The notes under the pieces: generated by a model
Told to the model about the DNA's origin: nothing
Databases searched by the model: none
Seen by the model: only the letters and a program-made list of their open reading frames with translations
Program-made: the position numbers and the translations under genes
In this document: piece by piece, positions 1 to 53,887 of the stretch
Numbering within the stretch: the first letter of the stretch is position 1
Layout: every line of letters begins with the position of its first letter
Source of the DNA: a virus
Virus record (IMG/VR): IMGVR_UViG_3300017749_000012
Location: 1-53,887 of that record
Strand: one strand, 5' to 3'
Length of the DNA stretch: 53,887 nt

Positions 1-142
1 CCTTTCTACGGAAATGCTCACGCGTCACATTCGCGCATGGGGTTTCGACACTGGTATCGACGAGCGAGGACTCGAAGCCGCTCGACGGCTCGCTTTCACG
101 GCCAAAAATCTTCAGCCGGTGGTCCTTGAGACGCATTGCTGA
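1..142 (+). CDS. C-terminal end of an unidentified protein (5' truncated)
   Basis: An open frame runs in from the window edge and stops at TGA 140-142, giving 46 readable residues ending in LQPVVLETHC. The visible part looks like a small helical C-terminus (ERGLEAARRLAF). No catalytic or binding motif can be seen, so no function is proposed. It is on the same strand as the following genes and ends 47 bases before the next start. It could be the tail of an early or replication gene lying outside the window, but nothing in the sequence shows that. Confidence 0.55.
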   Translation, partial: LSTEMLTRHIRAWGFDTGIDERGLEAARRLAFTAKNLQPVVLETHC

Positions 143-189
143 GTCCCGAAGAAGAGTAGGCTCTTAACCGCCAACCTCATGCGGTGACC

Positions 190-720
190 ATGAGCGAAGC
201 CTTTGACGCAGCGTGGGCTGTAGTTAAGGCTGAGAGAGATACGCTCATGCGAATCGGTGACGGTAGTTTCGAGCCAAGGAAGATGCCGCCTGCGTTGCCC
301 GTGGGTGGGATTCGCGGGCTAAAAAATGTCCAATCTTTCGAGGCGCAGATGAGCGGGGAGCCTGACTACGACTATTACCCCGCTAACGCGAGAGTCGCTC
401 ATCCTGCCATTCAGGGGTTGATGTCGAGGCGGGGTATGCCGGTGTATTCTCGCAGGTCGCAAGTCGTCGCATCACCTGACCCAAACAGCGGCGTGGAGAT
501 GGAGCGTTATCTGAAACCTGACACGGTTTTCGACCCTGATGTCGGAGCGCAAGTGGCTGTGCACGGCTACCGCGACCCGACGATTGCCCATTCTCAGTTC
601 CACCCCGAAGGGCTGGCTCAGCGACAAATGAGGCAAGAAGAGGGGGACCAAATGCGTGAGCAAAAGCGGCTTTTCGGCATTGACCCGTCATTTACACGCT
701 ACCCCGAATTCACGCCGTGA
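190..720 (+). CDS. Probable internal virion protein with N-terminal AW..K peptide
   Basis: A 176-residue protein with no recognised enzymatic domain. It opens with MSEAFDAAWAVVKAE, a short amphipathic helix that recurs in several other proteins of this window. Further on it has a VAHPAIQGLMSRRG segment (about residues 75-88), also found in a variant form in the next gene, and an FGIDPSFTRYP segment near the C-terminus. The rest is polar, proline-rich and probably disordered. Start choice: ATG 190 follows GGTGA at 183-187. An in-frame GTG at 184 would overlap that ribosome binding site and is less likely. The composition, the shared motifs and the position upstream of head genes suggest a capsid-internal or accessory structural protein. 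That is inference. Confidence 0.7.
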   Translation: MSEAFDAAWAVVKAERDTLMRIGDGSFEPRKMPPALPVGGIRGLKNVQSFEAQMSGEPDYDYYPANARVAHPAIQGLMSRRGMPVYSRRSQVVASPDPNSGVEMERYLKPDTVFDPDVGAQVAVHGYRDPTIAHSQFHPEGLAQRQMRQEEGDQMREQKRLFGIDPSFTRYPEFTP

Positions 721-730
721 TGCCGCATGA

Positions 731-770
731 CTCCTTTCGGGAGGTCCCCTTGAGAGGGAGGCCAACCTCC
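731..770 (+). other. Possible alternative hairpins between the first two full genes
   Basis: The 107-base gap after the first complete gene contains GGAGGT (740-745), complementary to ACCTCC (765-770), with a possible inner CCC/GGG stem. CTCC (731-734) can instead pair with GGAG (740-743). The two pairings exclude each other and both involve a Shine-Dalgarno-like GGAGG. This may be an RNA switch or a weak terminator, or chance. No T-run follows. Confidence 0.2.
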
Positions 771-827
771 GACGCCTCTACTCTGATTGAACAGTAACTT
801 CTTATCAAGCGACATCATCCCATGGTC

Positions 828-1721
828 ATGAGCAGTGCGTTTGATGCCGCTTTTGACATCGTCAAGATGAATCACTTCAGCACCGTGTATGGTGTTGCTT
901 TGTTCGATGAACTCATCTCCAAGGCGATGCATGACGACGAACTGCGCAAGGGCGTCGAGGAATACTTGCAGATGTCGATGGGTGAATTGGCAGACTTGCC
1001 GCCCGAGGAGAAGGCCCACGCCTTCAACCTCCTCCAACAGCATATGGCTCAGCAACCGAAGGCCACTGCGAACCCACAGGGCGAGGCACCTATGCCTCAG
1101 GAGGCGGAGCCGCTGCAGAAAGCGTTCCGTGCCCTGCTTGACCATCATTTTTTTTTGAACAAAGCGCTGCCTGAGCAGCAGATGTTCGTAGAGCGCTCGC
1201 CTCGTGAAATCGCGGGAGGCGCTGAAGACTTCGAGTTCTTCCAAGAAGGTAACCCCGAAATTGACCGCTTTGGCGCTCGCTCCATGGGGACCGTTCACCC
1301 CGCCATCTACGGCATGCTTCAGCGAAACAGGGAAAACAGCCACCAAACTAAGGGCCTTTATCCAAACTTGAACTTGGATTTGGGAGCCGCTGAACAGCGG
1401 CGCATTGCGAGGCCTTTCAGCACCATGCGCTCCCCACTGTCTCCTGAAGAGCAAGCAGCAGACTATCGTGCTGGTATGTCCATCGCGCAAGGTCCTGAAT
1501 TTAACCGAACAATGTATGATGGCGAGAGAGCCAGCGAAGTGATGCAGTCAGTTGTTGACAAGGAGCGGAACAGGGTTCCCGGTGACCACAGAAGGAATGT
1601 TCCCAACTACTTGCAGCGGACGCACGATGACGCGAAATTCCCTCAGAGCAGTAGTGGTTTTGGTTATCCACGCCACATCCTCGATTATCCCACGCCTGAG
1701 GAAAGAGAACTCTACAGTTGA
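828..1721 (+). CDS. Probable internal virion protein, paralogue-like to the preceding gene
   Basis: A 297-residue protein opening with MSSAFDAAFDIVKMN, which lines up with the MSEAFDAAWAVVK start of the preceding gene. It also carries TVHPAIYGMLQRN (about residues 157-169), matching VAHPAIQGLMSRR there. The two are therefore probably diverged members of one family that kept short motifs in unrelated linker sequence. The rest is acidic/glutamine-rich helix (LADLPPEEKAHAFNLLQQ) and disordered tail. Start: ATG 828 aligns with the paralogue; an in-frame ATG at 822 is also possible, and neither has a clear ribosome binding site. Function unknown; a capsid-internal role is inferred from the motif pattern. 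Confidence 0.68.
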   Translation: MSSAFDAAFDIVKMNHFSTVYGVALFDELISKAMHDDELRKGVEEYLQMSMGELADLPPEEKAHAFNLLQQHMAQQPKATANPQGEAPMPQEAEPLQKAFRALLDHHFFLNKALPEQQMFVERSPREIAGGAEDFEFFQEGNPEIDRFGARSMGTVHPAIYGMLQRNRENSHQTKGLYPNLNLDLGAAEQRRIARPFSTMRSPLSPEEQAADYRAGMSIAQGPEFNRTMYDGERASEVMQSVVDKERNRVPGDHRRNVPNYLQRTHDDAKFPQSSSGFGYPRHILDYPTPEERELYS

Positions 1722-1771
1722 TTCCGCTTCTTAAGCGGCAGGCTTTTGTCAGCACGGCCCATGGTTCTGCC

Positions 1772-3370
1772 ATGGCGGAAGCGTTCAACCCTGACGAGGT
1801 TGAGAAGTTTCTACCCGCAATTGCCGCTGCGGGTCGTGCTGCTCTTGGCTCTGCTAAAGTAGCAGGCAAAGCCGCTGCGAGCAAGGTCGGAGGAGCAGCA
1901 AAAGTCGCCGGTAGCAAGGCCGCCGAGATTGGTAGCGAAGTAGCCTCCAAAGTTGGTGATGTTGCTGAGCGTGCCAAAGATGCGACAAAAACGACTGAAG
2001 GCATGATGACAGACAAGCAGAAGACGCTGTCGCAAGCCGCCTCACAAGCCAAACAACAAATGCACGACAGTCAAATGCAGAATATGCAGCAGCGCCGTGA
2101 CCAAGAACAACGCGCCATCGAGACGGCTCGTAGTGCAGCGTCGACGGGCAGTCAGATTGGTAAAGCAGAAGATTTTGAAATTGACTACGATACTCCCTCT
2201 CACCTCTCGAGCGGTGATATTCTCAGTCCCGACACTATGTGTCAAATGTGCAAGCAAAACCCAGCACAATACAAAGCAGGTTACTCTTCCCGTGGTCGAC
2301 CCAATACTCCTATCGAATACAATCTGTGCGAGGCATGCTTCGACTCCTTTGGCACCGGTGGTGCCATGTCAACCTACTCTCGCTTCATTCGCGGCTCACC
2401 GATGAACATCGCTTGGCAGTTACTCAAGGCTCAGCAAACGATGTTGAAATCGAACGAATACATGGAAGAGGCCTTCGACTTAGGTTACCCACTCATCGAC
2501 CACAATGACTTGCACGACAAGCAACGAGCCATCGTCGACCTCATCGCCAACAAAGACGGAGCGAGGAAGGAATCCTACTGGAATGACCCCGCCAGCGGTG
2601 AATATGAGACCGATGCCTACAACGGTCTATTTCGACAGGACACGCATCAGCATTACCCCGATGAAGCATTTGAGCAATACCATCGCTACCTACAGCATTA
2701 CTTCGATGCTGCCGAGCAGACTGCCGCGTTGCCTCGCCAAAAGCAAATGGAAATCATGGACGCTGGACACCCGGAGCACCCAAATCGAATTGCCATGGCA
2801 CGAATGGCCAAGGAGTTTCCCGAGTGGGATGTTGAAAATCCACATCGGGCCTTTGACGAACGCTACTATCCGTCGGAGGAGGAGCGTAGACCGCAGCGAG
2901 GTCGCGCTGCCCGTATGGCATCAGGGGGTTTCCTTCGCTCAGAAGTGCTCGTCAAAGAGCGCCAGTCTCCTGAAGCCATGCGTCACAAGAGGGAATACGA
3001 CGCTGCATACAACAAGCGCCCTGACCAAGTCAAGTATCGTGAAGAACTCAACCGCGAGCGTCGACGCCGTGGCATCATGGGCAGTCACGACCACATGGAC
3101 GTCAGTCACACGCAGGGCGGCAAGTTGACTCTTGAGCCCGAACACTCCAACCGTGCTCGTCACTTCAGGGACAAAGGCACGTTGCGCGTTGTCAAGTCCG
3201 TCAAAGACGACGTCGAGATATTGCGCAATTTGATGCAGGGGCCGATGGATGAACAGGACAAGAAAATCGCTACAGCCATGGTCGGCATGCTCGAAGAACG
3301 GCACGCTGACGAGGAAGAGGAGAGCGAACTGGTGCAACCGATGTTTGGCGGTGCTCATCTATTCGCATAA
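1772..3370 (+). CDS. Multi-domain probable virion protein with zinc site and HNH-like segment
   Basis: A 532-residue mosaic. Residues about 15-75 are an Ala/Lys/Gly-rich helix (AGKAAASKVGGAAKVAG type). A four-cysteine site follows (CQMC at 157-160, CEAC at 186-189), and then SPMNIAWQLLKAQQ (209-222), another copy of the AW..K peptide. Residues about 407-464 resemble a small HNH-like module common in phage structural proteins: AYNKRPDQVKYREELNRERR, then HDHMDVSH, a glycine-rich turn and SNRARHF. The canonical catalytic asparagine pattern is not certain, so activity is unclear. Start: ATG 1772 (MAEAFNP) is preferred over TTG 1718, which overlaps the upstream stop. Coding ends in an acidic tail just before the promoter-like gap. 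Confidence 0.7.
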   Translation: MAEAFNPDEVEKFLPAIAAAGRAALGSAKVAGKAAASKVGGAAKVAGSKAAEIGSEVASKVGDVAERAKDATKTTEGMMTDKQKTLSQAASQAKQQMHDSQMQNMQQRRDQEQRAIETARSAASTGSQIGKAEDFEIDYDTPSHLSSGDILSPDTMCQMCKQNPAQYKAGYSSRGRPNTPIEYNLCEACFDSFGTGGAMSTYSRFIRGSPMNIAWQLLKAQQTMLKSNEYMEEAFDLGYPLIDHNDLHDKQRAIVDLIANKDGARKESYWNDPASGEYETDAYNGLFRQDTHQHYPDEAFEQYHRYLQHYFDAAEQTAALPRQKQMEIMDAGHPEHPNRIAMARMAKEFPEWDVENPHRAFDERYYPSEEERRPQRGRAARMASGGFLRSEVLVKERQSPEAMRHKREYDAAYNKRPDQVKYREELNRERRRRGIMGSHDHMDVSHTQGGKLTLEPEHSNRARHFRDKGTLRVVKSVKDDVEILRNLMQGPMDEQDKKIATAMVGMLEERHADEEEESELVQPMFGGAHLFA

Positions 3371-3400
3371 CGCCTATACGCGAGTAGCACGTTGTCTCTG

Positions 3401-3430
3401 TTGTATTGTTAATATTATATATCATAGTAG
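3401..3430 (+). promoter_or_regulatory. Candidate archaeal promoter (TATA-like AT-rich element)
   Basis: The longest gap in the window (3371-3502, 132 bases) contains the AT-rich run GTTAATATTATATATCATAG centred near 3408-3427, in otherwise GC-balanced DNA. It fits an archaeal TATA box. Initiation about 25-30 bases downstream would leave a leader of roughly 60 bases before ATG 3503. It would drive the membrane protein/GTPase block. No matching terminator for the upstream gene is obvious. Confidence 0.5.
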
Positions 3431-3502
3431 TAGTATAGAGAATAGTAAGGACTTATCTCAAGACAACCTGCACAACGACGGACAATCAAAGCGGGAACAT
3501 TT

Positions 3503-4135
3503 ATGTCTACCTCAGCAGTGCCCTCATCAGTGGTCGCTATGGATGACGACATGCAACACGAGGCCGAAATTCGCCTACTTGGGTTGATTCTCGCTCAGTC
3601 TACGCTGGTTGGCGTAGGTATCGGCGTTTTCGATGCTGACCTTTGGCTCAAAAACGACACGCCAATGCTGAACGGTTTCACTTACGCCATGGGGGCGTTT
3701 TTCATCCAAGGTATCGCTTACTACATGTTCAAGGTCTTTTTCGAGCAGGGTATGCGAGAGCGTGCCCGCATGTCTCAAATCGACCGGGAACGCACAAGCA
3801 AGTATCGCAACATGCAGCACTCATTCGACGAGCGTCGTGCGGAAATGGAACTACGCATGCAAGAAGCACAACTCGAGAAAGAGTTGCGCTGGATGGAGGC
3901 TAATCCCGGTCAGATGCCCCCGAGTTGGGGTGTGCGCGGTGGCTCACCGTCGCTCGTCGGTCAATATGACAGTCGCGGTGGGGCAGCAAGTCACTTTGAC
4001 GGCAGTCGCATTCCTACTCATACCGCTCACTCACAATCACCCCTCAGTCTGGGTGTTGCTGAGGAGAATCCTGAAAGCACTCCGCTGAAGAAAGACGGCA
4101 CGCCTGACAAGCGATACGTCAAGAAGGTGGAGTGA
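3503..4135 (+). CDS. Two-pass membrane protein with coiled coil
   Basis: A 210-residue protein. Two hydrophobic segments (about residues 24-43, RLLGLILAQSTLVGVGIGVF, and 61-80, ending FFIQGIAYYMFKVFF) look transmembrane. They are followed by a long charged helix (about 84-135, rich in E, R, M, Q) likely to form a coiled coil. The low-complexity tail ends in TPLKKDGTPDKRYVKK, a tail type I have seen on marine phage proteins. It is the first gene after the promoter-like gap and overlaps or abuts the next small membrane protein, so it probably heads an operon that includes the GTPase. Role unknown: virion membrane, entry, or egress are all possible. Confidence 0.75.
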   Translation: MSTSAVPSSVVAMDDDMQHEAEIRLLGLILAQSTLVGVGIGVFDADLWLKNDTPMLNGFTYAMGAFFIQGIAYYMFKVFFEQGMRERARMSQIDRERTSKYRNMQHSFDERRAEMELRMQEAQLEKELRWMEANPGQMPPSWGVRGGSPSLVGQYDSRGGAASHFDGSRIPTHTAHSQSPLSLGVAEENPESTPLKKDGTPDKRYVKKVE

Positions 4136-4140
4136 AGTGC

Positions 4141-4395
4141 ATGGGCCGTATCTTCAAGACGGTGTCCGACAATGCGACTGAGGAAACCCTTCGAGCGATT
4201 CATCTTGCTAACACGGTTGATACGACATATGAACGAGCGTGGGGTTGGGTTAAGACGCTCCTCGCATCTGTTCTAACAGCACTCGTCGTGAGCGGTATTG
4301 AATTTCACAACACTGAGTTCAGCGTCTATGAGTCGACTATCGACTGGGCAGCACAAAAGTTGAGAGACTTCGCCAATTGGTTGAAGTGGTGGTAG
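4141..4395 (+). CDS. Small single-pass membrane protein
   Basis: An 84-residue protein with one hydrophobic helix (about residues 36-53, KTLLASVLTALVVSGIEF) and a tryptophan-rich amphipathic C-terminus ending NWLKWW, which may lie on a membrane surface. ATG 4141 has GGAGTGA just upstream; an in-frame GTG at 4132 overlapping the previous stop (GTGA) is the alternative. It sits between a two-pass membrane protein and an Arf-like GTPase, 10 bases from the latter. A membrane anchor or holin-like role is conceivable, but no family is recognised. Confidence 0.65.
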   Translation: MGRIFKTVSDNATEETLRAIHLANTVDTTYERAWGWVKTLLASVLTALVVSGIEFHNTEFSVYESTIDWAAQKLRDFANWLKWW

Positions 4396-4405
4396 AGGTG
4401 TCAGG

Positions 4406-5131
4406 ATGGTTGAGCCTGCAGGGACAGCATTGGTTGGCGCTGCCGTGTGGGGCCAAGCCCTCTACAATTCGTGGCGACCGCGAAAAGTCGGAATCTACGG
4501 GGCCCCCAAAGTCGGAAAAACTACTCTCGACCGATACATGACCACACCCGGTGAGATGGAAGCCATTTCAGACGAGGACCGCACCACTCACGAAAAGATG
4601 TTCAAGGTCATCGGGGCCTACAAAATGCCGAAACCGACTCGAAAGCGCATCGGGTGGGAAGGTCAGAAACGAGTGGTCTACTCCTCAGATGTCGGTGGCC
4701 AAGAGCGATTTTGGAATCTGTGGGTCGAAGACATGGTCACCCGTGGTGTTGAGGCCGTGGTCTACGTGTTCGATGAGCGTGCGTTCAAGGGAGGGGACGA
4801 AGGCTTGCAGCAGATTGCTGGCTTTCGTTTTCTCGTTGACCGCCTCATTACGAGAGATTATCGTTACCGCTCTTTCAAAGCAAGATTTCGCGGTCGTCGT
4901 TACGCACCTCGTCTTGTGATGTTGGTTGCCAATAAAGCCGACCGCTTCTTTGACGAAACGGCATCGAAGTTGTGGCACGACGGGCGTATTGGGGAGCACA
5001 AGGTCTTCGACCCCTTCAGGGACGACCTTATTCGTCTGCAAAAAGCAGGCATTCCAACTAAGCGCTCGTTCATGGCAACACGTATCGGATGGAACGTCGA
5101 GAAAACCATGCTGGACCTCTTGACCTCTTGA
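4406..5131 (+). CDS. Arf/Ras-like small GTPase
   Basis: A 241-residue GTP-binding protein. Visible motifs: P-loop GAPKVGKTT (32-40), switch II DVGGQERFW (95-103) with the glutamine normally needed for hydrolysis, and NKAD (176-179) for guanine specificity. ATRIGW near 221-226 may stand in for the G5 loop. The DVGGQ form is typical of the Arf/Arl/SR-beta branch; Rab/Ras use DTAGQ. Residues 1-26 form a weakly hydrophobic amphipathic N-terminus (VGAAVWGQALYNSW), as in membrane-recruited Arf proteins. An insertion separates switch II from NKAD (about 130-168, basic). It lies among four membrane-protein genes, suggesting a membrane-linked role. Ribosome binding site GAGGTG precedes ATG 4406. The GTPase fold is seen in the motifs; the partner and function are unknown. 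Confidence 0.88.
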   Translation: MVEPAGTALVGAAVWGQALYNSWRPRKVGIYGAPKVGKTTLDRYMTTPGEMEAISDEDRTTHEKMFKVIGAYKMPKPTRKRIGWEGQKRVVYSSDVGGQERFWNLWVEDMVTRGVEAVVYVFDERAFKGGDEGLQQIAGFRFLVDRLITRDYRYRSFKARFRGRRYAPRLVMLVANKADRFFDETASKLWHDGRIGEHKVFDPFRDDLIRLQKAGIPTKRSFMATRIGWNVEKTMLDLLTS

Positions 5132-5148
5132 TTGACCTATCAGGAAGG

Positions 5149-5160
5149 CTTTTATTTGCA
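5149..5160 (+). promoter_or_regulatory. Weak candidate promoter ahead of the AbrB-like gene
   Basis: The 46-base gap after the GTPase contains CTTTTATTTGCA at 5149-5160, about 20-28 bases before ATG 5178. That is the distance expected for a TATA box driving a nearly leaderless transcript. The same kind of element (CTTTATTTATG) lies at a similar distance before the prohead protease. A GGTGA ribosome binding site is also present at 5170-5174. Confidence 0.3.
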
Positions 5161-5177
5161 TCGCTCTTGGTGAGCCC

Positions 5178-5387
5178 ATGGGCAGAAATGTTTCCACGAC
5201 TACGTTGCATGCTGCATCGTCAAAGACGGGCAGTTTGCGAACCACCGTGCCCATGTGGATTATCAACCACTTCAACCTCTCCGCTGGAGATGATGTGGAT
5301 TGGCGCTTCCATGTCCAAGATGGGAAGATGGTCGTAGTCATGGAACCTGTGGAGGGCGTCTTCGATGCTACCAAGAATCTCAAATAA
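5178..5387 (+). CDS. AbrB/SpoVT-like swapped-hairpin DNA-binding protein
   Basis: A 69-residue protein. Residues 20-57 match the looped-hinge pattern of AbrB/SpoVT regulators: LRTTVPMWIINHFNL, then SAGDDVDWRF and DGKMVVVMEP. Family members dimerise and bind DNA as transcription regulators or antitoxins. No toxin gene is adjacent, so a stand-alone regulator of viral transcription is more likely. GGTGA at 5170-5174 gives a good ribosome binding site for ATG 5178. It overlaps the next gene by 23 bases, so the two are probably co-translated. The fold call is fairly firm; its targets are unknown. Confidence 0.72.
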   Translation: MGRNVSTTTLHAASSKTGSLRTTVPMWIINHFNLSAGDDVDWRFHVQDGKMVVVMEPVEGVFDATKNLK

Positions 5388-6309
5388 TCCTGCGCTTTAC
5401 CAGAGCAATGCTGCGCACCTTGCGACGTTAGCGACGCAAGGGAATGAGCAACTCACACAAGCAGCCTTGACTGAGATGATGGCTGCCCAGCAAGGTATGC
5501 AGGAAGTAGCAGCCCATCAAAACCTCGAAGTTCCGAAGGTGAACTTCTATCCGAGCACCCACCCTGACCCTCGAAAAGCACGTCGGAGGGACATCAAACA
5601 GGCCTACAAGTTGCTTCAGCCTGCTAAGCGTAGCATTTTCAACCCTCTTCGCTGGGCCGGTAACAAGCATCGCTATGCGAAGGACACCGGCGTATGTGTT
5701 GTCGACGGGTGCAACGTCACTGAACTCATCAAGCACGACAATCTCTACATGCGCATCTGCGATGAGGGGACAGGGCGTAGCCTCGACGAGATGTATTGGC
5801 AGAATCCAGTAACCGGTCAACCGGAAGCCTTCATCGCTCGTGACCGCGTGACTGGGGGTAAGAAAATGCGCGGCACGTATTGCCCTGAGCATCTACATCT
5901 CTATCACCTGCTCACAAAGTGGGAGGCTGAAGAGGACAAGCAGAACGAGATGAACCCTCGGCGTCTGCGTGACAAGGTCAAGCGCGGTGTTTCCATTGTG
6001 ACTGTGCCTGTGGCTGCGGTTAGGACGAAGGAAGTCATGCCTCCCCTTGTTGTGAAGTATGAACCGTGGTTTGATGAACTAATGCGGGATGCTGGTCGCA
6101 CCAAAGCCATCCGCATCGAGCGCTTTGATAATCCGCTGAGCGGCGAGAATGACTTGGTGCAAGTGACGTTCGATAGTCGTTACATGCGCTGGGAAATGGA
6201 GCAGGCTAACCTACCAACGGCTGAGTTTCAGGCCCTCCTCGCACAACAACAGGCGATGTTAACGCCTCAACAGAACCTTGATGTCGATGGACTCGCTGGG
6301 CAGGTGTGA
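5365..6309 (+). CDS. Unknown protein with a putative Cys/His zinc site
   Basis: A 314-residue protein with a glutamine/alanine-rich helical N-terminus, a basic central part (DPRKARRRDIKQAYKLL) and a likely metal site formed by C111, C116, C132, C173 and H176 (CVVDGC, then YCPEHLH). The C-terminal third is mixed alpha/beta followed by a glutamine-rich tail. No family is recognised. It overlaps the AbrB-like gene by 23 bases and its stop touches the next gene, so it belongs to the membrane/GTPase block. It could be a structural or adaptor protein. Confidence 0.7.
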   Translation: MLPRISNNPALYQSNAAHLATLATQGNEQLTQAALTEMMAAQQGMQEVAAHQNLEVPKVNFYPSTHPDPRKARRRDIKQAYKLLQPAKRSIFNPLRWAGNKHRYAKDTGVCVVDGCNVTELIKHDNLYMRICDEGTGRSLDEMYWQNPVTGQPEAFIARDRVTGGKKMRGTYCPEHLHLYHLLTKWEAEEDKQNEMNPRRLRDKVKRGVSIVTVPVAAVRTKEVMPPLVVKYEPWFDELMRDAGRTKAIRIERFDNPLSGENDLVQVTFDSRYMRWEMEQANLPTAEFQALLAQQQAMLTPQQNLDVDGLAGQV

Positions 6310-6314
6310 GTCTG

Positions 6315-6965
6315 ATGTTCAACTTTGGTCAACCCCAGCAACCCGCCGGACTAAATCTTTCGCAAACGGGGGCTCCAACGGGAGCCATGCAACATCCTCA
6401 ATCGTTTGGCCTCGGAGTTGCACAGCCACCTCAACAGAACGCCTTCATGAACGGGATGATGGGGGGTATGGGCACTCAACAACAATACGGTCAGATGCAG
6501 CAGTTCGGTCAACAGCCCGTCGCTCCTCCAAGTGAAATGGAATTGATGAACGCTCTCTTGCAGTCTCAAAATCCAATCCACCGTTTTATCGCAACGGGTG
6601 GACTGGCTGCAGTCATCGACCTCGTTGCCACTGCTACGTCCCTCTCGTTGCTCACGATTCTCAAAGAAGCCACCTTTGTCATTGATGACGAGGAAGGAGC
6701 CATGAAGATGGACATGACTTCGCTTCCCGACGCCCTCAAGACGCTTAGTGCCGAGAACGTAGGAATGGCCCTGAATCAAGTTGTGAACTCGAGTCAGCAG
6801 ACTATTCAGCAGGCTGAAATGCAGCGTCAGCAGATTCTCGCTTTGAGTCAACAATCCATGATGGGTGGTGCTCTCGCTGCTGCGATGGCTGATGACAACA
6901 TGATAGAGAAGGTTGGCGGTGGCATTGGCACTGTCGCTCGCTCATTCATGGGACTCCCGAAATAA
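6315..6965 (+). CDS. Gln/Met/Gly-rich protein with one hydrophobic segment
   Basis: A 216-residue protein. Residues 1-75 are low complexity (Q, G, M, P), residues about 92-116 are hydrophobic (GGLAAVIDLVATATSLSLLT) and could span or dip into a membrane, and the C-terminal part is a glutamine-rich helix that could form a coiled coil. An in-frame GTG at 6306 overlaps the previous stop; ATG 6315 is slightly better spaced from the purine-rich GGTGTGAG. Function unknown. It lies between a zinc-site protein and a two-pass membrane protein. Confidence 0.68.
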   Translation: MFNFGQPQQPAGLNLSQTGAPTGAMQHPQSFGLGVAQPPQQNAFMNGMMGGMGTQQQYGQMQQFGQQPVAPPSEMELMNALLQSQNPIHRFIATGGLAAVIDLVATATSLSLLTILKEATFVIDDEEGAMKMDMTSLPDALKTLSAENVGMALNQVVNSSQQTIQQAEMQRQQILALSQQSMMGGALAAAMADDNMIEKVGGGIGTVARSFMGLPK

Positions 6966-6977
6966 TGAGGTGAAATG

Positions 6978-7229
6978 ATGCAACGACGACCGCAAGGATT
7001 TGGGCCGATGGAATCGCTATCTCAAGGTAGCGTGCAGGTGTTTTCACCGACGCGAAGCGTCATCACTGACATGATAATGGTGCAGTTCATCAGCATGATT
7101 GTCGTCTTTGGTCTCATTCTGCTGCTCAAGGGAGGCACGCTGGGTGCAAACTCAGTCAGCGCTTACCTCATCGGCATCATGTTTTCCTCGGTTGTCCTCG
7201 GTCGCATCTACAGCAGTCTCACTCGGTGA
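6978..7229 (+). CDS. Small two-pass membrane protein
   Basis: An 83-residue protein with two hydrophobic segments, about residues 32-50 (VQFISMIVVFGLILLL) and 57-78 (VSAYLIGIMFSSVVLG), and a short basic end. The size and topology fit a holin-like or virion membrane protein, but no family is recognised. GAGGTGA at 6967-6973 places ATG 6978 at good spacing; ATG 6975 is the alternative. Its last 78 bases are overlapped in antisense by the minus-strand gene that follows. Confidence 0.7.
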   Translation: MQRRPQGFGPMESLSQGSVQVFSPTRSVITDMIMVQFISMIVVFGLILLLKGGTLGANSVSAYLIGIMFSSVVLGRIYSSLTR

Positions 7230-7457
7230 CCACTTCCCAATTGGGCAACTCATCGAAGGTGAAGCGGCTTTCACTTTGACGAAGCATCCGCATTTCCAGC
7301 ACACGTCGACTGCTTTGAGCAAGAAATCGCAACCGTGACATGCGGCCAACCGGTCCATGTATTCGCTCTTCGTTACTCGGTTTTTCCGAGCGATGTCTTT
7401 GACTGTCGTTATGACGTCGGATGCTTGCTTGGGCACCCTTGGCACTCGTCCGAACAT
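7152..7457 (-). CDS. Small cysteine-rich (zinc) phage-type protein, only clear minus-strand gene
   Basis: A 101-residue protein read on the complement. Its core has CHGC (40-43), CWKCGCF (53-59) and CPIGKW (71-76). This strongly resembles a small phage protein family with a CxxC...CxxCGC...CPxxKW arrangement, probably one or two zinc ribbons. That pattern is very unlikely to be a shadow. The upstream part (VITTVKDIARKNRVTKSEYM) is a basic helix. It converges on the two-pass membrane protein, overlapping it by 78 bases, and diverges from the next plus-strand gene with only 33 bases between starts. No clear ribosome binding site precedes its ATG, so it may be leaderless. Function unknown. Confidence 0.75.
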   Translation of the reverse strand: MFGRVPRVPKQASDVITTVKDIARKNRVTKSEYMDRLAACHGCDFLLKAVDVCWKCGCFVKVKAASPSMSCPIGKWSPSETAVDATEDNRGKHDADEVSAD

Positions 7458-7490
7458 GGTAGGTCGTCCAACTACTGCGAGAAAAGGGTT

Positions 7491-8204
7491 ATGTTCGATG
7501 TTGCTTTAGAAGCGCTCATGGGGGGAGCGGAGCGTGTCACCAAGCGTTCTTGCCCGTTCTGCCAACATCCCTCTCGTGATGAACTTGAACAGGGTATGTT
7601 GCTGGGGGAAATCTCAGCGCGGCAACTCGATGAGGACATGGGTTGGCGCTTCAACACAAGTGACCGCCACTTCCGAAATCACATGGGTCAGTTCCACATG
7701 GCTTCCAACCCGCAATGCAAGGTGTGTTCGCATCCACAGCGTGCTGATTTCGAGCAGCGTTACTTTGCCGACGGCGCTGAGTCTGATGCGATTGCTGAAG
7801 AACTGGGCATCCGTGAGGAAAGCGTCTACCATCACATGAAACATCACTTCCAACCCATGGTTCAGCGTGCTGCTGTGGCTGAAGTGGCCATGGTTGTGGG
7901 TCGAGAAGTTGACACGCTTCGCTCGAATGTCGAGCACCTTAACAGCAAACTGTCAGAATTGCTCAGCGAAGGTAGCGTGCATGAAGACGGTTTTGTCCGA
8001 GACGCTGTGTCACTGCACAAAGAAGTCAGAGAGTCCATCAAAGACCTCGTCAAAATGCAGGAGAACTGGGGCCCGACTACCGAGAACAACGAGATTCACA
8101 ACACCATTAACATCCTCAAAGTTGAATTGGGTAAGGAAAGTCCCGACTCATGGGCACGCATCCGTGAGAAACTTTTGGGCCACGTTGAGGAGGAGATTGT
8201 ATGA
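7491..8204 (+). CDS. Duplicated zinc-knuckle/HTH protein, candidate small terminase subunit
   Basis: A 237-residue protein with two similar units. Unit 1 (21-68) has CPFCQHPSRDELEQGML and a helix ending in DRHFRNHMGQF. Unit 2 (76-120) has CKVCSHPQRADFEQRYF and an HTH-like segment (AIAEELGIREESVYHHMKHHF). Residues about 145-200 are a probable coiled coil for oligomerisation. DNA-recognition helices plus a coiled coil, encoded upstream of the large terminase, are what a small terminase subunit looks like, but a plain transcription regulator is possible. The start at ATG 7491 is chosen because the longer in-frame extension back to 7335 runs antisense through the minus-strand gene and has no homology-like features. 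Confidence 0.72.
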   Translation: MFDVALEALMGGAERVTKRSCPFCQHPSRDELEQGMLLGEISARQLDEDMGWRFNTSDRHFRNHMGQFHMASNPQCKVCSHPQRADFEQRYFADGAESDAIAEELGIREESVYHHMKHHFQPMVQRAAVAEVAMVVGREVDTLRSNVEHLNSKLSELLSEGSVHEDGFVRDAVSLHKEVRESIKDLVKMQENWGPTTENNEIHNTINILKVELGKESPDSWARIREKLLGHVEEEIV

Positions 8205-8605
8205 TGGAGGTGCCTGTTCCTGACCTTTTGCAGGTCAGTCACCCCGGCTACCGCCTCGTCGTTGCTCGTCCGAATTTGCGTGAAGGAGACGTCATGAACA
8301 TCGTCGAATACGCTGAGCGAATGGCTGAGCGTTTCGAGCATTATGGGCAAGTGTGCATCACGGCGCCCTTCCTTTTTGAGATGCTCAAAAATTCGTTTCG
8401 CACGCTTCTTCATGATGATGACCCCGGTGTCGTGCTCCCCGTTCGAGAACTTGCTTCTCGTTTGCTTGAAGAGCATGAAGCGATGACGCACAGCATGATT
8501 CGGGCGTTTCCAATCAACCCAATCGTGAAGAGCGTCTACACAGATTTGAGTGAACTGCTCTATGATGCCTTTCACATGTTGACTGGAGGTGAGTGGCTTG
8601 AGTGA
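8201..8605 (+). CDS. Unknown mostly helical protein
   Basis: A 134-residue protein with no recognised motif. It appears largely alpha-helical and slightly acidic (EYAERMAERFEHYGQVC, ASRLLEEHEAMTHSMIR). It overlaps the upstream stop by four bases (ATGA), with GAGGAGGAG as a strong ribosome binding site, and overlaps the next gene slightly. Translational coupling to the candidate small terminase suggests a packaging or head-assembly accessory role, which is inference only. Confidence 0.65.
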   Translation: MMEVPVPDLLQVSHPGYRLVVARPNLREGDVMNIVEYAERMAERFEHYGQVCITAPFLFEMLKNSFRTLLHDDDPGVVLPVRELASRLLEEHEAMTHSMIRAFPINPIVKSVYTDLSELLYDAFHMLTGGEWLE

Positions 8606-10316
8606 AGGGATGATGGGTCGTGGCTCAGACACCCGCATCTACGCCCCTCGCTCTGAGTCTTCGCACATGTTCCGTGCGAACCACGAGGATGAACGCACAC
8701 CCACCGGGATGGATGATGCTCGCGACAAGGATGCTCGTATGGACAAGCGTCAGAAAAAGAAGGAGGCGGAAGATAAGGAGGACCGCAAGATTCGCCACAT
8801 CAAAGTGCGTCGCCATCACATGGGTCTTGACAAACCAGAAGAAGAACGTGAGGAGGATGAGCCTTCGTTCAAGCCTCGCACCTCACCCAGCGAACCCACT
8901 CAGCCCGCTGGTGCTGGTGGATTCCTGACCAGTCTCGCCATGCAGGCGAGAGGCCCCGGTGCTGCTGGAGGCGAGATGATTCAGATGAGTGAGGCGATGG
9001 AGCACGCTTGGTCAACTTTACTGAAAATGTCTGAGGCTGAGGCTCTTGATTACCACAGCCCTGAAAATGAAGTCGAGCGAAAATTAGCGAGAAAAGAAGC
9101 CTATGAAGGTCGTCGTATGCGATTGCGGGACGGGTTATCTCGGAAAATAAGGGGAGATGCCGTGGCAGCAGGCGACCGAAACGTCATGGCTGGTATTGAC
9201 TCACGTCTACGCTTCGCTCACAGCACTCACCCTGAGATGATTCAGCAAAGGGGCATGCTCCCTGAAGAAAAAATGCCCCCTCTACCCCTTCGCGCTGAAG
9301 AGAGAAACGAAATTGCTGACCTGCGAGATGTCGCTCGTAGAGCCGGTATGAGTCCTGAGGCGCTCTACCACAGGCGAGCCTATTCTAACACCATGCTCCC
9401 TCCCGGTCCATTCGGTGAACCTGAACAGGGGCCAGTCGACATTCAAGATTCACCCATACCGGGAATGGCTTTTGTCAACGGCCAGTTGATGAGCGACCCC
9501 CGTATCAAGAACGCCAGCGCTCCGATGGACCACGCTTGGTCTGAGATTCTCAAGTCCAAGCGAAAGGGCGAGAAGCGTCAGAAAAAGGAGCGACGTGCCA
9601 AGTGGCGCCCGTCCACTGGTAAGTTCAAGCGACCTCGCGGTGGTTACACTGGACGTTCTGGAACCTCGGCGCGTGCGAAACTCCTGTCCCGTAACCTACC
9701 GATGGGACGCAAGACAGGTCTGATGCGACCTCACCTGTCAGTGGAAATGAGTCACCGTGGTATTGCGAGCAAACAACCCATGTCCAAGGACCCTCAAGCC
9801 TACGGTCAGTGGCGCGGTTACCAAGAGCAGCAAAATATTCGTGGTCAAATCGCCCCGCAAAGCGGAGCCTCTCTACCCTTCGGGCAAGTCAGTATGCCTC
9901 GTGTTCCGCGACCTCGCTTGCACCCAGTGCGTGCTCCTCCGATTCAACCACCTCGCTTGCGTCGACCACGTCTGAGTCGACCAAAAATGCCCGGTATGGT
10001 CACCATGAGCGAGGACCCTGTTCCTGACGGTGGTCTCATCAAGGCTGGTCAGAACCACTACCTCCTCGCTGAGGCTCGCACCGCACTTCGTGAAATGCGG
10101 CAACTCATGCGCCGAATGAAGGACAAGGACAGCAAAAAGAAGAACATGGGTGCACCTGATACGGCTGGTGCAGCCTCGACGCTGCCTAAATATCCCGGCA
10201 ACAATCCGAAGCAGACGACCCGTCCTGAGGGCGCTACTGAAGATGAAACTGATGCCCGGACTTTTGGCCTTGACCCAATCGGTTATCTGACTGGTCGGGG
10301 AGGCAACCGAGCATGA
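8598..10316 (+). CDS. Basic, disordered probable virion protein with two AW..K peptides
   Basis: A protein of about 572 residues, dominated by charged and low-complexity sequence: a Lys/Glu/Asp-rich N-terminal quarter, then a very Arg/Pro-rich stretch (PRVPRPRLHPVRAPPIQPPR). It holds two copies of the recurring peptide, MSEAMEHAWSTLLK (from residue 130) and APMDHAWSEILKSK (from about 308). It also has a THPEMIQQRGM segment reminiscent of the HPAI motif of the first two full genes, and a C-terminal FGLDPIGY segment matching FGIDPSF of the first. Start is uncertain: GGTGA at 8588-8592 favours TTG 8598; GTG 8589 overlaps that site and ATG 8610 is further away. The basic composition would suit DNA binding inside the capsid. 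That is inference. Confidence 0.7.
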   Translation: MSEGMMGRGSDTRIYAPRSESSHMFRANHEDERTPTGMDDARDKDARMDKRQKKKEAEDKEDRKIRHIKVRRHHMGLDKPEEEREEDEPSFKPRTSPSEPTQPAGAGGFLTSLAMQARGPGAAGGEMIQMSEAMEHAWSTLLKMSEAEALDYHSPENEVERKLARKEAYEGRRMRLRDGLSRKIRGDAVAAGDRNVMAGIDSRLRFAHSTHPEMIQQRGMLPEEKMPPLPLRAEERNEIADLRDVARRAGMSPEALYHRRAYSNTMLPPGPFGEPEQGPVDIQDSPIPGMAFVNGQLMSDPRIKNASAPMDHAWSEILKSKRKGEKRQKKERRAKWRPSTGKFKRPRGGYTGRSGTSARAKLLSRNLPMGRKTGLMRPHLSVEMSHRGIASKQPMSKDPQAYGQWRGYQEQQNIRGQIAPQSGASLPFGQVSMPRVPRPRLHPVRAPPIQPPRLRRPRLSRPKMPGMVTMSEDPVPDGGLIKAGQNHYLLAEARTALREMRQLMRRMKDKDSKKKNMGAPDTAGAASTLPKYPGNNPKQTTRPEGATEDETDARTFGLDPIGYLTGRGGNRA

Positions 10317-12610
10317 GGTTCGTTCGCATCGTCAAGTCTGCGGACATCATTCTGAAAGGTCATGGGAACTATGCTTTCTATGGGGGTGTCCCCCATCTCT
10401 TGTCAAATCCACCGCCTGAAGCATTCAGTGGTGACCCGAACACGCCTGACGTTCCGTTGTTCGCGCACTACGGTTCGTATCGACCTCACTCTTCAGGTCA
10501 TCCCGGTATGGGTGAATTAATCCCCGGCTCTTTCCGTCGAGGTAAGCATGGAGAAATGGCCTACCACACTGATGGTTTCGACCACCATCACGGCCATGAC
10601 GCAGTGTGGCATCACCTCGGAGAAGCGCTTGCTGGGAAGGGGCTCGACCCAGCCGAGGCGAAGAATATCCTTCAACGAGCCATTGACGAATACAACGCTG
10701 CTCACAAAGATGAGAGCAGGCATCATCACCTTCCTGACGTTGATTCTATGGAGTGGCGCAAAATTAAGGCTACACCTTACAACGGGAACATGGAGCCTAC
10801 TCGTCGGCCAAACACGAGCGTTGACGGTCACTTTACGACAGCCTTTACCAATCGCCCAAACCGTCAAGAAAAAGTCGGACACTTCATCGAATCCTATTCT
10901 ATTCCCTATCACTCTCAACTTAAGCGCATCATTCAGGAGATGGGACTCGACACTATCGCCAATACTGAATGGGCTTCGAGAGGGCATCTCTCAATCGACG
11001 ATGCTCATCCCGCTGGTCGACGTCTTAAGGGACGCGGCGGTGACATCATTGGACCTCGTGGTGAACTACCGGATTCGCACATCACGAACGCCCCCGGCGG
11101 CGTCAATTTCGACCCCGCCTTCGACCAAATACAATCATGGTCGGTTATTCGACACGCTCCTGACCTCATGCACTACAAACTGGCCCGTCAGCAAACACCT
11201 GCGGCGGAAACCATGCGTAGCGCACGAGGGCACATCAAGCAAGCGCTTAAGCGGGCTGCTGAAAACCCTGAAATCGTCCCTGACGTGATGGTGCCCATCA
11301 ATACAGCGCAAACCTCAGGTGGCACCAACTACTCGATGCAGTCACTCAAAAGCGTGCTTCAAAGTGAAGAGATGACAAAAAATCTTCTCGGGGAGTTGGG
11401 TAGAACATCTGCGCTTACTGCTCTCTTTGGGCGTCTTAAGTCAGGTGGGCAAACTCGCCCTAACTCAGGGGCTCGAATTTTCAATCACTTGCTTGACGCG
11501 TTTGGTGGTGACCCTGATGAAGAAGGGAATCGAACGAAATATGACAACCTGATGCAACACGCGCTTCAAGGGCAACACGTCCCCCTTGAGCCTGAGTTTA
11601 TGTCAGGAAATAAACACCCGACGAAAAACGGGAGCACTCACAAAAATATGGCTCAAATGTATGTGAAGGCTATGCTTTCAGGGGCTCATGAAGATGGCAC
11701 GAGCAATCTTCGCCACTATAGTCCTGAGCCCGAGATTCTTCAGCAACTCGGCGTTAGCCACGAGGGCATCGAGCAAGAAAATGTCGATGCTCGACGTCAA
11801 GCCATTGAGGGTATTGCTACTATGATGGCTCGCGCATTCGGTCACGATGAGCATCGTGATGTGCCCGAGCAACTTCCCGAAGGCGGTCTTGCTGGACGCA
11901 CAGTGATGGGTTACCCTGACGAACTCATCGAAGCAATCCCCGGTCACGTCCCTTATTTCACTGACTTGGCTATGTCGACCACGGCTATGGCTTCAACGCC
12001 AACTCGTCCTGAACCCGCTCCTCGTCGCCCCGTTACTCAGAACGAACCTCTTCCTCCTGCTGGGACACCCCCCGTGGCAAGAGACCCAAGCAGGCAAGTG
12101 GCAGTTCGTGGCGCGAATGCTATGCCTCTCGGGCAACTGACACCTGAGCAGCAAGCCGCTCGAGCAGGTGTTGGTCAAGCCGACCCCGCAACGCTCCGCC
12201 AGTTTATGGGAATGACAGGGTTTGGGCCAACGGCAGGAACTGGTGCCCTGACTCCTCAGGAACAACAGTTCCAGCAATCATTCGGTGACCCTCGTCAACG
12301 TTTGCTTACTGAATACATGAAAAGCCAAGACAACGTGCTTCCCGAAACCGACCGATTGATGAAGGCGATGGAGAGCATGCAGCGCGACGCTGCTTTGCTT
12401 GAGACACGCGTTGTGAAAAATGCCCTACCTCGCCCAGTCAACATTGCAGATGAGCACGGGGTGCGCTATCTTGCCAAGCACATGGGCCTCACTCCAGTGG
12501 ATGTCCGCTCCATCGCTCATCAAATGGGTGACTGGGAACGTATTGCCAAGCGACTGAACGTCTCATCTGACGTAGTGAAGGTTGTCAAAATCAGTGTAGG
12601 GGGCATCTGA
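10313..12610 (+). CDS. Large unknown protein, probable internal virion protein
   Basis: A 765-residue protein starting in an ATGA overlap with the previous gene. The N-terminal half is histidine-rich (DGFDHHHGHDAVWHHLGEAL); the middle is helical. A Pro/Gln/Thr-rich linker lies at about 560-680. The end (YLAKHMGLTPVDVRSIAHQM, then GDWERIAKRLNVSSDVVKVV) looks like two small helical units that could be HTH-like. No enzyme family is recognised. The composition resembles the N-terminal part of the 1818-residue protein at 21471, so the two may be distant relatives. The position between the candidate small and large terminases suggests a head or internal protein. Confidence 0.7.
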   Translation: MRFVRIVKSADIILKGHGNYAFYGGVPHLLSNPPPEAFSGDPNTPDVPLFAHYGSYRPHSSGHPGMGELIPGSFRRGKHGEMAYHTDGFDHHHGHDAVWHHLGEALAGKGLDPAEAKNILQRAIDEYNAAHKDESRHHHLPDVDSMEWRKIKATPYNGNMEPTRRPNTSVDGHFTTAFTNRPNRQEKVGHFIESYSIPYHSQLKRIIQEMGLDTIANTEWASRGHLSIDDAHPAGRRLKGRGGDIIGPRGELPDSHITNAPGGVNFDPAFDQIQSWSVIRHAPDLMHYKLARQQTPAAETMRSARGHIKQALKRAAENPEIVPDVMVPINTAQTSGGTNYSMQSLKSVLQSEEMTKNLLGELGRTSALTALFGRLKSGGQTRPNSGARIFNHLLDAFGGDPDEEGNRTKYDNLMQHALQGQHVPLEPEFMSGNKHPTKNGSTHKNMAQMYVKAMLSGAHEDGTSNLRHYSPEPEILQQLGVSHEGIEQENVDARRQAIEGIATMMARAFGHDEHRDVPEQLPEGGLAGRTVMGYPDELIEAIPGHVPYFTDLAMSTTAMASTPTRPEPAPRRPVTQNEPLPPAGTPPVARDPSRQVAVRGANAMPLGQLTPEQQAARAGVGQADPATLRQFMGMTGFGPTAGTGALTPQEQQFQQSFGDPRQRLLTEYMKSQDNVLPETDRLMKAMESMQRDAALLETRVVKNALPRPVNIADEHGVRYLAKHMGLTPVDVRSIAHQMGDWERIAKRLNVSSDVVKVVKISVGGI

Positions 12611-13866
12611 TGAGCAAGGTCCTCGTGCGAAAGGCCATCGAGCCTGTTGTCAACATCGGGAGCAGTGGTCCTGAGTTGGCTTTTCAACAAACGCTTGGAC
12701 GCAACTCTACAGACAAGAAATTGCCTGACAGGGGTCCGCTCGACCGCGAGACTCCGCTTGACGCATCGACTGCTCGTCATCAAGCCCGCGAGGCTGAGGC
12801 GGCGCTGGCTCAGGATTACAGCATGAGCCCACAGGAGTATTTCCTCGCAAATCAAAACAGGCCAGCGACTGAAGTTGACATGGACGAATACACTCGTGGA
12901 CGTCTTCAGGCCCAACGTAGGGCGAAAGAGGGGCAACCTCGCTCATACGCTGAACGCTATGGTGCTGATGCCTACGACCGCTTCACAAACAGTCAGAAAA
13001 CCTACAATCAACCGATTTCACATGAAGTCAGGGAGCGAGCGAACTTACGAGGCGCAAGAGCAGCAGATGTTGGTGTTCGCGGACGTCAGTTTGGGCGTGG
13101 GGTCGCTGGAGCGCTTGCTGGTCTTTCCTTCCTCGGTGGTCTTGAATCAGCAGGAGCGGCTGGCGCCGGTCTTGAGCAAGGCATTGGTGGTGGTGCGTTA
13201 CGAGCGCAAGCCACCTACGGACAAGCCGCACCTATGCTGACAAACATAGGTGGAGAGGCAGGCGCTCGTCTTGGCGCAGGGAGCGTCGGTGTAAGAGAGA
13301 GAGTGGATGAAGCGCGTGCAGCACAAGCAGCGCGAGCCGCCGCTCGACAACCTGTCGCCGTAGCAGCGCCCACCGTTGAGCCGCCTACTCAGCAAAGGTC
13401 ACAAATGACGTCTCCCTATTCCGACTATAGCGTTGAGCAGTTGGAGTCGATTCTCTCACACAACATGCCGGGAGCGTTACCTACCCATGAGGCAGCGTTA
13501 GTGGGGGCTCGTCGCCGAGCATCTCCTACGACAGCAAACCGACCCTTCGACATGCGAGGTGGTGCCTACAACGCCGATGTGTTCGAGCCTGTGCCTCAAT
13601 TTAACCCAGCATCACAAGCGCCCGGTGCCCCGGCAGGTCAAACTAACCTCACCTCTCTCATTGGTATTCAGCCCGCTCAGCCTAACGTGGCTGAGCCTAT
13701 GACCGCCGCTCCGATACCCACGACGGCAACAGGTATGGCGGCGGCTTTCCAACCACAGCAACAGGGAAGTGAGCCTGCTCCTCCTGCGGGTGGAGTCAAG
13801 GCTACTCAAGAACAAGCAAAGAGACTACAAGAGGGCTTTATGGGGGGAATGAACGGTGGGGAGTGA
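12610..13866 (+). CDS. Ala/Gly/Gln/Pro-rich low-complexity protein
   Basis: A 418-residue protein starting at ATG 12610, overlapping the previous TGA by one base. It has a polar helical N-terminal third (ARHQAREAEAALAQDYSM) and a small-residue hydrophobic stretch near 155-200 (VAGALAGLSFLGGLESAGAA) that could insert into membrane. The long Ala/Pro/Gln/Thr tail is probably disordered. Such composition is common in ejected internal or membrane-active virion proteins, but no family is recognised. It overlaps the large terminase start by 11 bases. Confidence 0.68.
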   Translation: MSKVLVRKAIEPVVNIGSSGPELAFQQTLGRNSTDKKLPDRGPLDRETPLDASTARHQAREAEAALAQDYSMSPQEYFLANQNRPATEVDMDEYTRGRLQAQRRAKEGQPRSYAERYGADAYDRFTNSQKTYNQPISHEVRERANLRGARAADVGVRGRQFGRGVAGALAGLSFLGGLESAGAAGAGLEQGIGGGALRAQATYGQAAPMLTNIGGEAGARLGAGSVGVRERVDEARAAQAARAAARQPVAVAAPTVEPPTQQRSQMTSPYSDYSVEQLESILSHNMPGALPTHEAALVGARRRASPTTANRPFDMRGGAYNADVFEPVPQFNPASQAPGAPAGQTNLTSLIGIQPAQPNVAEPMTAAPIPTTATGMAAAFQPQQQGSEPAPPAGGVKATQEQAKRLQEGFMGGMNGGE

Positions 13867-15343
13867 CAAGTCCGCTGAAATGCAGACACTTGTCCTTGAG
13901 ATGGACAAGAAGATGTCCACTCGCTCTTTCAAATACTTCTTTGAGACGGTGTTAGGGTTCGACTACGCCGACCATCACGGCATGTGGGATAAGGGGTTGA
14001 GCGACAACCGCTACTATTGCGTGAAAGCAAGTCGCGACCATGGCAAGTCCGTGTTCTTCATGTCTTACGCGCTGTGGATTGCGGCATTCAAACCCGGCAC
14101 GCACATCATGATTTTCTCTCACTCGTTGGAACAGACGCTCGAGCACATGCGTTTCATTCGACAGAACATTCAGAACTCGCCGTGCCTAAAGGAACTGATT
14201 CCTTCGGGCAAACCGTGGCGCAAGACCTACTTTGAGTTCACCAACGGTAGCCGTATCATGGCAAAGTCCGTCGGCGGGGGAACTCGTGGATTCCACCCTG
14301 ATGTTGTTCTCTGTGACGACATTTTGTGGGGCACTACTGGGTCTGAATTACAGCGTGCAGCAGACTGGTTCTACGGTGTTCTACTCCCTGTGCTCCACCA
14401 CACCGGTCGTCTGATGATGGTCGGCACACCTTTCAGTTACAACGACTTGTATGCTCAACTTGAGAAGACTGAGACCTTCCAAGTGGAAACTTACCCTGCC
14501 ATCAATCGTGAAGGTGAAGCGTTGTGGCCTGAGCGCTGGGACCTTGAGTCTCTCGACCAACGGCGTATGACGATGCCTGCCATTCAATTCACACGCGAAT
14601 ATCTGTGTGAACCGATTCACGACGTTGCCAGCATGTTCCCAATGGCACTCCTTGAGAAGGCACGCGACCATAATCTGAAACTCTTGGATGTAGCCGACAG
14701 TGAATACGATGAGAACGGTGACCGCGTCGGTGTTCTTGGTCATCACTTCGTGGGTTGGGACACGGCCATCGCATCGGACAAGAACGCTGACTACACGGCC
14801 ATGACTGTCTTGCGCACGTTGCCTGATGAGGACATCAAGCAAATCGTTGGTATTGTGCACGAGCAGGGTATGGGGTCTGCAGCGCAGAAGCGTGCCATCA
14901 TCATCCTCAACAACAAGTTTCAGCCTGACCTCATCGAACTTGAGGGTAACAACTTCCAGCGGATGTTTGCCATGGAACTGCAAGACATCCGTCAAGACAT
15001 TCCGATTCGCACCTTCATGACTACGCGCACCCGTAAGGAGAGCCTCTTCATGTCGCTGCTCATGGCGTTTGAGCAGGGCCAAATCAAAACGCCCTACGGC
15101 GATGACCGCTCCAAGCGTTTCACGCACAAACTCGAAGAGGAGTTGACTCGTTTTGGTATGCAAAAGAGCGGACGCCTCGAAAGCGTCGGTGTTCACGATG
15201 ACCTCGCCATGAGCCTCGCTCTTGCTAATTGGGCGACCAAGGAGTTCAGGGGCAGTGTCATTATGTTGGATGACTTCATGCCCGGATTCGACGAGTGGTT
15301 GACGGGCAAGCCCCGCAAGAAAGATGGATGGATGATACCATGA
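13856..15343 (+). CDS. terL: Terminase large subunit (DNA-packaging ATPase/nuclease)
   Basis: A 495-residue packaging motor. The N-terminal ATPase shows a Walker A-like ASRDHGKS (58-65), a Walker B DVVLCDD ending at D154-D155 that would supply the catalytic acidic residue, and a coupling motif VGTPF. The C-terminal RNase H-like nuclease shows FVGWDTAIASDKNADYTA (D302), LIELEGNN (E361 or E363) and GVHDDLAMSLALA near 446. The length is normal for tailed viruses. It cuts and translocates DNA into the prohead at the portal. GTG 13856 follows a G-rich run; ATG 13880 is a possible shorter start. It overlaps the previous gene by 11 bases and the next by four. Confidence 0.95.
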   Translation: MGSDKSAEMQTLVLEMDKKMSTRSFKYFFETVLGFDYADHHGMWDKGLSDNRYYCVKASRDHGKSVFFMSYALWIAAFKPGTHIMIFSHSLEQTLEHMRFIRQNIQNSPCLKELIPSGKPWRKTYFEFTNGSRIMAKSVGGGTRGFHPDVVLCDDILWGTTGSELQRAADWFYGVLLPVLHHTGRLMMVGTPFSYNDLYAQLEKTETFQVETYPAINREGEALWPERWDLESLDQRRMTMPAIQFTREYLCEPIHDVASMFPMALLEKARDHNLKLLDVADSEYDENGDRVGVLGHHFVGWDTAIASDKNADYTAMTVLRTLPDEDIKQIVGIVHEQGMGSAAQKRAIIILNNKFQPDLIELEGNNFQRMFAMELQDIRQDIPIRTFMTTRTRKESLFMSLLMAFEQGQIKTPYGDDRSKRFTHKLEEELTRFGMQKSGRLESVGVHDDLAMSLALANWATKEFRGSVIMLDDFMPGFDEWLTGKPRKKDGWMIP

Positions 15344-16287
15344 AAGAAGAGAAAGTTGGAAAGAAGCCCAAAGGCGCAGTGCTCGTCATCTCAATCGGCA
15401 AGCCGTCAGACAAGAGTCCCATGCGTGCTGCTGACCCTGATACGAAAGAGAAGGCTGAGCGCAATCCTCCTGCCTTCTTATCCAAAGCCACTCCGGCTGA
15501 ACTCATGGGGGAAGCCGAGCGAATGCGCGGAGCCGGTGAGAAGGGTCATGCTCGACGCTTTGCTGATGTTGCTTCTCAAATGGAGAGGGGCCCTGCACTT
15601 AGGGAGTCAACCATCGAGCGACTTGGGACTGAAGCATCTCAATTGCTGGGTGATGATGAAGATGACCGTGAGGCTTTTGCTCGCTTCCTCTACGGTGAGG
15701 GTAAGCGAGGCGCAGATTACCAAGACATGCGTATCAATCCGAGTCTCTACGACCCCAGCGCTCGTCGACGTTTCATGAAGGTCATGTCTCAGATGGAGCG
15801 ACAAAAGGGACGCGCCGAAGCCATGGAGTCTGAAGGGCAGGAACAATTGCAGGCGCTTCGCGCCGAAGACCCAACACGGTTCTTTGCTGACCAAGACATG
15901 GTGCAACGGGCACTCGACAACCTCGAAGCACTTGATGCGTTGCAGAAGGGTGCAGCAGTCGATTTTTGCTCGTGTTGCACACCCAGTGAAATTGCTTGGG
16001 CCATCGCGAAAGCCAAGAAGAAGTCCAAGCCCTTTCACGGTTATAATCCGAATCGCCATCACAAGAAGGGTGGGTTGAACGCTAAGGGTCGTGCAAAAGC
16101 CAAGCGCGAGACTGGAGCGAACCTTAAGCCACCTGTTACTACCAAACCGAGCAAACTCAAACCCGGCTCCAAGAAAGCCAAGCGTCGCAAATCGTTCTGC
16201 GCTCGCATGGGTGGCATGAAGGGACCAACGTCCAAGAAGGGCAAACTCACACCGAAAGGTGCTGCACTGAGAAGGTGGAATTGTTGA
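15340..16287 (+). CDS. Probable virion protein with C-terminal phage DUF6321-like basic domain
   Basis: A 315-residue protein starting in an ATGA overlap with the terminase stop. Residues 1-205 are charged helices. A FCSCC cysteine cluster is followed at 216-226 by SEIAWAIAKAK, another AW..K peptide. The end is a lysine-rich domain: GRAKAKRETGANLKPPV, then AKRRKSFCARMGGM and a terminal LRRWNC. I recognise this as the phage domain usually called DUF6321, found at protein C-termini in many tailed viruses; its function is not established. The domain is seen in the sequence; a role in binding packaged DNA is inferred from the charge. Confidence 0.78.
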   Translation: MKEEKVGKKPKGAVLVISIGKPSDKSPMRAADPDTKEKAERNPPAFLSKATPAELMGEAERMRGAGEKGHARRFADVASQMERGPALRESTIERLGTEASQLLGDDEDDREAFARFLYGEGKRGADYQDMRINPSLYDPSARRRFMKVMSQMERQKGRAEAMESEGQEQLQALRAEDPTRFFADQDMVQRALDNLEALDALQKGAAVDFCSCCTPSEIAWAIAKAKKKSKPFHGYNPNRHHKKGGLNAKGRAKAKRETGANLKPPVTTKPSKLKPGSKKAKRRKSFCARMGGMKGPTSKKGKLTPKGAALRRWNC

Positions 16288-16457
16288 GCGACCCGTTTGA
16301 CATCTGTTTTGACGACCTACGCAAGAAGTTGTGCCCCGCAGGGAAAGCAGCAGCCAAGAGGAAGTTCAAGGTCTACCCCTCAGCCTATGCAAACGGCTGG
16401 GCTGTGCAATACTGCAAGGGGAAATTCCGTGGCAAGAAGGGTGGGAAAAAGAAATGA
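16284..16457 (+). CDS. Small phage-type protein with a YPSAYANGWAVQ core
   Basis: A 57-residue basic protein with the core CPAGKAAAKRKFKVYPSAYA followed by NGWAVQYCKG. This pattern recurs in small proteins or domains of tailed phages. The TTG start at 16284 overlaps the previous stop (TTGA) and sits 5 bases after AGAAGGTGG; GTG 16275 is the alternative. It is one of four consecutive tiny Lys/Cys-rich genes. Function unknown. Confidence 0.7.
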   Translation: MSDPFDICFDDLRKKLCPAGKAAAKRKFKVYPSAYANGWAVQYCKGKFRGKKGGKKK

Positions 16458-16639
16458 GCAAAAGCGAACTCAAGAGGAAGTCCTGCTGTTGCGGGGGGAC
16501 TGAATCGACACCGTGCGTCTGTATGCTTAAGGGCGTCATGCAATGCTCAATGAACGAGCCAAAATGTCCTTGCTATGCTTTGCTTGACAAGCAGAAGAAG
16601 AAGGCAAAGGAAGTGTCGAAGATGGTGGGCGTTTTCTGA
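16454..16639 (+). CDS. Tiny cysteine-rich protein
   Basis: A 61-residue protein beginning at ATG 16454 in an ATGA overlap. It has about nine cysteines in SCCCGG, PCVCMLKGVMQCS and PKCPCYALL, which probably bind zinc or another metal, followed by a lysine-rich tail. The spacing looks like a compact zinc knuckle, but no named family is recognised with certainty. It is coupled on both sides to other tiny basic genes. Confidence 0.65.
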   Translation: MSKSELKRKSCCCGGTESTPCVCMLKGVMQCSMNEPKCPCYALLDKQKKKAKEVSKMVGVF

Positions 16640-16953
16640 TGAGCGACCGCTGCACCTGCTATGACGTGCTTATCGTCAAGGACTTGAACCGCTGGTTCAA
16701 GGAAAAGTGGGTGGACGTGAGTCGCAAGGATAAGGACGGGAAGCATCCGCCATGTGGTCGCTCTAAGGCTAAGAAAGGCAGCAAGGGTTACCCTAAGTGC
16801 CGTCCGTCCGTCAAGGTCAGCGGCAAGACGCCCAAAACTTCCGGCTCTATGAGTGAAGGTCAGAAGCGTGCAGCCACCAAGCGGAAGCGTGCAAAGAAGC
16901 AGGGCGTGGGCGGCAAGCCAACTATCGTCAAAGGCTGGGTCGGGGTTAAGTAG
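16639..16953 (+). CDS. Small basic phage protein, DUF5872-like
   Basis: A 104-residue protein. The pattern DLNRWFKEKWVDVSR, HPPCGRSKAKKGSKGYPKCR and a mostly basic end with SEGQKRAATKRKRAKK matches a small phage family I know as DUF5872, in which the CGR and YPKCRP positions are conserved. Function is not established. It starts by overlapping the previous TGA by one base and ends 22 bases before the LAGLIDADG fusion gene. Confidence 0.72.
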   Translation: MSDRCTCYDVLIVKDLNRWFKEKWVDVSRKDKDGKHPPCGRSKAKKGSKGYPKCRPSVKVSGKTPKTSGSMSEGQKRAATKRKRAKKQGVGGKPTIVKGWVGVK

Positions 16954-16975
16954 AGGTAACTTGTGAGGTAAAATC

Positions 16976-18202
16976 ATGTGGGGGTCTGCATTGATTGAAG
17001 ATGACTTTGTCATCAAGGCCGAGCAGCCTTACCAAGAGGAGGTTGTTGAAGCCATTCGCAAGACTTACCGCTTCGCACCCAATGGTGACGGGTGGTTCGA
17101 GTCTAAGATGAATTGCACGGCAGGTCAGTTGGTTAAACGTCTGCGTAAAGCGCGACGCCATAACAAGAACAGCAGCAGTGATATCGACCTCTTCATTGAC
17201 GACGTTCGCACCATCAAGGCACTCGAAACTGAACTGACCATTCGCAATCTGTCGTGGGCTAATGGCGTGGAGCATTGCATCAAGGGCCTCGGTCTATCTG
17301 ACCGGTCACTCAAACACTTGCGGCAGTTCGGTGAGGCGAGGTCAATCTCGCTGCAGCAGGCTTGTCAATTGTGGGATAAGGCTGAGGTTACCATGAAGAT
17401 GCTTGACGAGCACGAAGATGTGTGGGGTGTTGAAGAACAACAAGCATGGGCCAATGCGATGCGTGACCGTAGCGACGCTCGTAAAATGTGGCGCACAGCG
17501 CTGTTTCATGCTGACAAACTCTCCAAGGCTGAGAGTGGATATCTTGAGTTCGTCGCTGAAGAACTGAAGAAGGGACCAATGCGTGTTAGCATTCTACAGG
17601 ACAACATGAATGAAGCAGGTTTGCTTCGCAAGTCCTTCACTACTCGAAAGTTCACGACTCTCCTCAACATGTATGGGGAAGAATTTGACATCATCAAGGG
17701 CGCAGAACGCGGCTCCTACGTTCGCGTTGCCAACGACGGTCTTGTTCTCAAGGACGTGTGGGCCTACGGTGCTGGTTTCCTTGACGCTGACGGTTACATC
17801 ACCATCACTGAGCGAGGAGAGCCTCGTGCTGGAATGATTGCTACGGGAGAGCGCGGGCGAGTCCACTGTGAAGACCTCTACAAAACGATGGACTGTGGCG
17901 TGCTGCAATTGAACAACAAAGTCCACAAGAACTCAACTCGCAGCCAACATAGGCTGCAATTCTATTCTAAGGCAGACCTTCGTAAATTCTTGACTGGTGT
18001 GATGCCTCATCTCAAAATGAAAGGCATGCAAGCAAAAGCGGTGTTGGCTTTCATTGATGAGAGCGACCCCGTGAGAAAAGAAGAATTGAAGCGTTTGGTG
18101 CGTTTCAAGAATTGGGAAGATGACTCGAAGAAGGCGTCCGAACTGCTTAACTCGTGGGGCGTCGACGCTGATACCATCGGCAAGTATGCGGAGGGTCTGT
18201 GA
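16976..18202 (+). CDS. Winged-helix protein fused to a LAGLIDADG endonuclease-like domain
   Basis: A 408-residue protein. Residues about 185-250 look like a winged helix (GYLEFVAEELKKGPMRVSIL, then TTRKFTTLLNMYG and a GSYVRV wing). Residues 264-275 (YGAGFLDADGYI) form a single LAGLIDADG helix with the acidic residue D272, followed by the expected alternating strands and helices to about residue 365. One motif implies a homodimer if it is a nuclease. It is not inserted in an intron or intein here but is a free-standing gene between the terminase cluster and the portal, overlapping the portal start by one base. It may be a sequence-specific packaging nuclease or DNA-site binder, or a WhiA-like domesticated form. 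GAGGTAA precedes ATG 16976. Confidence 0.78.
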   Translation: MWGSALIEDDFVIKAEQPYQEEVVEAIRKTYRFAPNGDGWFESKMNCTAGQLVKRLRKARRHNKNSSSDIDLFIDDVRTIKALETELTIRNLSWANGVEHCIKGLGLSDRSLKHLRQFGEARSISLQQACQLWDKAEVTMKMLDEHEDVWGVEEQQAWANAMRDRSDARKMWRTALFHADKLSKAESGYLEFVAEELKKGPMRVSILQDNMNEAGLLRKSFTTRKFTTLLNMYGEEFDIIKGAERGSYVRVANDGLVLKDVWAYGAGFLDADGYITITERGEPRAGMIATGERGRVHCEDLYKTMDCGVLQLNNKVHKNSTRSQHRLQFYSKADLRKFLTGVMPHLKMKGMQAKAVLAFIDESDPVRKEELKRLVRFKNWEDDSKKASELLNSWGVDADTIGKYAEGL

Positions 18203-19905
18203 TGCCGGAAGAAGAGCGAGGTCCAGTCAGTCGTTTTCTCTCGGCTTTGGCGAGTCCGTTTCGCCGACGCACAACGCCTCAGCCCCAGATGCCGCTCTAC
18301 ACGACCGGCATTCAGGAACCAGTTCTCGCGCAAGGTATCACATTGCCCGCGCTCTATGCTGTGAGTCAAGAGAATCTTATTCTACGGACTGTGCAATCCA
18401 AACTCCGTCAGGAAATTTTTCGACGTGGCTATCACTGGGAGAAGAAGTTTCGAAAGAAGTGCACTGAGTGTGAAGAAGAGTTCCAGCACGACGTCGACAT
18501 GTGCAAGTCTTGCGGTGGTGAGGTGCGTGCGCCTGACCCTGAGCAGGTCATTTACCCCAAGTGGCTTCTCGGTCAGGAGAACGCTATGGAACAGACGTTC
18601 ATGCAGGTGTTGGGTGAAATTGAAAACGACCTGAACATCGTCGATGATGCATTCATGCTCCTCATCAAGGAATACTATGTTGACCCTGAGACGGGAGAAA
18701 TCGCCTTCTATCGCGTTAAGGACATCGTGCGTGGTGACCCCATTTTCATGCGCATCATCGCAGACAAGCGAGGTGTTCGCGGAGGGCGTTACAAGATTTG
18801 CCGACTCCACCGGGACCAAGTGGCTTATCCGGGTCAAGAGGGCAATTGCCAAGTCTGCGGCTCTCGCATGGTTGACGCTCATTATGTCAACATGGCGGGG
18901 AGCGGGAAGAATCAGTATTTCACCAAGGGTGAGGTCATCCATCTCAGCAAGTATAACCCTTCCAAACTCTACGGGCGAAGCCCGGTCAATACGATGTGGC
19001 GTCAAGCGATGAGCCTCACCGCTATGGACAATTACATCTACACTGCTTACCAAAAGCGTCGCACCCCTAAGGGCATCATCTCAGTTACGACGGACAACCT
19101 CGAGTCAATGAAGTCATTCTGGAAGTCCGTTGACGAGAAAATGGAGCGCGACCCACACTACGTCCCCAAGGTTGGTATCGAATCTTCTTCGGGTCGTGGT
19201 GGGGTCAACTGGGTCAAGTTCATGGACACGCTGGAAGAGATGCAATACATTGCTGTGCGTGACGAGATTCGTAACCGTATCGCTGCCTTCTATGGTGTCT
19301 CGAGCATCTTCATGATTGACAACGGTAAGTCCGGCGGGCTCAACAATGAGGGTTTGCAGATTCTTGTGACCAACCGCGCCGTTGAGTTTGGTCAGAAAGT
19401 CTACACAGACAATCTGTTCCCGCGTATGTTGCGTGAGATGGACATCACCGATTGGAAATTGACACTCTACCCCAACGAAGAAGAAGACGAAATCACTCGT
19501 CTGCGGCGCGACGAGATGGAAGTCAACCTTGCGCAGCGTATGGCAATGCTTGGCTACAAGCCGGAGTTGCTTGAAGAAGGTGACCGTGACATCCGCTTTG
19601 TCTACCGCAAACAGCCGGGAGGCGAGGAAACGGCTGGGGCGGCACAACAGATGCCCGGTCAACCTCCGATGATGGGTATGCCTCCTCAAGTTGCCGGTGG
19701 TCAGCGTCCACCAATGCCTCCATCGCAACCCGGTGGTGAGGGTATGGGCATTCGCACACCTCGTAGCCCAGCACGCCCTCAAGCACGCGCCTCAGTAGGC
19801 GCAGGCTCACCTATGTCGAGCGTTCAGCAGCGCGGCCCTCAGCCGGGATTGCCGCAGCAGAATAGTGACGCACTCTTGGACGCTCGTATGCCACGAGGGC
19901 AGTAA
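18202..19905 (+). CDS. Portal protein with two zinc-finger insertions
   Basis: A 567-residue portal, forming the capsid vertex ring through which DNA enters and leaves. Family-like parts are the N-terminal ring region, KGEVIHLSKYNPSKLYGRSP, a long stem/clip helix region, EEMQYIAVRDEIRNRIAAFY and an FMIDNGKSGGLNNEG loop. The Pro/Gln/Gly-rich tail (about 460-567) is disordered. Two cysteine sites are unusual: C87/C90/C101/C104 (CTEC, CKSC) and C200/H203/C216/C219, each likely to hold a zinc. ATG 18202 overlaps the upstream stop (TGATG); GTG 18199 is an alternative. Its place after the terminase and before the protease and capsid genes supports the call. Confidence 0.9.
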   Translation: MPEEERGPVSRFLSALASPFRRRTTPQPQMPLYTTGIQEPVLAQGITLPALYAVSQENLILRTVQSKLRQEIFRRGYHWEKKFRKKCTECEEEFQHDVDMCKSCGGEVRAPDPEQVIYPKWLLGQENAMEQTFMQVLGEIENDLNIVDDAFMLLIKEYYVDPETGEIAFYRVKDIVRGDPIFMRIIADKRGVRGGRYKICRLHRDQVAYPGQEGNCQVCGSRMVDAHYVNMAGSGKNQYFTKGEVIHLSKYNPSKLYGRSPVNTMWRQAMSLTAMDNYIYTAYQKRRTPKGIISVTTDNLESMKSFWKSVDEKMERDPHYVPKVGIESSSGRGGVNWVKFMDTLEEMQYIAVRDEIRNRIAAFYGVSSIFMIDNGKSGGLNNEGLQILVTNRAVEFGQKVYTDNLFPRMLREMDITDWKLTLYPNEEEDEITRLRRDEMEVNLAQRMAMLGYKPELLEEGDRDIRFVYRKQPGGEETAGAAQQMPGQPPMMGMPPQVAGGQRPPMPPSQPGGEGMGIRTPRSPARPQARASVGAGSPMSSVQQRGPQPGLPQQNSDALLDARMPRGQ

Positions 19906-19949
19906 TCTCTTTTAGGGCGGCATCACTACGGATAACGAGAGGGAAGAGT

Positions 19950-20303
19950 ATGGACCTACTGAAGATGGACCCAATGGCTCGGAAAATGGCACTACATAGC
20001 GAGGCTTTTGTGAAAGCACTCGAAAGCGGCGATGCAGGTGAAGCGCAAAGCCACATCAATGAGGTCATCAAGTTTGCAGGCTATCTCTCCGAAGACATTC
20101 ACAGCGCTGTTGTGAAGAGTCAACGTGAAACGGTCGACTTGAATGTCCCTAACCCCATGCTTCACAAGATGAACACGAGCGGACAGAATTTCGATGTGAG
20201 TCAGCGTGACTCGGTCCTTCCCGGCACCGTCATCGCCGCTCGCACCAATCGCAGCATGAGTGTCCACCGTGGAACGTTCGGGCGCTTTGTCCCTGATTCC
20301 TGA
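19950..20303 (+). CDS. Small unknown protein in head gene cluster
   Basis: A 117-residue protein. The N-terminal half is helical (MARKMALHSEAFVKALESGD, then AGEAQSHINEVIKFAGYL) and the C-terminal half is polar strand or loop. No family is recognised. GAGGGAAGAG precedes ATG 19950. It lies 9 bases before a small scaffold-like coiled-coil gene, and both follow the portal, so a head-assembly role is likely but unproven. Confidence 0.65.
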   Translation: MDLLKMDPMARKMALHSEAFVKALESGDAGEAQSHINEVIKFAGYLSEDIHSAVVKSQRETVDLNVPNPMLHKMNTSGQNFDVSQRDSVLPGTVIAARTNRSMSVHRGTFGRFVPDS

Positions 20304-20312
20304 GGTGAACCT

Positions 20313-20642
20313 ATGACTGAAGACATGTCTGTAACCGAGCGTTTGATGACCACTCTCATCTCGAAGATGGAAACCATGGACACTGACCTGCAATCTCTGA
20401 AGCACGAGAACGCCATGCTTCGGAAAGCCATTCGCGACCCAGTTTCCATGCTTCGCAAAGCAGGCTTCGTTTCATCCTCCACGCCGTTGACCGATGGTGT
20501 TGAAGCCGATGCATTCCGTGCGAATGACGACGCCATCATCAAGGGACATGACAACTTCTCCAACTCTCAGATTCATCAGATGACTTGGGATGAAATTCAC
20601 GACATGGCTGCACAAGCCAAGAGCACTGAGGTGATTGCGTGA
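20313..20642 (+). CDS. Small coiled-coil protein with scaffold-like C-terminal motif
   Basis: A 109-residue protein. Residues 5-45 form a coiled coil (TERLMTTLISKMETMDTDLQ) and residues 48-58 read DPVSMLRKAGF. The C-terminus carries QMTWDEIHDMA (89-99), closely matching NMSWEEVHQLA at the C-terminus of the protease/scaffold protein (440-450). The arrangement (coiled coil, linker, terminal motif) mirrors the C-terminal part of that scaffold. It may bind the same site on the capsid protein, or act as a mini-scaffold or minor assembly factor. GAGGTGAACCT precedes ATG 20313. The stop overlaps the next start (GTGA). Confidence 0.7.
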   Translation: MTEDMSVTERLMTTLISKMETMDTDLQSLKHENAMLRKAIRDPVSMLRKAGFVSSSTPLTDGVEADAFRANDDAIIKGHDNFSNSQIHQMTWDEIHDMAAQAKSTEVIA

Positions 20643-21457
20643 GACCCATCCCATCTCCATACGGTAGAGATGCGCTGAATTTGCTGAGCAAGGCACAGCG
20701 TCTGCTTGAAAAAGCGGAAAAAATAGACATGGTTGAGCATGAGGGCAAGAAAGTCCCGTCTTTTGCCGCTGACGGCAAGGGCGCGAAGGACATGAAAGCA
20801 AAGGCCAAGTGCGACTGCAAGAAGGGCGAATCTTGTCGCGATTGCGAAAAGTGCCCTGAATGCGGCGAGGCCATGAACAAGGGCAGTTGCATGAAGATGG
20901 GTTGTGGTGCAAAAATGCAGAAGGGCGAGGATTGCCCTGAGTGTGGCGCTAAGATGGAAAAGGGCGCTTGCATGAAGATGGGGTGCGGTGCGAAAATGCA
21001 GAAATCCTTCGAGGAGGGAGCGCAACCCGGTTTCACCACATCCTTTGACTCCAAGCCTGCTGGTGTGATGTTCATGGCTGAGAGCGGTGGTCAGACACGC
21101 AACGCCTACTACACCACCAATCAATATCCCTACCACGCTGAGGATGTTACGAACAAAGGCTCCTCGTCCGAGTCAGTCAACTTTGAGACACTCGGTCAGC
21201 AGATGAACCCCCATCATGACAGTGTCCCCCGTCAAGTTGAGAATGGGTCGTTGACCAAGGCAGCCGTAGAGGCTCTTGCTGGAGCCAATGATGCAGTCGC
21301 TAAGGCAATGTGTGAACAGTGCGGTGGAAACCAATTTACTGGCTGCCGCTTCGGCTTCGGCGATGAGTGCCCCGGTCTTGAGGGCACCACTGGAGTTGGT
21401 GAGGGAGCAAGCCGCGACCGTCAGAACCCACAAGACTACATGCGCAACCAATACTGA
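20639..21457 (+). CDS. Protein with tandem cysteine-rich zinc repeats
   Basis: A 272-residue protein with a GTG start overlapping the previous stop. A helical N-terminus is followed by a CDCKKGESCRDC segment and two 27-residue repeats of the form CPECG..M.KG.CMKMGCGAKMQK (about residues 72-125), each likely to fold around one zinc. The middle is polar (PGFTTSFDSKPAGVMFMAES). A further cysteine group near the end (MCEQCGGNQFTGCRFGFGDE) may bind another metal. No family is recognised. It lies between portal and protease with other probable internal head proteins. Confidence 0.7.
   Translation: MRPIPSPYGRDALNLLSKAQRLLEKAEKIDMVEHEGKKVPSFAADGKGAKDMKAKAKCDCKKGESCRDCEKCPECGEAMNKGSCMKMGCGAKMQKGEDCPECGAKMEKGACMKMGCGAKMQKSFEEGAQPGFTTSFDSKPAGVMFMAESGGQTRNAYYTTNQYPYHAEDVTNKGSSSESVNFETLGQQMNPHHDSVPRQVENGSLTKAAVEALAGANDAVAKAMCEQCGGNQFTGCRFGFGDECPGLEGTTGVGEGASRDRQNPQDYMRNQY
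20852..21013 (+). repeat. Two tandem 81-base repeats encoding cysteine-rich units
   Basis: Unit 1 is 20852-20932 and unit 2 is 20933-21013. Both begin TGCCCTGA and share near-identical ATGAAGATGGG and AAAATGCAGAA segments. In protein they give CPECGEAMNKGSCMKMG and CPECGAKMEKGACMKMG. The nucleotide identity is high enough to suggest a recent in-frame duplication. Confidence 0.8.
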
Positions 21458-21470
21458 AGGTGGTGTGAAT

Positions 21471-24400
21471 GTGCGAGAAGAGGCCACAGATTGGTATCTG
21501 AGAGCACGTTCTGACCTTCTTAAGTCAATTCTTGACGAACTCGATTACGAGCAGTCAGCCGCCAACTTCATTCTCGCTAAGCAAAACCTTGACCACCATG
21601 GTTTTGAAGTGCTCAAGGGTCCTGATGACTTCTTGTGCGACATCGTTGCTAAGGAAGAAGTCGACAATGCTCGTAAGCGTCTGACGCTTGAAGAGTTTGA
21701 GCGATTGGCTGCCGAGGGTGAAGATGGAGAAAAGTCATCTGCTGAAGGAAAGAGCGACCGAGAGCGGCTACGAGAAAGGGGTCGAGAAAAAGACGAAGAT
21801 ACCTACCTGACCTTTGGTAGGCTTCCTGACCTTGCCCCTGACCATCATTGGAGGGGGCGTTTCCAAGAATCCAATCTACACGACTTCGTGTCGTTGTTCC
21901 CCGATGCCGAGTTTGCTCAAGGTAGTCTTTACCCCGACGACCATCACTTTCAGGCAAGGCACCATCCTCTTCGTCAGCAGAACGTCGTCAGCGGTTTGCC
22001 CGCTTATCTTGAGACGCTTAAGGCACTCTATTTGCCATCGCGCCCCGGCGCTGTTTCCTTGGCTGAACAAATCAAACGCCACGAATCTCTCCAAGAGGAC
22101 CATCACAGCAAGAAGGGGAACATGCACTTCACGGGAGTCAAGGATAAGATGAGGGGAGATACGTCTCATCATTTTGCTGGCCCGCTACACGATAGTCATC
22201 TCCACGACCTCTATCTTCACAACTTTGAGGAGTGGAAGCGCAACAACTCCAGCACAGTGGATGCTCTTGTTCAGCAATACCCCAACGCTGCCGAGCATGA
22301 TTACGCCATCGCTCAAGCCCACATGGACGATGCGATTCAAGGGTGGGTGAACACTGAGATGGGTGAAGGCGGGCGGCGAACATCTCTCGGTTGGGGAGGT
22401 TACAACCTCGGCCTTGAGTGGCTGTCGCCCGAAGACCGGGAAAACGTCGTGCAGCATCTCATGGAACGTGGGTCCACTGGAGAGGCTCACGATGTGCAGA
22501 ACATCAAATTGAGCGACGGTCGCACCATTTCAGCCGGTCGGGTGAAGCGTAACATTGCTCACCGTTTCACACCTGAGTTCCTTCATTCCATGCGTGGGCA
22601 AATCTACCCATCGCAGAACCAGAGGAAGCACGTTGAGAGTGAAAGTGACGTTGCCAACCCTCAGTCACACAATTACTCAGTTCTTCACGATGCGCTTCAT
22701 GAAACACCCCATGAGGAACACGGCACCATGGCGCAAGCCATCATCAACGCACTGAATGAAAAACACGCCGACGAAGGTGTGGTTCTATCCAACTTGAATT
22801 TTCTACGAAAGAAGGGTTTGACCGAGCAAGCCATCGGTAGCAGTGAGCCGCTTACCAACATGTTCAACGTAGAAAGTGGAGGAAGAGCAGGTATTGACGA
22901 GTCCTCACTCCATCGCCTCCTTGGTATCAAGAGGGATAAGGAAGGCAATTACTCGTTCACTGGCAAGGGACATTTTGGTGAGAGTGATGCCCCTCTTTCG
23001 CTTGATGACTTGAAAGCACTCGAGGGAGGTAAGAGCGCTGCTTTCAGCAATTTGCTGAGGCACAAGAGCGTTCGTCATGCTGATGCTTACTCTCACTTGG
23101 GTTTCAACGGCCCACATGAGGAGCACATTCCCGAAGATGAGGCTGACTTGTGGATGCGCACGCCACATGGCCCAGTCGGAAACGGTGCCATCTTCCACCT
23201 CCCATTCATTCGTGGAGGTTCAGGACGCAGCGCGTTGGCTCGTTTGGAAATTCTTCATGACTGGATGCCCAAAGATGCTGAAGGTAAGAGTTTGATTGGG
23301 AGCCTCGGTAGAGACGGTATCTTCACGCCCTCATCAAAGAATGTCGGCCTCTTTGGACGATATGTCCCACCAAGTAGGGGCTTTCGAACTCATGGTGAGG
23401 GTGACACTCACGCCCAAGCCCAGTCGTTTTGGGACGCTTCTCACCATCAGAAACGAGGAAAGACTCAGCGTTTCGCGAGTCGGAATACGAAGAACACCCC
23501 AATGATTGGACACTCGACACTTGACCCCGGCTTCGCCAACATGCTCGGCGCTCTAACCCCTGAAGAGCGGATTGACCTTCTTGGAAAGGATTTCACCGAG
23601 CGTCTCGATAGTGACCCTGCATCTTTGCACAACGCGCTTATGGCCGGTGGAGTTGATGGTGTTGAAACTCGCTATGCTCAGAATAGTCGCTTAACACACA
23701 ACGTGACCTCACGTCTTGGAAGGCTCCACCCTCCACATGAGCCCTTTGAGAAAGAGATGCTTAGGCATGACGAATTGGACTCTCCAAAAGAGAGTGTGGC
23801 GAGAGCGCGAAGCCACGACCAAGGAAACCCTCGAGCCTTCGCAATGACTCACAAATTGAGTGGGAGGAGTGTCAAAGAATTACCGGTCCGAGCAACGACT
23901 GAGTTCCTCGAAAACTTGGAAGATGCCTCAATGCAAGCCGAAAAATTGGAGGCATTGATGTCAACATACGCTGGTTCAGACGAGGGAGCGCCTGCCGAAC
24001 TGCGCGAGCGTTACTTCGCCGCACTTGAGCGTGTGAGGCACCTTGAGAGTGTAGAAGGGATGACTGAAACTGGGAAACCGGCGAAGTTCCATCACTCTAA
24101 CTTTGACAAAAAAATGAGTGGTGACCTTGAAGCCATCAAGACCATGGCCCAACGCATCAAACCTATCATGGAGAAAGTTGACCCTGAGGCGTTCGACCCG
24201 TCGAACAAGGTGAAGTTCCTTGCCAACTCCAGTCGCCTATATCATGATGCAAATCGTATGCTGATGCTAATGCCTCATGATAAACACGGCTTGACCACTT
24301 GGGGGCGGAGTCTCGACACGGAGGAGCGTGAGTCAGCCAGCGCCATCGCTTCAAAGGTGACTGGGGAAACGGTTGTCCCCCATCGCAACATCTTGAGCAG

Positions 24401-26927
24401 CATCATGAATCATGGTGCTGAATTGACGCAAGACATGACGACTGAGCAAATTATGGAAGCGCTTGGTTTTGACCATGATAAGAATGACCCTGACTATCAA
24501 GAGCACTACAAGCAGGCTGAGAAAATCCGCGCCACTGTGCCTGAATCTGGTCTTCGGGCCATGACCTCAGGCACTGCTCTTAGCACAGGTATGCAGTTTC
24601 ACCCCCGTGGTCAAGATATTTCACTTTCTCACGAACATCACACCAACCATATCAAAGCCTTCGATGAAGCATATGCTGAGAACCCAGCAGTTCAAGCCTA
24701 TCGCAGCGAGGAGAGCGAGAGGAAGAAGGGGACTCGAGAGGGAGGGCGAGGTAAGACGACAGGGTCACGACGAAAGGAGGGCGGTAGCGTTAGCGATTTC
24801 CTTAGGAATTACAGCAATAGGTTGGGAGCCTTCACTCACCTCTTTAGAGGAGGTTACCAGAATGAGGCTGGGAAATACGGCCTGACGCGTCACGCTATGG
24901 GAGAGGTCAGGGAAAGAGGTAAGGACAAGGCGAAAATCAAATCGTTGCTTCACGACATCATCACAGTCAATCCATCAGTCATCGACCCTGCGTTACTGAT
25001 GGACGCTCAAATCGACCAAAATAAGACCGATGCAAACGTCATTGGGCGTAGGCTCGGTCAGCAGATTCACCCTGCAGCCTCCCTAAAGGGAAACAACATC
25101 GGTGATTACTATGTTGCGGGCGTTATGGAGCATGGCTACAAGATGCAACCTACCGTTGGCGTTGAGTGGGACGGTAACAACATTGTCGCTGGTAGCAACA
25201 TGCCTGACGAACAATACCTGCACTCGATTCAGCGACCGATGCTCGAAGCCGTGCATGGCAAGGATGTGGTCGACAGCGCACTTAGTGGAGTTGGTCTTAT
25301 TCAGTCTCAGCCGAATGCCATCACCGCTACACCTGCGACCAACTATCAAGCAGAAAACACCAACCCCGATAGCATTGGTAAATCGTTGATGGCCTTGATG
25401 GACCCTGATGTTCTGATGAAGAATGATGGGAAGAAGCCGATGCCTATCTTACCGATGCACCGCATCTTCTCGCTGAAGGACTTCGCCTCGCTTCGCGGCT
25501 TCAGCGGAGAATGGGCTGCTTCACTGCTTCCTGAAGGAGAGCGCTTCATCGTTCGACGTAAGAGCGGGCGCGTGACAGCCTATGATTCAGAAGGTGACGT
25601 TTCACTTTCATCCGAAGATAAGACGCAGTTCAAAGCACTCACTGAGAAAAACTTCCTTGTCGATGCTGTTCGTCACGATGATGAAATTCACCTTGTGGAC
25701 ATCATCGAATACGATGACACGAATGTCGCTGACATGAGCGTCCGTGAGCGGTTGAAGGTGCTGCGAGGTCAGTTTGACAGTCATGAGCACGTCATTGTCC
25801 CCGGCCCGCACAACCTCCGCCTTACCGACAGTGAGGGTTTGCCTGACGTGATTGAGAGTCTCAAAGAATCAGGAAATCGCATCCTTCTACGCGATGCTAC
25901 GTCTACCTACATGCGTGGGGAACGACGTCATCCTAAGTGGTTCTTGCTCCGTCCCGACAAAAAGGTCAGCCTCATTGTTCTTGATGTGCGGGGTAAAGGA
26001 CCCTACACCTATCGACTGGGTGCCGGTCCACTGGATGCTGAAGGGTTCGGTAATCGAGGAGTCGAACACGAGGGGGAGTCGTTCCTTGACGTCGGCACTG
26101 TCACCAGCCCGAAACCGTTCAATGAGGGCGATGTGGTCAATGTGTCTGTGTCAGGTGTCCGCTCAAGAAAGCGGGGCGACAAGACCATCTACGATGTTAC
26201 TGCTTCCAAGGTGGCCGGTGAGAGTGACGATTCTCCAGCATCGTTGGAAACTCTGTCTCTATTGACCAAGTCACACCCTGTTATCCCTGTTCAGTTCTCA
26301 GTTGATGTTGAGAGTGACCGCCTCATTCTTTCGTTCCCTGAAGTGGACACGGTCATCTACAAGATGGAAACTAACCGACATGGGACATGGGCGCATTCAC
26401 CGAAGTCAACGCTTGGTGAACTGCAGGGTAGTGAGTATTCGTTGCTACTGGCTGAGAGCCTGCGTCCGCTGTGGTCACCTGCTGCATCGTTGATGTTGAA
26501 GGGCGTCAAGGTCGCTATCGAAAGTGAGGCTCGCAGCATGAGTGACCCGAAGCACCGTGAAGAGTCCGAGAAGGAATCTGCAGGCGTCATTGATGCGGAT
26601 GATGATGCAGCCATCATCAAACCGAAGCGCTTGGAGGTCATGACGAAGACGTTGCTTCGTATCGCTGACCTCGTAGACCGAGTTGAGAAGGAAAAGATGA
26701 CCGGCGGTCCCGGTGCACGTGGTATGGGAATCGACGTTGCTTCGGGTATCGAATCACCGCGTGGTCCTACAAGCCTGATGTCTGAAGAGTCGCTTCCTGA
26801 TTGGGATATGATTGACCGACCTACAGAGGACCCCGAGGAAGAATACCCGGCAGCGCGTAACAAGAGGCTCAAGGAAAAAACTGGAGCGCAGTCTACTTCT
26901 TATGAGGCAGAATCGGAAAATGATTGA
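21471..26927 (+). CDS. Very large virion-associated protein with C-terminal degenerate DNA ligase-like domain
   Basis: An 1818-residue protein between portal-linked genes and the protease. The first 1300 residues are helical, histidine-rich and unrecognised. From about 1327 to 1590 the order of elements resembles an ATP-dependent DNA ligase: LLPEGERFIVRRKSGRVTAY in place of motif I KxDGxR; FLVDAVRHDDEIHLVDIIEY for motif III; NRILLRDATSTYMRGERR, PKWFLLRPDKKVSLIVLDV for motifs IV-V. An OB-like DVGTVTSPKPFNEGDVVNVS stretch follows. The nucleotidyl-accepting lysine is a leucine (L1353) and the motif III and IV acids are also replaced, so it is probably inactive and may bind nucleotide or DNA. Start GTG 21471 follows GGTGGTG; GTG 21465 is possible. 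The far C-terminus is acidic and disordered. Confidence 0.8.
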   Translation: MREEATDWYLRARSDLLKSILDELDYEQSAANFILAKQNLDHHGFEVLKGPDDFLCDIVAKEEVDNARKRLTLEEFERLAAEGEDGEKSSAEGKSDRERLRERGREKDEDTYLTFGRLPDLAPDHHWRGRFQESNLHDFVSLFPDAEFAQGSLYPDDHHFQARHHPLRQQNVVSGLPAYLETLKALYLPSRPGAVSLAEQIKRHESLQEDHHSKKGNMHFTGVKDKMRGDTSHHFAGPLHDSHLHDLYLHNFEEWKRNNSSTVDALVQQYPNAAEHDYAIAQAHMDDAIQGWVNTEMGEGGRRTSLGWGGYNLGLEWLSPEDRENVVQHLMERGSTGEAHDVQNIKLSDGRTISAGRVKRNIAHRFTPEFLHSMRGQIYPSQNQRKHVESESDVANPQSHNYSVLHDALHETPHEEHGTMAQAIINALNEKHADEGVVLSNLNFLRKKGLTEQAIGSSEPLTNMFNVESGGRAGIDESSLHRLLGIKRDKEGNYSFTGKGHFGESDAPLSLDDLKALEGGKSAAFSNLLRHKSVRHADAYSHLGFNGPHEEHIPEDEADLWMRTPHGPVGNGAIFHLPFIRGGSGRSALARLEILHDWMPKDAEGKSLIGSLGRDGIFTPSSKNVGLFGRYVPPSRGFRTHGEGDTHAQAQSFWDASHHQKRGKTQRFASRNTKNTPMIGHSTLDPGFANMLGALTPEERIDLLGKDFTERLDSDPASLHNALMAGGVDGVETRYAQNSRLTHNVTSRLGRLHPPHEPFEKEMLRHDELDSPKESVARARSHDQGNPRAFAMTHKLSGRSVKELPVRATTEFLENLEDASMQAEKLEALMSTYAGSDEGAPAELRERYFAALERVRHLESVEGMTETGKPAKFHHSNFDKKMSGDLEAIKTMAQRIKPIMEKVDPEAFDPSNKVKFLANSSRLYHDANRMLMLMPHDKHGLTTWGRSLDTEERESASAIASKVTGETVVPHRNILSSIMNHGAELTQDMTTEQIMEALGFDHDKNDPDYQEHYKQAEKIRATVPESGLRAMTSGTALSTGMQFHPRGQDISLSHEHHTNHIKAFDEAYAENPAVQAYRSEESERKKGTREGGRGKTTGSRRKEGGSVSDFLRNYSNRLGAFTHLFRGGYQNEAGKYGLTRHAMGEVRERGKDKAKIKSLLHDIITVNPSVIDPALLMDAQIDQNKTDANVIGRRLGQQIHPAASLKGNNIGDYYVAGVMEHGYKMQPTVGVEWDGNNIVAGSNMPDEQYLHSIQRPMLEAVHGKDVVDSALSGVGLIQSQPNAITATPATNYQAENTNPDSIGKSLMALMDPDVLMKNDGKKPMPILPMHRIFSLKDFASLRGFSGEWAASLLPEGERFIVRRKSGRVTAYDSEGDVSLSSEDKTQFKALTEKNFLVDAVRHDDEIHLVDIIEYDDTNVADMSVRERLKVLRGQFDSHEHVIVPGPHNLRLTDSEGLPDVIESLKESGNRILLRDATSTYMRGERRHPKWFLLRPDKKVSLIVLDVRGKGPYTYRLGAGPLDAEGFGNRGVEHEGESFLDVGTVTSPKPFNEGDVVNVSVSGVRSRKRGDKTIYDVTASKVAGESDDSPASLETLSLLTKSHPVIPVQFSVDVESDRLILSFPEVDTVIYKMETNRHGTWAHSPKSTLGELQGSEYSLLLAESLRPLWSPAASLMLKGVKVAIESEARSMSDPKHREESEKESAGVIDADDDAAIIKPKRLEVMTKTLLRIADLVDRVEKEKMTGGPGARGMGIDVASGIESPRGPTSLMSEESLPDWDMIDRPTEDPEEEYPAARNKRLKEKTGAQSTSYEAESEND

Positions 26928-26931
26928 TGCC

Positions 26932-26943
26932 GCTTTATTTATG
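26932..26943 (+). promoter_or_regulatory. Weak candidate promoter ahead of the protease/capsid genes
   Basis: The 32-base gap before the prohead protease contains CGCTTTATTTATG at about 26932-26943, similar to CTTTTATTTGCA ahead of the AbrB-like gene and placed 20-28 bases before the start codon. It may be a TATA box for a separate capsid transcript. AGGTGA at 26945-26950 is the ribosome binding site. Confidence 0.3.
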
Positions 26944-26959
26944 TAGGTGAGCACAGCAA

Positions 26960-28333
26960 GTGGTGAACAGTGTGTTACTCCGAAGCCGACAGCCGGACAG
27001 CCTCTCCCTCCTCAAAGGGAGCAACGACCTCGTGGTCGCAGGCTATGCCAGTGTCGAGTTGGTGGACAAACAGGGGGATTTGATTACTCGTTCGGCCTTG
27101 AAAGACGCTTTCAAGAAGTTCATGGCCGACCCAAAATATCGAAATGTGCAACTCGCGCACTCGAACATTCAGGTAGGGGAAGTCGTTCCGCAATACACAG
27201 ACAGTGAAGGGAGGTTTTGGAAGAGCGAAGTTGATGACGCCGGAATGTTCGTCGTAGTTCAACTCAGAAATGACATCGAAAAGGCACGAGAAGTGGCAGC
27301 CGAAGTCAGGAAGGGTAACTTAGCGGGATTCAGCATCGGAGGACAAGCATTCAAGCGAGTTCGAAAACACGATAGCAGCCACGGCAACTACCAAGAAATC
27401 AGCAAACTCGAACTTCACGAAATCACAATCTGCGAAAAAGGAATCAACCCCGAAGCAACATTCAAAATTCTGAAAGAAGACAAACAGGAGATGAAAAAAA
27501 TGACTGACGACGTTATGGAACAAATGAACACAGTGCTCGAGCGCCTTGAAGGTCGCCTCGACTCGATGGAAAAGGGAATGCCCCCTCAATTCGAGAAGAA
27601 GAATAAGAAAGAGGAAGAGGACATGCCCGAGAAAAAGAAGGACATGCCCGAGAAGGCCTACAAGGCCGATGACGAAGAGGAGAAGAAGGACGAGAAGAAG
27701 AAGTCCGAGTTCTCCGATGTCATCACCGCCGAATACCTCGACTGGATGGAGCACACCCTCAAGTCCGCTGGTGTGGACACTGACGGTGCTCGCGCCCACT
27801 TCGATGGTATCGCTAAGGCGAACCTCGGCTCCACGCCTGAGGAACTCTCTGACTACGATACTCGCTTCGCTGCTCAGGTCAAGGGACGCGCCCAAGAAGG
27901 CGGCTCCCCATCCACCAACGCTCTTTCCCGCGCTGGTCTTTCCAGCGGTGGCAAAGTCAGCAAGTCTGACTTCGTCACCAGCGTCGACTCTGTCTCTGTG
28001 GAGCACGCTTACGAAGTCTTCAAGGCCGCCAAGCAGGAAGAAGAACTGCGCAAGGCCATGGAGAACAACTTCGAGTCGCGCTACACCAACGAGCGCACTG
28101 AAGAGATTACCAAGGCTCAGGCTCAAGCGTTTGACGCTCGCGGCCCTCTTGACAAGGTCATGAAGGCCCTCGGTGACCTCAATGAGCGCATCGACAACAT
28201 CGGTTCCGTGGAATCCACGACCATCGCAAAGTCTGCTTCCCCCGCAGTTGAGGTGCCTTCTACGGCTGACCTCGCCAACATGTCGTGGGAAGAGGTTCAC
28301 CAACTCGCCGGAGGTCTGTTCCGCGACGAGTGA
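26960..28333 (+). CDS. Prohead maturation protease fused to scaffold
   Basis: A 457-residue protein. Residues 20-175 match the HK97-type (U35-like) prohead protease: VVAGYASVELVDKQGDLI, the putative catalytic H67 in QLAHSN, and S125 in LAGFSIGGQAF. From 181 on it becomes a scaffold: coiled coil (MEQMNTVLERLEGRLDSMEK), a highly charged Lys/Glu linker (about 205-235), more helix, an AW..K-like VEHAYEVFKAA (347-357), and the terminal motif NMSWEEVHQLA (440-450). The protease cleaves scaffold and capsid N-termini after prohead assembly. Start GTG 26960 (or 26963) follows AGGTGA. It lies directly upstream of the capsid protein. A nested start for the scaffold part lies at 27500. Confidence 0.9.
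   Translation: MVNSVLLRSRQPDSLSLLKGSNDLVVAGYASVELVDKQGDLITRSALKDAFKKFMADPKYRNVQLAHSNIQVGEVVPQYTDSEGRFWKSEVDDAGMFVVVQLRNDIEKAREVAAEVRKGNLAGFSIGGQAFKRVRKHDSSHGNYQEISKLELHEITICEKGINPEATFKILKEDKQEMKKMTDDVMEQMNTVLERLEGRLDSMEKGMPPQFEKKNKKEEEDMPEKKKDMPEKAYKADDEEEKKDEKKKSEFSDVITAEYLDWMEHTLKSAGVDTDGARAHFDGIAKANLGSTPEELSDYDTRFAAQVKGRAQEGGSPSTNALSRAGLSSGGKVSKSDFVTSVDSVSVEHAYEVFKAAKQEEELRKAMENNFESRYTNERTEEITKAQAQAFDARGPLDKVMKALGDLNERIDNIGSVESTTIAKSASPAVEVPSTADLANMSWEEVHQLAGGLFRDE
27500..28333 (+). CDS. Possible nested scaffold protein from an internal start
   Basis: Inside the protease frame, AGGAGATGAAAAAA immediately precedes an in-frame ATG at 27500 (codon 181 of the parent). This is almost the same as the AGGAGATGAAAA leader of the major capsid gene (ATG 28375). 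Starting there gives a 277-residue protein containing exactly the scaffold portion, without protease. Tailed phages such as lambda make separate scaffold (Nu3) from an internal start within the protease gene C. The signal is seen; production of the short protein is inference by analogy. Confidence 0.55.
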   Translation: MTDDVMEQMNTVLERLEGRLDSMEKGMPPQFEKKNKKEEEDMPEKKKDMPEKAYKADDEEEKKDEKKKSEFSDVITAEYLDWMEHTLKSAGVDTDGARAHFDGIAKANLGSTPEELSDYDTRFAAQVKGRAQEGGSPSTNALSRAGLSSGGKVSKSDFVTSVDSVSVEHAYEVFKAAKQEEELRKAMENNFESRYTNERTEEITKAQAQAFDARGPLDKVMKALGDLNERIDNIGSVESTTIAKSASPAVEVPSTADLANMSWEEVHQLAGGLFRDE

Positions 28334-28374
28334 GCCTCGAGCAGACGCAAATTGAAAATTAAGGAGATGAAAAA

Positions 28375-29550
28375 ATGGCACGAAACTACGTTCGCACAGT
28401 TACTGACATGGAGCGCTACTACTATGGCGCAGGCAATGCAATGGGCTACTCATACACTGGCTCAGAACTTTTGAAGGCTGACAGCCCAATGCTGTCCACG
28501 ACGGCTGGGACCTACCAAGCCATCTACGGACGCAAGGTGTGGAGTCAACTCAACCAAGAGTTCAACGCCTTCTCGATTCTTCCAAAGCGCCCATGGGAGC
28601 GCAGCGGATGGCGAGTCATCACGGATAAGCCAAACGCAGGTGTTATCCACGGTGGAATTGCAGAAAACGGCACGCTGCCTGAAACTGTCAAGCCAACCTT
28701 CCAGCACGTTGCTGCAAAGCCCAAGACCATCGCGCACACCTTTGACGTGAGCGAAGTCTCGGTCTTCTTGTCCGACAAGGACGACGGCCTCGGTGACATG
28801 CGCTCAGTCCTCAAGGAGGAAATGGGCAAGCACCACGCTGAGATGGTCAACAAGATGCTCCTCACGGACTCTGAGACGGTCGCAGGCAACAACTTCGAGT
28901 CTCTCGACCGCATCACCGGCAACGACGGTGGCGCCTCCGGTGGCCTCACCTCCATGGAAACCGGTGCCTCTGCAGGAACCGACCACTGTGGTGCATCAGA
29001 CCTCGACATCTACAGCATCGACCGTGACGCCAACTCATGGTCCAACGCTGTGGTCAACTGCGGTTCTGACCGTGCAGCGGGCAACCAGCGTGTCATGTCC
29101 CTCGACCAACTGGACGACGTGTTCCAGCGCATGTGGGAACTTGGTGGCAACCCCAAGGTCATCCTGACGGGTTACGACACCTTGATGCGACTCCAGCAAC
29201 TCTTGCAGGCGCAGCAGCGCTTCATGGAAGAGAAGCGGGTTACCCCCACCTACAACGGTGTCAAGGGTGTCCCCGGCATCGAAGCCGGGTTCATCGTCGC
29301 CACCTACAACGGTGTGCCCATCATTCCCTCCAAGGACGTCGTGAAGGACGGCATCAGCCGCATGTATTTCCTTGACACGGATTACCTCTACTTCTCCACG
29401 GCTATCCCGACTCAATACTTCGAGTCCGGTATCGAGACCGGCGACCCCTTCGCCATCAACCGTCTCGGTCAGGAAGGTCTCTTCAGGACCATGGGCGAAG
29501 TCTGGACCACCTTCTTCCGCGCACAAGGGAGCATTCGTGACCTCAAGTGA
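28375..29550 (+). CDS. Major capsid protein, HK97 fold
   Basis: A 391-residue major capsid protein. Residues about 1-60 are a helical N-arm, which the adjacent protease may trim. The rest has the look of the HK97-type fold: E-loop region (PKRPWERSGWRVITDKPNAG), a long spine helix region (MRSVLKEEMGKHHAEMVNKM), and A-domain strands with GNPKVILTGYDTLMRLQQLL and TYNGVPIIPSKDVVKDGISR, ending in a beta segment. A serine/glycine/threonine-rich surface insertion lies near 180-215. The strong ribosome binding site AGGAGATGA suggests high expression. Placement after protease/scaffold and before a small abundant-looking protein supports the call. Confidence 0.9.
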   Translation: MARNYVRTVTDMERYYYGAGNAMGYSYTGSELLKADSPMLSTTAGTYQAIYGRKVWSQLNQEFNAFSILPKRPWERSGWRVITDKPNAGVIHGGIAENGTLPETVKPTFQHVAAKPKTIAHTFDVSEVSVFLSDKDDGLGDMRSVLKEEMGKHHAEMVNKMLLTDSETVAGNNFESLDRITGNDGGASGGLTSMETGASAGTDHCGASDLDIYSIDRDANSWSNAVVNCGSDRAAGNQRVMSLDQLDDVFQRMWELGGNPKVILTGYDTLMRLQQLLQAQQRFMEEKRVTPTYNGVKGVPGIEAGFIVATYNGVPIIPSKDVVKDGISRMYFLDTDYLYFSTAIPTQYFESGIETGDPFAINRLGQEGLFRTMGEVWTTFFRAQGSIRDLK

Positions 29551-29584
29551 TGGAGACAAAAAAGAACATAGGAGATGATTAAGA

Positions 29585-30007
29585 ATGGCAGTTACATTTA
29601 CACGAACGACTGGAGCAGGCGGCATTATGGCCGTTGACTTTGAATTGGACCTTTACGCGGGGGCTCTCGTGGACGGAACTCGATGGCTCGATGGTGCGGC
29701 TGGCGCAAGCGGCGCATACCCCGGTTCCATCACCGGTTTCCAAGCCACCAATGATGATACGACCAACACGGCAGGCCGTGGGCTCAAACTCATCATGGGT
29801 GTCATGACTCTCGTGCAGAACTCCAACGTCTTCACCGTCGGTGGAGATGCGGACACGATTCACGGAATGGTCGTTGGCGGCTCTGGTGTCGCTGGAAAGT
29901 CCCTCACCTGCACCACTGACTTCAGTGGCGCTGGAAGCGCAACCGCAACCATGCTCGCAGAAGGAACGCTCGACAACCGCACGCTGTTCATGGCCATTGT
30001 GTCCTGA
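29585..30007 (+). CDS. Probable capsid decoration (or second major structural) protein
   Basis: A 140-residue Gly/Ala/Thr-rich, beta-type protein (FTRTTGAGGIMAVDFELDLY, AGKSLTCTTDFSGAGSATAT) with almost no charged clusters. It follows the capsid gene by 34 bases and has the same strong AGGAGATGA ribosome binding site, which in this window marks only the scaffold, the capsid protein and this gene. This suggests stoichiometric production with capsid. Small beta-rich proteins encoded just after the capsid gene are often decoration or cement proteins. No family is recognised directly. Confidence 0.7.
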   Translation: MAVTFTRTTGAGGIMAVDFELDLYAGALVDGTRWLDGAAGASGAYPGSITGFQATNDDTTNTAGRGLKLIMGVMTLVQNSNVFTVGGDADTIHGMVVGGSGVAGKSLTCTTDFSGAGSATATMLAEGTLDNRTLFMAIVS

Positions 30008-30018
30008 GGTGAGCATTC

Positions 30019-30420
30019 GTGCCCACTGTGACCTACATTGGACGCTCGCACGTTCGTCGTGCGACGGACCCTACCATGCGCGACTGGGAGCAAAACAGAC
30101 CAGTCGACGTCACCTCGGCTTGGCTCGACCACTACGGTGCGCGACTTGGTCCTGAGAACTTCCGCATCGAGGGCTGGACCCTAACCGAAGCAGAAGAGCG
30201 AACTGTGGACCAAGGCAGCGACGGCATCCCCGACAAGGGTTGGAACAAGAAGGACATTGCCACTTGGCTTGCCTCCTACAACCTCAAGCCGTCAGGCTAT
30301 GCCACCAAAACTCAACTCCTCGATATCGTCGCTACTGTTATGAGTCCCGACGGTGTCGAAGAAACAGCAGAGATTGCTCAAGACATCGCTGCTGAAGAAG
30401 AATCCACAGAGAGTGAGTGA
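30019..30420 (+). CDS. Protein with HeH/SAP-like helix-extended-helix motif
   Basis: A 133-residue protein. Residues about 70-110 (GIPDKGWNKKDIATWLASYN, then LKPSGYATKTQLLDIVA) match the helix-extension-helix fold of HeH/SAP/LEM domains, which bind DNA. Such domains are common in small phage proteins next to capsid genes. The tail is strongly acidic. GTG 30019 follows AGGTGA at 30007-30012. It probably has a head or neck accessory role. A second SAP-type domain is encoded at 35633. Confidence 0.72.
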   Translation: MPTVTYIGRSHVRRATDPTMRDWEQNRPVDVTSAWLDHYGARLGPENFRIEGWTLTEAEERTVDQGSDGIPDKGWNKKDIATWLASYNLKPSGYATKTQLLDIVATVMSPDGVEETAEIAQDIAAEEESTESE

Positions 30421-30422
30421 AC

Positions 30423-30731
30423 ATGGCAGTGACTATTGACCCCCGACCAACCTACTTTGGCGACCGCATGATTGTGACCGGCTCTTATGAGGCTGGAGAC
30501 ACCAGCATCGTTCTTGGCGACATCCTCGCGAGCGTTGACGCATTCATCCTGAACCCGTCTTCAGCCGTCGGCCAAGTGGTTGACACGACGCCCGCTGACG
30601 ACGGTGGCACTCCCGGCACCCTGAATCTCTTGGACGTCGCGACCGTCGATGGCACGACTGTGACCATCGCTGGGGCTGCGTCAGGAACCACTGTTGCTGG
30701 CACTTTCCTCGCTATCGGTCGCCGCTCCTGA
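30423..30731 (+). CDS. Small beta-rich structural protein
   Basis: A 102-residue, low-charge, Thr/Val/Ala/Gly-rich protein (GSYEAGDTSIVLGDILASVD, TVTIAGAASGTTVAGTF) with an alternating beta pattern. No family is recognised. ATG 30423 is preceded by GAGTGA; GTG 30417 overlapping the previous stop is possible. It may be a head fibre, decoration or neck protein by position. Confidence 0.65.
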   Translation: MAVTIDPRPTYFGDRMIVTGSYEAGDTSIVLGDILASVDAFILNPSSAVGQVVDTTPADDGGTPGTLNLLDVATVDGTTVTIAGAASGTTVAGTFLAIGRRS

Positions 30732-30744
30732 AGGCGGTGATTGA

Positions 30745-30918
30745 ATGGCAAAGTCCGTGACCATCCTTGGCCCTTACCCGCCAAAGGACTTCGCAGATAG
30801 CACAGCGAGAACCGCTATTGCCACAGAAATTAGCACCGCTATCGGTAGCAATACTTGTGTGTCGGCTGACCCACACGTTGTGTTGGGAAATGTCTACATC
30901 ATCGTGACCACCAGTTGA
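30745..30918 (+). CDS. Very small neck-region protein
   Basis: A 57-residue protein opening MAKSVTILGPYPPKDFADST and ending VYIIVTTS. It looks like a small alpha/beta fold: strand, helix (ARTAIATEISTAIG), then two strands. GGTGATTGA is just upstream of ATG 30745, a good archaeal ribosome binding site, and it fills an otherwise empty gap between coupled genes. No family is recognised. Confidence 0.65.
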   Translation: MAKSVTILGPYPPKDFADSTARTAIATEISTAIGSNTCVSADPHVVLGNVYIIVTTS

Positions 30919-30933
30919 GTGTGAGGGAGATGA

Positions 30934-31233
30934 ATGGGCTTCGACTTGTCTGCAATTGACTTCGATGACATCAGTCGTTTTCAAAAGCAAGGTGTTCGCT
31001 CGGACATCACCATTGACCAATCCGCCTTTGTGGACCCTGAGAACCCTCTCAAGGGAGTCGTCAAAGAACAACGTAACCGCAATAGAGATGCTTCTGACGT
31101 CTTGAACATCGGGTCAGGCACTCGCTGTCAGCACTGTGGTATGTTGCATTTTCTATGGCGTGAGAACTGCGGCTCCTGCGGCAAGCCCATGGAGTATAAT
31201 CTCGCCAGTCGAAGTGAGGAGGCTCGAGAGTAA
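30934..31233 (+). CDS. Small zinc-ribbon protein in the neck region
   Basis: A 99-residue protein. The C-terminal part has CQHC (65-68) and CGSCG (79-83), a classic zinc ribbon with a short connecting segment (GMLHFLWREN). The N-terminal part is polar and acidic. The ribosome binding site is GAGGGAGATGA. The stop overlaps the next start (TAATG). Role unknown; possibly structural or an assembly factor of the head-tail interface. Confidence 0.7.
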   Translation: MGFDLSAIDFDDISRFQKQGVRSDITIDQSAFVDPENPLKGVVKEQRNRNRDASDVLNIGSGTRCQHCGMLHFLWRENCGSCGKPMEYNLASRSEEARE

Positions 31234-32837
31234 TGCCGATGGTGTTCAACCCCGGTGAGAGTGAGACTCGACCGCTCGACCCCAGCGCTACAGTCTACAC
31301 GACGCCGCAGAAGGTCGCTGATTACCTCGGTATCGGACCTCAAGAGCCAGTGGCTGCGTCTGCTGACTCTGTGAGCGACGGTGTGTTCATCACTGGTGAA
31401 GACTACCGCCGTTGCGGCACTGAGGTTGGCGATACTATCCTCATCTACAGCGATGCCAATCCTCTCGGCGTTGAAAAGGAGATTACAGCCATCACCAACG
31501 GCGGTGCCAGTGGCGTTAAGTTGGCTTTCACCGGCTCTTTCACACACGCTGATTTCGAGGCGGCTGACGACACCTACGTTCAGAACCTCGCTTCGTTCAC
31601 CAACGCCAAGGTTGGTCGGCAGCGTGGCGTTACCAAGGCCATCGTGCAGAACCGTATTCGGGAAGTGCAGGACAAAATTGACAACATCACTCACAATGCT
31701 TGGCGGCCCTACCTCGTCAGTGCCGAATACATCAACTTCGACACCTACAAGCCCTATCGACGTCGTTACTACACCGATTACGTTGGGACGACACCACTCT
31801 TATTTCGCAACGTGCAGCAGATTCTGCGCCTTGAACTATGGCAGGGTGACGACTATCGTGAGATTTGCGGCGCCGAGGCTCGCATTCAAATTCCGACGGA
31901 CGTGCGTTCTATCAGTGGCTCCATCGTGTTTTCTCCCGGCAACGGCACTGCTGCTGTTTTGACTGCACAGAAGAACTTTGATGCCACGACCACCACCACC
32001 AAGTGGCGCACGGATTTTGATGCCACGACCACAGCACAGAACCTTGCTGACCTCATCAACAAGGAAGATAGAGTGAACAAGGCTGCTGTCGACTTTTCAC
32101 CTGCCTTCACCCTCGAAGGCTCCACATCGAACGTTGCCATCCACAACGAGTTTTTCGCTTCTGCCAATGCAGACTACGGGACTGGCGTTGTGAAGGTCAG
32201 CAGCATGCGACCTGTGAAAGCAGGTGAGACATGCAGCGTTGTGTGCACTGACAGCAGCGTTGCCATTTCACAGACTAAGCGTAACACGGCCACTATAACG
32301 GGCACAAGCGGTGATTTTGGTTCAGCCGCCACTGGCGTTGTCACGATTGCTGACACTGAAGGATTCGCAAAAGCAGGCGTGTTCAGTGACAACACCAACG
32401 TTATTCGATACACTGGGGTGACTTCTACTACATTCACAGGCTGCGAAGCAGTCGTAGGAAGCGCCCCCAGTGGCGATATCATCCAAGACCTACTGCAAGT
32501 TGACCTGCATGGCGGTAGTGCCAGTGGTGACAACGCTCGTCTCAAGGATTGGTGGATGGATTACGAAATGGGCATCATCTACTTCAACAACTCTTATCCA
32601 TTCTTTGAATGGAATGCCGTCAAGGTGTCCTACATCTATGGAGAGCGCTATCTTGAGAAAGCCATCGAAGAGACTGCTACGAAGATGGTCGTCATCGACC
32701 TCCTGATGTCAGATGACCGCACTGTCCTCCTACCCGAAGGCACAAGCAACATTGACATCACCGCTAAGGTGCAACTCCTGCAAGGTGAAATCGACAGGAT
32801 TTTGCCGCGCTATCAGGAAATGGTGCTCTTTGAGTGA
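31233..32837 (+). CDS. Head-tail adaptor (neck) protein with inserted beta domains
   Basis: A 534-residue protein. The N-terminus (TVYTTPQKVADYLGIG), the helix RNRIREVQDKIDNITHNAWR and the C-terminal helices (YLEKAIEETATKMVVIDLLM, SDDRTVLLPEGTSNIDITAK) are like gp6-type connector/adaptor proteins. These form a dodecameric ring under the portal. Between them are inserted beta-type segments not typical of such small adaptors: a Thr-rich duplicated segment, a TAQNLADLINK module, and NVIRYTGVTSTTFTGC, a surface motif also seen in the giant tail protein. The length is several times the usual adaptor. Position after capsid genes supports the call. Confidence 0.72.
   Translation: MPMVFNPGESETRPLDPSATVYTTPQKVADYLGIGPQEPVAASADSVSDGVFITGEDYRRCGTEVGDTILIYSDANPLGVEKEITAITNGGASGVKLAFTGSFTHADFEAADDTYVQNLASFTNAKVGRQRGVTKAIVQNRIREVQDKIDNITHNAWRPYLVSAEYINFDTYKPYRRRYYTDYVGTTPLLFRNVQQILRLELWQGDDYREICGAEARIQIPTDVRSISGSIVFSPGNGTAAVLTAQKNFDATTTTTKWRTDFDATTTAQNLADLINKEDRVNKAAVDFSPAFTLEGSTSNVAIHNEFFASANADYGTGVVKVSSMRPVKAGETCSVVCTDSSVAISQTKRNTATITGTSGDFGSAATGVVTIADTEGFAKAGVFSDNTNVIRYTGVTSTTFTGCEAVVGSAPSGDIIQDLLQVDLHGGSASGDNARLKDWWMDYEMGIIYFNNSYPFFEWNAVKVSYIYGERYLEKAIEETATKMVVIDLLMSDDRTVLLPEGTSNIDITAKVQLLQGEIDRILPRYQEMVLFE
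31977..32032 (+). repeat. Short in-frame direct repeat (39-base spacing)
   Basis: TTTGATGCCACGACCAC occurs at 31977-31993 and again at 32016-32032, giving NFDATTT and DFDATTT in protein. It is an internal duplication of 13 residues within the adaptor's beta insertion. Confidence 0.7.
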
Positions 32838-33187
32838 TGCTGATGGTCAAGACGGAGGTTGACGAGTTCCTTTTGGAGCACTTAACCGAAGCAATGCTTG
32901 ACCCCACGAGGCAGGAAGAACTCAAACAGGTCGTTACTCAGACGCCCGAGGCTTTTCGACGTTTGGTCGAGCAACGCGAACTGGCTATGGAGGGTATCAC
33001 TCGAAACGAGTCAGGTGCATTTGAGCAGCAAGGAAGAGAGCCCGACCCCAGCACTCTTAAGGCAGCATTAGATAGGGTGGACAAGCGGATGCTGGTTGAG
33101 TCTCCCGCCCTCGTGACCTACAAGTTGCGACTTAGTGGCGGAAACCTCGTGCCGGACGCTGCTGCATACAAGCGGGAGGTGGAGTGA
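32837..33187 (+). CDS. Unknown helical tail-connector-region protein
   Basis: A 116-residue mostly helical acidic protein (EVDEFLLEHLTEAMLDPTRQ, FRRLVEQRELAMEG) with a short beta C-terminus (PALVTYKLRLSGGN). The start at ATG 32837 overlaps the adaptor stop (TGATG); ATG 32843 is possible. It is coupled to the next gene in the same way. By position it may be a head-completion or tail-terminator partner. No family is recognised. Confidence 0.62.
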   Translation: MLMVKTEVDEFLLEHLTEAMLDPTRQEELKQVVTQTPEAFRRLVEQRELAMEGITRNESGAFEQQGREPDPSTLKAALDRVDKRMLVESPALVTYKLRLSGGNLVPDAAAYKREVE

Positions 33188-33633
33188 TGGTCGCAACATT
33201 TGCTGAAGGACTGGACTCCGTCATCGCGGCGCTTGGCGACTGGAATCGCGCTAACACGAGCAACATCAAGCCCATCATTGCTGACATCGCTACGCTCAGC
33301 CCTGAGCGAGGTAAGCGTATCGACATGAAGAAATCGGACTACATCATGTGCTACGAGACTGCGCATAACGAAGAAGCACCCGAAATCCTCTACGACTTCG
33401 TGACAACGCGCATCAACATCACGGTTGACGTGCGCACAACGAAGTCACGTAAGCACCTACAGGCGATGGAAAACGAGGTGCGTCGCCTCATTCATCTCAA
33501 GCGAAAGGGGGATGGTGTCGCTTTCGACCGCCTCGTGTTCAAGACCCGAACCGACCTTTCTGATAGAACCAAGAATTTGTTCCGCATGACCTTTCAAATC
33601 GAGGTTGTTATATTCGCGGAACTCGTGCCATAA
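33187..33633 (+). CDS. Probable tail completion/terminator protein
   Basis: A 148-residue alpha/beta protein (RINITVDVRTTKSRKHLQAM, EVRRLIHLKRKGDG, FRMTFQIEVVIFAEL). Strands, then a helix with a basic loop, then strands is the layout expected of gpU-like tail completion proteins. It lies directly before the tail tube gene, where such genes usually are. Start ATG 33187 overlaps the preceding TGA by one base, with GGAGGTGGAG upstream. The fold call is inference from pattern and position. Confidence 0.65.
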   Translation: MVATFAEGLDSVIAALGDWNRANTSNIKPIIADIATLSPERGKRIDMKKSDYIMCYETAHNEEAPEILYDFVTTRINITVDVRTTKSRKHLQAMENEVRRLIHLKRKGDGVAFDRLVFKTRTDLSDRTKNLFRMTFQIEVVIFAELVP

Positions 33634-33644
33634 GGTGAGCGAAC

Positions 33645-35621
33645 ATGCCGTCGACAGTCTACAAGGGAGATTTGACCGAGATTTCGTTCGGTCACGAGAC
33701 AGGATTGGAACTTCCTCACCATTACGATGCGTCCAATTCGTTCACTTTCACGCATCAGTCCACTGATGCCGCTGCGGGCACGAGCACCATTCGTCTTGCG
33801 GGTGGTGCGGCCAACACGCCTGTTGAATCAGGAGTGCTCCAACTGCCTCGGGGTATGCTCGTCGGCGTCAAACTCAGCATCATCGGTGGGACGAATTTCA
33901 CCTTGGATGACGCTACCTCGACCGGTAAGGTGTTCACCGTTGTTGAACATCAACCAACTGCTACTGAGACTGATTTCGTCGTGACGCCTGCGCTCAAGGA
34001 GGCTACTTCTACGACCAGTGGCACCAATGATGCACTCCACTTCCACTCTTTCACGTTGCCTTCCGTTGATGTTGGAATGGGTTACCACGATACCGCTGGC
34101 ACGTCAAGTGAGTCAGTCTTGACCGACCAATTCCTCGGGCTTGCTGCTACGGTGACGCTGCCTGAGACGAAAGTCGACCTCAAGCGTTACCATGTCGTCG
34201 GCCTCGGTCGTGACGTGGCCGTGCAAGTGCCGGGGCGCCTCATCAACGAAGGCGGCTCCTTCGAAGTCAACATGCACAACCCTCGGTGGCTCTACTACTG
34301 CCTCGGTATGGAGGCGGTGGATGTTGGCGCGACCTACGACGCCCTGCTTAACACGGACAACGATTTCAAACTGACCGCTGCTACGAAAGTCGGAGCAACG
34401 ACCATCACCTACGACGGAAGCAACGCGCCCCCAAACTGGGGTAGCGCTGGTGCAGACCCTGTTGTCGCTGGTGACTATGTCATCATCAAGAACACCATCA
34501 ACGGCGGTAGTGCTGATGCGAGCGCTGTCGCTGATGTCATCACCTACAACGAAGCGGACGACGCTAACACCTTCGGCGTTGTCGCCAGCCCTGAGACGAC
34601 CTACTTCGACAAGACTGAAACCAGTGAGATTCGTCGCATTGTTGCCATCACCGCTGCCCGCATCTTCCTTGATGACGCATTGTGCTTCCCGCACTCGGAC
34701 AACACCGACATCAAGTTCGCTCGCTTTGCGAGTGACAACGCCACCGGTAGCCCTAACCGTGAGTCGACGGGCAACATTCAGAACCCGGTCAAGCGCCTGC
34801 TTTACTCTCGTAGCACCGTGCCTTCTTTCGCCATGGAAGTCAGCATCCGCCGCCGAGATAGCGATGGTTCAGCCGATGACGTCACCGACGGTGGTGTGAC
34901 CGATACCAAGCAACTTACCCGTGTGTTCCGTGGCTGCAAGGTCAAGGATTTCTCACTCACGGCTGACACGGATGCTGCGCTGCGTCTGAACGTCAACTTC
35001 GACTCGGCCCTATGCTACACTGACACAGGTCGCCTTGAGGCGAGTAAGGGTGACCGCTACAACCCTCACCGCATGTTCGAAGACACGGCGAACACTGATG
35101 CCAAGCGCAAGGAAGCAGGCATCGCCAAGGGCTCGCAGAAGCCCTACATGTTCTACAACGGCACCATTGACCTCGCTGGTGTTCGCATCGGACAGGTCGT
35201 GTCGTTCAACCTCAACGGTAGCACGGGTGTGCAGCAATTCTACACCATCAACGGCGCACCCATCGCTGACAGCGCTACGGACCAAGTTCCTCACGCTGGC
35301 TCTCGTAACGCCTCCATCGCCGTTGAGGGCAAGACGGAATACATGATGGACATGGAAATCATCGTCGACGACCCTGTGTTCTACCACCACATGCGCCGTG
35401 CTGTGGACTTCAGCGCAACGACTGCCAACATGATTCGTCTTTCATTCACCAAGCAGGGCAGCGGTGCTACTCGTGAGCGCATCGACATCTTGCTTGACGA
35501 CTACGTCATCACCGAGGCGCCGCTCCCCATCCCTGAGGATAAAGGACCAATTCGCGCTGCTCTCAAGGTGATGCCAAAAGCCATGCGTGTCATTTCCACC
35601 GACACGTTGTTCCATTGTTGA
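33645..35621 (+). CDS. Probable major tail tube protein with large insertions
   Basis: A 658-residue protein beginning YKGDLTEISFGHETGLELPH. Tube-like segments include GGSFEVNMHNPRWLYYCLGM, VKDFSLTADTDAALRLNVNF, MFYNGTIDLAGVRIGQVVSF and YMMDMEIIVDDPVFYHHMRR. These alternate strands as in tail tube subunits, but the length is two to three times the usual, with extra beta sequence around 40-120 and 230-330. Placement between the tail-completion gene and the tail chaperones and tape measure supports the call. Extra domains may decorate the tail surface. AGGTGA precedes ATG 33645. Confidence 0.75.
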   Translation: MPSTVYKGDLTEISFGHETGLELPHHYDASNSFTFTHQSTDAAAGTSTIRLAGGAANTPVESGVLQLPRGMLVGVKLSIIGGTNFTLDDATSTGKVFTVVEHQPTATETDFVVTPALKEATSTTSGTNDALHFHSFTLPSVDVGMGYHDTAGTSSESVLTDQFLGLAATVTLPETKVDLKRYHVVGLGRDVAVQVPGRLINEGGSFEVNMHNPRWLYYCLGMEAVDVGATYDALLNTDNDFKLTAATKVGATTITYDGSNAPPNWGSAGADPVVAGDYVIIKNTINGGSADASAVADVITYNEADDANTFGVVASPETTYFDKTETSEIRRIVAITAARIFLDDALCFPHSDNTDIKFARFASDNATGSPNRESTGNIQNPVKRLLYSRSTVPSFAMEVSIRRRDSDGSADDVTDGGVTDTKQLTRVFRGCKVKDFSLTADTDAALRLNVNFDSALCYTDTGRLEASKGDRYNPHRMFEDTANTDAKRKEAGIAKGSQKPYMFYNGTIDLAGVRIGQVVSFNLNGSTGVQQFYTINGAPIADSATDQVPHAGSRNASIAVEGKTEYMMDMEIIVDDPVFYHHMRRAVDFSATTANMIRLSFTKQGSGATRERIDILLDDYVITEAPLPIPEDKGPIRAALKVMPKAMRVISTDTLFHC

Positions 35622-35632
35622 GGTGACCAAGA

Positions 35633-36178
35633 ATGCCAACGCCAGCCGAATCTGTCTATCACTACCGCCGTAAAAGTAGGGAAGCGTATGCTGTTTGGTT
35701 CGGTAAGCAACTTGGTCTAACCAGTGAAGAATCCCGCTCAGCAGCCACGGTTGGCGTGCGAAAGAGTATCGAAGCAGAACTGCGTCGCATCTCAGTAGCC
35801 AAGGTGGATGCCGCCGCCGAAGAATCTCACGAAGAGGAAGAGGCAGTTGTCTCCGAAGAAACTGAGCGGGTTGAAGACATCCCCAACAGCGAGGACTTCC
35901 CTGCCGACCTCTCTTACGATGCCATGACGCTTGCCGAACTCCGTGAGGAGTGCGTCGCTCGAGGCTTGCCAGTCTCAGGCACCAAGGCCCAACTGGCCCT
36001 CCGTCTCAAGCGAGACGACGAGGGCATTACCGAGTCCACACCGACGCCGGAAGCCCCCGCTGATGAAGCGGCTGCCGAGGAAGAGGTGGACGCCCCCGCT
36101 GATGAAGCGGCTGCGACCGAGGTGGAGATGAATGCCGAAATTACCGAACAAGAGCCAACTACTGAGACAGACGAATGA
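35633..36178 (+). CDS. SAP-domain protein with acidic repetitive tail
   Basis: A 181-residue protein. After a basic helical N-terminus, a SAP domain lies at about 95-130 (DAMTLAELREECVARGLPVS, GTKAQLALRLKRD), a small helix-helix DNA-binding motif. The C-terminal 50 residues are Glu/Ala/Pro-rich, including a duplicated APADEAAA segment. GGTGACC precedes ATG 35633. The next gene starts 47 bases inside its end in another frame. A role in tail or head assembly is unclear; SAP/HeH domains are frequent in this part of phage genomes. Confidence 0.75.
   Translation: MPTPAESVYHYRRKSREAYAVWFGKQLGLTSEESRSAATVGVRKSIEAELRRISVAKVDAAAEESHEEEEAVVSEETERVEDIPNSEDFPADLSYDAMTLAELREECVARGLPVSGTKAQLALRLKRDDEGITESTPTPEAPADEAAAEEEVDAPADEAAATEVEMNAEITEQEPTTETDE
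36053..36114 (+). repeat. 23-base direct repeat in the acidic tail coding region
   Basis: GCCCCCGCTGATGAAGCGGC plus TGC occurs exactly at 36053-36075 and 36092-36114, with a 39-base period. It encodes APADEAAA twice. Exact identity suggests recent slippage duplication. Confidence 0.8.
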
Positions 36179-36503
36179 GACAAAGCACGAGATTCCCGTG
36201 GACCCCGGTGACCCTGAAGTGGTCATGGAAGTGTGGGTTAGGGACATCTCCTTCTTTGACGTTCAACGCGCTGCTCAGGAAATGCTAACGCTCGGTAAAG
36301 ATGGCGAGATGTCTCTCGACCTCGAATCCTACTGGAAGCACGCCTTTACCCACTGGCTCGTGCGCACCAACCCCGAACTCACTGTTGACGAACTTCTGAA
36401 CCTGAAGGGCGACATTGGGCAGCGTATCGCTGCTGTGCTTCCAAGTCCCGAGAAGGTCGGGCAGATGCTTCAGGGGGATTTTACGAGCGGCGACGTTCAG
36501 TGA
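36132..36503 (+). CDS. Probable tail assembly chaperone (upstream member)
   Basis: A 123-residue protein starting 47 bases inside the SAP gene in another frame. GGTGGAGATGA is a strong ribosome binding site for ATG 36132. The sequence (EVVMEVWVRDISFFDVQRAA, SYWKHAFTHWLVRTNPELTV) looks like the gpG-type chaperones that coat the tape measure during tail assembly, and the position just before the tape measure is diagnostic. The next gene continues in the -1 frame, as in G/GT pairs. Confidence 0.7.
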   Translation: MPKLPNKSQLLRQTNETKHEIPVDPGDPEVVMEVWVRDISFFDVQRAAQEMLTLGKDGEMSLDLESYWKHAFTHWLVRTNPELTVDELLNLKGDIGQRIAAVLPSPEKVGQMLQGDFTSGDVQ

Positions 36504-36778
36504 TTGAGGGTTTCCTCAGTCGCAAGACCGTCGCCAGTCCCGAAGACGTAGTGATGCAGATGGAACTGTGGGGTTACATCGTGGCCAAACACTACGCTAT
36601 CTCGTTAAAGGAAGTGCATGAGATGAGTCCCGCTACTTTTGAGCAATCACTTGTTTGGGCGCTCGTAGGTCGCAATCAAGAGGAAAAGGAAATGAGGCGG
36701 CAGCGACAAGAGGCAAAAAGCGGAGGTCAGGAGACTGTGTCTCTCGACTATGCTTGGCTCGATACGGAGGACTTCTGA
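36500..36778 (+). CDS. Probable second tail assembly chaperone
   Basis: A 92-residue protein. Its GTG start overlaps the previous stop (GTGA), so it is either translationally coupled or read by a -1 frameshift from the upstream chaperone. The frame stays open upstream of the GTG, but no canonical slippery heptamer is seen. The sequence is helical (DVVMQMELWGYIVAKHYAIS, FEQSLVWALVGRNQEEKEMR) with a charged end. It abuts the tape measure in an ATGA overlap, as the T-part of lambda GT does. Confidence 0.68.
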   Translation: MIEGFLSRKTVASPEDVVMQMELWGYIVAKHYAISLKEVHEMSPATFEQSLVWALVGRNQEEKEMRRQRQEAKSGGQETVSLDYAWLDTEDF

Positions 36779-38094
36779 TGGTAGCACTGGCTGGATTAAC
36801 GGTCGCTCTAAGCGGCTTGACCACGTCCGCTGGGAGTCTTAGCGGTGTTCTCAGCAGTATCGGTAGCACAGTCGCATCAGCGGGAACAGCCATTATGAAT
36901 GCCATCGGTGGTGCAATCGACTTCGTCAAAGAGAAGTTTCAGGGCATCAAGGACTTTTGGACCGAGAACGTCACGCCTATTTGGGAAGAGTTCGCTGCAT
37001 TCGCCACACCTATCATTCAGACCATTGGTGACTTTTTCAACACGACATTCGGGACGGCTTTTGATTTACTGAAAGCATCATGGGAAGCCACCGTGGGTGT
37101 CATTCAGGCTGCGTGGAACACATTCGTGCAACCTCTCGTCGACCTCTTCACCGGAGCCTTCACAGGCGGTATGGCGCTTCTGCAGGGCGATTTTGCTGGC
37201 GCAATGGAAGCGGCGGCTGGCATTTGGGATGCTGTCTTGATGCCTCTTGTCCAACCCTTCGTTGACTTGTTCAAAGCAGGTATGTCTCTCGTCAAGGGTG
37301 ACTGGGACGGCGTCATGACTGGTCTCAAGGCCGTGTGGGATGGGACCATTGGGCCGCTTGTTAGCGCCTTCCTCGACCCTTTCTTGAACGCCCTGACCAG
37401 CATTCGTGAACGTTGGAGCACAATGGTCGAAAGCATGCGTGAACGGTTCGGTTTTATCGACGCCATCTTCACCAAATTGGAGGAGTTCAAGGCCAAGTTC
37501 GACTTCATTCGCGACAACTGGTCACTTATGGTCGAAGTCATGCGTCAACGTTTCAACGATTTCATTCAACCGCTCAAAGAGAGGCTGGCAGGGCCGGTCG
37601 ATGCATTGAGTGAGAAATTGACGCTTATCAAAAGTCGCTTTGGTGAACTCAAAACAAAAGCGACTGATTTCAGGGACACCGTTGTCGTGGCTTTTCAGGA
37701 CTTCATGCAACCGAAATTGGACACCTTTACCGAAGTCATGGGTAGGCTCAAGGATGGGCTGGCCTCGGTGAAGGACTTTGGCGGTAACGTTGCATCGGGG
37801 GTTAGAGAGAGGCTACCTGAGTTTTCTGCTGGGGGTATCGCCAGTGGACCGTCGAGTGGTTACCCCGCTGTGTTGCACGGCACGGAAGCGGTTGTGCCCT
37901 TGGCCGGAGGTCGTTCTATCCCTGTTGAGATGAAGGGCGGCGGAAGCGGCTCTCAGACGTTCAACATCACCATCAACCCAAGCGGCATCACCGACCGCAC
38001 TGACAAGCGCGAGATGGCCCGTCAGATGGGCAACATGATTCAGCAAGAAGTCTCTCGTGCACTTGGCGGCACCACCATGCGAGGGAGGTTCTGA
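36778..38094 (+). CDS. Tape measure protein
   Basis: A 438-residue protein. A hydrophobic N-terminus (LAGLTVALSGLTTSAGSLSG) is followed by repeated tryptophan-containing helices with an exact 37-residue period (WNTFVQPLVDLF, WDAVLMPLVQPF, WDGTIGPLVSAF), then more helix. The C-terminal FSAGGIASGPSSGYPAVLHG and TEAVVPLAGG is the signature end of many tape measure proteins. It sets tail length and exits with the DNA. At about 0.15 nm per residue it predicts a tail of roughly 65 nm, short for a siphovirus. No peptidase or lysozyme domain is visible. It overlaps the chaperone stop (ATGA). Confidence 0.88.
   Translation: MVALAGLTVALSGLTTSAGSLSGVLSSIGSTVASAGTAIMNAIGGAIDFVKEKFQGIKDFWTENVTPIWEEFAAFATPIIQTIGDFFNTTFGTAFDLLKASWEATVGVIQAAWNTFVQPLVDLFTGAFTGGMALLQGDFAGAMEAAAGIWDAVLMPLVQPFVDLFKAGMSLVKGDWDGVMTGLKAVWDGTIGPLVSAFLDPFLNALTSIRERWSTMVESMRERFGFIDAIFTKLEEFKAKFDFIRDNWSLMVEVMRQRFNDFIQPLKERLAGPVDALSEKLTLIKSRFGELKTKATDFRDTVVVAFQDFMQPKLDTFTEVMGRLKDGLASVKDFGGNVASGVRERLPEFSAGGIASGPSSGYPAVLHGTEAVVPLAGGRSIPVEMKGGGSGSQTFNITINPSGITDRTDKREMARQMGNMIQQEVSRALGGTTMRGRF
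37114..37446 (+). repeat. 37-residue (111-base) repeats in the tape measure gene
   Basis: Tryptophan codons at 37114, 37225 and 37336 begin three similar units spaced exactly 111 bases apart: WNTFVQPLVDLF, WDAVLMPLVQPF and WDGTIGPLVSAF. The similarity is mainly at the protein level, so the duplication is old. Confidence 0.65.
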
Positions 38095-38096
38095 GT

Positions 38097-39296
38097 ATGG
38101 CTGACGGTTACGGCACGCCCATCCGCCTCATCTTCGACAAGCCTGAGAACATGAGATTCGCTGGTTATGAGAACGGTATGGAACTCAACGCCCTGTCCAT
38201 TGCTCTCAGCGTCGAGCGCAAAGTGGGTGGTATGCCTGCGCCTTTGATGGGTGGTAGGCGCTTTGGCGTTGACCTCAACCGCGTCAACTCCACCATCATC
38301 ATCGAGGGTATTTTCGTTGATGATGACCTCAACCGCCGCACGCAGAACGCCCGAGGCGCGAGCGGTCAAATTGACTTCGGTCTGCGAAGAAAGGATGCAG
38401 ACAGTGTGGGTGACGTCCCCGCTATCGACACAAGCAAGTTCGGTCGATTGGCAGGAGGTGCCGCAAAACTTGTGCTTACTGAGAAGGATGGGACTGAGCA
38501 TACAGTGACCTTTGTGGAAAGTGCGGGTTCTGTCGGGCATGTCGGCGGAGGAACAGTGCGTGTGCAGAATACCACCAGTTCTACTTTCATCACAGCCGCT
38601 CAACTGGCCTCGGCAGTCGCTACAGCCATCGCCACATTTAGCGCCTTCACGACGACTGTGTCCGGCTCAGTTCTCAATCCGAGTGAGGGAAACTCCTTGC
38701 TAAGCATCACTCAGAATGCTACTGGTCCGATGGACAGGTCGAACAGCATTCGCTTCAGAAACTCCACGTTCTACGTCCCCTATCACGAGAACTTCAGTGG
38801 GGGCAGCAATGCAGTAACGAGGTCAAAGTCTGCTGGTGACAAGGTGCAGGACCTCTACGGTATCTTGCACAACACGCAGCGGGCAGGAGCATCTGCTCTT
38901 GGAGGCATCGCTGTTGCTGCTGGTGTTGCCTTTGCTACTGGGGGCCTCGGGCTTGTAGCCGGACTGGCTATCGGAGGAACGTCGGCAGCACAGGGATTGC
39001 TTGCTGTGGACGGTGACTACCCTATCGGTCTTCAGATTCCATACAACTCGATGGTTACGGCACCGGATGGCAAAGAATACACTGCTCGTAACTTCCTTGT
39101 TCCAACTGGAAACCTGAAGAAGGTTGATGAGAAAATGTCGCAAGGCAACACCAATTCGGCTGGAGTAGAGTTTTCAAAAGGTGACAACATGACTGGCATT
39201 CAAGGTGCTATTCAGAAGTTTGACGTCGGCTACAGCGCAGGTGAGCAGGTCTACACCTACCAGATGGTCTTCGCGCCCATCGACGTTATCGCATGA
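38097..39296 (+). CDS. Probable distal tail/baseplate protein with hydrophobic glycine-rich stretch
   Basis: A 399-residue protein directly after the tape measure. Flanking parts (PIRLIFDKPENMRFAGYENG, STIIIEGIFVDDDLNRR, YTYQMVFAPIDVIA) are beta-rich, as in distal tail proteins. A middle module (ITAAQLASAVATAIATFSAF, then NSLLSITQNATG) resembles a small domain seen repeatedly in marine phage structural proteins. Near residues 263-303 there is a Gly/Ala-rich hydrophobic run (LGGIAVAAGVAFATGGLGLV) that could insert into a membrane during DNA delivery. GGGAGG precedes ATG 38097. Role inferred from position. Confidence 0.68.
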   Translation: MADGYGTPIRLIFDKPENMRFAGYENGMELNALSIALSVERKVGGMPAPLMGGRRFGVDLNRVNSTIIIEGIFVDDDLNRRTQNARGASGQIDFGLRRKDADSVGDVPAIDTSKFGRLAGGAAKLVLTEKDGTEHTVTFVESAGSVGHVGGGTVRVQNTTSSTFITAAQLASAVATAIATFSAFTTTVSGSVLNPSEGNSLLSITQNATGPMDRSNSIRFRNSTFYVPYHENFSGGSNAVTRSKSAGDKVQDLYGILHNTQRAGASALGGIAVAAGVAFATGGLGLVAGLAIGGTSAAQGLLAVDGDYPIGLQIPYNSMVTAPDGKEYTARNFLVPTGNLKKVDEKMSQGNTNSAGVEFSKGDNMTGIQGAIQKFDVGYSAGEQVYTYQMVFAPIDVIA

Positions 39297-39305
39297 GGTG
39301 AAACA

Positions 39306-42300
39306 ATGCCAATCATGCTTCAGTCCAATCACGCCCTCTTCTTTGATGGCGTGAGTGATGGAGTCATCATTCCTCAAGGTGCCTTCAGTGGACTGGGTCG
39401 GGACAGTGCTGACGGGGACCGTAGCGCTTCCGACATCATCAGTGAGTCTTCTCAAGGTGCGCGTGTGGGGAGCATCATTTCCGATGCTATCGGTGGAGAA
39501 CTTGCGATTGAGGCATGGGTTACGCCCGATTGCGGTGGCGTGGTGCTGACAAAGAGTGGGCAGTTTCATCTAAGCATCGGTAACGTCGATACACCCGGAC
39601 CTGCTGTGTTCGAGGTCAACGTCATCACCGACACGGGTGTGCGTAAAATCATCTTGAGGACGGCTACTCCGGTGAGCACAGGCTTTGACGGGACAGTCTA
39701 TCCTTCAACTACGTTCGGTGGTTTTGAGGACTCTTACAATCGCTTCGACGGCGCCAAAGACGATGCTACCAACCTGAATCTCAACCAGCGTCCACTCATT
39801 CACATCGTCGCCGCAGTCAGTCAGGGTTACGCTTCTCTCTACATTAACGGAGAACTGATGGTCGAGGAGGCTCTACCCAGCGACTTCGTCTTGCCTGAAT
39901 CAGATGACCACGTCTACATCGGAGGTAGGGGCGGTGAGTTTCGTGGTGTTGTTGAGAGCGTGCACATCACCGGCGTTCTCACAGATGAGATGAAAACCCG
40001 CAGCGCTCCTTTGGTTGGCAACAGCACGCTGGCCTTGTTTCGCTTTGAGGAGCCAGTGGCCCCGATTGAGGGCACCTATGACATTTCATCTATCGCTGAT
40101 TCGAGTGGGCTGTCTACCATTACCGTCAGTGCAAATGATGCGAAAACGTTGGCTACGGAGTTGACTGGCAATTCAGTGACATCTGGAACTGTCGATTTCA
40201 CGAAGTCGCCTTACTCGTCCGGGGACTACTCAGTGGTCGACTACCTCACATCACCGGGCACACGTCGCGCTCACGCCGTCCCGCACGTTCCATACAACCT
40301 TCTCATCAACCCCGGTGCCATCAATCGAGCGACGCAGAAACCCAATCAGTCTCCGCCTGAGCGTGTTCGGCTACACAACATCAACACTGACACCGGTGCT
40401 CTTCTTGTTAGCAGTATTCACCTTGATTTCGCAAACAGCACACACGACAGTAGGGACGATGCTTCCCTGCATGATGGTCTACGAGGTGTGTTGCACAGTC
40501 GTAGTGCGGTTACAGGTGACGATTACTTTGTAGTCATCGCTGCAGACCTGCTCCTCGATAACGGCACGGCGCGTCCCTATCAACCGCCACATCTTGCATC
40601 TCAACTGATTGACCGCACTGGTCAAATGGTGCTTGATGAGAGTGACTTTGAGCAACACGCACTCGTGTTCTCAAGTCGCATGGCTACGACGACCAGTGAC
40701 AGCAACAACCCCTTCGCTGTCGCTTGGCCCAACACCCTCGATGAGTCATTTCAGATTGGGCACTCAGGACGTCACATCTTCAACCATGTCTCAGGTCACC
40801 AATACCTTCGCAACATGCCGCGAGCCAACGAGGAAATCCTCGACCAACAGGTAGGTAACGCTGACATTTTGGAACTCGTCTTTGACGAAAGTGCAAAGGG
40901 CATTGACCGGCAGTTCCCCATCAACAGTGAAGTCGATTACTACCGCGACATCGCTCAATCGCGCATCGTCGACGTAACATCAAGCAGCGTCGCTTACGAA
41001 GCAGTGGACAACGGTCTTACTGCTGCCAACAGGAAACTGATTGCGATTGGTGGCGCAGGGACCAACGTTGAGTTTGACCCGTTCCCATTCATGCTCAAGG
41101 GCCCTGTCCCCCAGCAGGTCAGTGATGTAGATGCCAACATGCGCAATCACCACCTTCGACCTTCGGCAACCAGCCGTATCGCAATTCTTGAAGTGGACCT
41201 TTCGTCGTATGGCCTCGCCTCTTTCGTCGAGATTCACTACAACGCCATCGACTTCACTGGGGTAAGTATGAGCAAAACTGCACCGATGCTGATGGTTGAG
41301 AAGACCGTTCCAGCATCGAATCATCTGCTGACTGGGAGCACCTATGTCATTGATGCCATTGAGGCCTCACTCAGTAGCGGTAAAACGTTGCACGCGCCGG
41401 GTGGCATTATCGAAGTGACAGACGCCTTTGAGGGAAACTACGCTCAAGCGGTCTTCACTCATTCTCTCATTGGGGACAACAGCGAGGGGTTCGAGAGTGA
41501 TGACGAACTCGATGAGCGCTACACGCCTCAGAATTATGCGACAGTGCGTAGTGAACCGCGACGACCGCCGCAAAACATCACAGCCTCTCATACCACGAAA
41601 AGCGGACACGATTCCGTCTTCCACCGCGTTATCATCGAGGCTGCACCACCGGGAGCATACGCAAGCCCGCGTAGGAGTCCCGCTACCGACCTAACCTCAC
41701 CGAGCAACGGTCAGTTTGACACAGGCATCGCTGCCTCCTCGGGCCCAGTGCACGAAGTCTTTGACATCGTTGACAACCACGCTATCCTACAGCCGACATC
41801 TGCTCAGCGTATCTTTGTTCAGCCTTCCGACCGCTCTCGCAGCGCTCAGTTGAGGCATGTCAAGACGGAGGCGAGTGACGGCAAGGATAGCCACTACGTG
41901 ACCGTGATGTATCTGATGACCCGCGCTCTACTTCGTAGTATCACCGAGGAGGAAAGTGACGGCGGCTCTCGTTTCACCAAGGTTCACTGCGTAGGTATCA
42001 ACTCCGCTGCTATTACTCGAGACATTGACGAAATCGGCTCAGGCAGCCCTGACTCTCACGTTGTGAAGGAGATTGACCCCAACGCACCAGTCGTCTCAGT
42101 TACTCTGGGTGGCATCGGTCAAGGCGCCTACGACACAAACCCGTCGTTTGACCCCAGCACGCTTTCGAGGTTGCCCTACAATACTCGACGCGGCTTCTCT
42201 TGTTTTGCTACAGCCGTTCGTGTTGACCGTGACACAACAGCGGCTGACCGTATTCAGTTCATTGAGGTGCGCGCGCTCAACAACAACACTGATGACTTGA

Positions 42301-45300
42301 AGACGTGGGGCACCTACCCCTTCCCAAAGAAAGGTAGGTTGTTCCTCAAGACAGGCGCAAGCGCTGAATACACCAGCAAGACAGGTGTCGCGTTCATCTT
42401 TACGGATTCAAGCGTCGGCACAGGTCGCTTTGTGTTGCCTGATGGTTCTGAGGTCGGCAATTTCTACGAATGGGTAGACGCCACTGGCCTCGCAGCGCAG
42501 GCTGGGGCAGTCGCGAGCGGCAACGCTGACACATTTTCCCTTGGTGAAATCATTCTCGGTGACGGTGATTTCTACATGGAAAACGCAGCATCGGATGGCA
42601 CCACTGTGAACGACCGTATGTTCCAATCCATGGACACTGTCACTCATGATTACCAACTTGGCACGCAATTCGCCAGCACTCGCGCTCTTGTAGAAATCCC
42701 ACTCTTCAATGCGCAGTTCTTTGAGAGCGTCACTGAGAGCATTTTCCCCGGTCCTGACAACTCGCTGAAATTGCACCTTGACCCTACTATGACGGCTCAC
42801 ACTTGGAATCCGTCACCAGTTGGCCGCCGTTACCCCGAAACAATGCCTGCTGACCGCAGTGCTCATGCAGCCTATGCATACGCACTGTCTCAAAATGAAC
42901 ATACCCGTAGTGCTGCTATTCAGCATAAAGCGGAACTTGTGAGTGGGAAATATCGCTTGTATGTCAGTAACCCTACAATTTTCCCCGCTGCTGACATCAA
43001 CTTCGGTGGTGGGAGCGAGCCTGATTACCACTACGTTGAAAGAGTTCAGCGCTATCAACGGGCCTTTCTCCCAACGGGAGATTGGGTCATCTATCAGAAT
43101 GACCCCAATACTGACGGTTACATTGAGTTTGAAGACGAGAGTTGGGCGTTTTCAGATGGTTTCATTCGGGCTCATGAGACTGGGATGTTGCTCTTGGTCG
43201 GCGCGGGCTACAGTTCAGAAGCATTGGTGCCCTTAGAGGGTAGCCCCCTGATGCCCTCTTCGGCCATTGAGAGGCGAGGTGAATATTACCATGACGCAGC
43301 GAACGTGAAAACACAGGGTGGTAACGTCGATTACGGATTGCGGCAATACGTCAGCGCTGTTGAGTTCAAGGCAGGGCCGACCACAAACCCTCACGCCCCT
43401 CGCATCAAAACAGGACGTGCGCGGGGCAGTGTTCTCGGCGTTACACCCATCATGAACTCCTCAACCTTCACCGGTCTTGTGGTCATCTCTCTGTCTGAAG
43501 AAGATGCTGCGTTGTTCCCTAACGTTGAGACGAACGTAGACGGCGTCGGCAACATCGTCTACGAAAGTGGCGACTACCACTTTCAGGTCAGCACATCTTC
43601 ACCTGATGGGACAACGAGGCGCTTCATCTACAGGGGCGATGCTGCTGCAACCTTCAGCGCCCTAAGTGGCTCTCCGACAAGTCCTGACCAATTTCGCAAC
43701 TCCATTCTTGCCGAGGATATCTTCAACAAGGGAGGGGCCTTGCCAAATTACCTTGACCGCACTCAGTCCGAGTTCATCATTGACCAAGAAGTTCTACTTG
43801 AACGCCGTGGCTTTGACCTCGGGTTCGACGTTTTACCGGATAGCCCATCACTCGAGAGCACGTTGAACATTGTGAATAGTTACCGTCCACCTACGGCACG
43901 TCACCCTTGGACCATCAAGTCGTCACCAACACCAAACAGTAGTGCCATCACAGTCACCAACGCTACGCATAATGGTCTACTGCAAGCCAGTGTCACCGGA
44001 TTAAACGTGCAAAATGCTGACTCACTCTACTGTGAAGTCACAACTACGAGCACCGGGGTAATTCGACATGTTCTCTATCTCGGGAACGTAACTGGTATTG
44101 CAGAAGGTCAAGCGCAATCAACACCGTCAACTGACACCGTCATCAACCTCGATGCGAGTATGTCAGCATCCGCCTTGTCACAGATGCAAACGGCTGCTGG
44201 CGATGCTACAGCGACGCTGTTTCTACGAGTTGGGATTAACAGCATCATGAAGAACGATGATGAGGCTATCCTCAATCGTTCGTGGTTGTTCCCCTATGCC
44301 CCCGGAGGGCTACGTCACGGGGACACGGTGTGGGCCAACATGACCTACAACAACCCTCACGCCGTCGAAGGGTTGTTTGCCAAAAGTCGAGGAGTCTACA
44401 ACGAGGCGTTAGTATGGAGTGGTTTCAACGGCGGGTTGGGTGCACTCGCAACTGAGGCTCGTGACAGTATTCCGCTTGAGAACTTCTTAATTGGAGATAC
44501 TTGCCGGGAGACTGCTGAGAACTACGTTCAACACATCAACAAAACAGTCGAGTTGAACTATCGTGAACTTGGCCTCACCAGTGGTTTCCCCGTAGTCGCT
44601 TATCTTGACCCTATGTTGAGCGACGACGGCCACTCCCGTGTTTTGCTCTATGACGTGGCGCACGACCGTGAGTTCATCGCTTTCCAAGACTTGCACATGC
44701 AAGTTCAGTCAAGTCCAAAAGTCGCTGAAATCGGCTTCCAACGCCATACGTCGGCCAACAACGTCACGAACTCGACAAGTCAAATTGACCTTGCTGAGTA
44801 TTCTGCTAAATACAACGGCGGCTCTCAACACGGCTACACCACTCAGATTGATACACTCGCGGGCTACCCGAGTCAGAACAAATACCTACGCAACAGGGTT
44901 CGTTCACGATTCATGGAGAGCGCCTACGCCCATGACCTCGCCAACCACTTCGCTGCGAGCATTATGAAGCAACCTGTTACCGGTAAGGTCACCTCCTTAG
45001 TGCAATTTTACGGGACAGGTGGTAATGGGTCGGGCTACAGTGGTGCTACTGGTGCAGCCACTACAACCCCCGGTAACGGTAGTGGGTTGACAGTCAACAC
45101 CACGGTCAGCGGCGGAGGCATCACTGCAGCAGTCATCAATGCTGCTGGCACAGGTTACGCTCACAACGACATCATCACGGTCAGCGGAGGAACAGGTGGG
45201 CGTTTCCGCGTGCGCATCTCGCCCAGTTCAGTGTCAAGTCACTTAACGTCAATCGAGCGAATTAACCAGTTCGGAAAGGCACATGGTCACATCGTTCACA

Positions 45301-48300
45301 CGGGCTATTACACTGGTGCTGCCTTTGATGAGCGAGCGATTGGAGACAGCATCCTACCCCGGACTAAAGATGCGGTTGCTATCCCCTATTGGGCTGATTC
45401 TCTTCACACCTTCACTCGAAAAATTCGCTCCAGTCTCGACCGATTTATTGTGGCTTTAACGCTCCATCGGGAAGAAAGTGTGCGCACTACAGTGCGCGAC
45501 CCTTCAACGCTGTTCGACACGCCTGATGGGACTCGTGTTGTTCCGGCATTCCTTGCCCTACGAGGCATTCGTTCAGGTGCCCTTGATTTGAGCAGCCACA
45601 GCGAGCAGCGTCTACAGCATCTGAAGCACTGGACAAGCATGGATTTCACTCGCAGGCTGACCATTGATTGTGGTGAAATAGCCACGCGAGATGGCGTTAC
45701 TGACATCGAGGCCGCCGCGCGTGAAGTTGTTCGAATCATCAATCAAGCGGGCGCAGATAACGCTCGCGCAAACACCACCGGCGGTGAAACTGGCTCGGCG
45801 TTCGACCCAGCAGTATGGTGGGACTCAGACAAAGCATTCGCCTCTAAGGACCAAGGTAGCCACATGGGTTACTTCCGAGCCCATCTTGGGCGTGTTGTGC
45901 AGGACATCAAGGGACGGGAAGGATTCTCAGTCGTCATTCATAGCACTGTGCCGGGCGCAACTGGTCGTAACTTCGCAGTGTGGCTTGACAACGCAAGAGG
46001 GCAATCTCCCTATCAGCCTGAGTTCCTCATCGGTCATGGCGGACGTTTCAGAACTTTCTGGTGTCAGCCTGACGAGATGAGCGGGGAAGCCATGCACCCT
46101 GCGCCAATGCCACTCAACAAGCACGGTCGTCCGTTTGCACCAGTTACGACGTTGCGCGGTTACACGCTACCTGACTTCTCGTCATCTGATGTTAAGCCAA
46201 CAACAGATTTTGCCCGTCGTGGTGACGAAGACTCTGACCCAGTTATGCGAGCCATTTCTATGGTCAGTGGTTCAGGCCAGTCGATGAATACAGTCAACAC
46301 CGAGTCACTCGAGGCTGAAGGTTACGTCAACACCTATACTGAAGGGCTTAGAGTTGGCTCTTCTGCAGTAGGTCGAGTCAACTTTGGCGGTATCGTTGCT
46401 GCAGGAATCCCCGGATTCGCCCCTGATGCGGGTTCATGGGGGTTCGGTCGTAAGGGAGACAAGCGTTTCAACAAGCACTATGGCGACGTGCACAACATTT
46501 CTGGTGACACCGTTGCATCAACCTACACTTCACATGTGCCCGCCAGTCAAATTTCACATGATGCCATTGGCAACAGCCCTCTCTATGCTTTCCAATTTGT
46601 AGACCACCTTGGTAACCGACACGCCATTCGTATCGTCTATCGCGGTATTGACCAAGACTTTACTCTCGATGAGACTCAGTTACCCGATACACTTGAAGAC
46701 GAAATTGTCGTCTACATCGACGACCGCGACGTTGGGCAGGGCGGCTTCACCATCGGTCGTCACATGCACGGTCTTGGTGACGCTACTGGTCGTTTTGGCG
46801 CCAACCCAACCAACGCCACTTTGGCATCTTGGAGAGGTAATCGTTGGAACGCTGTGCCGGGAGTCAACGCAGCCTATGACTGTAAGGCAACGTATGATGA
46901 TGCAAACAAAACACTCACACTTGTCTTAGAGGCACCATACGACTCTTGCCCGCACTTTGACGTTCTTGGTTACATGGGCTTCCCAATGGAAAACGGTGTC
47001 ATTCAGGTGTCTGACCCATTTAACGACTCAAGCGCAGTTGGTAACTGGGGACACATGTTCTCCTACGGCAGCCGCACGCGCAACGACAACTCAGGTGCAC
47101 ATGTTTTCTATGGCGTTGAGGGCGAGCGTTTTGGCTCATGTCAAGCCTACAACAACTCGGCTTCAGTGACATTGGCAACCAAGGGTTTCGGCGATAGTTC
47201 GGTCGACATCCGGGCGCTTGTTTCATCCTGCGCCAATTGGACTACCTTGGTCACTGATGAACTCCTCGCGGCAATTATCACGGCCACCGTCAACCTCGAT
47301 AACCCAAATGTCGAAGAGGGTGTGCCTTTCGATTGTCGCGACCTCTTCGCAAGTGACGGGCGAACGTTTGGGGAATGGGGTGTGGCTGACGATGCTATTC
47401 GTATTCGAGCCTACAATACCAATCGAGGGGTTCGGCCAATTTCAGACTTCTTCAGCGCCACACTGCACCGCGATATGGCAATTCAAGCAGCCCACGTAGA
47501 GCACGGGGACATTCAATTTGTCAAGACAACAGCGAGCGGCGTCATTCTTCCTACGACTAATCGTTCAGCACCAGATGCCTCGATTGATGCTGGGTTGAGG
47601 GCAGAAGTAGGCTACATTCCCTTCACGGTATTGCAGGTTACAACCAAGGGAAGAGGTGCCAATGCGAACACGGCATCCCCTGTCCTCGTTGATTCCAGCA
47701 ACGATGTGGTTGATACCGAAGTGTGGAGTCAAGGGCTCAACGGTCATCGTTTCACAGCCTATTCAGGTGACCGCATTTTACCAATGGTGAACAACCCAAC
47801 GTTGGTCATTGACACAATTACTGGGAACAACATCGCTGTGAAGGGGACGAATGACCCATGGCACTTTGTTCGACCAGCCGGTAACAAGACTGCAAACTCA
47901 ATCACTGACGGTAGCAGCGCAATTGACCATGTGGCTGCTTTCGGTAGTCAGTCGCTTTTGTTTTACGGTGAAGACTTCGCTCTTGTGGAGAGTGAAGCAG
48001 GTAACCCGTTGACGCAACTTGACGCGGTCGCCGACACCGCAAGTAAGGACTGGGCCAATAAGACGACTGGCGTTCACATCGTTCAGCGTTTCGGAGACAG
48101 TCGGGCCGCAAGCACAGCAGGCGTTCGAGGTCTTGGTAGTCTCCATTCGCGACCGCAAGTCTTCTTCCGAGGTGGGCGAGATAGCACAGACCACTGGGTG
48201 CCGTTGTTCTTTGGTGGTGGTTTCAGTGGCGTCACACTCGACATTAACGATGGTAGCGTCAACGATTACAGTGAGAAATACACACACCCGTATGCAAATG

Positions 48301-51300
48301 GTCCCACAGGTGTCGCGGGTATTCAACATGCTAACGAAACGCTTTCATCGTTTTCTATGGTTGACTGCAACGCCATTATGGCCTTTTTCCCCGGCACGGC
48401 TCTCTTGAATCAGCATCGTGGTAGCCTCAATCCACCGTTTTTCAACCAAGACAGCATTCTCAGCCCTGACCTCAAAAGAGGGACTCAAGCAGTCAACGTA
48501 AATCACCCAAATGCAGCACCCTACTCAGCGGGCGTGCACATTCAAGTGCCTGTTCCATTGGTGCTTCGCTTCGCTCATCCGACTGCGCGTTACCACGACC
48601 ACCGTGACAGCACTGAGAACAAAACTACGTTCCTCATTTTTGGCCCCGGTCAGGCCTTCCCATTCACACAAGAAGTAGCAACACCGGTCAACACCTTCGA
48701 ACCAGCACCCGGTCGAGCCATTACGGTTGGTAACACTTGGTCTAAGGTCCCGAGTCACACTGGTAGCAACACGGCTTTCATGCCTAACCACATCATCAAT
48801 GACGCCGGTCATTACATGCCTTGGACCAGCGCGTATCAGACCGACCGGGGTCGCTTCCATTGGCGACAGACTGTCAATTGGGAACCTCCTCAAGGTAAGC
48901 CCAACGTTGCTATCTTGGCTCAGCGTCCTGAGTCCGGGCGCATGTATGGTGAAGTCTTCACTTCAGGCGTGTCGAACCTCACCACTTCTAACGTCCACGA
49001 CTATCGCATGGCTCACCCCAGCCGACATGCCGTCTACATGGGCTTCTCTATGGTCAGTAGTTCAGACTGGTGTTACCACATGGATGGTGGTTATCACCCC
49101 GGTGGTTCATGGCTTGACAATCAAATTACCTTCAACCCACCTCATCCTGATGATGATAGCCGTGTGACGAAAAGCAGCATCAGTGGTAACGAGTTGCACC
49201 CAAGCGCTTTCCGAGTCGCAGGCCCCCTTGCCAAGAAAGTGCTCTACGGGTCATCCGGCTCGTTTGCTGCTGAAACATTGGACAAAGACGACGTTGACAT
49301 GGAATACATCGCCGTTGATGCAACACGCTGTCAAAACAGTGAAGAGATGGCTGCGTTGCTCGGCGCTGCCATCAACGCTTATCCGGGTGGTGGCGCCCTC
49401 AAAGCGATGGGTGGGACCTTCCTCCCAAGTATGGGTAACGCCATGCGTCAGGACCGCTACGGGTGGCGTGAAGTTGAGGGTTCTGACGTCGTGCAATACT
49501 CCAAAGCGACTGCCTTGAGCACGAACCTAAACGCTGCCTTCATCACATTGGATATGGGCTCGAGTAGCGACCACGCCTACAATATCCCTGAGACGGGGTG
49601 GCTGCGCACGACCAGCATCTATGCTACTGGTGTGGGCTCTGAAAACTCACCTGCTTTCGCACCCTACTATGCTCGTATTGTGATGCAATCAGGTAGCGAC
49701 TTCCACGTCAAATTCTTCCTTGGGCAAAACCGTATCACCGGATTCACCGCTTTCGAGAGCGTCGCTACGTGGGACAACCATCTCGACTCCGCTACCTTGA
49801 CGTTCCCCACCATCGCCAACACTGACTCGGGACTCAAGATTTACGTGTGGACCAAGGGCGGCGTTCATCGTTTCCGCAACTCAGCACGCAGCGGCGGCTA
49901 TGATGCTGTTCACTTTAGCGGTCTTGTGGACGCCATTGACCGCACCAAACCTGTCGGTGTTGCAGGTTGGCACGGTGAACGTTACTCCTATCTGAACACG
50001 CTGCAACCTGAATCCAGCAAGTATGCTGCTGGTCTCGGAGCATGGCATTCCTGTCTTGGTTTCTCACCATACGGCGGTAGCATGGGTTGCGCGAGCACGC
50101 TCGGGCATCTGCCCAATATTACTCCGATGCCAAACAGCCCTGAGTCAGGTGAGCCGAATGAGGGTGATGATGGGATTGGCGCTTACCCTACGCCAACCAA
50201 TCCTGACGCTCCACAAGATGCATACAGCATGACAGATAGTTCTCCAACCTACACCGTTGGCTTTTCGGATAGCAGCGACTTCAACACACCACCCGTGATG
50301 GAAAACGAAAATGAGTTGCAGAAGGAGTTGACACACACGCAAGGTGTCTTCTCTCGCGGTTTGCTGGTTGTTGCCCATGAATCTGAACTTGCACTCATCG
50401 CCAAGACAGACCGCGACGGACAGAAGTGCATTGGGGATTGGTTGCGTCTTGCTGACGCCTCAGACCTAACCAAGGCTGGCACCACTCGTTGGGATGACCG
50501 TATTCACGGTCAAGACCGTTTCTACGCTCCAGCAAATGCTGGACCGAACGTTGAGGCACTGATTCACAACGCTACGACGCGTCCGAGCATTTCCGATTAC
50601 ACCGCCTCAAACGCCCTCGACGCTGCTCCGTTCAATGCAGCCTTCTTTTTCAATACGGCAATCACCGCTGACCTCGAACTGGACAACGCTGAACCGTGCC
50701 TCATGAAAACCGGCGACCTCTTTTTCGACCTTGACAAGAGCATCGGCTCCCACTTTTCAGCCAGCGCCGGGGCGCAGCGAAACGTCGCTGCCGATTTCTA
50801 TTCTTCCGCGTCAACTCAACCCTCCACGCTCTTCGGTGGTAACAAGCAGAAGAACTCGTTTTGGGTTGGTGACGTCAACGCATATGACATGTATGTGCGC
50901 TCGCCTGCTGAGAACTTCAACGTTGAGCATGTTGTGTGGAAGCGTATGGATGGAGGTAGCCTCTCTATGCCAGCAGTCAACGCACGAGGCCTCGGTGCTG
51001 TCCCATGGGTCAACCGCGTAAGTGGTGGTGTTGGTTACACGACTGGTGAGAAGTTGCTCGGAAACGTCCGTTTTTCCTTTGAGACAACCAACAGCGCCAT
51101 GCTCCCTATCATACAGGCTCAGGAACTCAGTCACCCTCAATTGGCTGAGAAGCACCCCATGCTACTGAAGAACGCACTTGAAATTCCCAACGAACACCTA
51201 CAGTTCGAGGACATGAGCGTTGTTGATGATACAGGGCAATCGCATACGCTTAGCGGCGGTTCACCGTTAGGTGTGGTGATTCGGGCATTCAGCGCGGCAG

Positions 51301-53887
51301 GTGAACGCCTTGCCAGTGGATTGGCACCGTCAGTTGCCAACACCTCGACGTCCCCCAACCTCTTGGTGCAACTACCTGACCCTGAGTCCATCCCCGGTAA
51401 TATCATCGTTCGTAGTGGGTTTGACCGCTTACAGGCTTACCAAAACGAGACTATGGGTGATGGTGGTATGCTACACCCAGACCTCGGTGCAAGTCACATT
51501 GGGCATCTGTTTGACAATGCAGTCAAGGGACCTCGCTTTGGTCCGACAATGAACGAGGTCGGTTGGGAACATATGGCGGATGGTGCAGCGTTCCCCGATA
51601 GCAGCAAAGATGGCTGGGTTGAGGCAACCGGTAATCGAACCCTGCAGTCCTCCTACGAACAACACGACCGCACTTTGTTCTTCCACGTCACGAAGATGGG
51701 GCACAGCCACAGCGAGCGCTTCAACGCAGTGTATTCACACAGCAATGGCGTGGAGTCGCAGTCATTGACCATCAGTTCCTACAGCAGCGGCACACTGACC
51801 GTATCTGCAACTGTCAACACTCGATTGTTTGACGCTGATTTCGGAACAAAGGAAGTCAGCGACAACCGACGTTTCTTACGCCTATCAAGTGGTAGCGATT
51901 CGTGCGTTGTCTCCTACACCGGTATCAGCGGTGTCACATTCACTGGTGTCGTTGGTGACATCGACTTCACTCAGTTCATCGCTGACCACCCCAACGCTTC
52001 TGTTGCACCTTCCTATTACATTCCTGCCGGTAGCACTCGCTTCTTTGCAGCACGTCGTCTACGCGACCATGCTGAGGTCAGCGGTAACAGTCCTGACATG
52101 GCTCACACCGAGTATGCTTCAGGTAATCAAAACACGCTTATCATTGACCGTTACAACAAGCCGCAACTGACGCCAATGCCGATGCCTCGCATGGGTCATC
52201 ATTTTGTCAACGCAACAATGCCAATGCTACCCGGACACTGGGCACATCCCGCCTATCAGGGGCTTTATGGCAAACATGAGTCTGAGCGTCGCGCCGCACT
52301 GCAAGACCCTGACTTGATTCGTTTGCTGGATGCTACCACTCCGACTATGACAACGTTGGGTGCTGAACTTACCGACTACTTCCACCCCCTCAATCCGCAA
52401 CTGCGTATTGGTAGTCTCACAGCCACACCAAGTGGGCCGAGTGACATCCATGGCGGTGCGTTCACGTTGATGTTTGAGAGCAAGGTGCGATTTGACGGCT
52501 ATGGCGTCCTTGCGTCCAAGGGCACAGCCGGGGGCATGAACAAGTTGGGAGGTCACTCGATTGTGTTGGAGGCTGGTGGAAACTACACGCAAGACGGTCA
52601 CTTCCCTGACCCTGCCGAGGTTGGTGCTTACCAAATCGTCATCCAGCCCAATCTACGAAAGCAACAAATTGCAGGTTTTCATCACAACAACAGTAACGCT
52701 GCAGCGCTACCTGACGGGTCTGCTCGCGAATTGACTGGTCAACAGGTGAACCTCGTCATCGGTATCAAATACGACTCGGAGCGCGGTGGTTCTGCGATTG
52801 GAGGGGCGACTCTCATCCTTGCTGAAGCGACACTGGCCGATGTGCGTGGTTGTGAAATCTTTGTCAATGAACTCATCCTCGACCATAACCCTGACCACGG
52901 GAGTCAGTTCACCAACATCCCACCGATGTTGCTCTATAACGCACTGGGCGTGCAAGGTAGCGAGTCACCGGCATTTACTCGCCGTAGTCAAGCATACCAT
53001 ACGAGTATGTTCGTAGACGCAACACCGGGGTTCACGCTCAACATTCCTTGGTGGAGCATTGTTCACAAGGTTGGTCCCGATGACAGCACAGCCACTGGGT
53101 TCCGTCACCTGTCCATCTACCGTCTTGACAATTACTACGAGTTCTGCCGAGCGTCACACGGTGCAGTCGGGGCTCAATTGACGTTGGCGGGCTATCCGTC
53201 CATCAGTCCCGACTTCTACTCCAAGGTGCTGGCCAATGCGTCCCTCACACCAACTGCTACTGTGCAAAGCAAGGGTAGCGGTTACATCCAAGTCGACGAC
53301 GCATCACTGTTCCCTGAGGTCCCCTACTACGGTCAGCAACTCATCTACACTGCTGCTGATGGCAACACAGTGACTCAGGCTTACACCAAGCGCACGGGCA
53401 CGACGCACGCCAGCGCTACAATGAATCAACCCTACCGCTTCATCATTAGCGGCACATCAAGTGTGCCCGACGGCGCCGTGCTGCGGCTCACTCAACCTTA
53501 CAGTCGTGAGGTCACGACCGCTCTTGTCACCAGCACGAAGGGAGTTATGCCTCGCAACATTGACCAATTGCGGGGCGGCACTCGGGACACAAACAGTCTC
53601 TACATGCCCGACGCCTTTGTGTGTGCATGGAGCCCAAATCTTGGTCGCCCTCACACATTCTATTCCGATGGTAGCCGGACATGGGGCACTCCCACAAGTG
53701 ACCGTGCTGTCAACAAGGCCGCCTACAATAGCATGCCTGAACACTATGAGACAATCCACTACCATGGTGTCAACTATGCAGCAAGCCTCGGTCCACTCAA
53801 CCTTGATTTCAAGACACCTAAGCCGCCCAATCAGTTTTCAGGCACCTTCAGTTCAGTGACCGGCTCACCATCAGTCATCACGATGTC
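39306..53887 (+). CDS. Giant tail/receptor-binding protein, at least 4860 residues, 3' end outside window
   Basis: One frame is open from ATG 39306 (after GAGGTGA) to the window edge, 14.6 kb without a stop. Residues about 1-250 look like a LamG/concanavalin-type jelly roll (ALFFDGVSDGVIIPQ, ELAIEAWVTP, YASLYINGEL, HVYIGG). A second lectin-like region lies near 4384-4540 (FTLMFESKVRFDGYG). Residues about 1906-1976 hold glycine-rich loops (AAGTGYAHNDIITVSGG) typical of tail fibres. Near 4196-4266 and 4653-4726 are motifs shared with the neck adaptor (SCVVSYTGISGVTFTG; YIQVDDASLFP). A helical AxxVxxIN module recurs at about 1732, 2119 and 3329. Overall beta-rich with no transmembrane segment. 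Likely a tail tip, spike or adhesion protein; function inferred from domains and position. Confidence 0.85.
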   Translation, partial: MPIMLQSNHALFFDGVSDGVIIPQGAFSGLGRDSADGDRSASDIISESSQGARVGSIISDAIGGELAIEAWVTPDCGGVVLTKSGQFHLSIGNVDTPGPAVFEVNVITDTGVRKIILRTATPVSTGFDGTVYPSTTFGGFEDSYNRFDGAKDDATNLNLNQRPLIHIVAAVSQGYASLYINGELMVEEALPSDFVLPESDDHVYIGGRGGEFRGVVESVHITGVLTDEMKTRSAPLVGNSTLALFRFEEPVAPIEGTYDISSIADSSGLSTITVSANDAKTLATELTGNSVTSGTVDFTKSPYSSGDYSVVDYLTSPGTRRAHAVPHVPYNLLINPGAINRATQKPNQSPPERVRLHNINTDTGALLVSSIHLDFANSTHDSRDDASLHDGLRGVLHSRSAVTGDDYFVVIAADLLLDNGTARPYQPPHLASQLIDRTGQMVLDESDFEQHALVFSSRMATTTSDSNNPFAVAWPNTLDESFQIGHSGRHIFNHVSGHQYLRNMPRANEEILDQQVGNADILELVFDESAKGIDRQFPINSEVDYYRDIAQSRIVDVTSSSVAYEAVDNGLTAANRKLIAIGGAGTNVEFDPFPFMLKGPVPQQVSDVDANMRNHHLRPSATSRIAILEVDLSSYGLASFVEIHYNAIDFTGVSMSKTAPMLMVEKTVPASNHLLTGSTYVIDAIEASLSSGKTLHAPGGIIEVTDAFEGNYAQAVFTHSLIGDNSEGFESDDELDERYTPQNYATVRSEPRRPPQNITASHTTKSGHDSVFHRVIIEAAPPGAYASPRRSPATDLTSPSNGQFDTGIAASSGPVHEVFDIVDNHAILQPTSAQRIFVQPSDRSRSAQLRHVKTEASDGKDSHYVTVMYLMTRALLRSITEEESDGGSRFTKVHCVGINSAAITRDIDEIGSGSPDSHVVKEIDPNAPVVSVTLGGIGQGAYDTNPSFDPSTLSRLPYNTRRGFSCFATAVRVDRDTTAADRIQFIEVRALNNNTDDLKTWGTYPFPKKGRLFLKTGASAEYTSKTGVAFIFTDSSVGTGRFVLPDGSEVGNFYEWVDATGLAAQAGAVASGNADTFSLGEIILGDGDFYMENAASDGTTVNDRMFQSMDTVTHDYQLGTQFASTRALVEIPLFNAQFFESVTESIFPGPDNSLKLHLDPTMTAHTWNPSPVGRRYPETMPADRSAHAAYAYALSQNEHTRSAAIQHKAELVSGKYRLYVSNPTIFPAADINFGGGSEPDYHYVERVQRYQRAFLPTGDWVIYQNDPNTDGYIEFEDESWAFSDGFIRAHETGMLLLVGAGYSSEALVPLEGSPLMPSSAIERRGEYYHDAANVKTQGGNVDYGLRQYVSAVEFKAGPTTNPHAPRIKTGRARGSVLGVTPIMNSSTFTGLVVISLSEEDAALFPNVETNVDGVGNIVYESGDYHFQVSTSSPDGTTRRFIYRGDAAATFSALSGSPTSPDQFRNSILAEDIFNKGGALPNYLDRTQSEFIIDQEVLLERRGFDLGFDVLPDSPSLESTLNIVNSYRPPTARHPWTIKSSPTPNSSAITVTNATHNGLLQASVTGLNVQNADSLYCEVTTTSTGVIRHVLYLGNVTGIAEGQAQSTPSTDTVINLDASMSASALSQMQTAAGDATATLFLRVGINSIMKNDDEAILNRSWLFPYAPGGLRHGDTVWANMTYNNPHAVEGLFAKSRGVYNEALVWSGFNGGLGALATEARDSIPLENFLIGDTCRETAENYVQHINKTVELNYRELGLTSGFPVVAYLDPMLSDDGHSRVLLYDVAHDREFIAFQDLHMQVQSSPKVAEIGFQRHTSANNVTNSTSQIDLAEYSAKYNGGSQHGYTTQIDTLAGYPSQNKYLRNRVRSRFMESAYAHDLANHFAASIMKQPVTGKVTSLVQFYGTGGNGSGYSGATGAATTTPGNGSGLTVNTTVSGGGITAAVINAAGTGYAHNDIITVSGGTGGRFRVRISPSSVSSHLTSIERINQFGKAHGHIVHTGYYTGAAFDERAIGDSILPRTKDAVAIPYWADSLHTFTRKIRSSLDRFIVALTLHREESVRTTVRDPSTLFDTPDGTRVVPAFLALRGIRSGALDLSSHSEQRLQHLKHWTSMDFTRRLTIDCGEIATRDGVTDIEAAAREVVRIINQAGADNARANTTGGETGSAFDPAVWWDSDKAFASKDQGSHMGYFRAHLGRVVQDIKGREGFSVVIHSTVPGATGRNFAVWLDNARGQSPYQPEFLIGHGGRFRTFWCQPDEMSGEAMHPAPMPLNKHGRPFAPVTTLRGYTLPDFSSSDVKPTTDFARRGDEDSDPVMRAISMVSGSGQSMNTVNTESLEAEGYVNTYTEGLRVGSSAVGRVNFGGIVAAGIPGFAPDAGSWGFGRKGDKRFNKHYGDVHNISGDTVASTYTSHVPASQISHDAIGNSPLYAFQFVDHLGNRHAIRIVYRGIDQDFTLDETQLPDTLEDEIVVYIDDRDVGQGGFTIGRHMHGLGDATGRFGANPTNATLASWRGNRWNAVPGVNAAYDCKATYDDANKTLTLVLEAPYDSCPHFDVLGYMGFPMENGVIQVSDPFNDSSAVGNWGHMFSYGSRTRNDNSGAHVFYGVEGERFGSCQAYNNSASVTLATKGFGDSSVDIRALVSSCANWTTLVTDELLAAIITATVNLDNPNVEEGVPFDCRDLFASDGRTFGEWGVADDAIRIRAYNTNRGVRPISDFFSATLHRDMAIQAAHVEHGDIQFVKTTASGVILPTTNRSAPDASIDAGLRAEVGYIPFTVLQVTTKGRGANANTASPVLVDSSNDVVDTEVWSQGLNGHRFTAYSGDRILPMVNNPTLVIDTITGNNIAVKGTNDPWHFVRPAGNKTANSITDGSSAIDHVAAFGSQSLLFYGEDFALVESEAGNPLTQLDAVADTASKDWANKTTGVHIVQRFGDSRAASTAGVRGLGSLHSRPQVFFRGGRDSTDHWVPLFFGGGFSGVTLDINDGSVNDYSEKYTHPYANGPTGVAGIQHANETLSSFSMVDCNAIMAFFPGTALLNQHRGSLNPPFFNQDSILSPDLKRGTQAVNVNHPNAAPYSAGVHIQVPVPLVLRFAHPTARYHDHRDSTENKTTFLIFGPGQAFPFTQEVATPVNTFEPAPGRAITVGNTWSKVPSHTGSNTAFMPNHIINDAGHYMPWTSAYQTDRGRFHWRQTVNWEPPQGKPNVAILAQRPESGRMYGEVFTSGVSNLTTSNVHDYRMAHPSRHAVYMGFSMVSSSDWCYHMDGGYHPGGSWLDNQITFNPPHPDDDSRVTKSSISGNELHPSAFRVAGPLAKKVLYGSSGSFAAETLDKDDVDMEYIAVDATRCQNSEEMAALLGAAINAYPGGGALKAMGGTFLPSMGNAMRQDRYGWREVEGSDVVQYSKATALSTNLNAAFITLDMGSSSDHAYNIPETGWLRTTSIYATGVGSENSPAFAPYYARIVMQSGSDFHVKFFLGQNRITGFTAFESVATWDNHLDSATLTFPTIANTDSGLKIYVWTKGGVHRFRNSARSGGYDAVHFSGLVDAIDRTKPVGVAGWHGERYSYLNTLQPESSKYAAGLGAWHSCLGFSPYGGSMGCASTLGHLPNITPMPNSPESGEPNEGDDGIGAYPTPTNPDAPQDAYSMTDSSPTYTVGFSDSSDFNTPPVMENENELQKELTHTQGVFSRGLLVVAHESELALIAKTDRDGQKCIGDWLRLADASDLTKAGTTRWDDRIHGQDRFYAPANAGPNVEALIHNATTRPSISDYTASNALDAAPFNAAFFFNTAITADLELDNAEPCLMKTGDLFFDLDKSIGSHFSASAGAQRNVAADFYSSASTQPSTLFGGNKQKNSFWVGDVNAYDMYVRSPAENFNVEHVVWKRMDGGSLSMPAVNARGLGAVPWVNRVSGGVGYTTGEKLLGNVRFSFETTNSAMLPIIQAQELSHPQLAEKHPMLLKNALEIPNEHLQFEDMSVVDDTGQSHTLSGGSPLGVVIRAFSAAGERLASGLAPSVANTSTSPNLLVQLPDPESIPGNIIVRSGFDRLQAYQNETMGDGGMLHPDLGASHIGHLFDNAVKGPRFGPTMNEVGWEHMADGAAFPDSSKDGWVEATGNRTLQSSYEQHDRTLFFHVTKMGHSHSERFNAVYSHSNGVESQSLTISSYSSGTLTVSATVNTRLFDADFGTKEVSDNRRFLRLSSGSDSCVVSYTGISGVTFTGVVGDIDFTQFIADHPNASVAPSYYIPAGSTRFFAARRLRDHAEVSGNSPDMAHTEYASGNQNTLIIDRYNKPQLTPMPMPRMGHHFVNATMPMLPGHWAHPAYQGLYGKHESERRAALQDPDLIRLLDATTPTMTTLGAELTDYFHPLNPQLRIGSLTATPSGPSDIHGGAFTLMFESKVRFDGYGVLASKGTAGGMNKLGGHSIVLEAGGNYTQDGHFPDPAEVGAYQIVIQPNLRKQQIAGFHHNNSNAAALPDGSARELTGQQVNLVIGIKYDSERGGSAIGGATLILAEATLADVRGCEIFVNELILDHNPDHGSQFTNIPPMLLYNALGVQGSESPAFTRRSQAYHTSMFVDATPGFTLNIPWWSIVHKVGPDDSTATGFRHLSIYRLDNYYEFCRASHGAVGAQLTLAGYPSISPDFYSKVLANASLTPTATVQSKGSGYIQVDDASLFPEVPYYGQQLIYTAADGNTVTQAYTKRTGTTHASATMNQPYRFIISGTSSVPDGAVLRLTQPYSREVTTALVTSTKGVMPRNIDQLRGGTRDTNSLYMPDAFVCAWSPNLGRPHTFYSDGSRTWGTPTSDRAVNKAAYNSMPEHYETIHYHGVNYAASLGPLNLDFKTPKPPNQFSGTFSSVTGSPSVITM

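What the first reader, a model, noticed from the sequence alone, without database searches (positions are those of the whole stretch)
39306..53887. A tail protein of at least 4860 residues filling more than a quarter of the window
The frame starting at 39306 stays open for 14.6 kb and runs off the window. It directly follows the distal-tail gene. It begins with a lectin-like jelly roll, has a second one near its visible C-terminus, and is otherwise mostly unrecognised beta-rich sequence. Giant tail proteins exist in other phages, but one this size beside a 438-residue tape measure would mean the tail tip outweighs the tail tube length regulator many times over.
Basis: partly seen in the sequence, partly recalled or inferred. 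Interest (0 to 1): 0.8.

Follow-up and report, generated by a model that had tools for sequence, protein, structure and literature searches.

The report
Giant conserved archaeal-virus tail-tip protein
Tailed viruses of a kind thought to infect common ocean archaea carry one very large gene among their tail genes (here a 5,657-residue, about 610-kDa protein); it is real and conserved and probably builds the tail tip that meets the host, and a similarly large but unrelated protein is known from a cyanobacterial virus.

Summary
The frame at 39306 is open to the window edge (4,860 codons). A second IMG/VR contig of the same population (4 differences in 15,099 bases) carries the stop: 5,657 aa, 610 kDa. 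One scan confirmed relatives in 180 stretches of IMG/VR; frames not cut by a contig end have 5,313-6,077 codons, no internal stop, and dN/dS 0.05-0.16. Of 28 capsid-protein relatives tested, 22 have it; the other six contigs end at or before the site. Order tape measure / 399 aa / giant / 473 aa / 114 aa / fibre is conserved wherever visible. The contigs resemble thermosome-bearing Marine Group II viruses (magroviruses); the host is inferred.

An N-terminal LamG jelly roll is confirmed; the second jelly roll is not supported; most of the rest is unassigned and non-repetitive. Best reading: a conserved tail-tip scaffold with glycan-binding modules, while the downstream fibre carries the variable host-range part. 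The short tape measure is ordinary for the lineage, so that contrast says little. Size is not unprecedented: cyanophage S-ShM2 has an unrelated 6,198-aa LamG-bearing structural protein among its baseplate genes. New variant of a known kind.

The parts
39306..53887 (+). Giant tail-module protein, residues 1-4860 of 5657; the stop lies outside the window (in L025 at 17489-17491)
   Evidence: as long in other contigs
39306..40055 (+). LamG / concanavalin A-like jelly roll, residues about 1-250 (structural alignments run on to about residue 500, so a strand may come from there)
   Evidence: Pfam Laminin_G_3 in 19 of 20 members; AlphaFold2 model matched to PAPP-A LamG, Z 17.8, rmsd 2.8, 197 aligned, and to 4dqa, pentraxin and neurexin LNS domains
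52398..53135 (+).
   Evidence: no LamG signal, low-confidence model; conservation
53238..53507 (+). Small beta domain, residues 4645-4734; weak resemblance to tail-tip domains, inconclusive
   Evidence: Z 6.9, 72-74 aligned, to lambda tail-tip chains, tied with unrelated proteins
38097..39296 (+). 399-aa protein directly upstream, conserved position, no known family
   Evidence: an ORF of 376-439 codons in this place in 20 of 20 loci
36778..38094 (+). Tape measure protein, 438 aa (longer TTG reading 36655-38094, 479 aa)
   Evidence: PHROG tape-measure families, best E 2.4e-17, with the longer reading
36132..36778 (+). Two overlapping small ORFs (36132-36503, 36500-36778) in the place of the HVTV-1 tail assembly chaperone pair gp129/gp130; assigned by position only
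28375..29550 (+). Major capsid protein, 34% identical to HVTV-1 over 99%
26960..28333 (+). Head maturation protease
18199..19905 (+). Portal protein
13856..15343 (+). Terminase large subunit

Best explanation
It is a conserved virion protein of the tail tip (baseplate) of a siphovirus-like archaeal virus related to magroviruses. After the tape measure and tube are built, copies of this 610-kDa chain, with its neighbours of 399, 473 and 114 aa, would form the distal cap of the tail. Its modules would make a large scaffold that reads surface glycans, through the N-terminal LamG and perhaps further modules, positions the separate variable fibre and passes the attachment signal on to opening of the tube. 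Shown: the gene, its length, its place, its conservation, the LamG fold. Inferred: that it is in the virion, that the tail is of the siphovirus type, the copy number, glycan binding, signal transmission, the host.
For: Place between tape measure and fibre in all 7 of 23 loci that reach far enough upstream; in the other 16 giant / 473 / 114 / fibre are in order. Conservation over the whole length: 30 other copies are 47-79% identical to the window's; dN/dS 0.05-0.16 in six pairs. In L028 and L027 it is better conserved (78 and 71%) than the tape measure (53 and 42%) and the 399-aa protein (60 and 54%); in 22 of 23 loci the best segment of the fibre stops by residue 607 of 859, and its length varies from 568 to 1,199 aa: the pattern of a structural core plus a separate variable adhesin. 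22 of 28 MCP-relatives have it, and the six others are contigs that end at or before the site. LamG fold. Viral models with weaker structural matches to the N-terminal model include cyanophage baseplate-wedge proteins and a piece of the S-ShM2 structural protein; the latter, SShM2_093, of the same size and with two LamG domains, lies between gp6 and gp7 and has a Pfam baseplate-wedge segment.
Against: No virion proteomics or structure. No neighbour has a recognised baseplate family; the 473-aa protein is only weakly like HVTV-1 gp133 (hhalign probability 15%), itself annotated hypothetical. The 114-aa (93 and 81%) and, in L028, the 473-aa protein (84%) are more conserved than the giant, as is the MCP (93% in the record of L028), so the giant is not unusually slow. 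The fibre of L068 aligns over its whole length. None of 17 HVTV-1 proteins tested is detectably like the giant. AlphaFold2 failed on most of residues 4365-5560; residues 1181-4364 were not modelled.
Confidence: 0.65

Rival explanations
1. It is a polyprotein: one translation product cut by a viral or host protease into several separate tail proteins that in other viruses have their own genes.
For: Well conserved blocks are separated by poorly conserved, insertion-rich stretches (for instance residues 1401-1650, 2801-2950, 3401-3450); no clear internal repeats; HVTV-1 has seven genes (gp132-gp138) of 151-524 aa after the tape measure; the genome encodes a head maturation protease.
Against: No copy seen is split into separate genes: the frame is open through all upstream sequence held in 80 of 80 loci and has no stop in any match of 27 of 27 and 22 of 22 records with a match. 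The protease belongs to the head families. No cleavage site was sought.
Confidence: 0.15
2. It is itself the main host-range adhesin (a giant receptor-binding fibre), rather than the scaffold that holds one.
For: LamG at the N-terminus; insertions between relatives gathered at certain sites, up to about 150 alignment columns per 50 residues; in the pair L027/L042 the synonymous difference is 0.10-0.12 per site in the first 1,000 codons, 0.37-0.56 over codons 1001-5000, then 0.21 and 0.12, as if the middle had been exchanged by recombination.
Against: Purifying selection in every 500-codon block of the one pair examined that way (dN/dS 0.08-0.20); less variable than the tape measure and the 399-aa neighbour; a separate fibre with a variable C-terminal part lies downstream.
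Confidence: 0.15
3. It is an internal or ejected virion protein with intracellular tasks.
For: Size, and no recognised function over most of its length.
Against: No enzyme or nucleic-acid domain was recognised in those searches; LamG at the N-terminus; position after the tape measure.
Confidence: 0.05

Closest known systems
Synechococcus phage S-ShM2 'structural protein' SShM2_093 (ADO97704.1)
   Same: 6,198 aa; marine tailed virus; two LamG domains; among the baseplate genes, between gp6 and gp7
   Different: T4-like phage with a tail sheath; no sequence relation found (hmmsearch -5.8 bits); internal repeats (92 off-diagonal self hits against 0), a YHYH domain and a baseplate-wedge segment
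Tail module of HVTV-1 (Druskaviridae)
   Same: MCP 34% identical over 99%; tape measure 480 aa; order capsid / chaperone / tape measure / further tail genes
   Different: No giant gene in the 41-kb stretch seen; seven smaller genes after the tape measure; the giant's profile finds none of 17 proteins tested
BFVD entry A0A1B1IU10 (piece 1)
   Same: 49% identical over 1,212 alignment columns with the N-terminal model: a deposited homologue
   Different: No name in the tables at hand; its annotation and full length were not seen
Baseplate of archaeal virus HFTV1 (PMC12494034: passages and section 12 seen)
   Same: Archaeal tailed virus whose tail tip is a connector, a hub and trimeric fibres; the authors suggest contact with surface glycans
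   Different: Hub and fibres are separate gene products; the text seen describes no protein of this kind

Membership tests
Magrovirales / Marine Group II viruses | Genome about 90-110 kb | tested here: met
   Several contigs with the giant gene are 95-107 kb; completeness is not given, so this rests on contig length
Magrovirales / Marine Group II viruses | Virus-encoded family B DNA polymerase | tested here: met
   12 of 13 long records; the miss, G004, has its chaperonin gene cut by a contig end, so it is probably incomplete
Magrovirales / Marine Group II viruses | Virus-encoded chaperonin | tested here: met
   Cpn60_TCP1 in 13 of 13. That the copy in L025 is of the thermosome (group II) type is my reading of its sequence; its one genome hit is archaeal (Altiarchaeales, 37%), but PHROGs' best match is named groEL
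Magrovirales / Marine Group II viruses | MCP relationship to haloviruses of Druskaviridae | tested here: met
   33-34% over 99%. Not decisive: PMC8651126 (passages) places viruses of marine Thaumarchaeota and Thermoplasmata in the same MCP clade
Magrovirales / Marine Group II viruses | Sequence link to a named magrovirus or to a Marine Group II host | not testable with these tools
   OR863078 and ON649702 are not in the collections; the genome scan with the giant's C-terminus confirmed no relative
LamG / concanavalin A-like domain (domain level) | Profile match and jelly-roll fold | tested here: met
   19 of 20 members match Laminin_G_3 at E<=0.01, the window copy below the curated cut-off (23.5-25.5 of 27.6 bits); structure Z 17.8
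Giant structural protein of S-ShM2 | Sequence homology | tested here: not met
   Profile of 31 copies against the 6,198-aa protein: -5.8 bits
Giant structural protein of S-ShM2 | Over 5,000 residues, LamG-bearing, in the tail-tip gene cluster | tested here: met
   a likeness in kind only
Baseplate hub / tail-tip proteins (lambda gpJ and gp27-like; names recalled) | Hub fold | tested here: inconclusive
   Only a small domain, residues 4645-4734, resembles parts of tail-tip chains, Z 6.9, tied with unrelated proteins; most of the chain was not modelled
Repetitive giant adhesins | Tandem repeated domains | tested here: not met
   0 off-diagonal self hits; best profile self-match, residues 1431 on against 4811 on, 35% probability over 59 columns

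The most novel reading that the evidence does not exclude
A single, non-repetitive polypeptide of about 600 kDa forms most of a tail-tip organelle that in a distant relative is encoded by several smaller genes: a one-chain baseplate kept across a widespread clade of marine archaeal viruses, possibly maintained together with the virus's own chaperonin, which would help fold its domains.
Probability: 0.15. Interest if true: 0.75.

Novelty: new variant of a known kind. Interest (0 to 1): 0.5.

Why it matters
About one sixth of such a genome (17 of 107 kb in the contig of L028) goes into one protein that is kept in the relatives tested, so meeting the host seems unusually costly and constrained for these viruses. 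No member has been cultured according to the profiles read (PMC10768690, PMC12999244), so a large conserved protein is a good target for metaproteomics and for finding what on the cell surface they bind. It also shows that giant LamG-bearing tail-tip proteins turn up in unrelated marine tailed viruses, an archaeal-type one and a cyanophage.

Tried and rejected
Tried without result: PDB profile searches with four sub-alignments that cover the full length (no row, then one row each at E 0.61, 0.023 and 0.46, unrelated proteins, taken as chance); tblastn of both halves of the window part against named phages (none); PHROGs on the window part (none); pattern scan of genome contigs with the C-terminus (23 stretches, none confirmed); host by nearest chaperonin (one distant hit, not informative); a homologue among 17 HVTV-1 proteins (none above chance); a second LamG; papers on giant phage proteins.

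Rejected: assembly artefact (same length in contigs of other metagenomes; an overlapping contig with the stop); spurious frame (no in-frame stop, dN/dS below 0.2); a protein built of tandem repeats (none found); a gene of one virus only.

Limits: residues 1181-4364 and 5561-5657 were never modelled and the C-terminal model failed; that the protein is in the virion is inference. Three of the six dN/dS pairs have dS above 2 and two more pairs were saturated. Three of the 31 aligned copies begin at a later ATG in my reading. Scans of viral contigs keep only the best 80 loci, and relatives outside this MCP clade were not sampled, so I cannot say which magrovirus clades lack the gene.

Full report
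OBSERVATION. The frame starting at 39306 is open for 4,860 codons to the end of the window. In the same DNA the other five frames carry 110-348 stops with no open run above 163 aa, and 200 mononucleotide shuffles gave at most 345 aa. The window is the whole of a virus record, which ends inside the gene. A second contig, IMGVR_UViG_3300017748_000134 (L025), overlaps window 38789-53887 with 4 differences in 15,099 bases and shows the stop: 5,657 aa, 609.9 kDa, pI 5.5.

CONSERVATION. Scans of IMG/VR with the two halves of the window part gave 25 confirmed stretches each, as 23 and 24 loci. A scan with the C-terminal profile gave 180 confirmed stretches, of which the best 80 were kept; in 80 of 80 the frame is open through all upstream sequence held. 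With the N-terminal profile, 27 of 27 chosen records matched; apart from G020 and G027, cut by contig ends, their frames are 5,501-6,071 codons; the longest frame seen, stop to stop, is 6,077 codons (L038). The 11 with the N-terminal match alone have frames that reach a contig end. The six with neither (G028, G029, G037, G040, G043, G052) end 2.7-10.0 kb behind the MCP, while the giant begins 9.8 kb behind it in the window; only G037 could have shown a short piece. Among the 11 with both matches the frames are 5,313-5,734 codons. Thirty other copies are 47-79% identical to the window's. dN/dS is 0.05-0.16 in six pairs, three of them with dS above 2; two more were saturated.

ANATOMY. No clear internal repeats. 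Only the N-terminal LamG is recognised: Laminin_G_3 in 19 of 20 members. The AlphaFold2 model of residues 1-1180 (mean pLDDT 65.9) matches the LamG domain of PAPP-A (Z 17.8), a Bacteroides putative carbohydrate-binding protein (4dqa, Z 17.8), pentraxins and neurexins. A small domain at residues 4645-4734 resembles parts of lambda, Chi, JBD30 and Mystique tail structures at Z 6.3-6.9, tied with unrelated proteins: inconclusive. Conserved blocks alternate with insertion-rich stretches, and the last 700 residues are among the best conserved.

SURROUNDINGS. The window carries the head module of a tailed virus: terminase and portal, protease and MCP. The tape measure is 438 aa. Of 23 loci compared, 7 reach upstream of the giant and show tape measure, 399-aa gene, giant, 473, 114, fibre in that order; the other 16 show giant, 473, 114, fibre, four of the 23 (L039, L068, L071, L075) with extra DNA after the giant. 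An ORF of 376-439 codons lies directly upstream in 20 of 20 further loci. The fibre matches PHROG tail fibres. Beyond it, on the other strand, lies a chaperonin gene.

LINEAGE. The MCP is nearest to HVTV-1 among named records; chaperonin in 13 of 13 and PolB in 12 of 13 long records; contigs up to 107 kb. PMC5332604 (passages) reports that all 18 of its clade-1 Marine Group II viruses carry thermosomes and 20 genomes of clades 2-4 carry GroEL; PMC10768690 and PMC12999244 (whole text) give 90-110 kb genomes for the order. I infer a thermosome-bearing Marine Group II virus. Against certainty: the MCP clade also holds viruses of marine Thaumarchaeota and Thermoplasmata (PMC8651126, passages), and no direct link to a named magrovirus or a host was obtained.

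FUNCTION. In near relatives the giant is better conserved than the tape measure and the 399-aa protein, though not than the 114-aa protein or the MCP, while the fibre varies in its C-terminal part in 22 of 23 loci. That pattern, the position and the LamG point to a tail-tip scaffold with glycan-reading modules. HFTV1 (PMC12494034, passages and section 12) shows an archaeal tail tip of connector, hub and fibres, and its authors suggest contact with surface glycans; there these are separate proteins.

WHAT IS KNOWN. S-ShM2 (GU071096) encodes a 6,198-aa 'structural protein' between baseplate genes gp6 and gp7 with two LamG domains and a baseplate-wedge segment, unrelated in sequence and with internal repeats. 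The passages of PMC3037559 seen do not speak of this protein. A homologue of our family sits unnamed in BFVD (A0A1B1IU10, 49%). I found no description of the giant in the library held (searches; passages of PMC10160649 and PMC5628999); the magrovirus papers of 2017 (Curr Biol) and 2025 (Environ Microbiol) are not held and that of 2023 (Environ Microbiol) was not looked up, so an earlier mention is possible. PMC10160649 lists Laminin_G_3 among auxiliary metabolic genes in four magrovirus groups; this may be the N-terminus of this tail protein, which I could not check.

VERDICT. Real, large, conserved, most likely the tail-tip scaffold of a widespread clade of marine viruses of archaea; a new variant of a known kind (giant LamG-bearing tail-tip proteins), not a new category.

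Noticed in passing
window 21276-26927: A second very large ORF (1,883 aa from TTG) between portal and head protease with no Pfam or PHROG match; HVTV-1 has a 1,313-aa gene annotated 'zeta toxin' upstream of its protease.
   Followed up: partly
L025 22184-23668 (-): A chaperonin gene just beyond the tail module, on the other strand; Cpn60_TCP1 in 13 of 13 long relatives. It might help fold the giant protein.
   Followed up: partly
L027 2786-19846 and L042 2804-19891, giant gene: Synonymous difference 0.10-0.12 in the first 1,000 codons, 0.37-0.56 over codons 1001-5000, then 0.21 and 0.12, as if the middle of the gene had been exchanged by recombination.
   Followed up: no
window 35633-36178: A SAP-domain protein just upstream of the putative tail assembly chaperone pair and the tape measure.
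   Followed up: no
L025 19253-21832 and relatives: The downstream fibre is 568-1,199 aa in 23 relatives and in 22 of them aligns mainly in its N-terminal part, fitting a host-range determinant.
   Followed up: partly
PMC10160649 (passages): Laminin_G_3 is counted there among auxiliary metabolic genes in four magrovirus groups; it may be a misread tail protein.
   Followed up: no
window 16976-18202: HNH-endonuclease-like segment in a 408-aa protein between terminase and portal genes.
   Followed up: no
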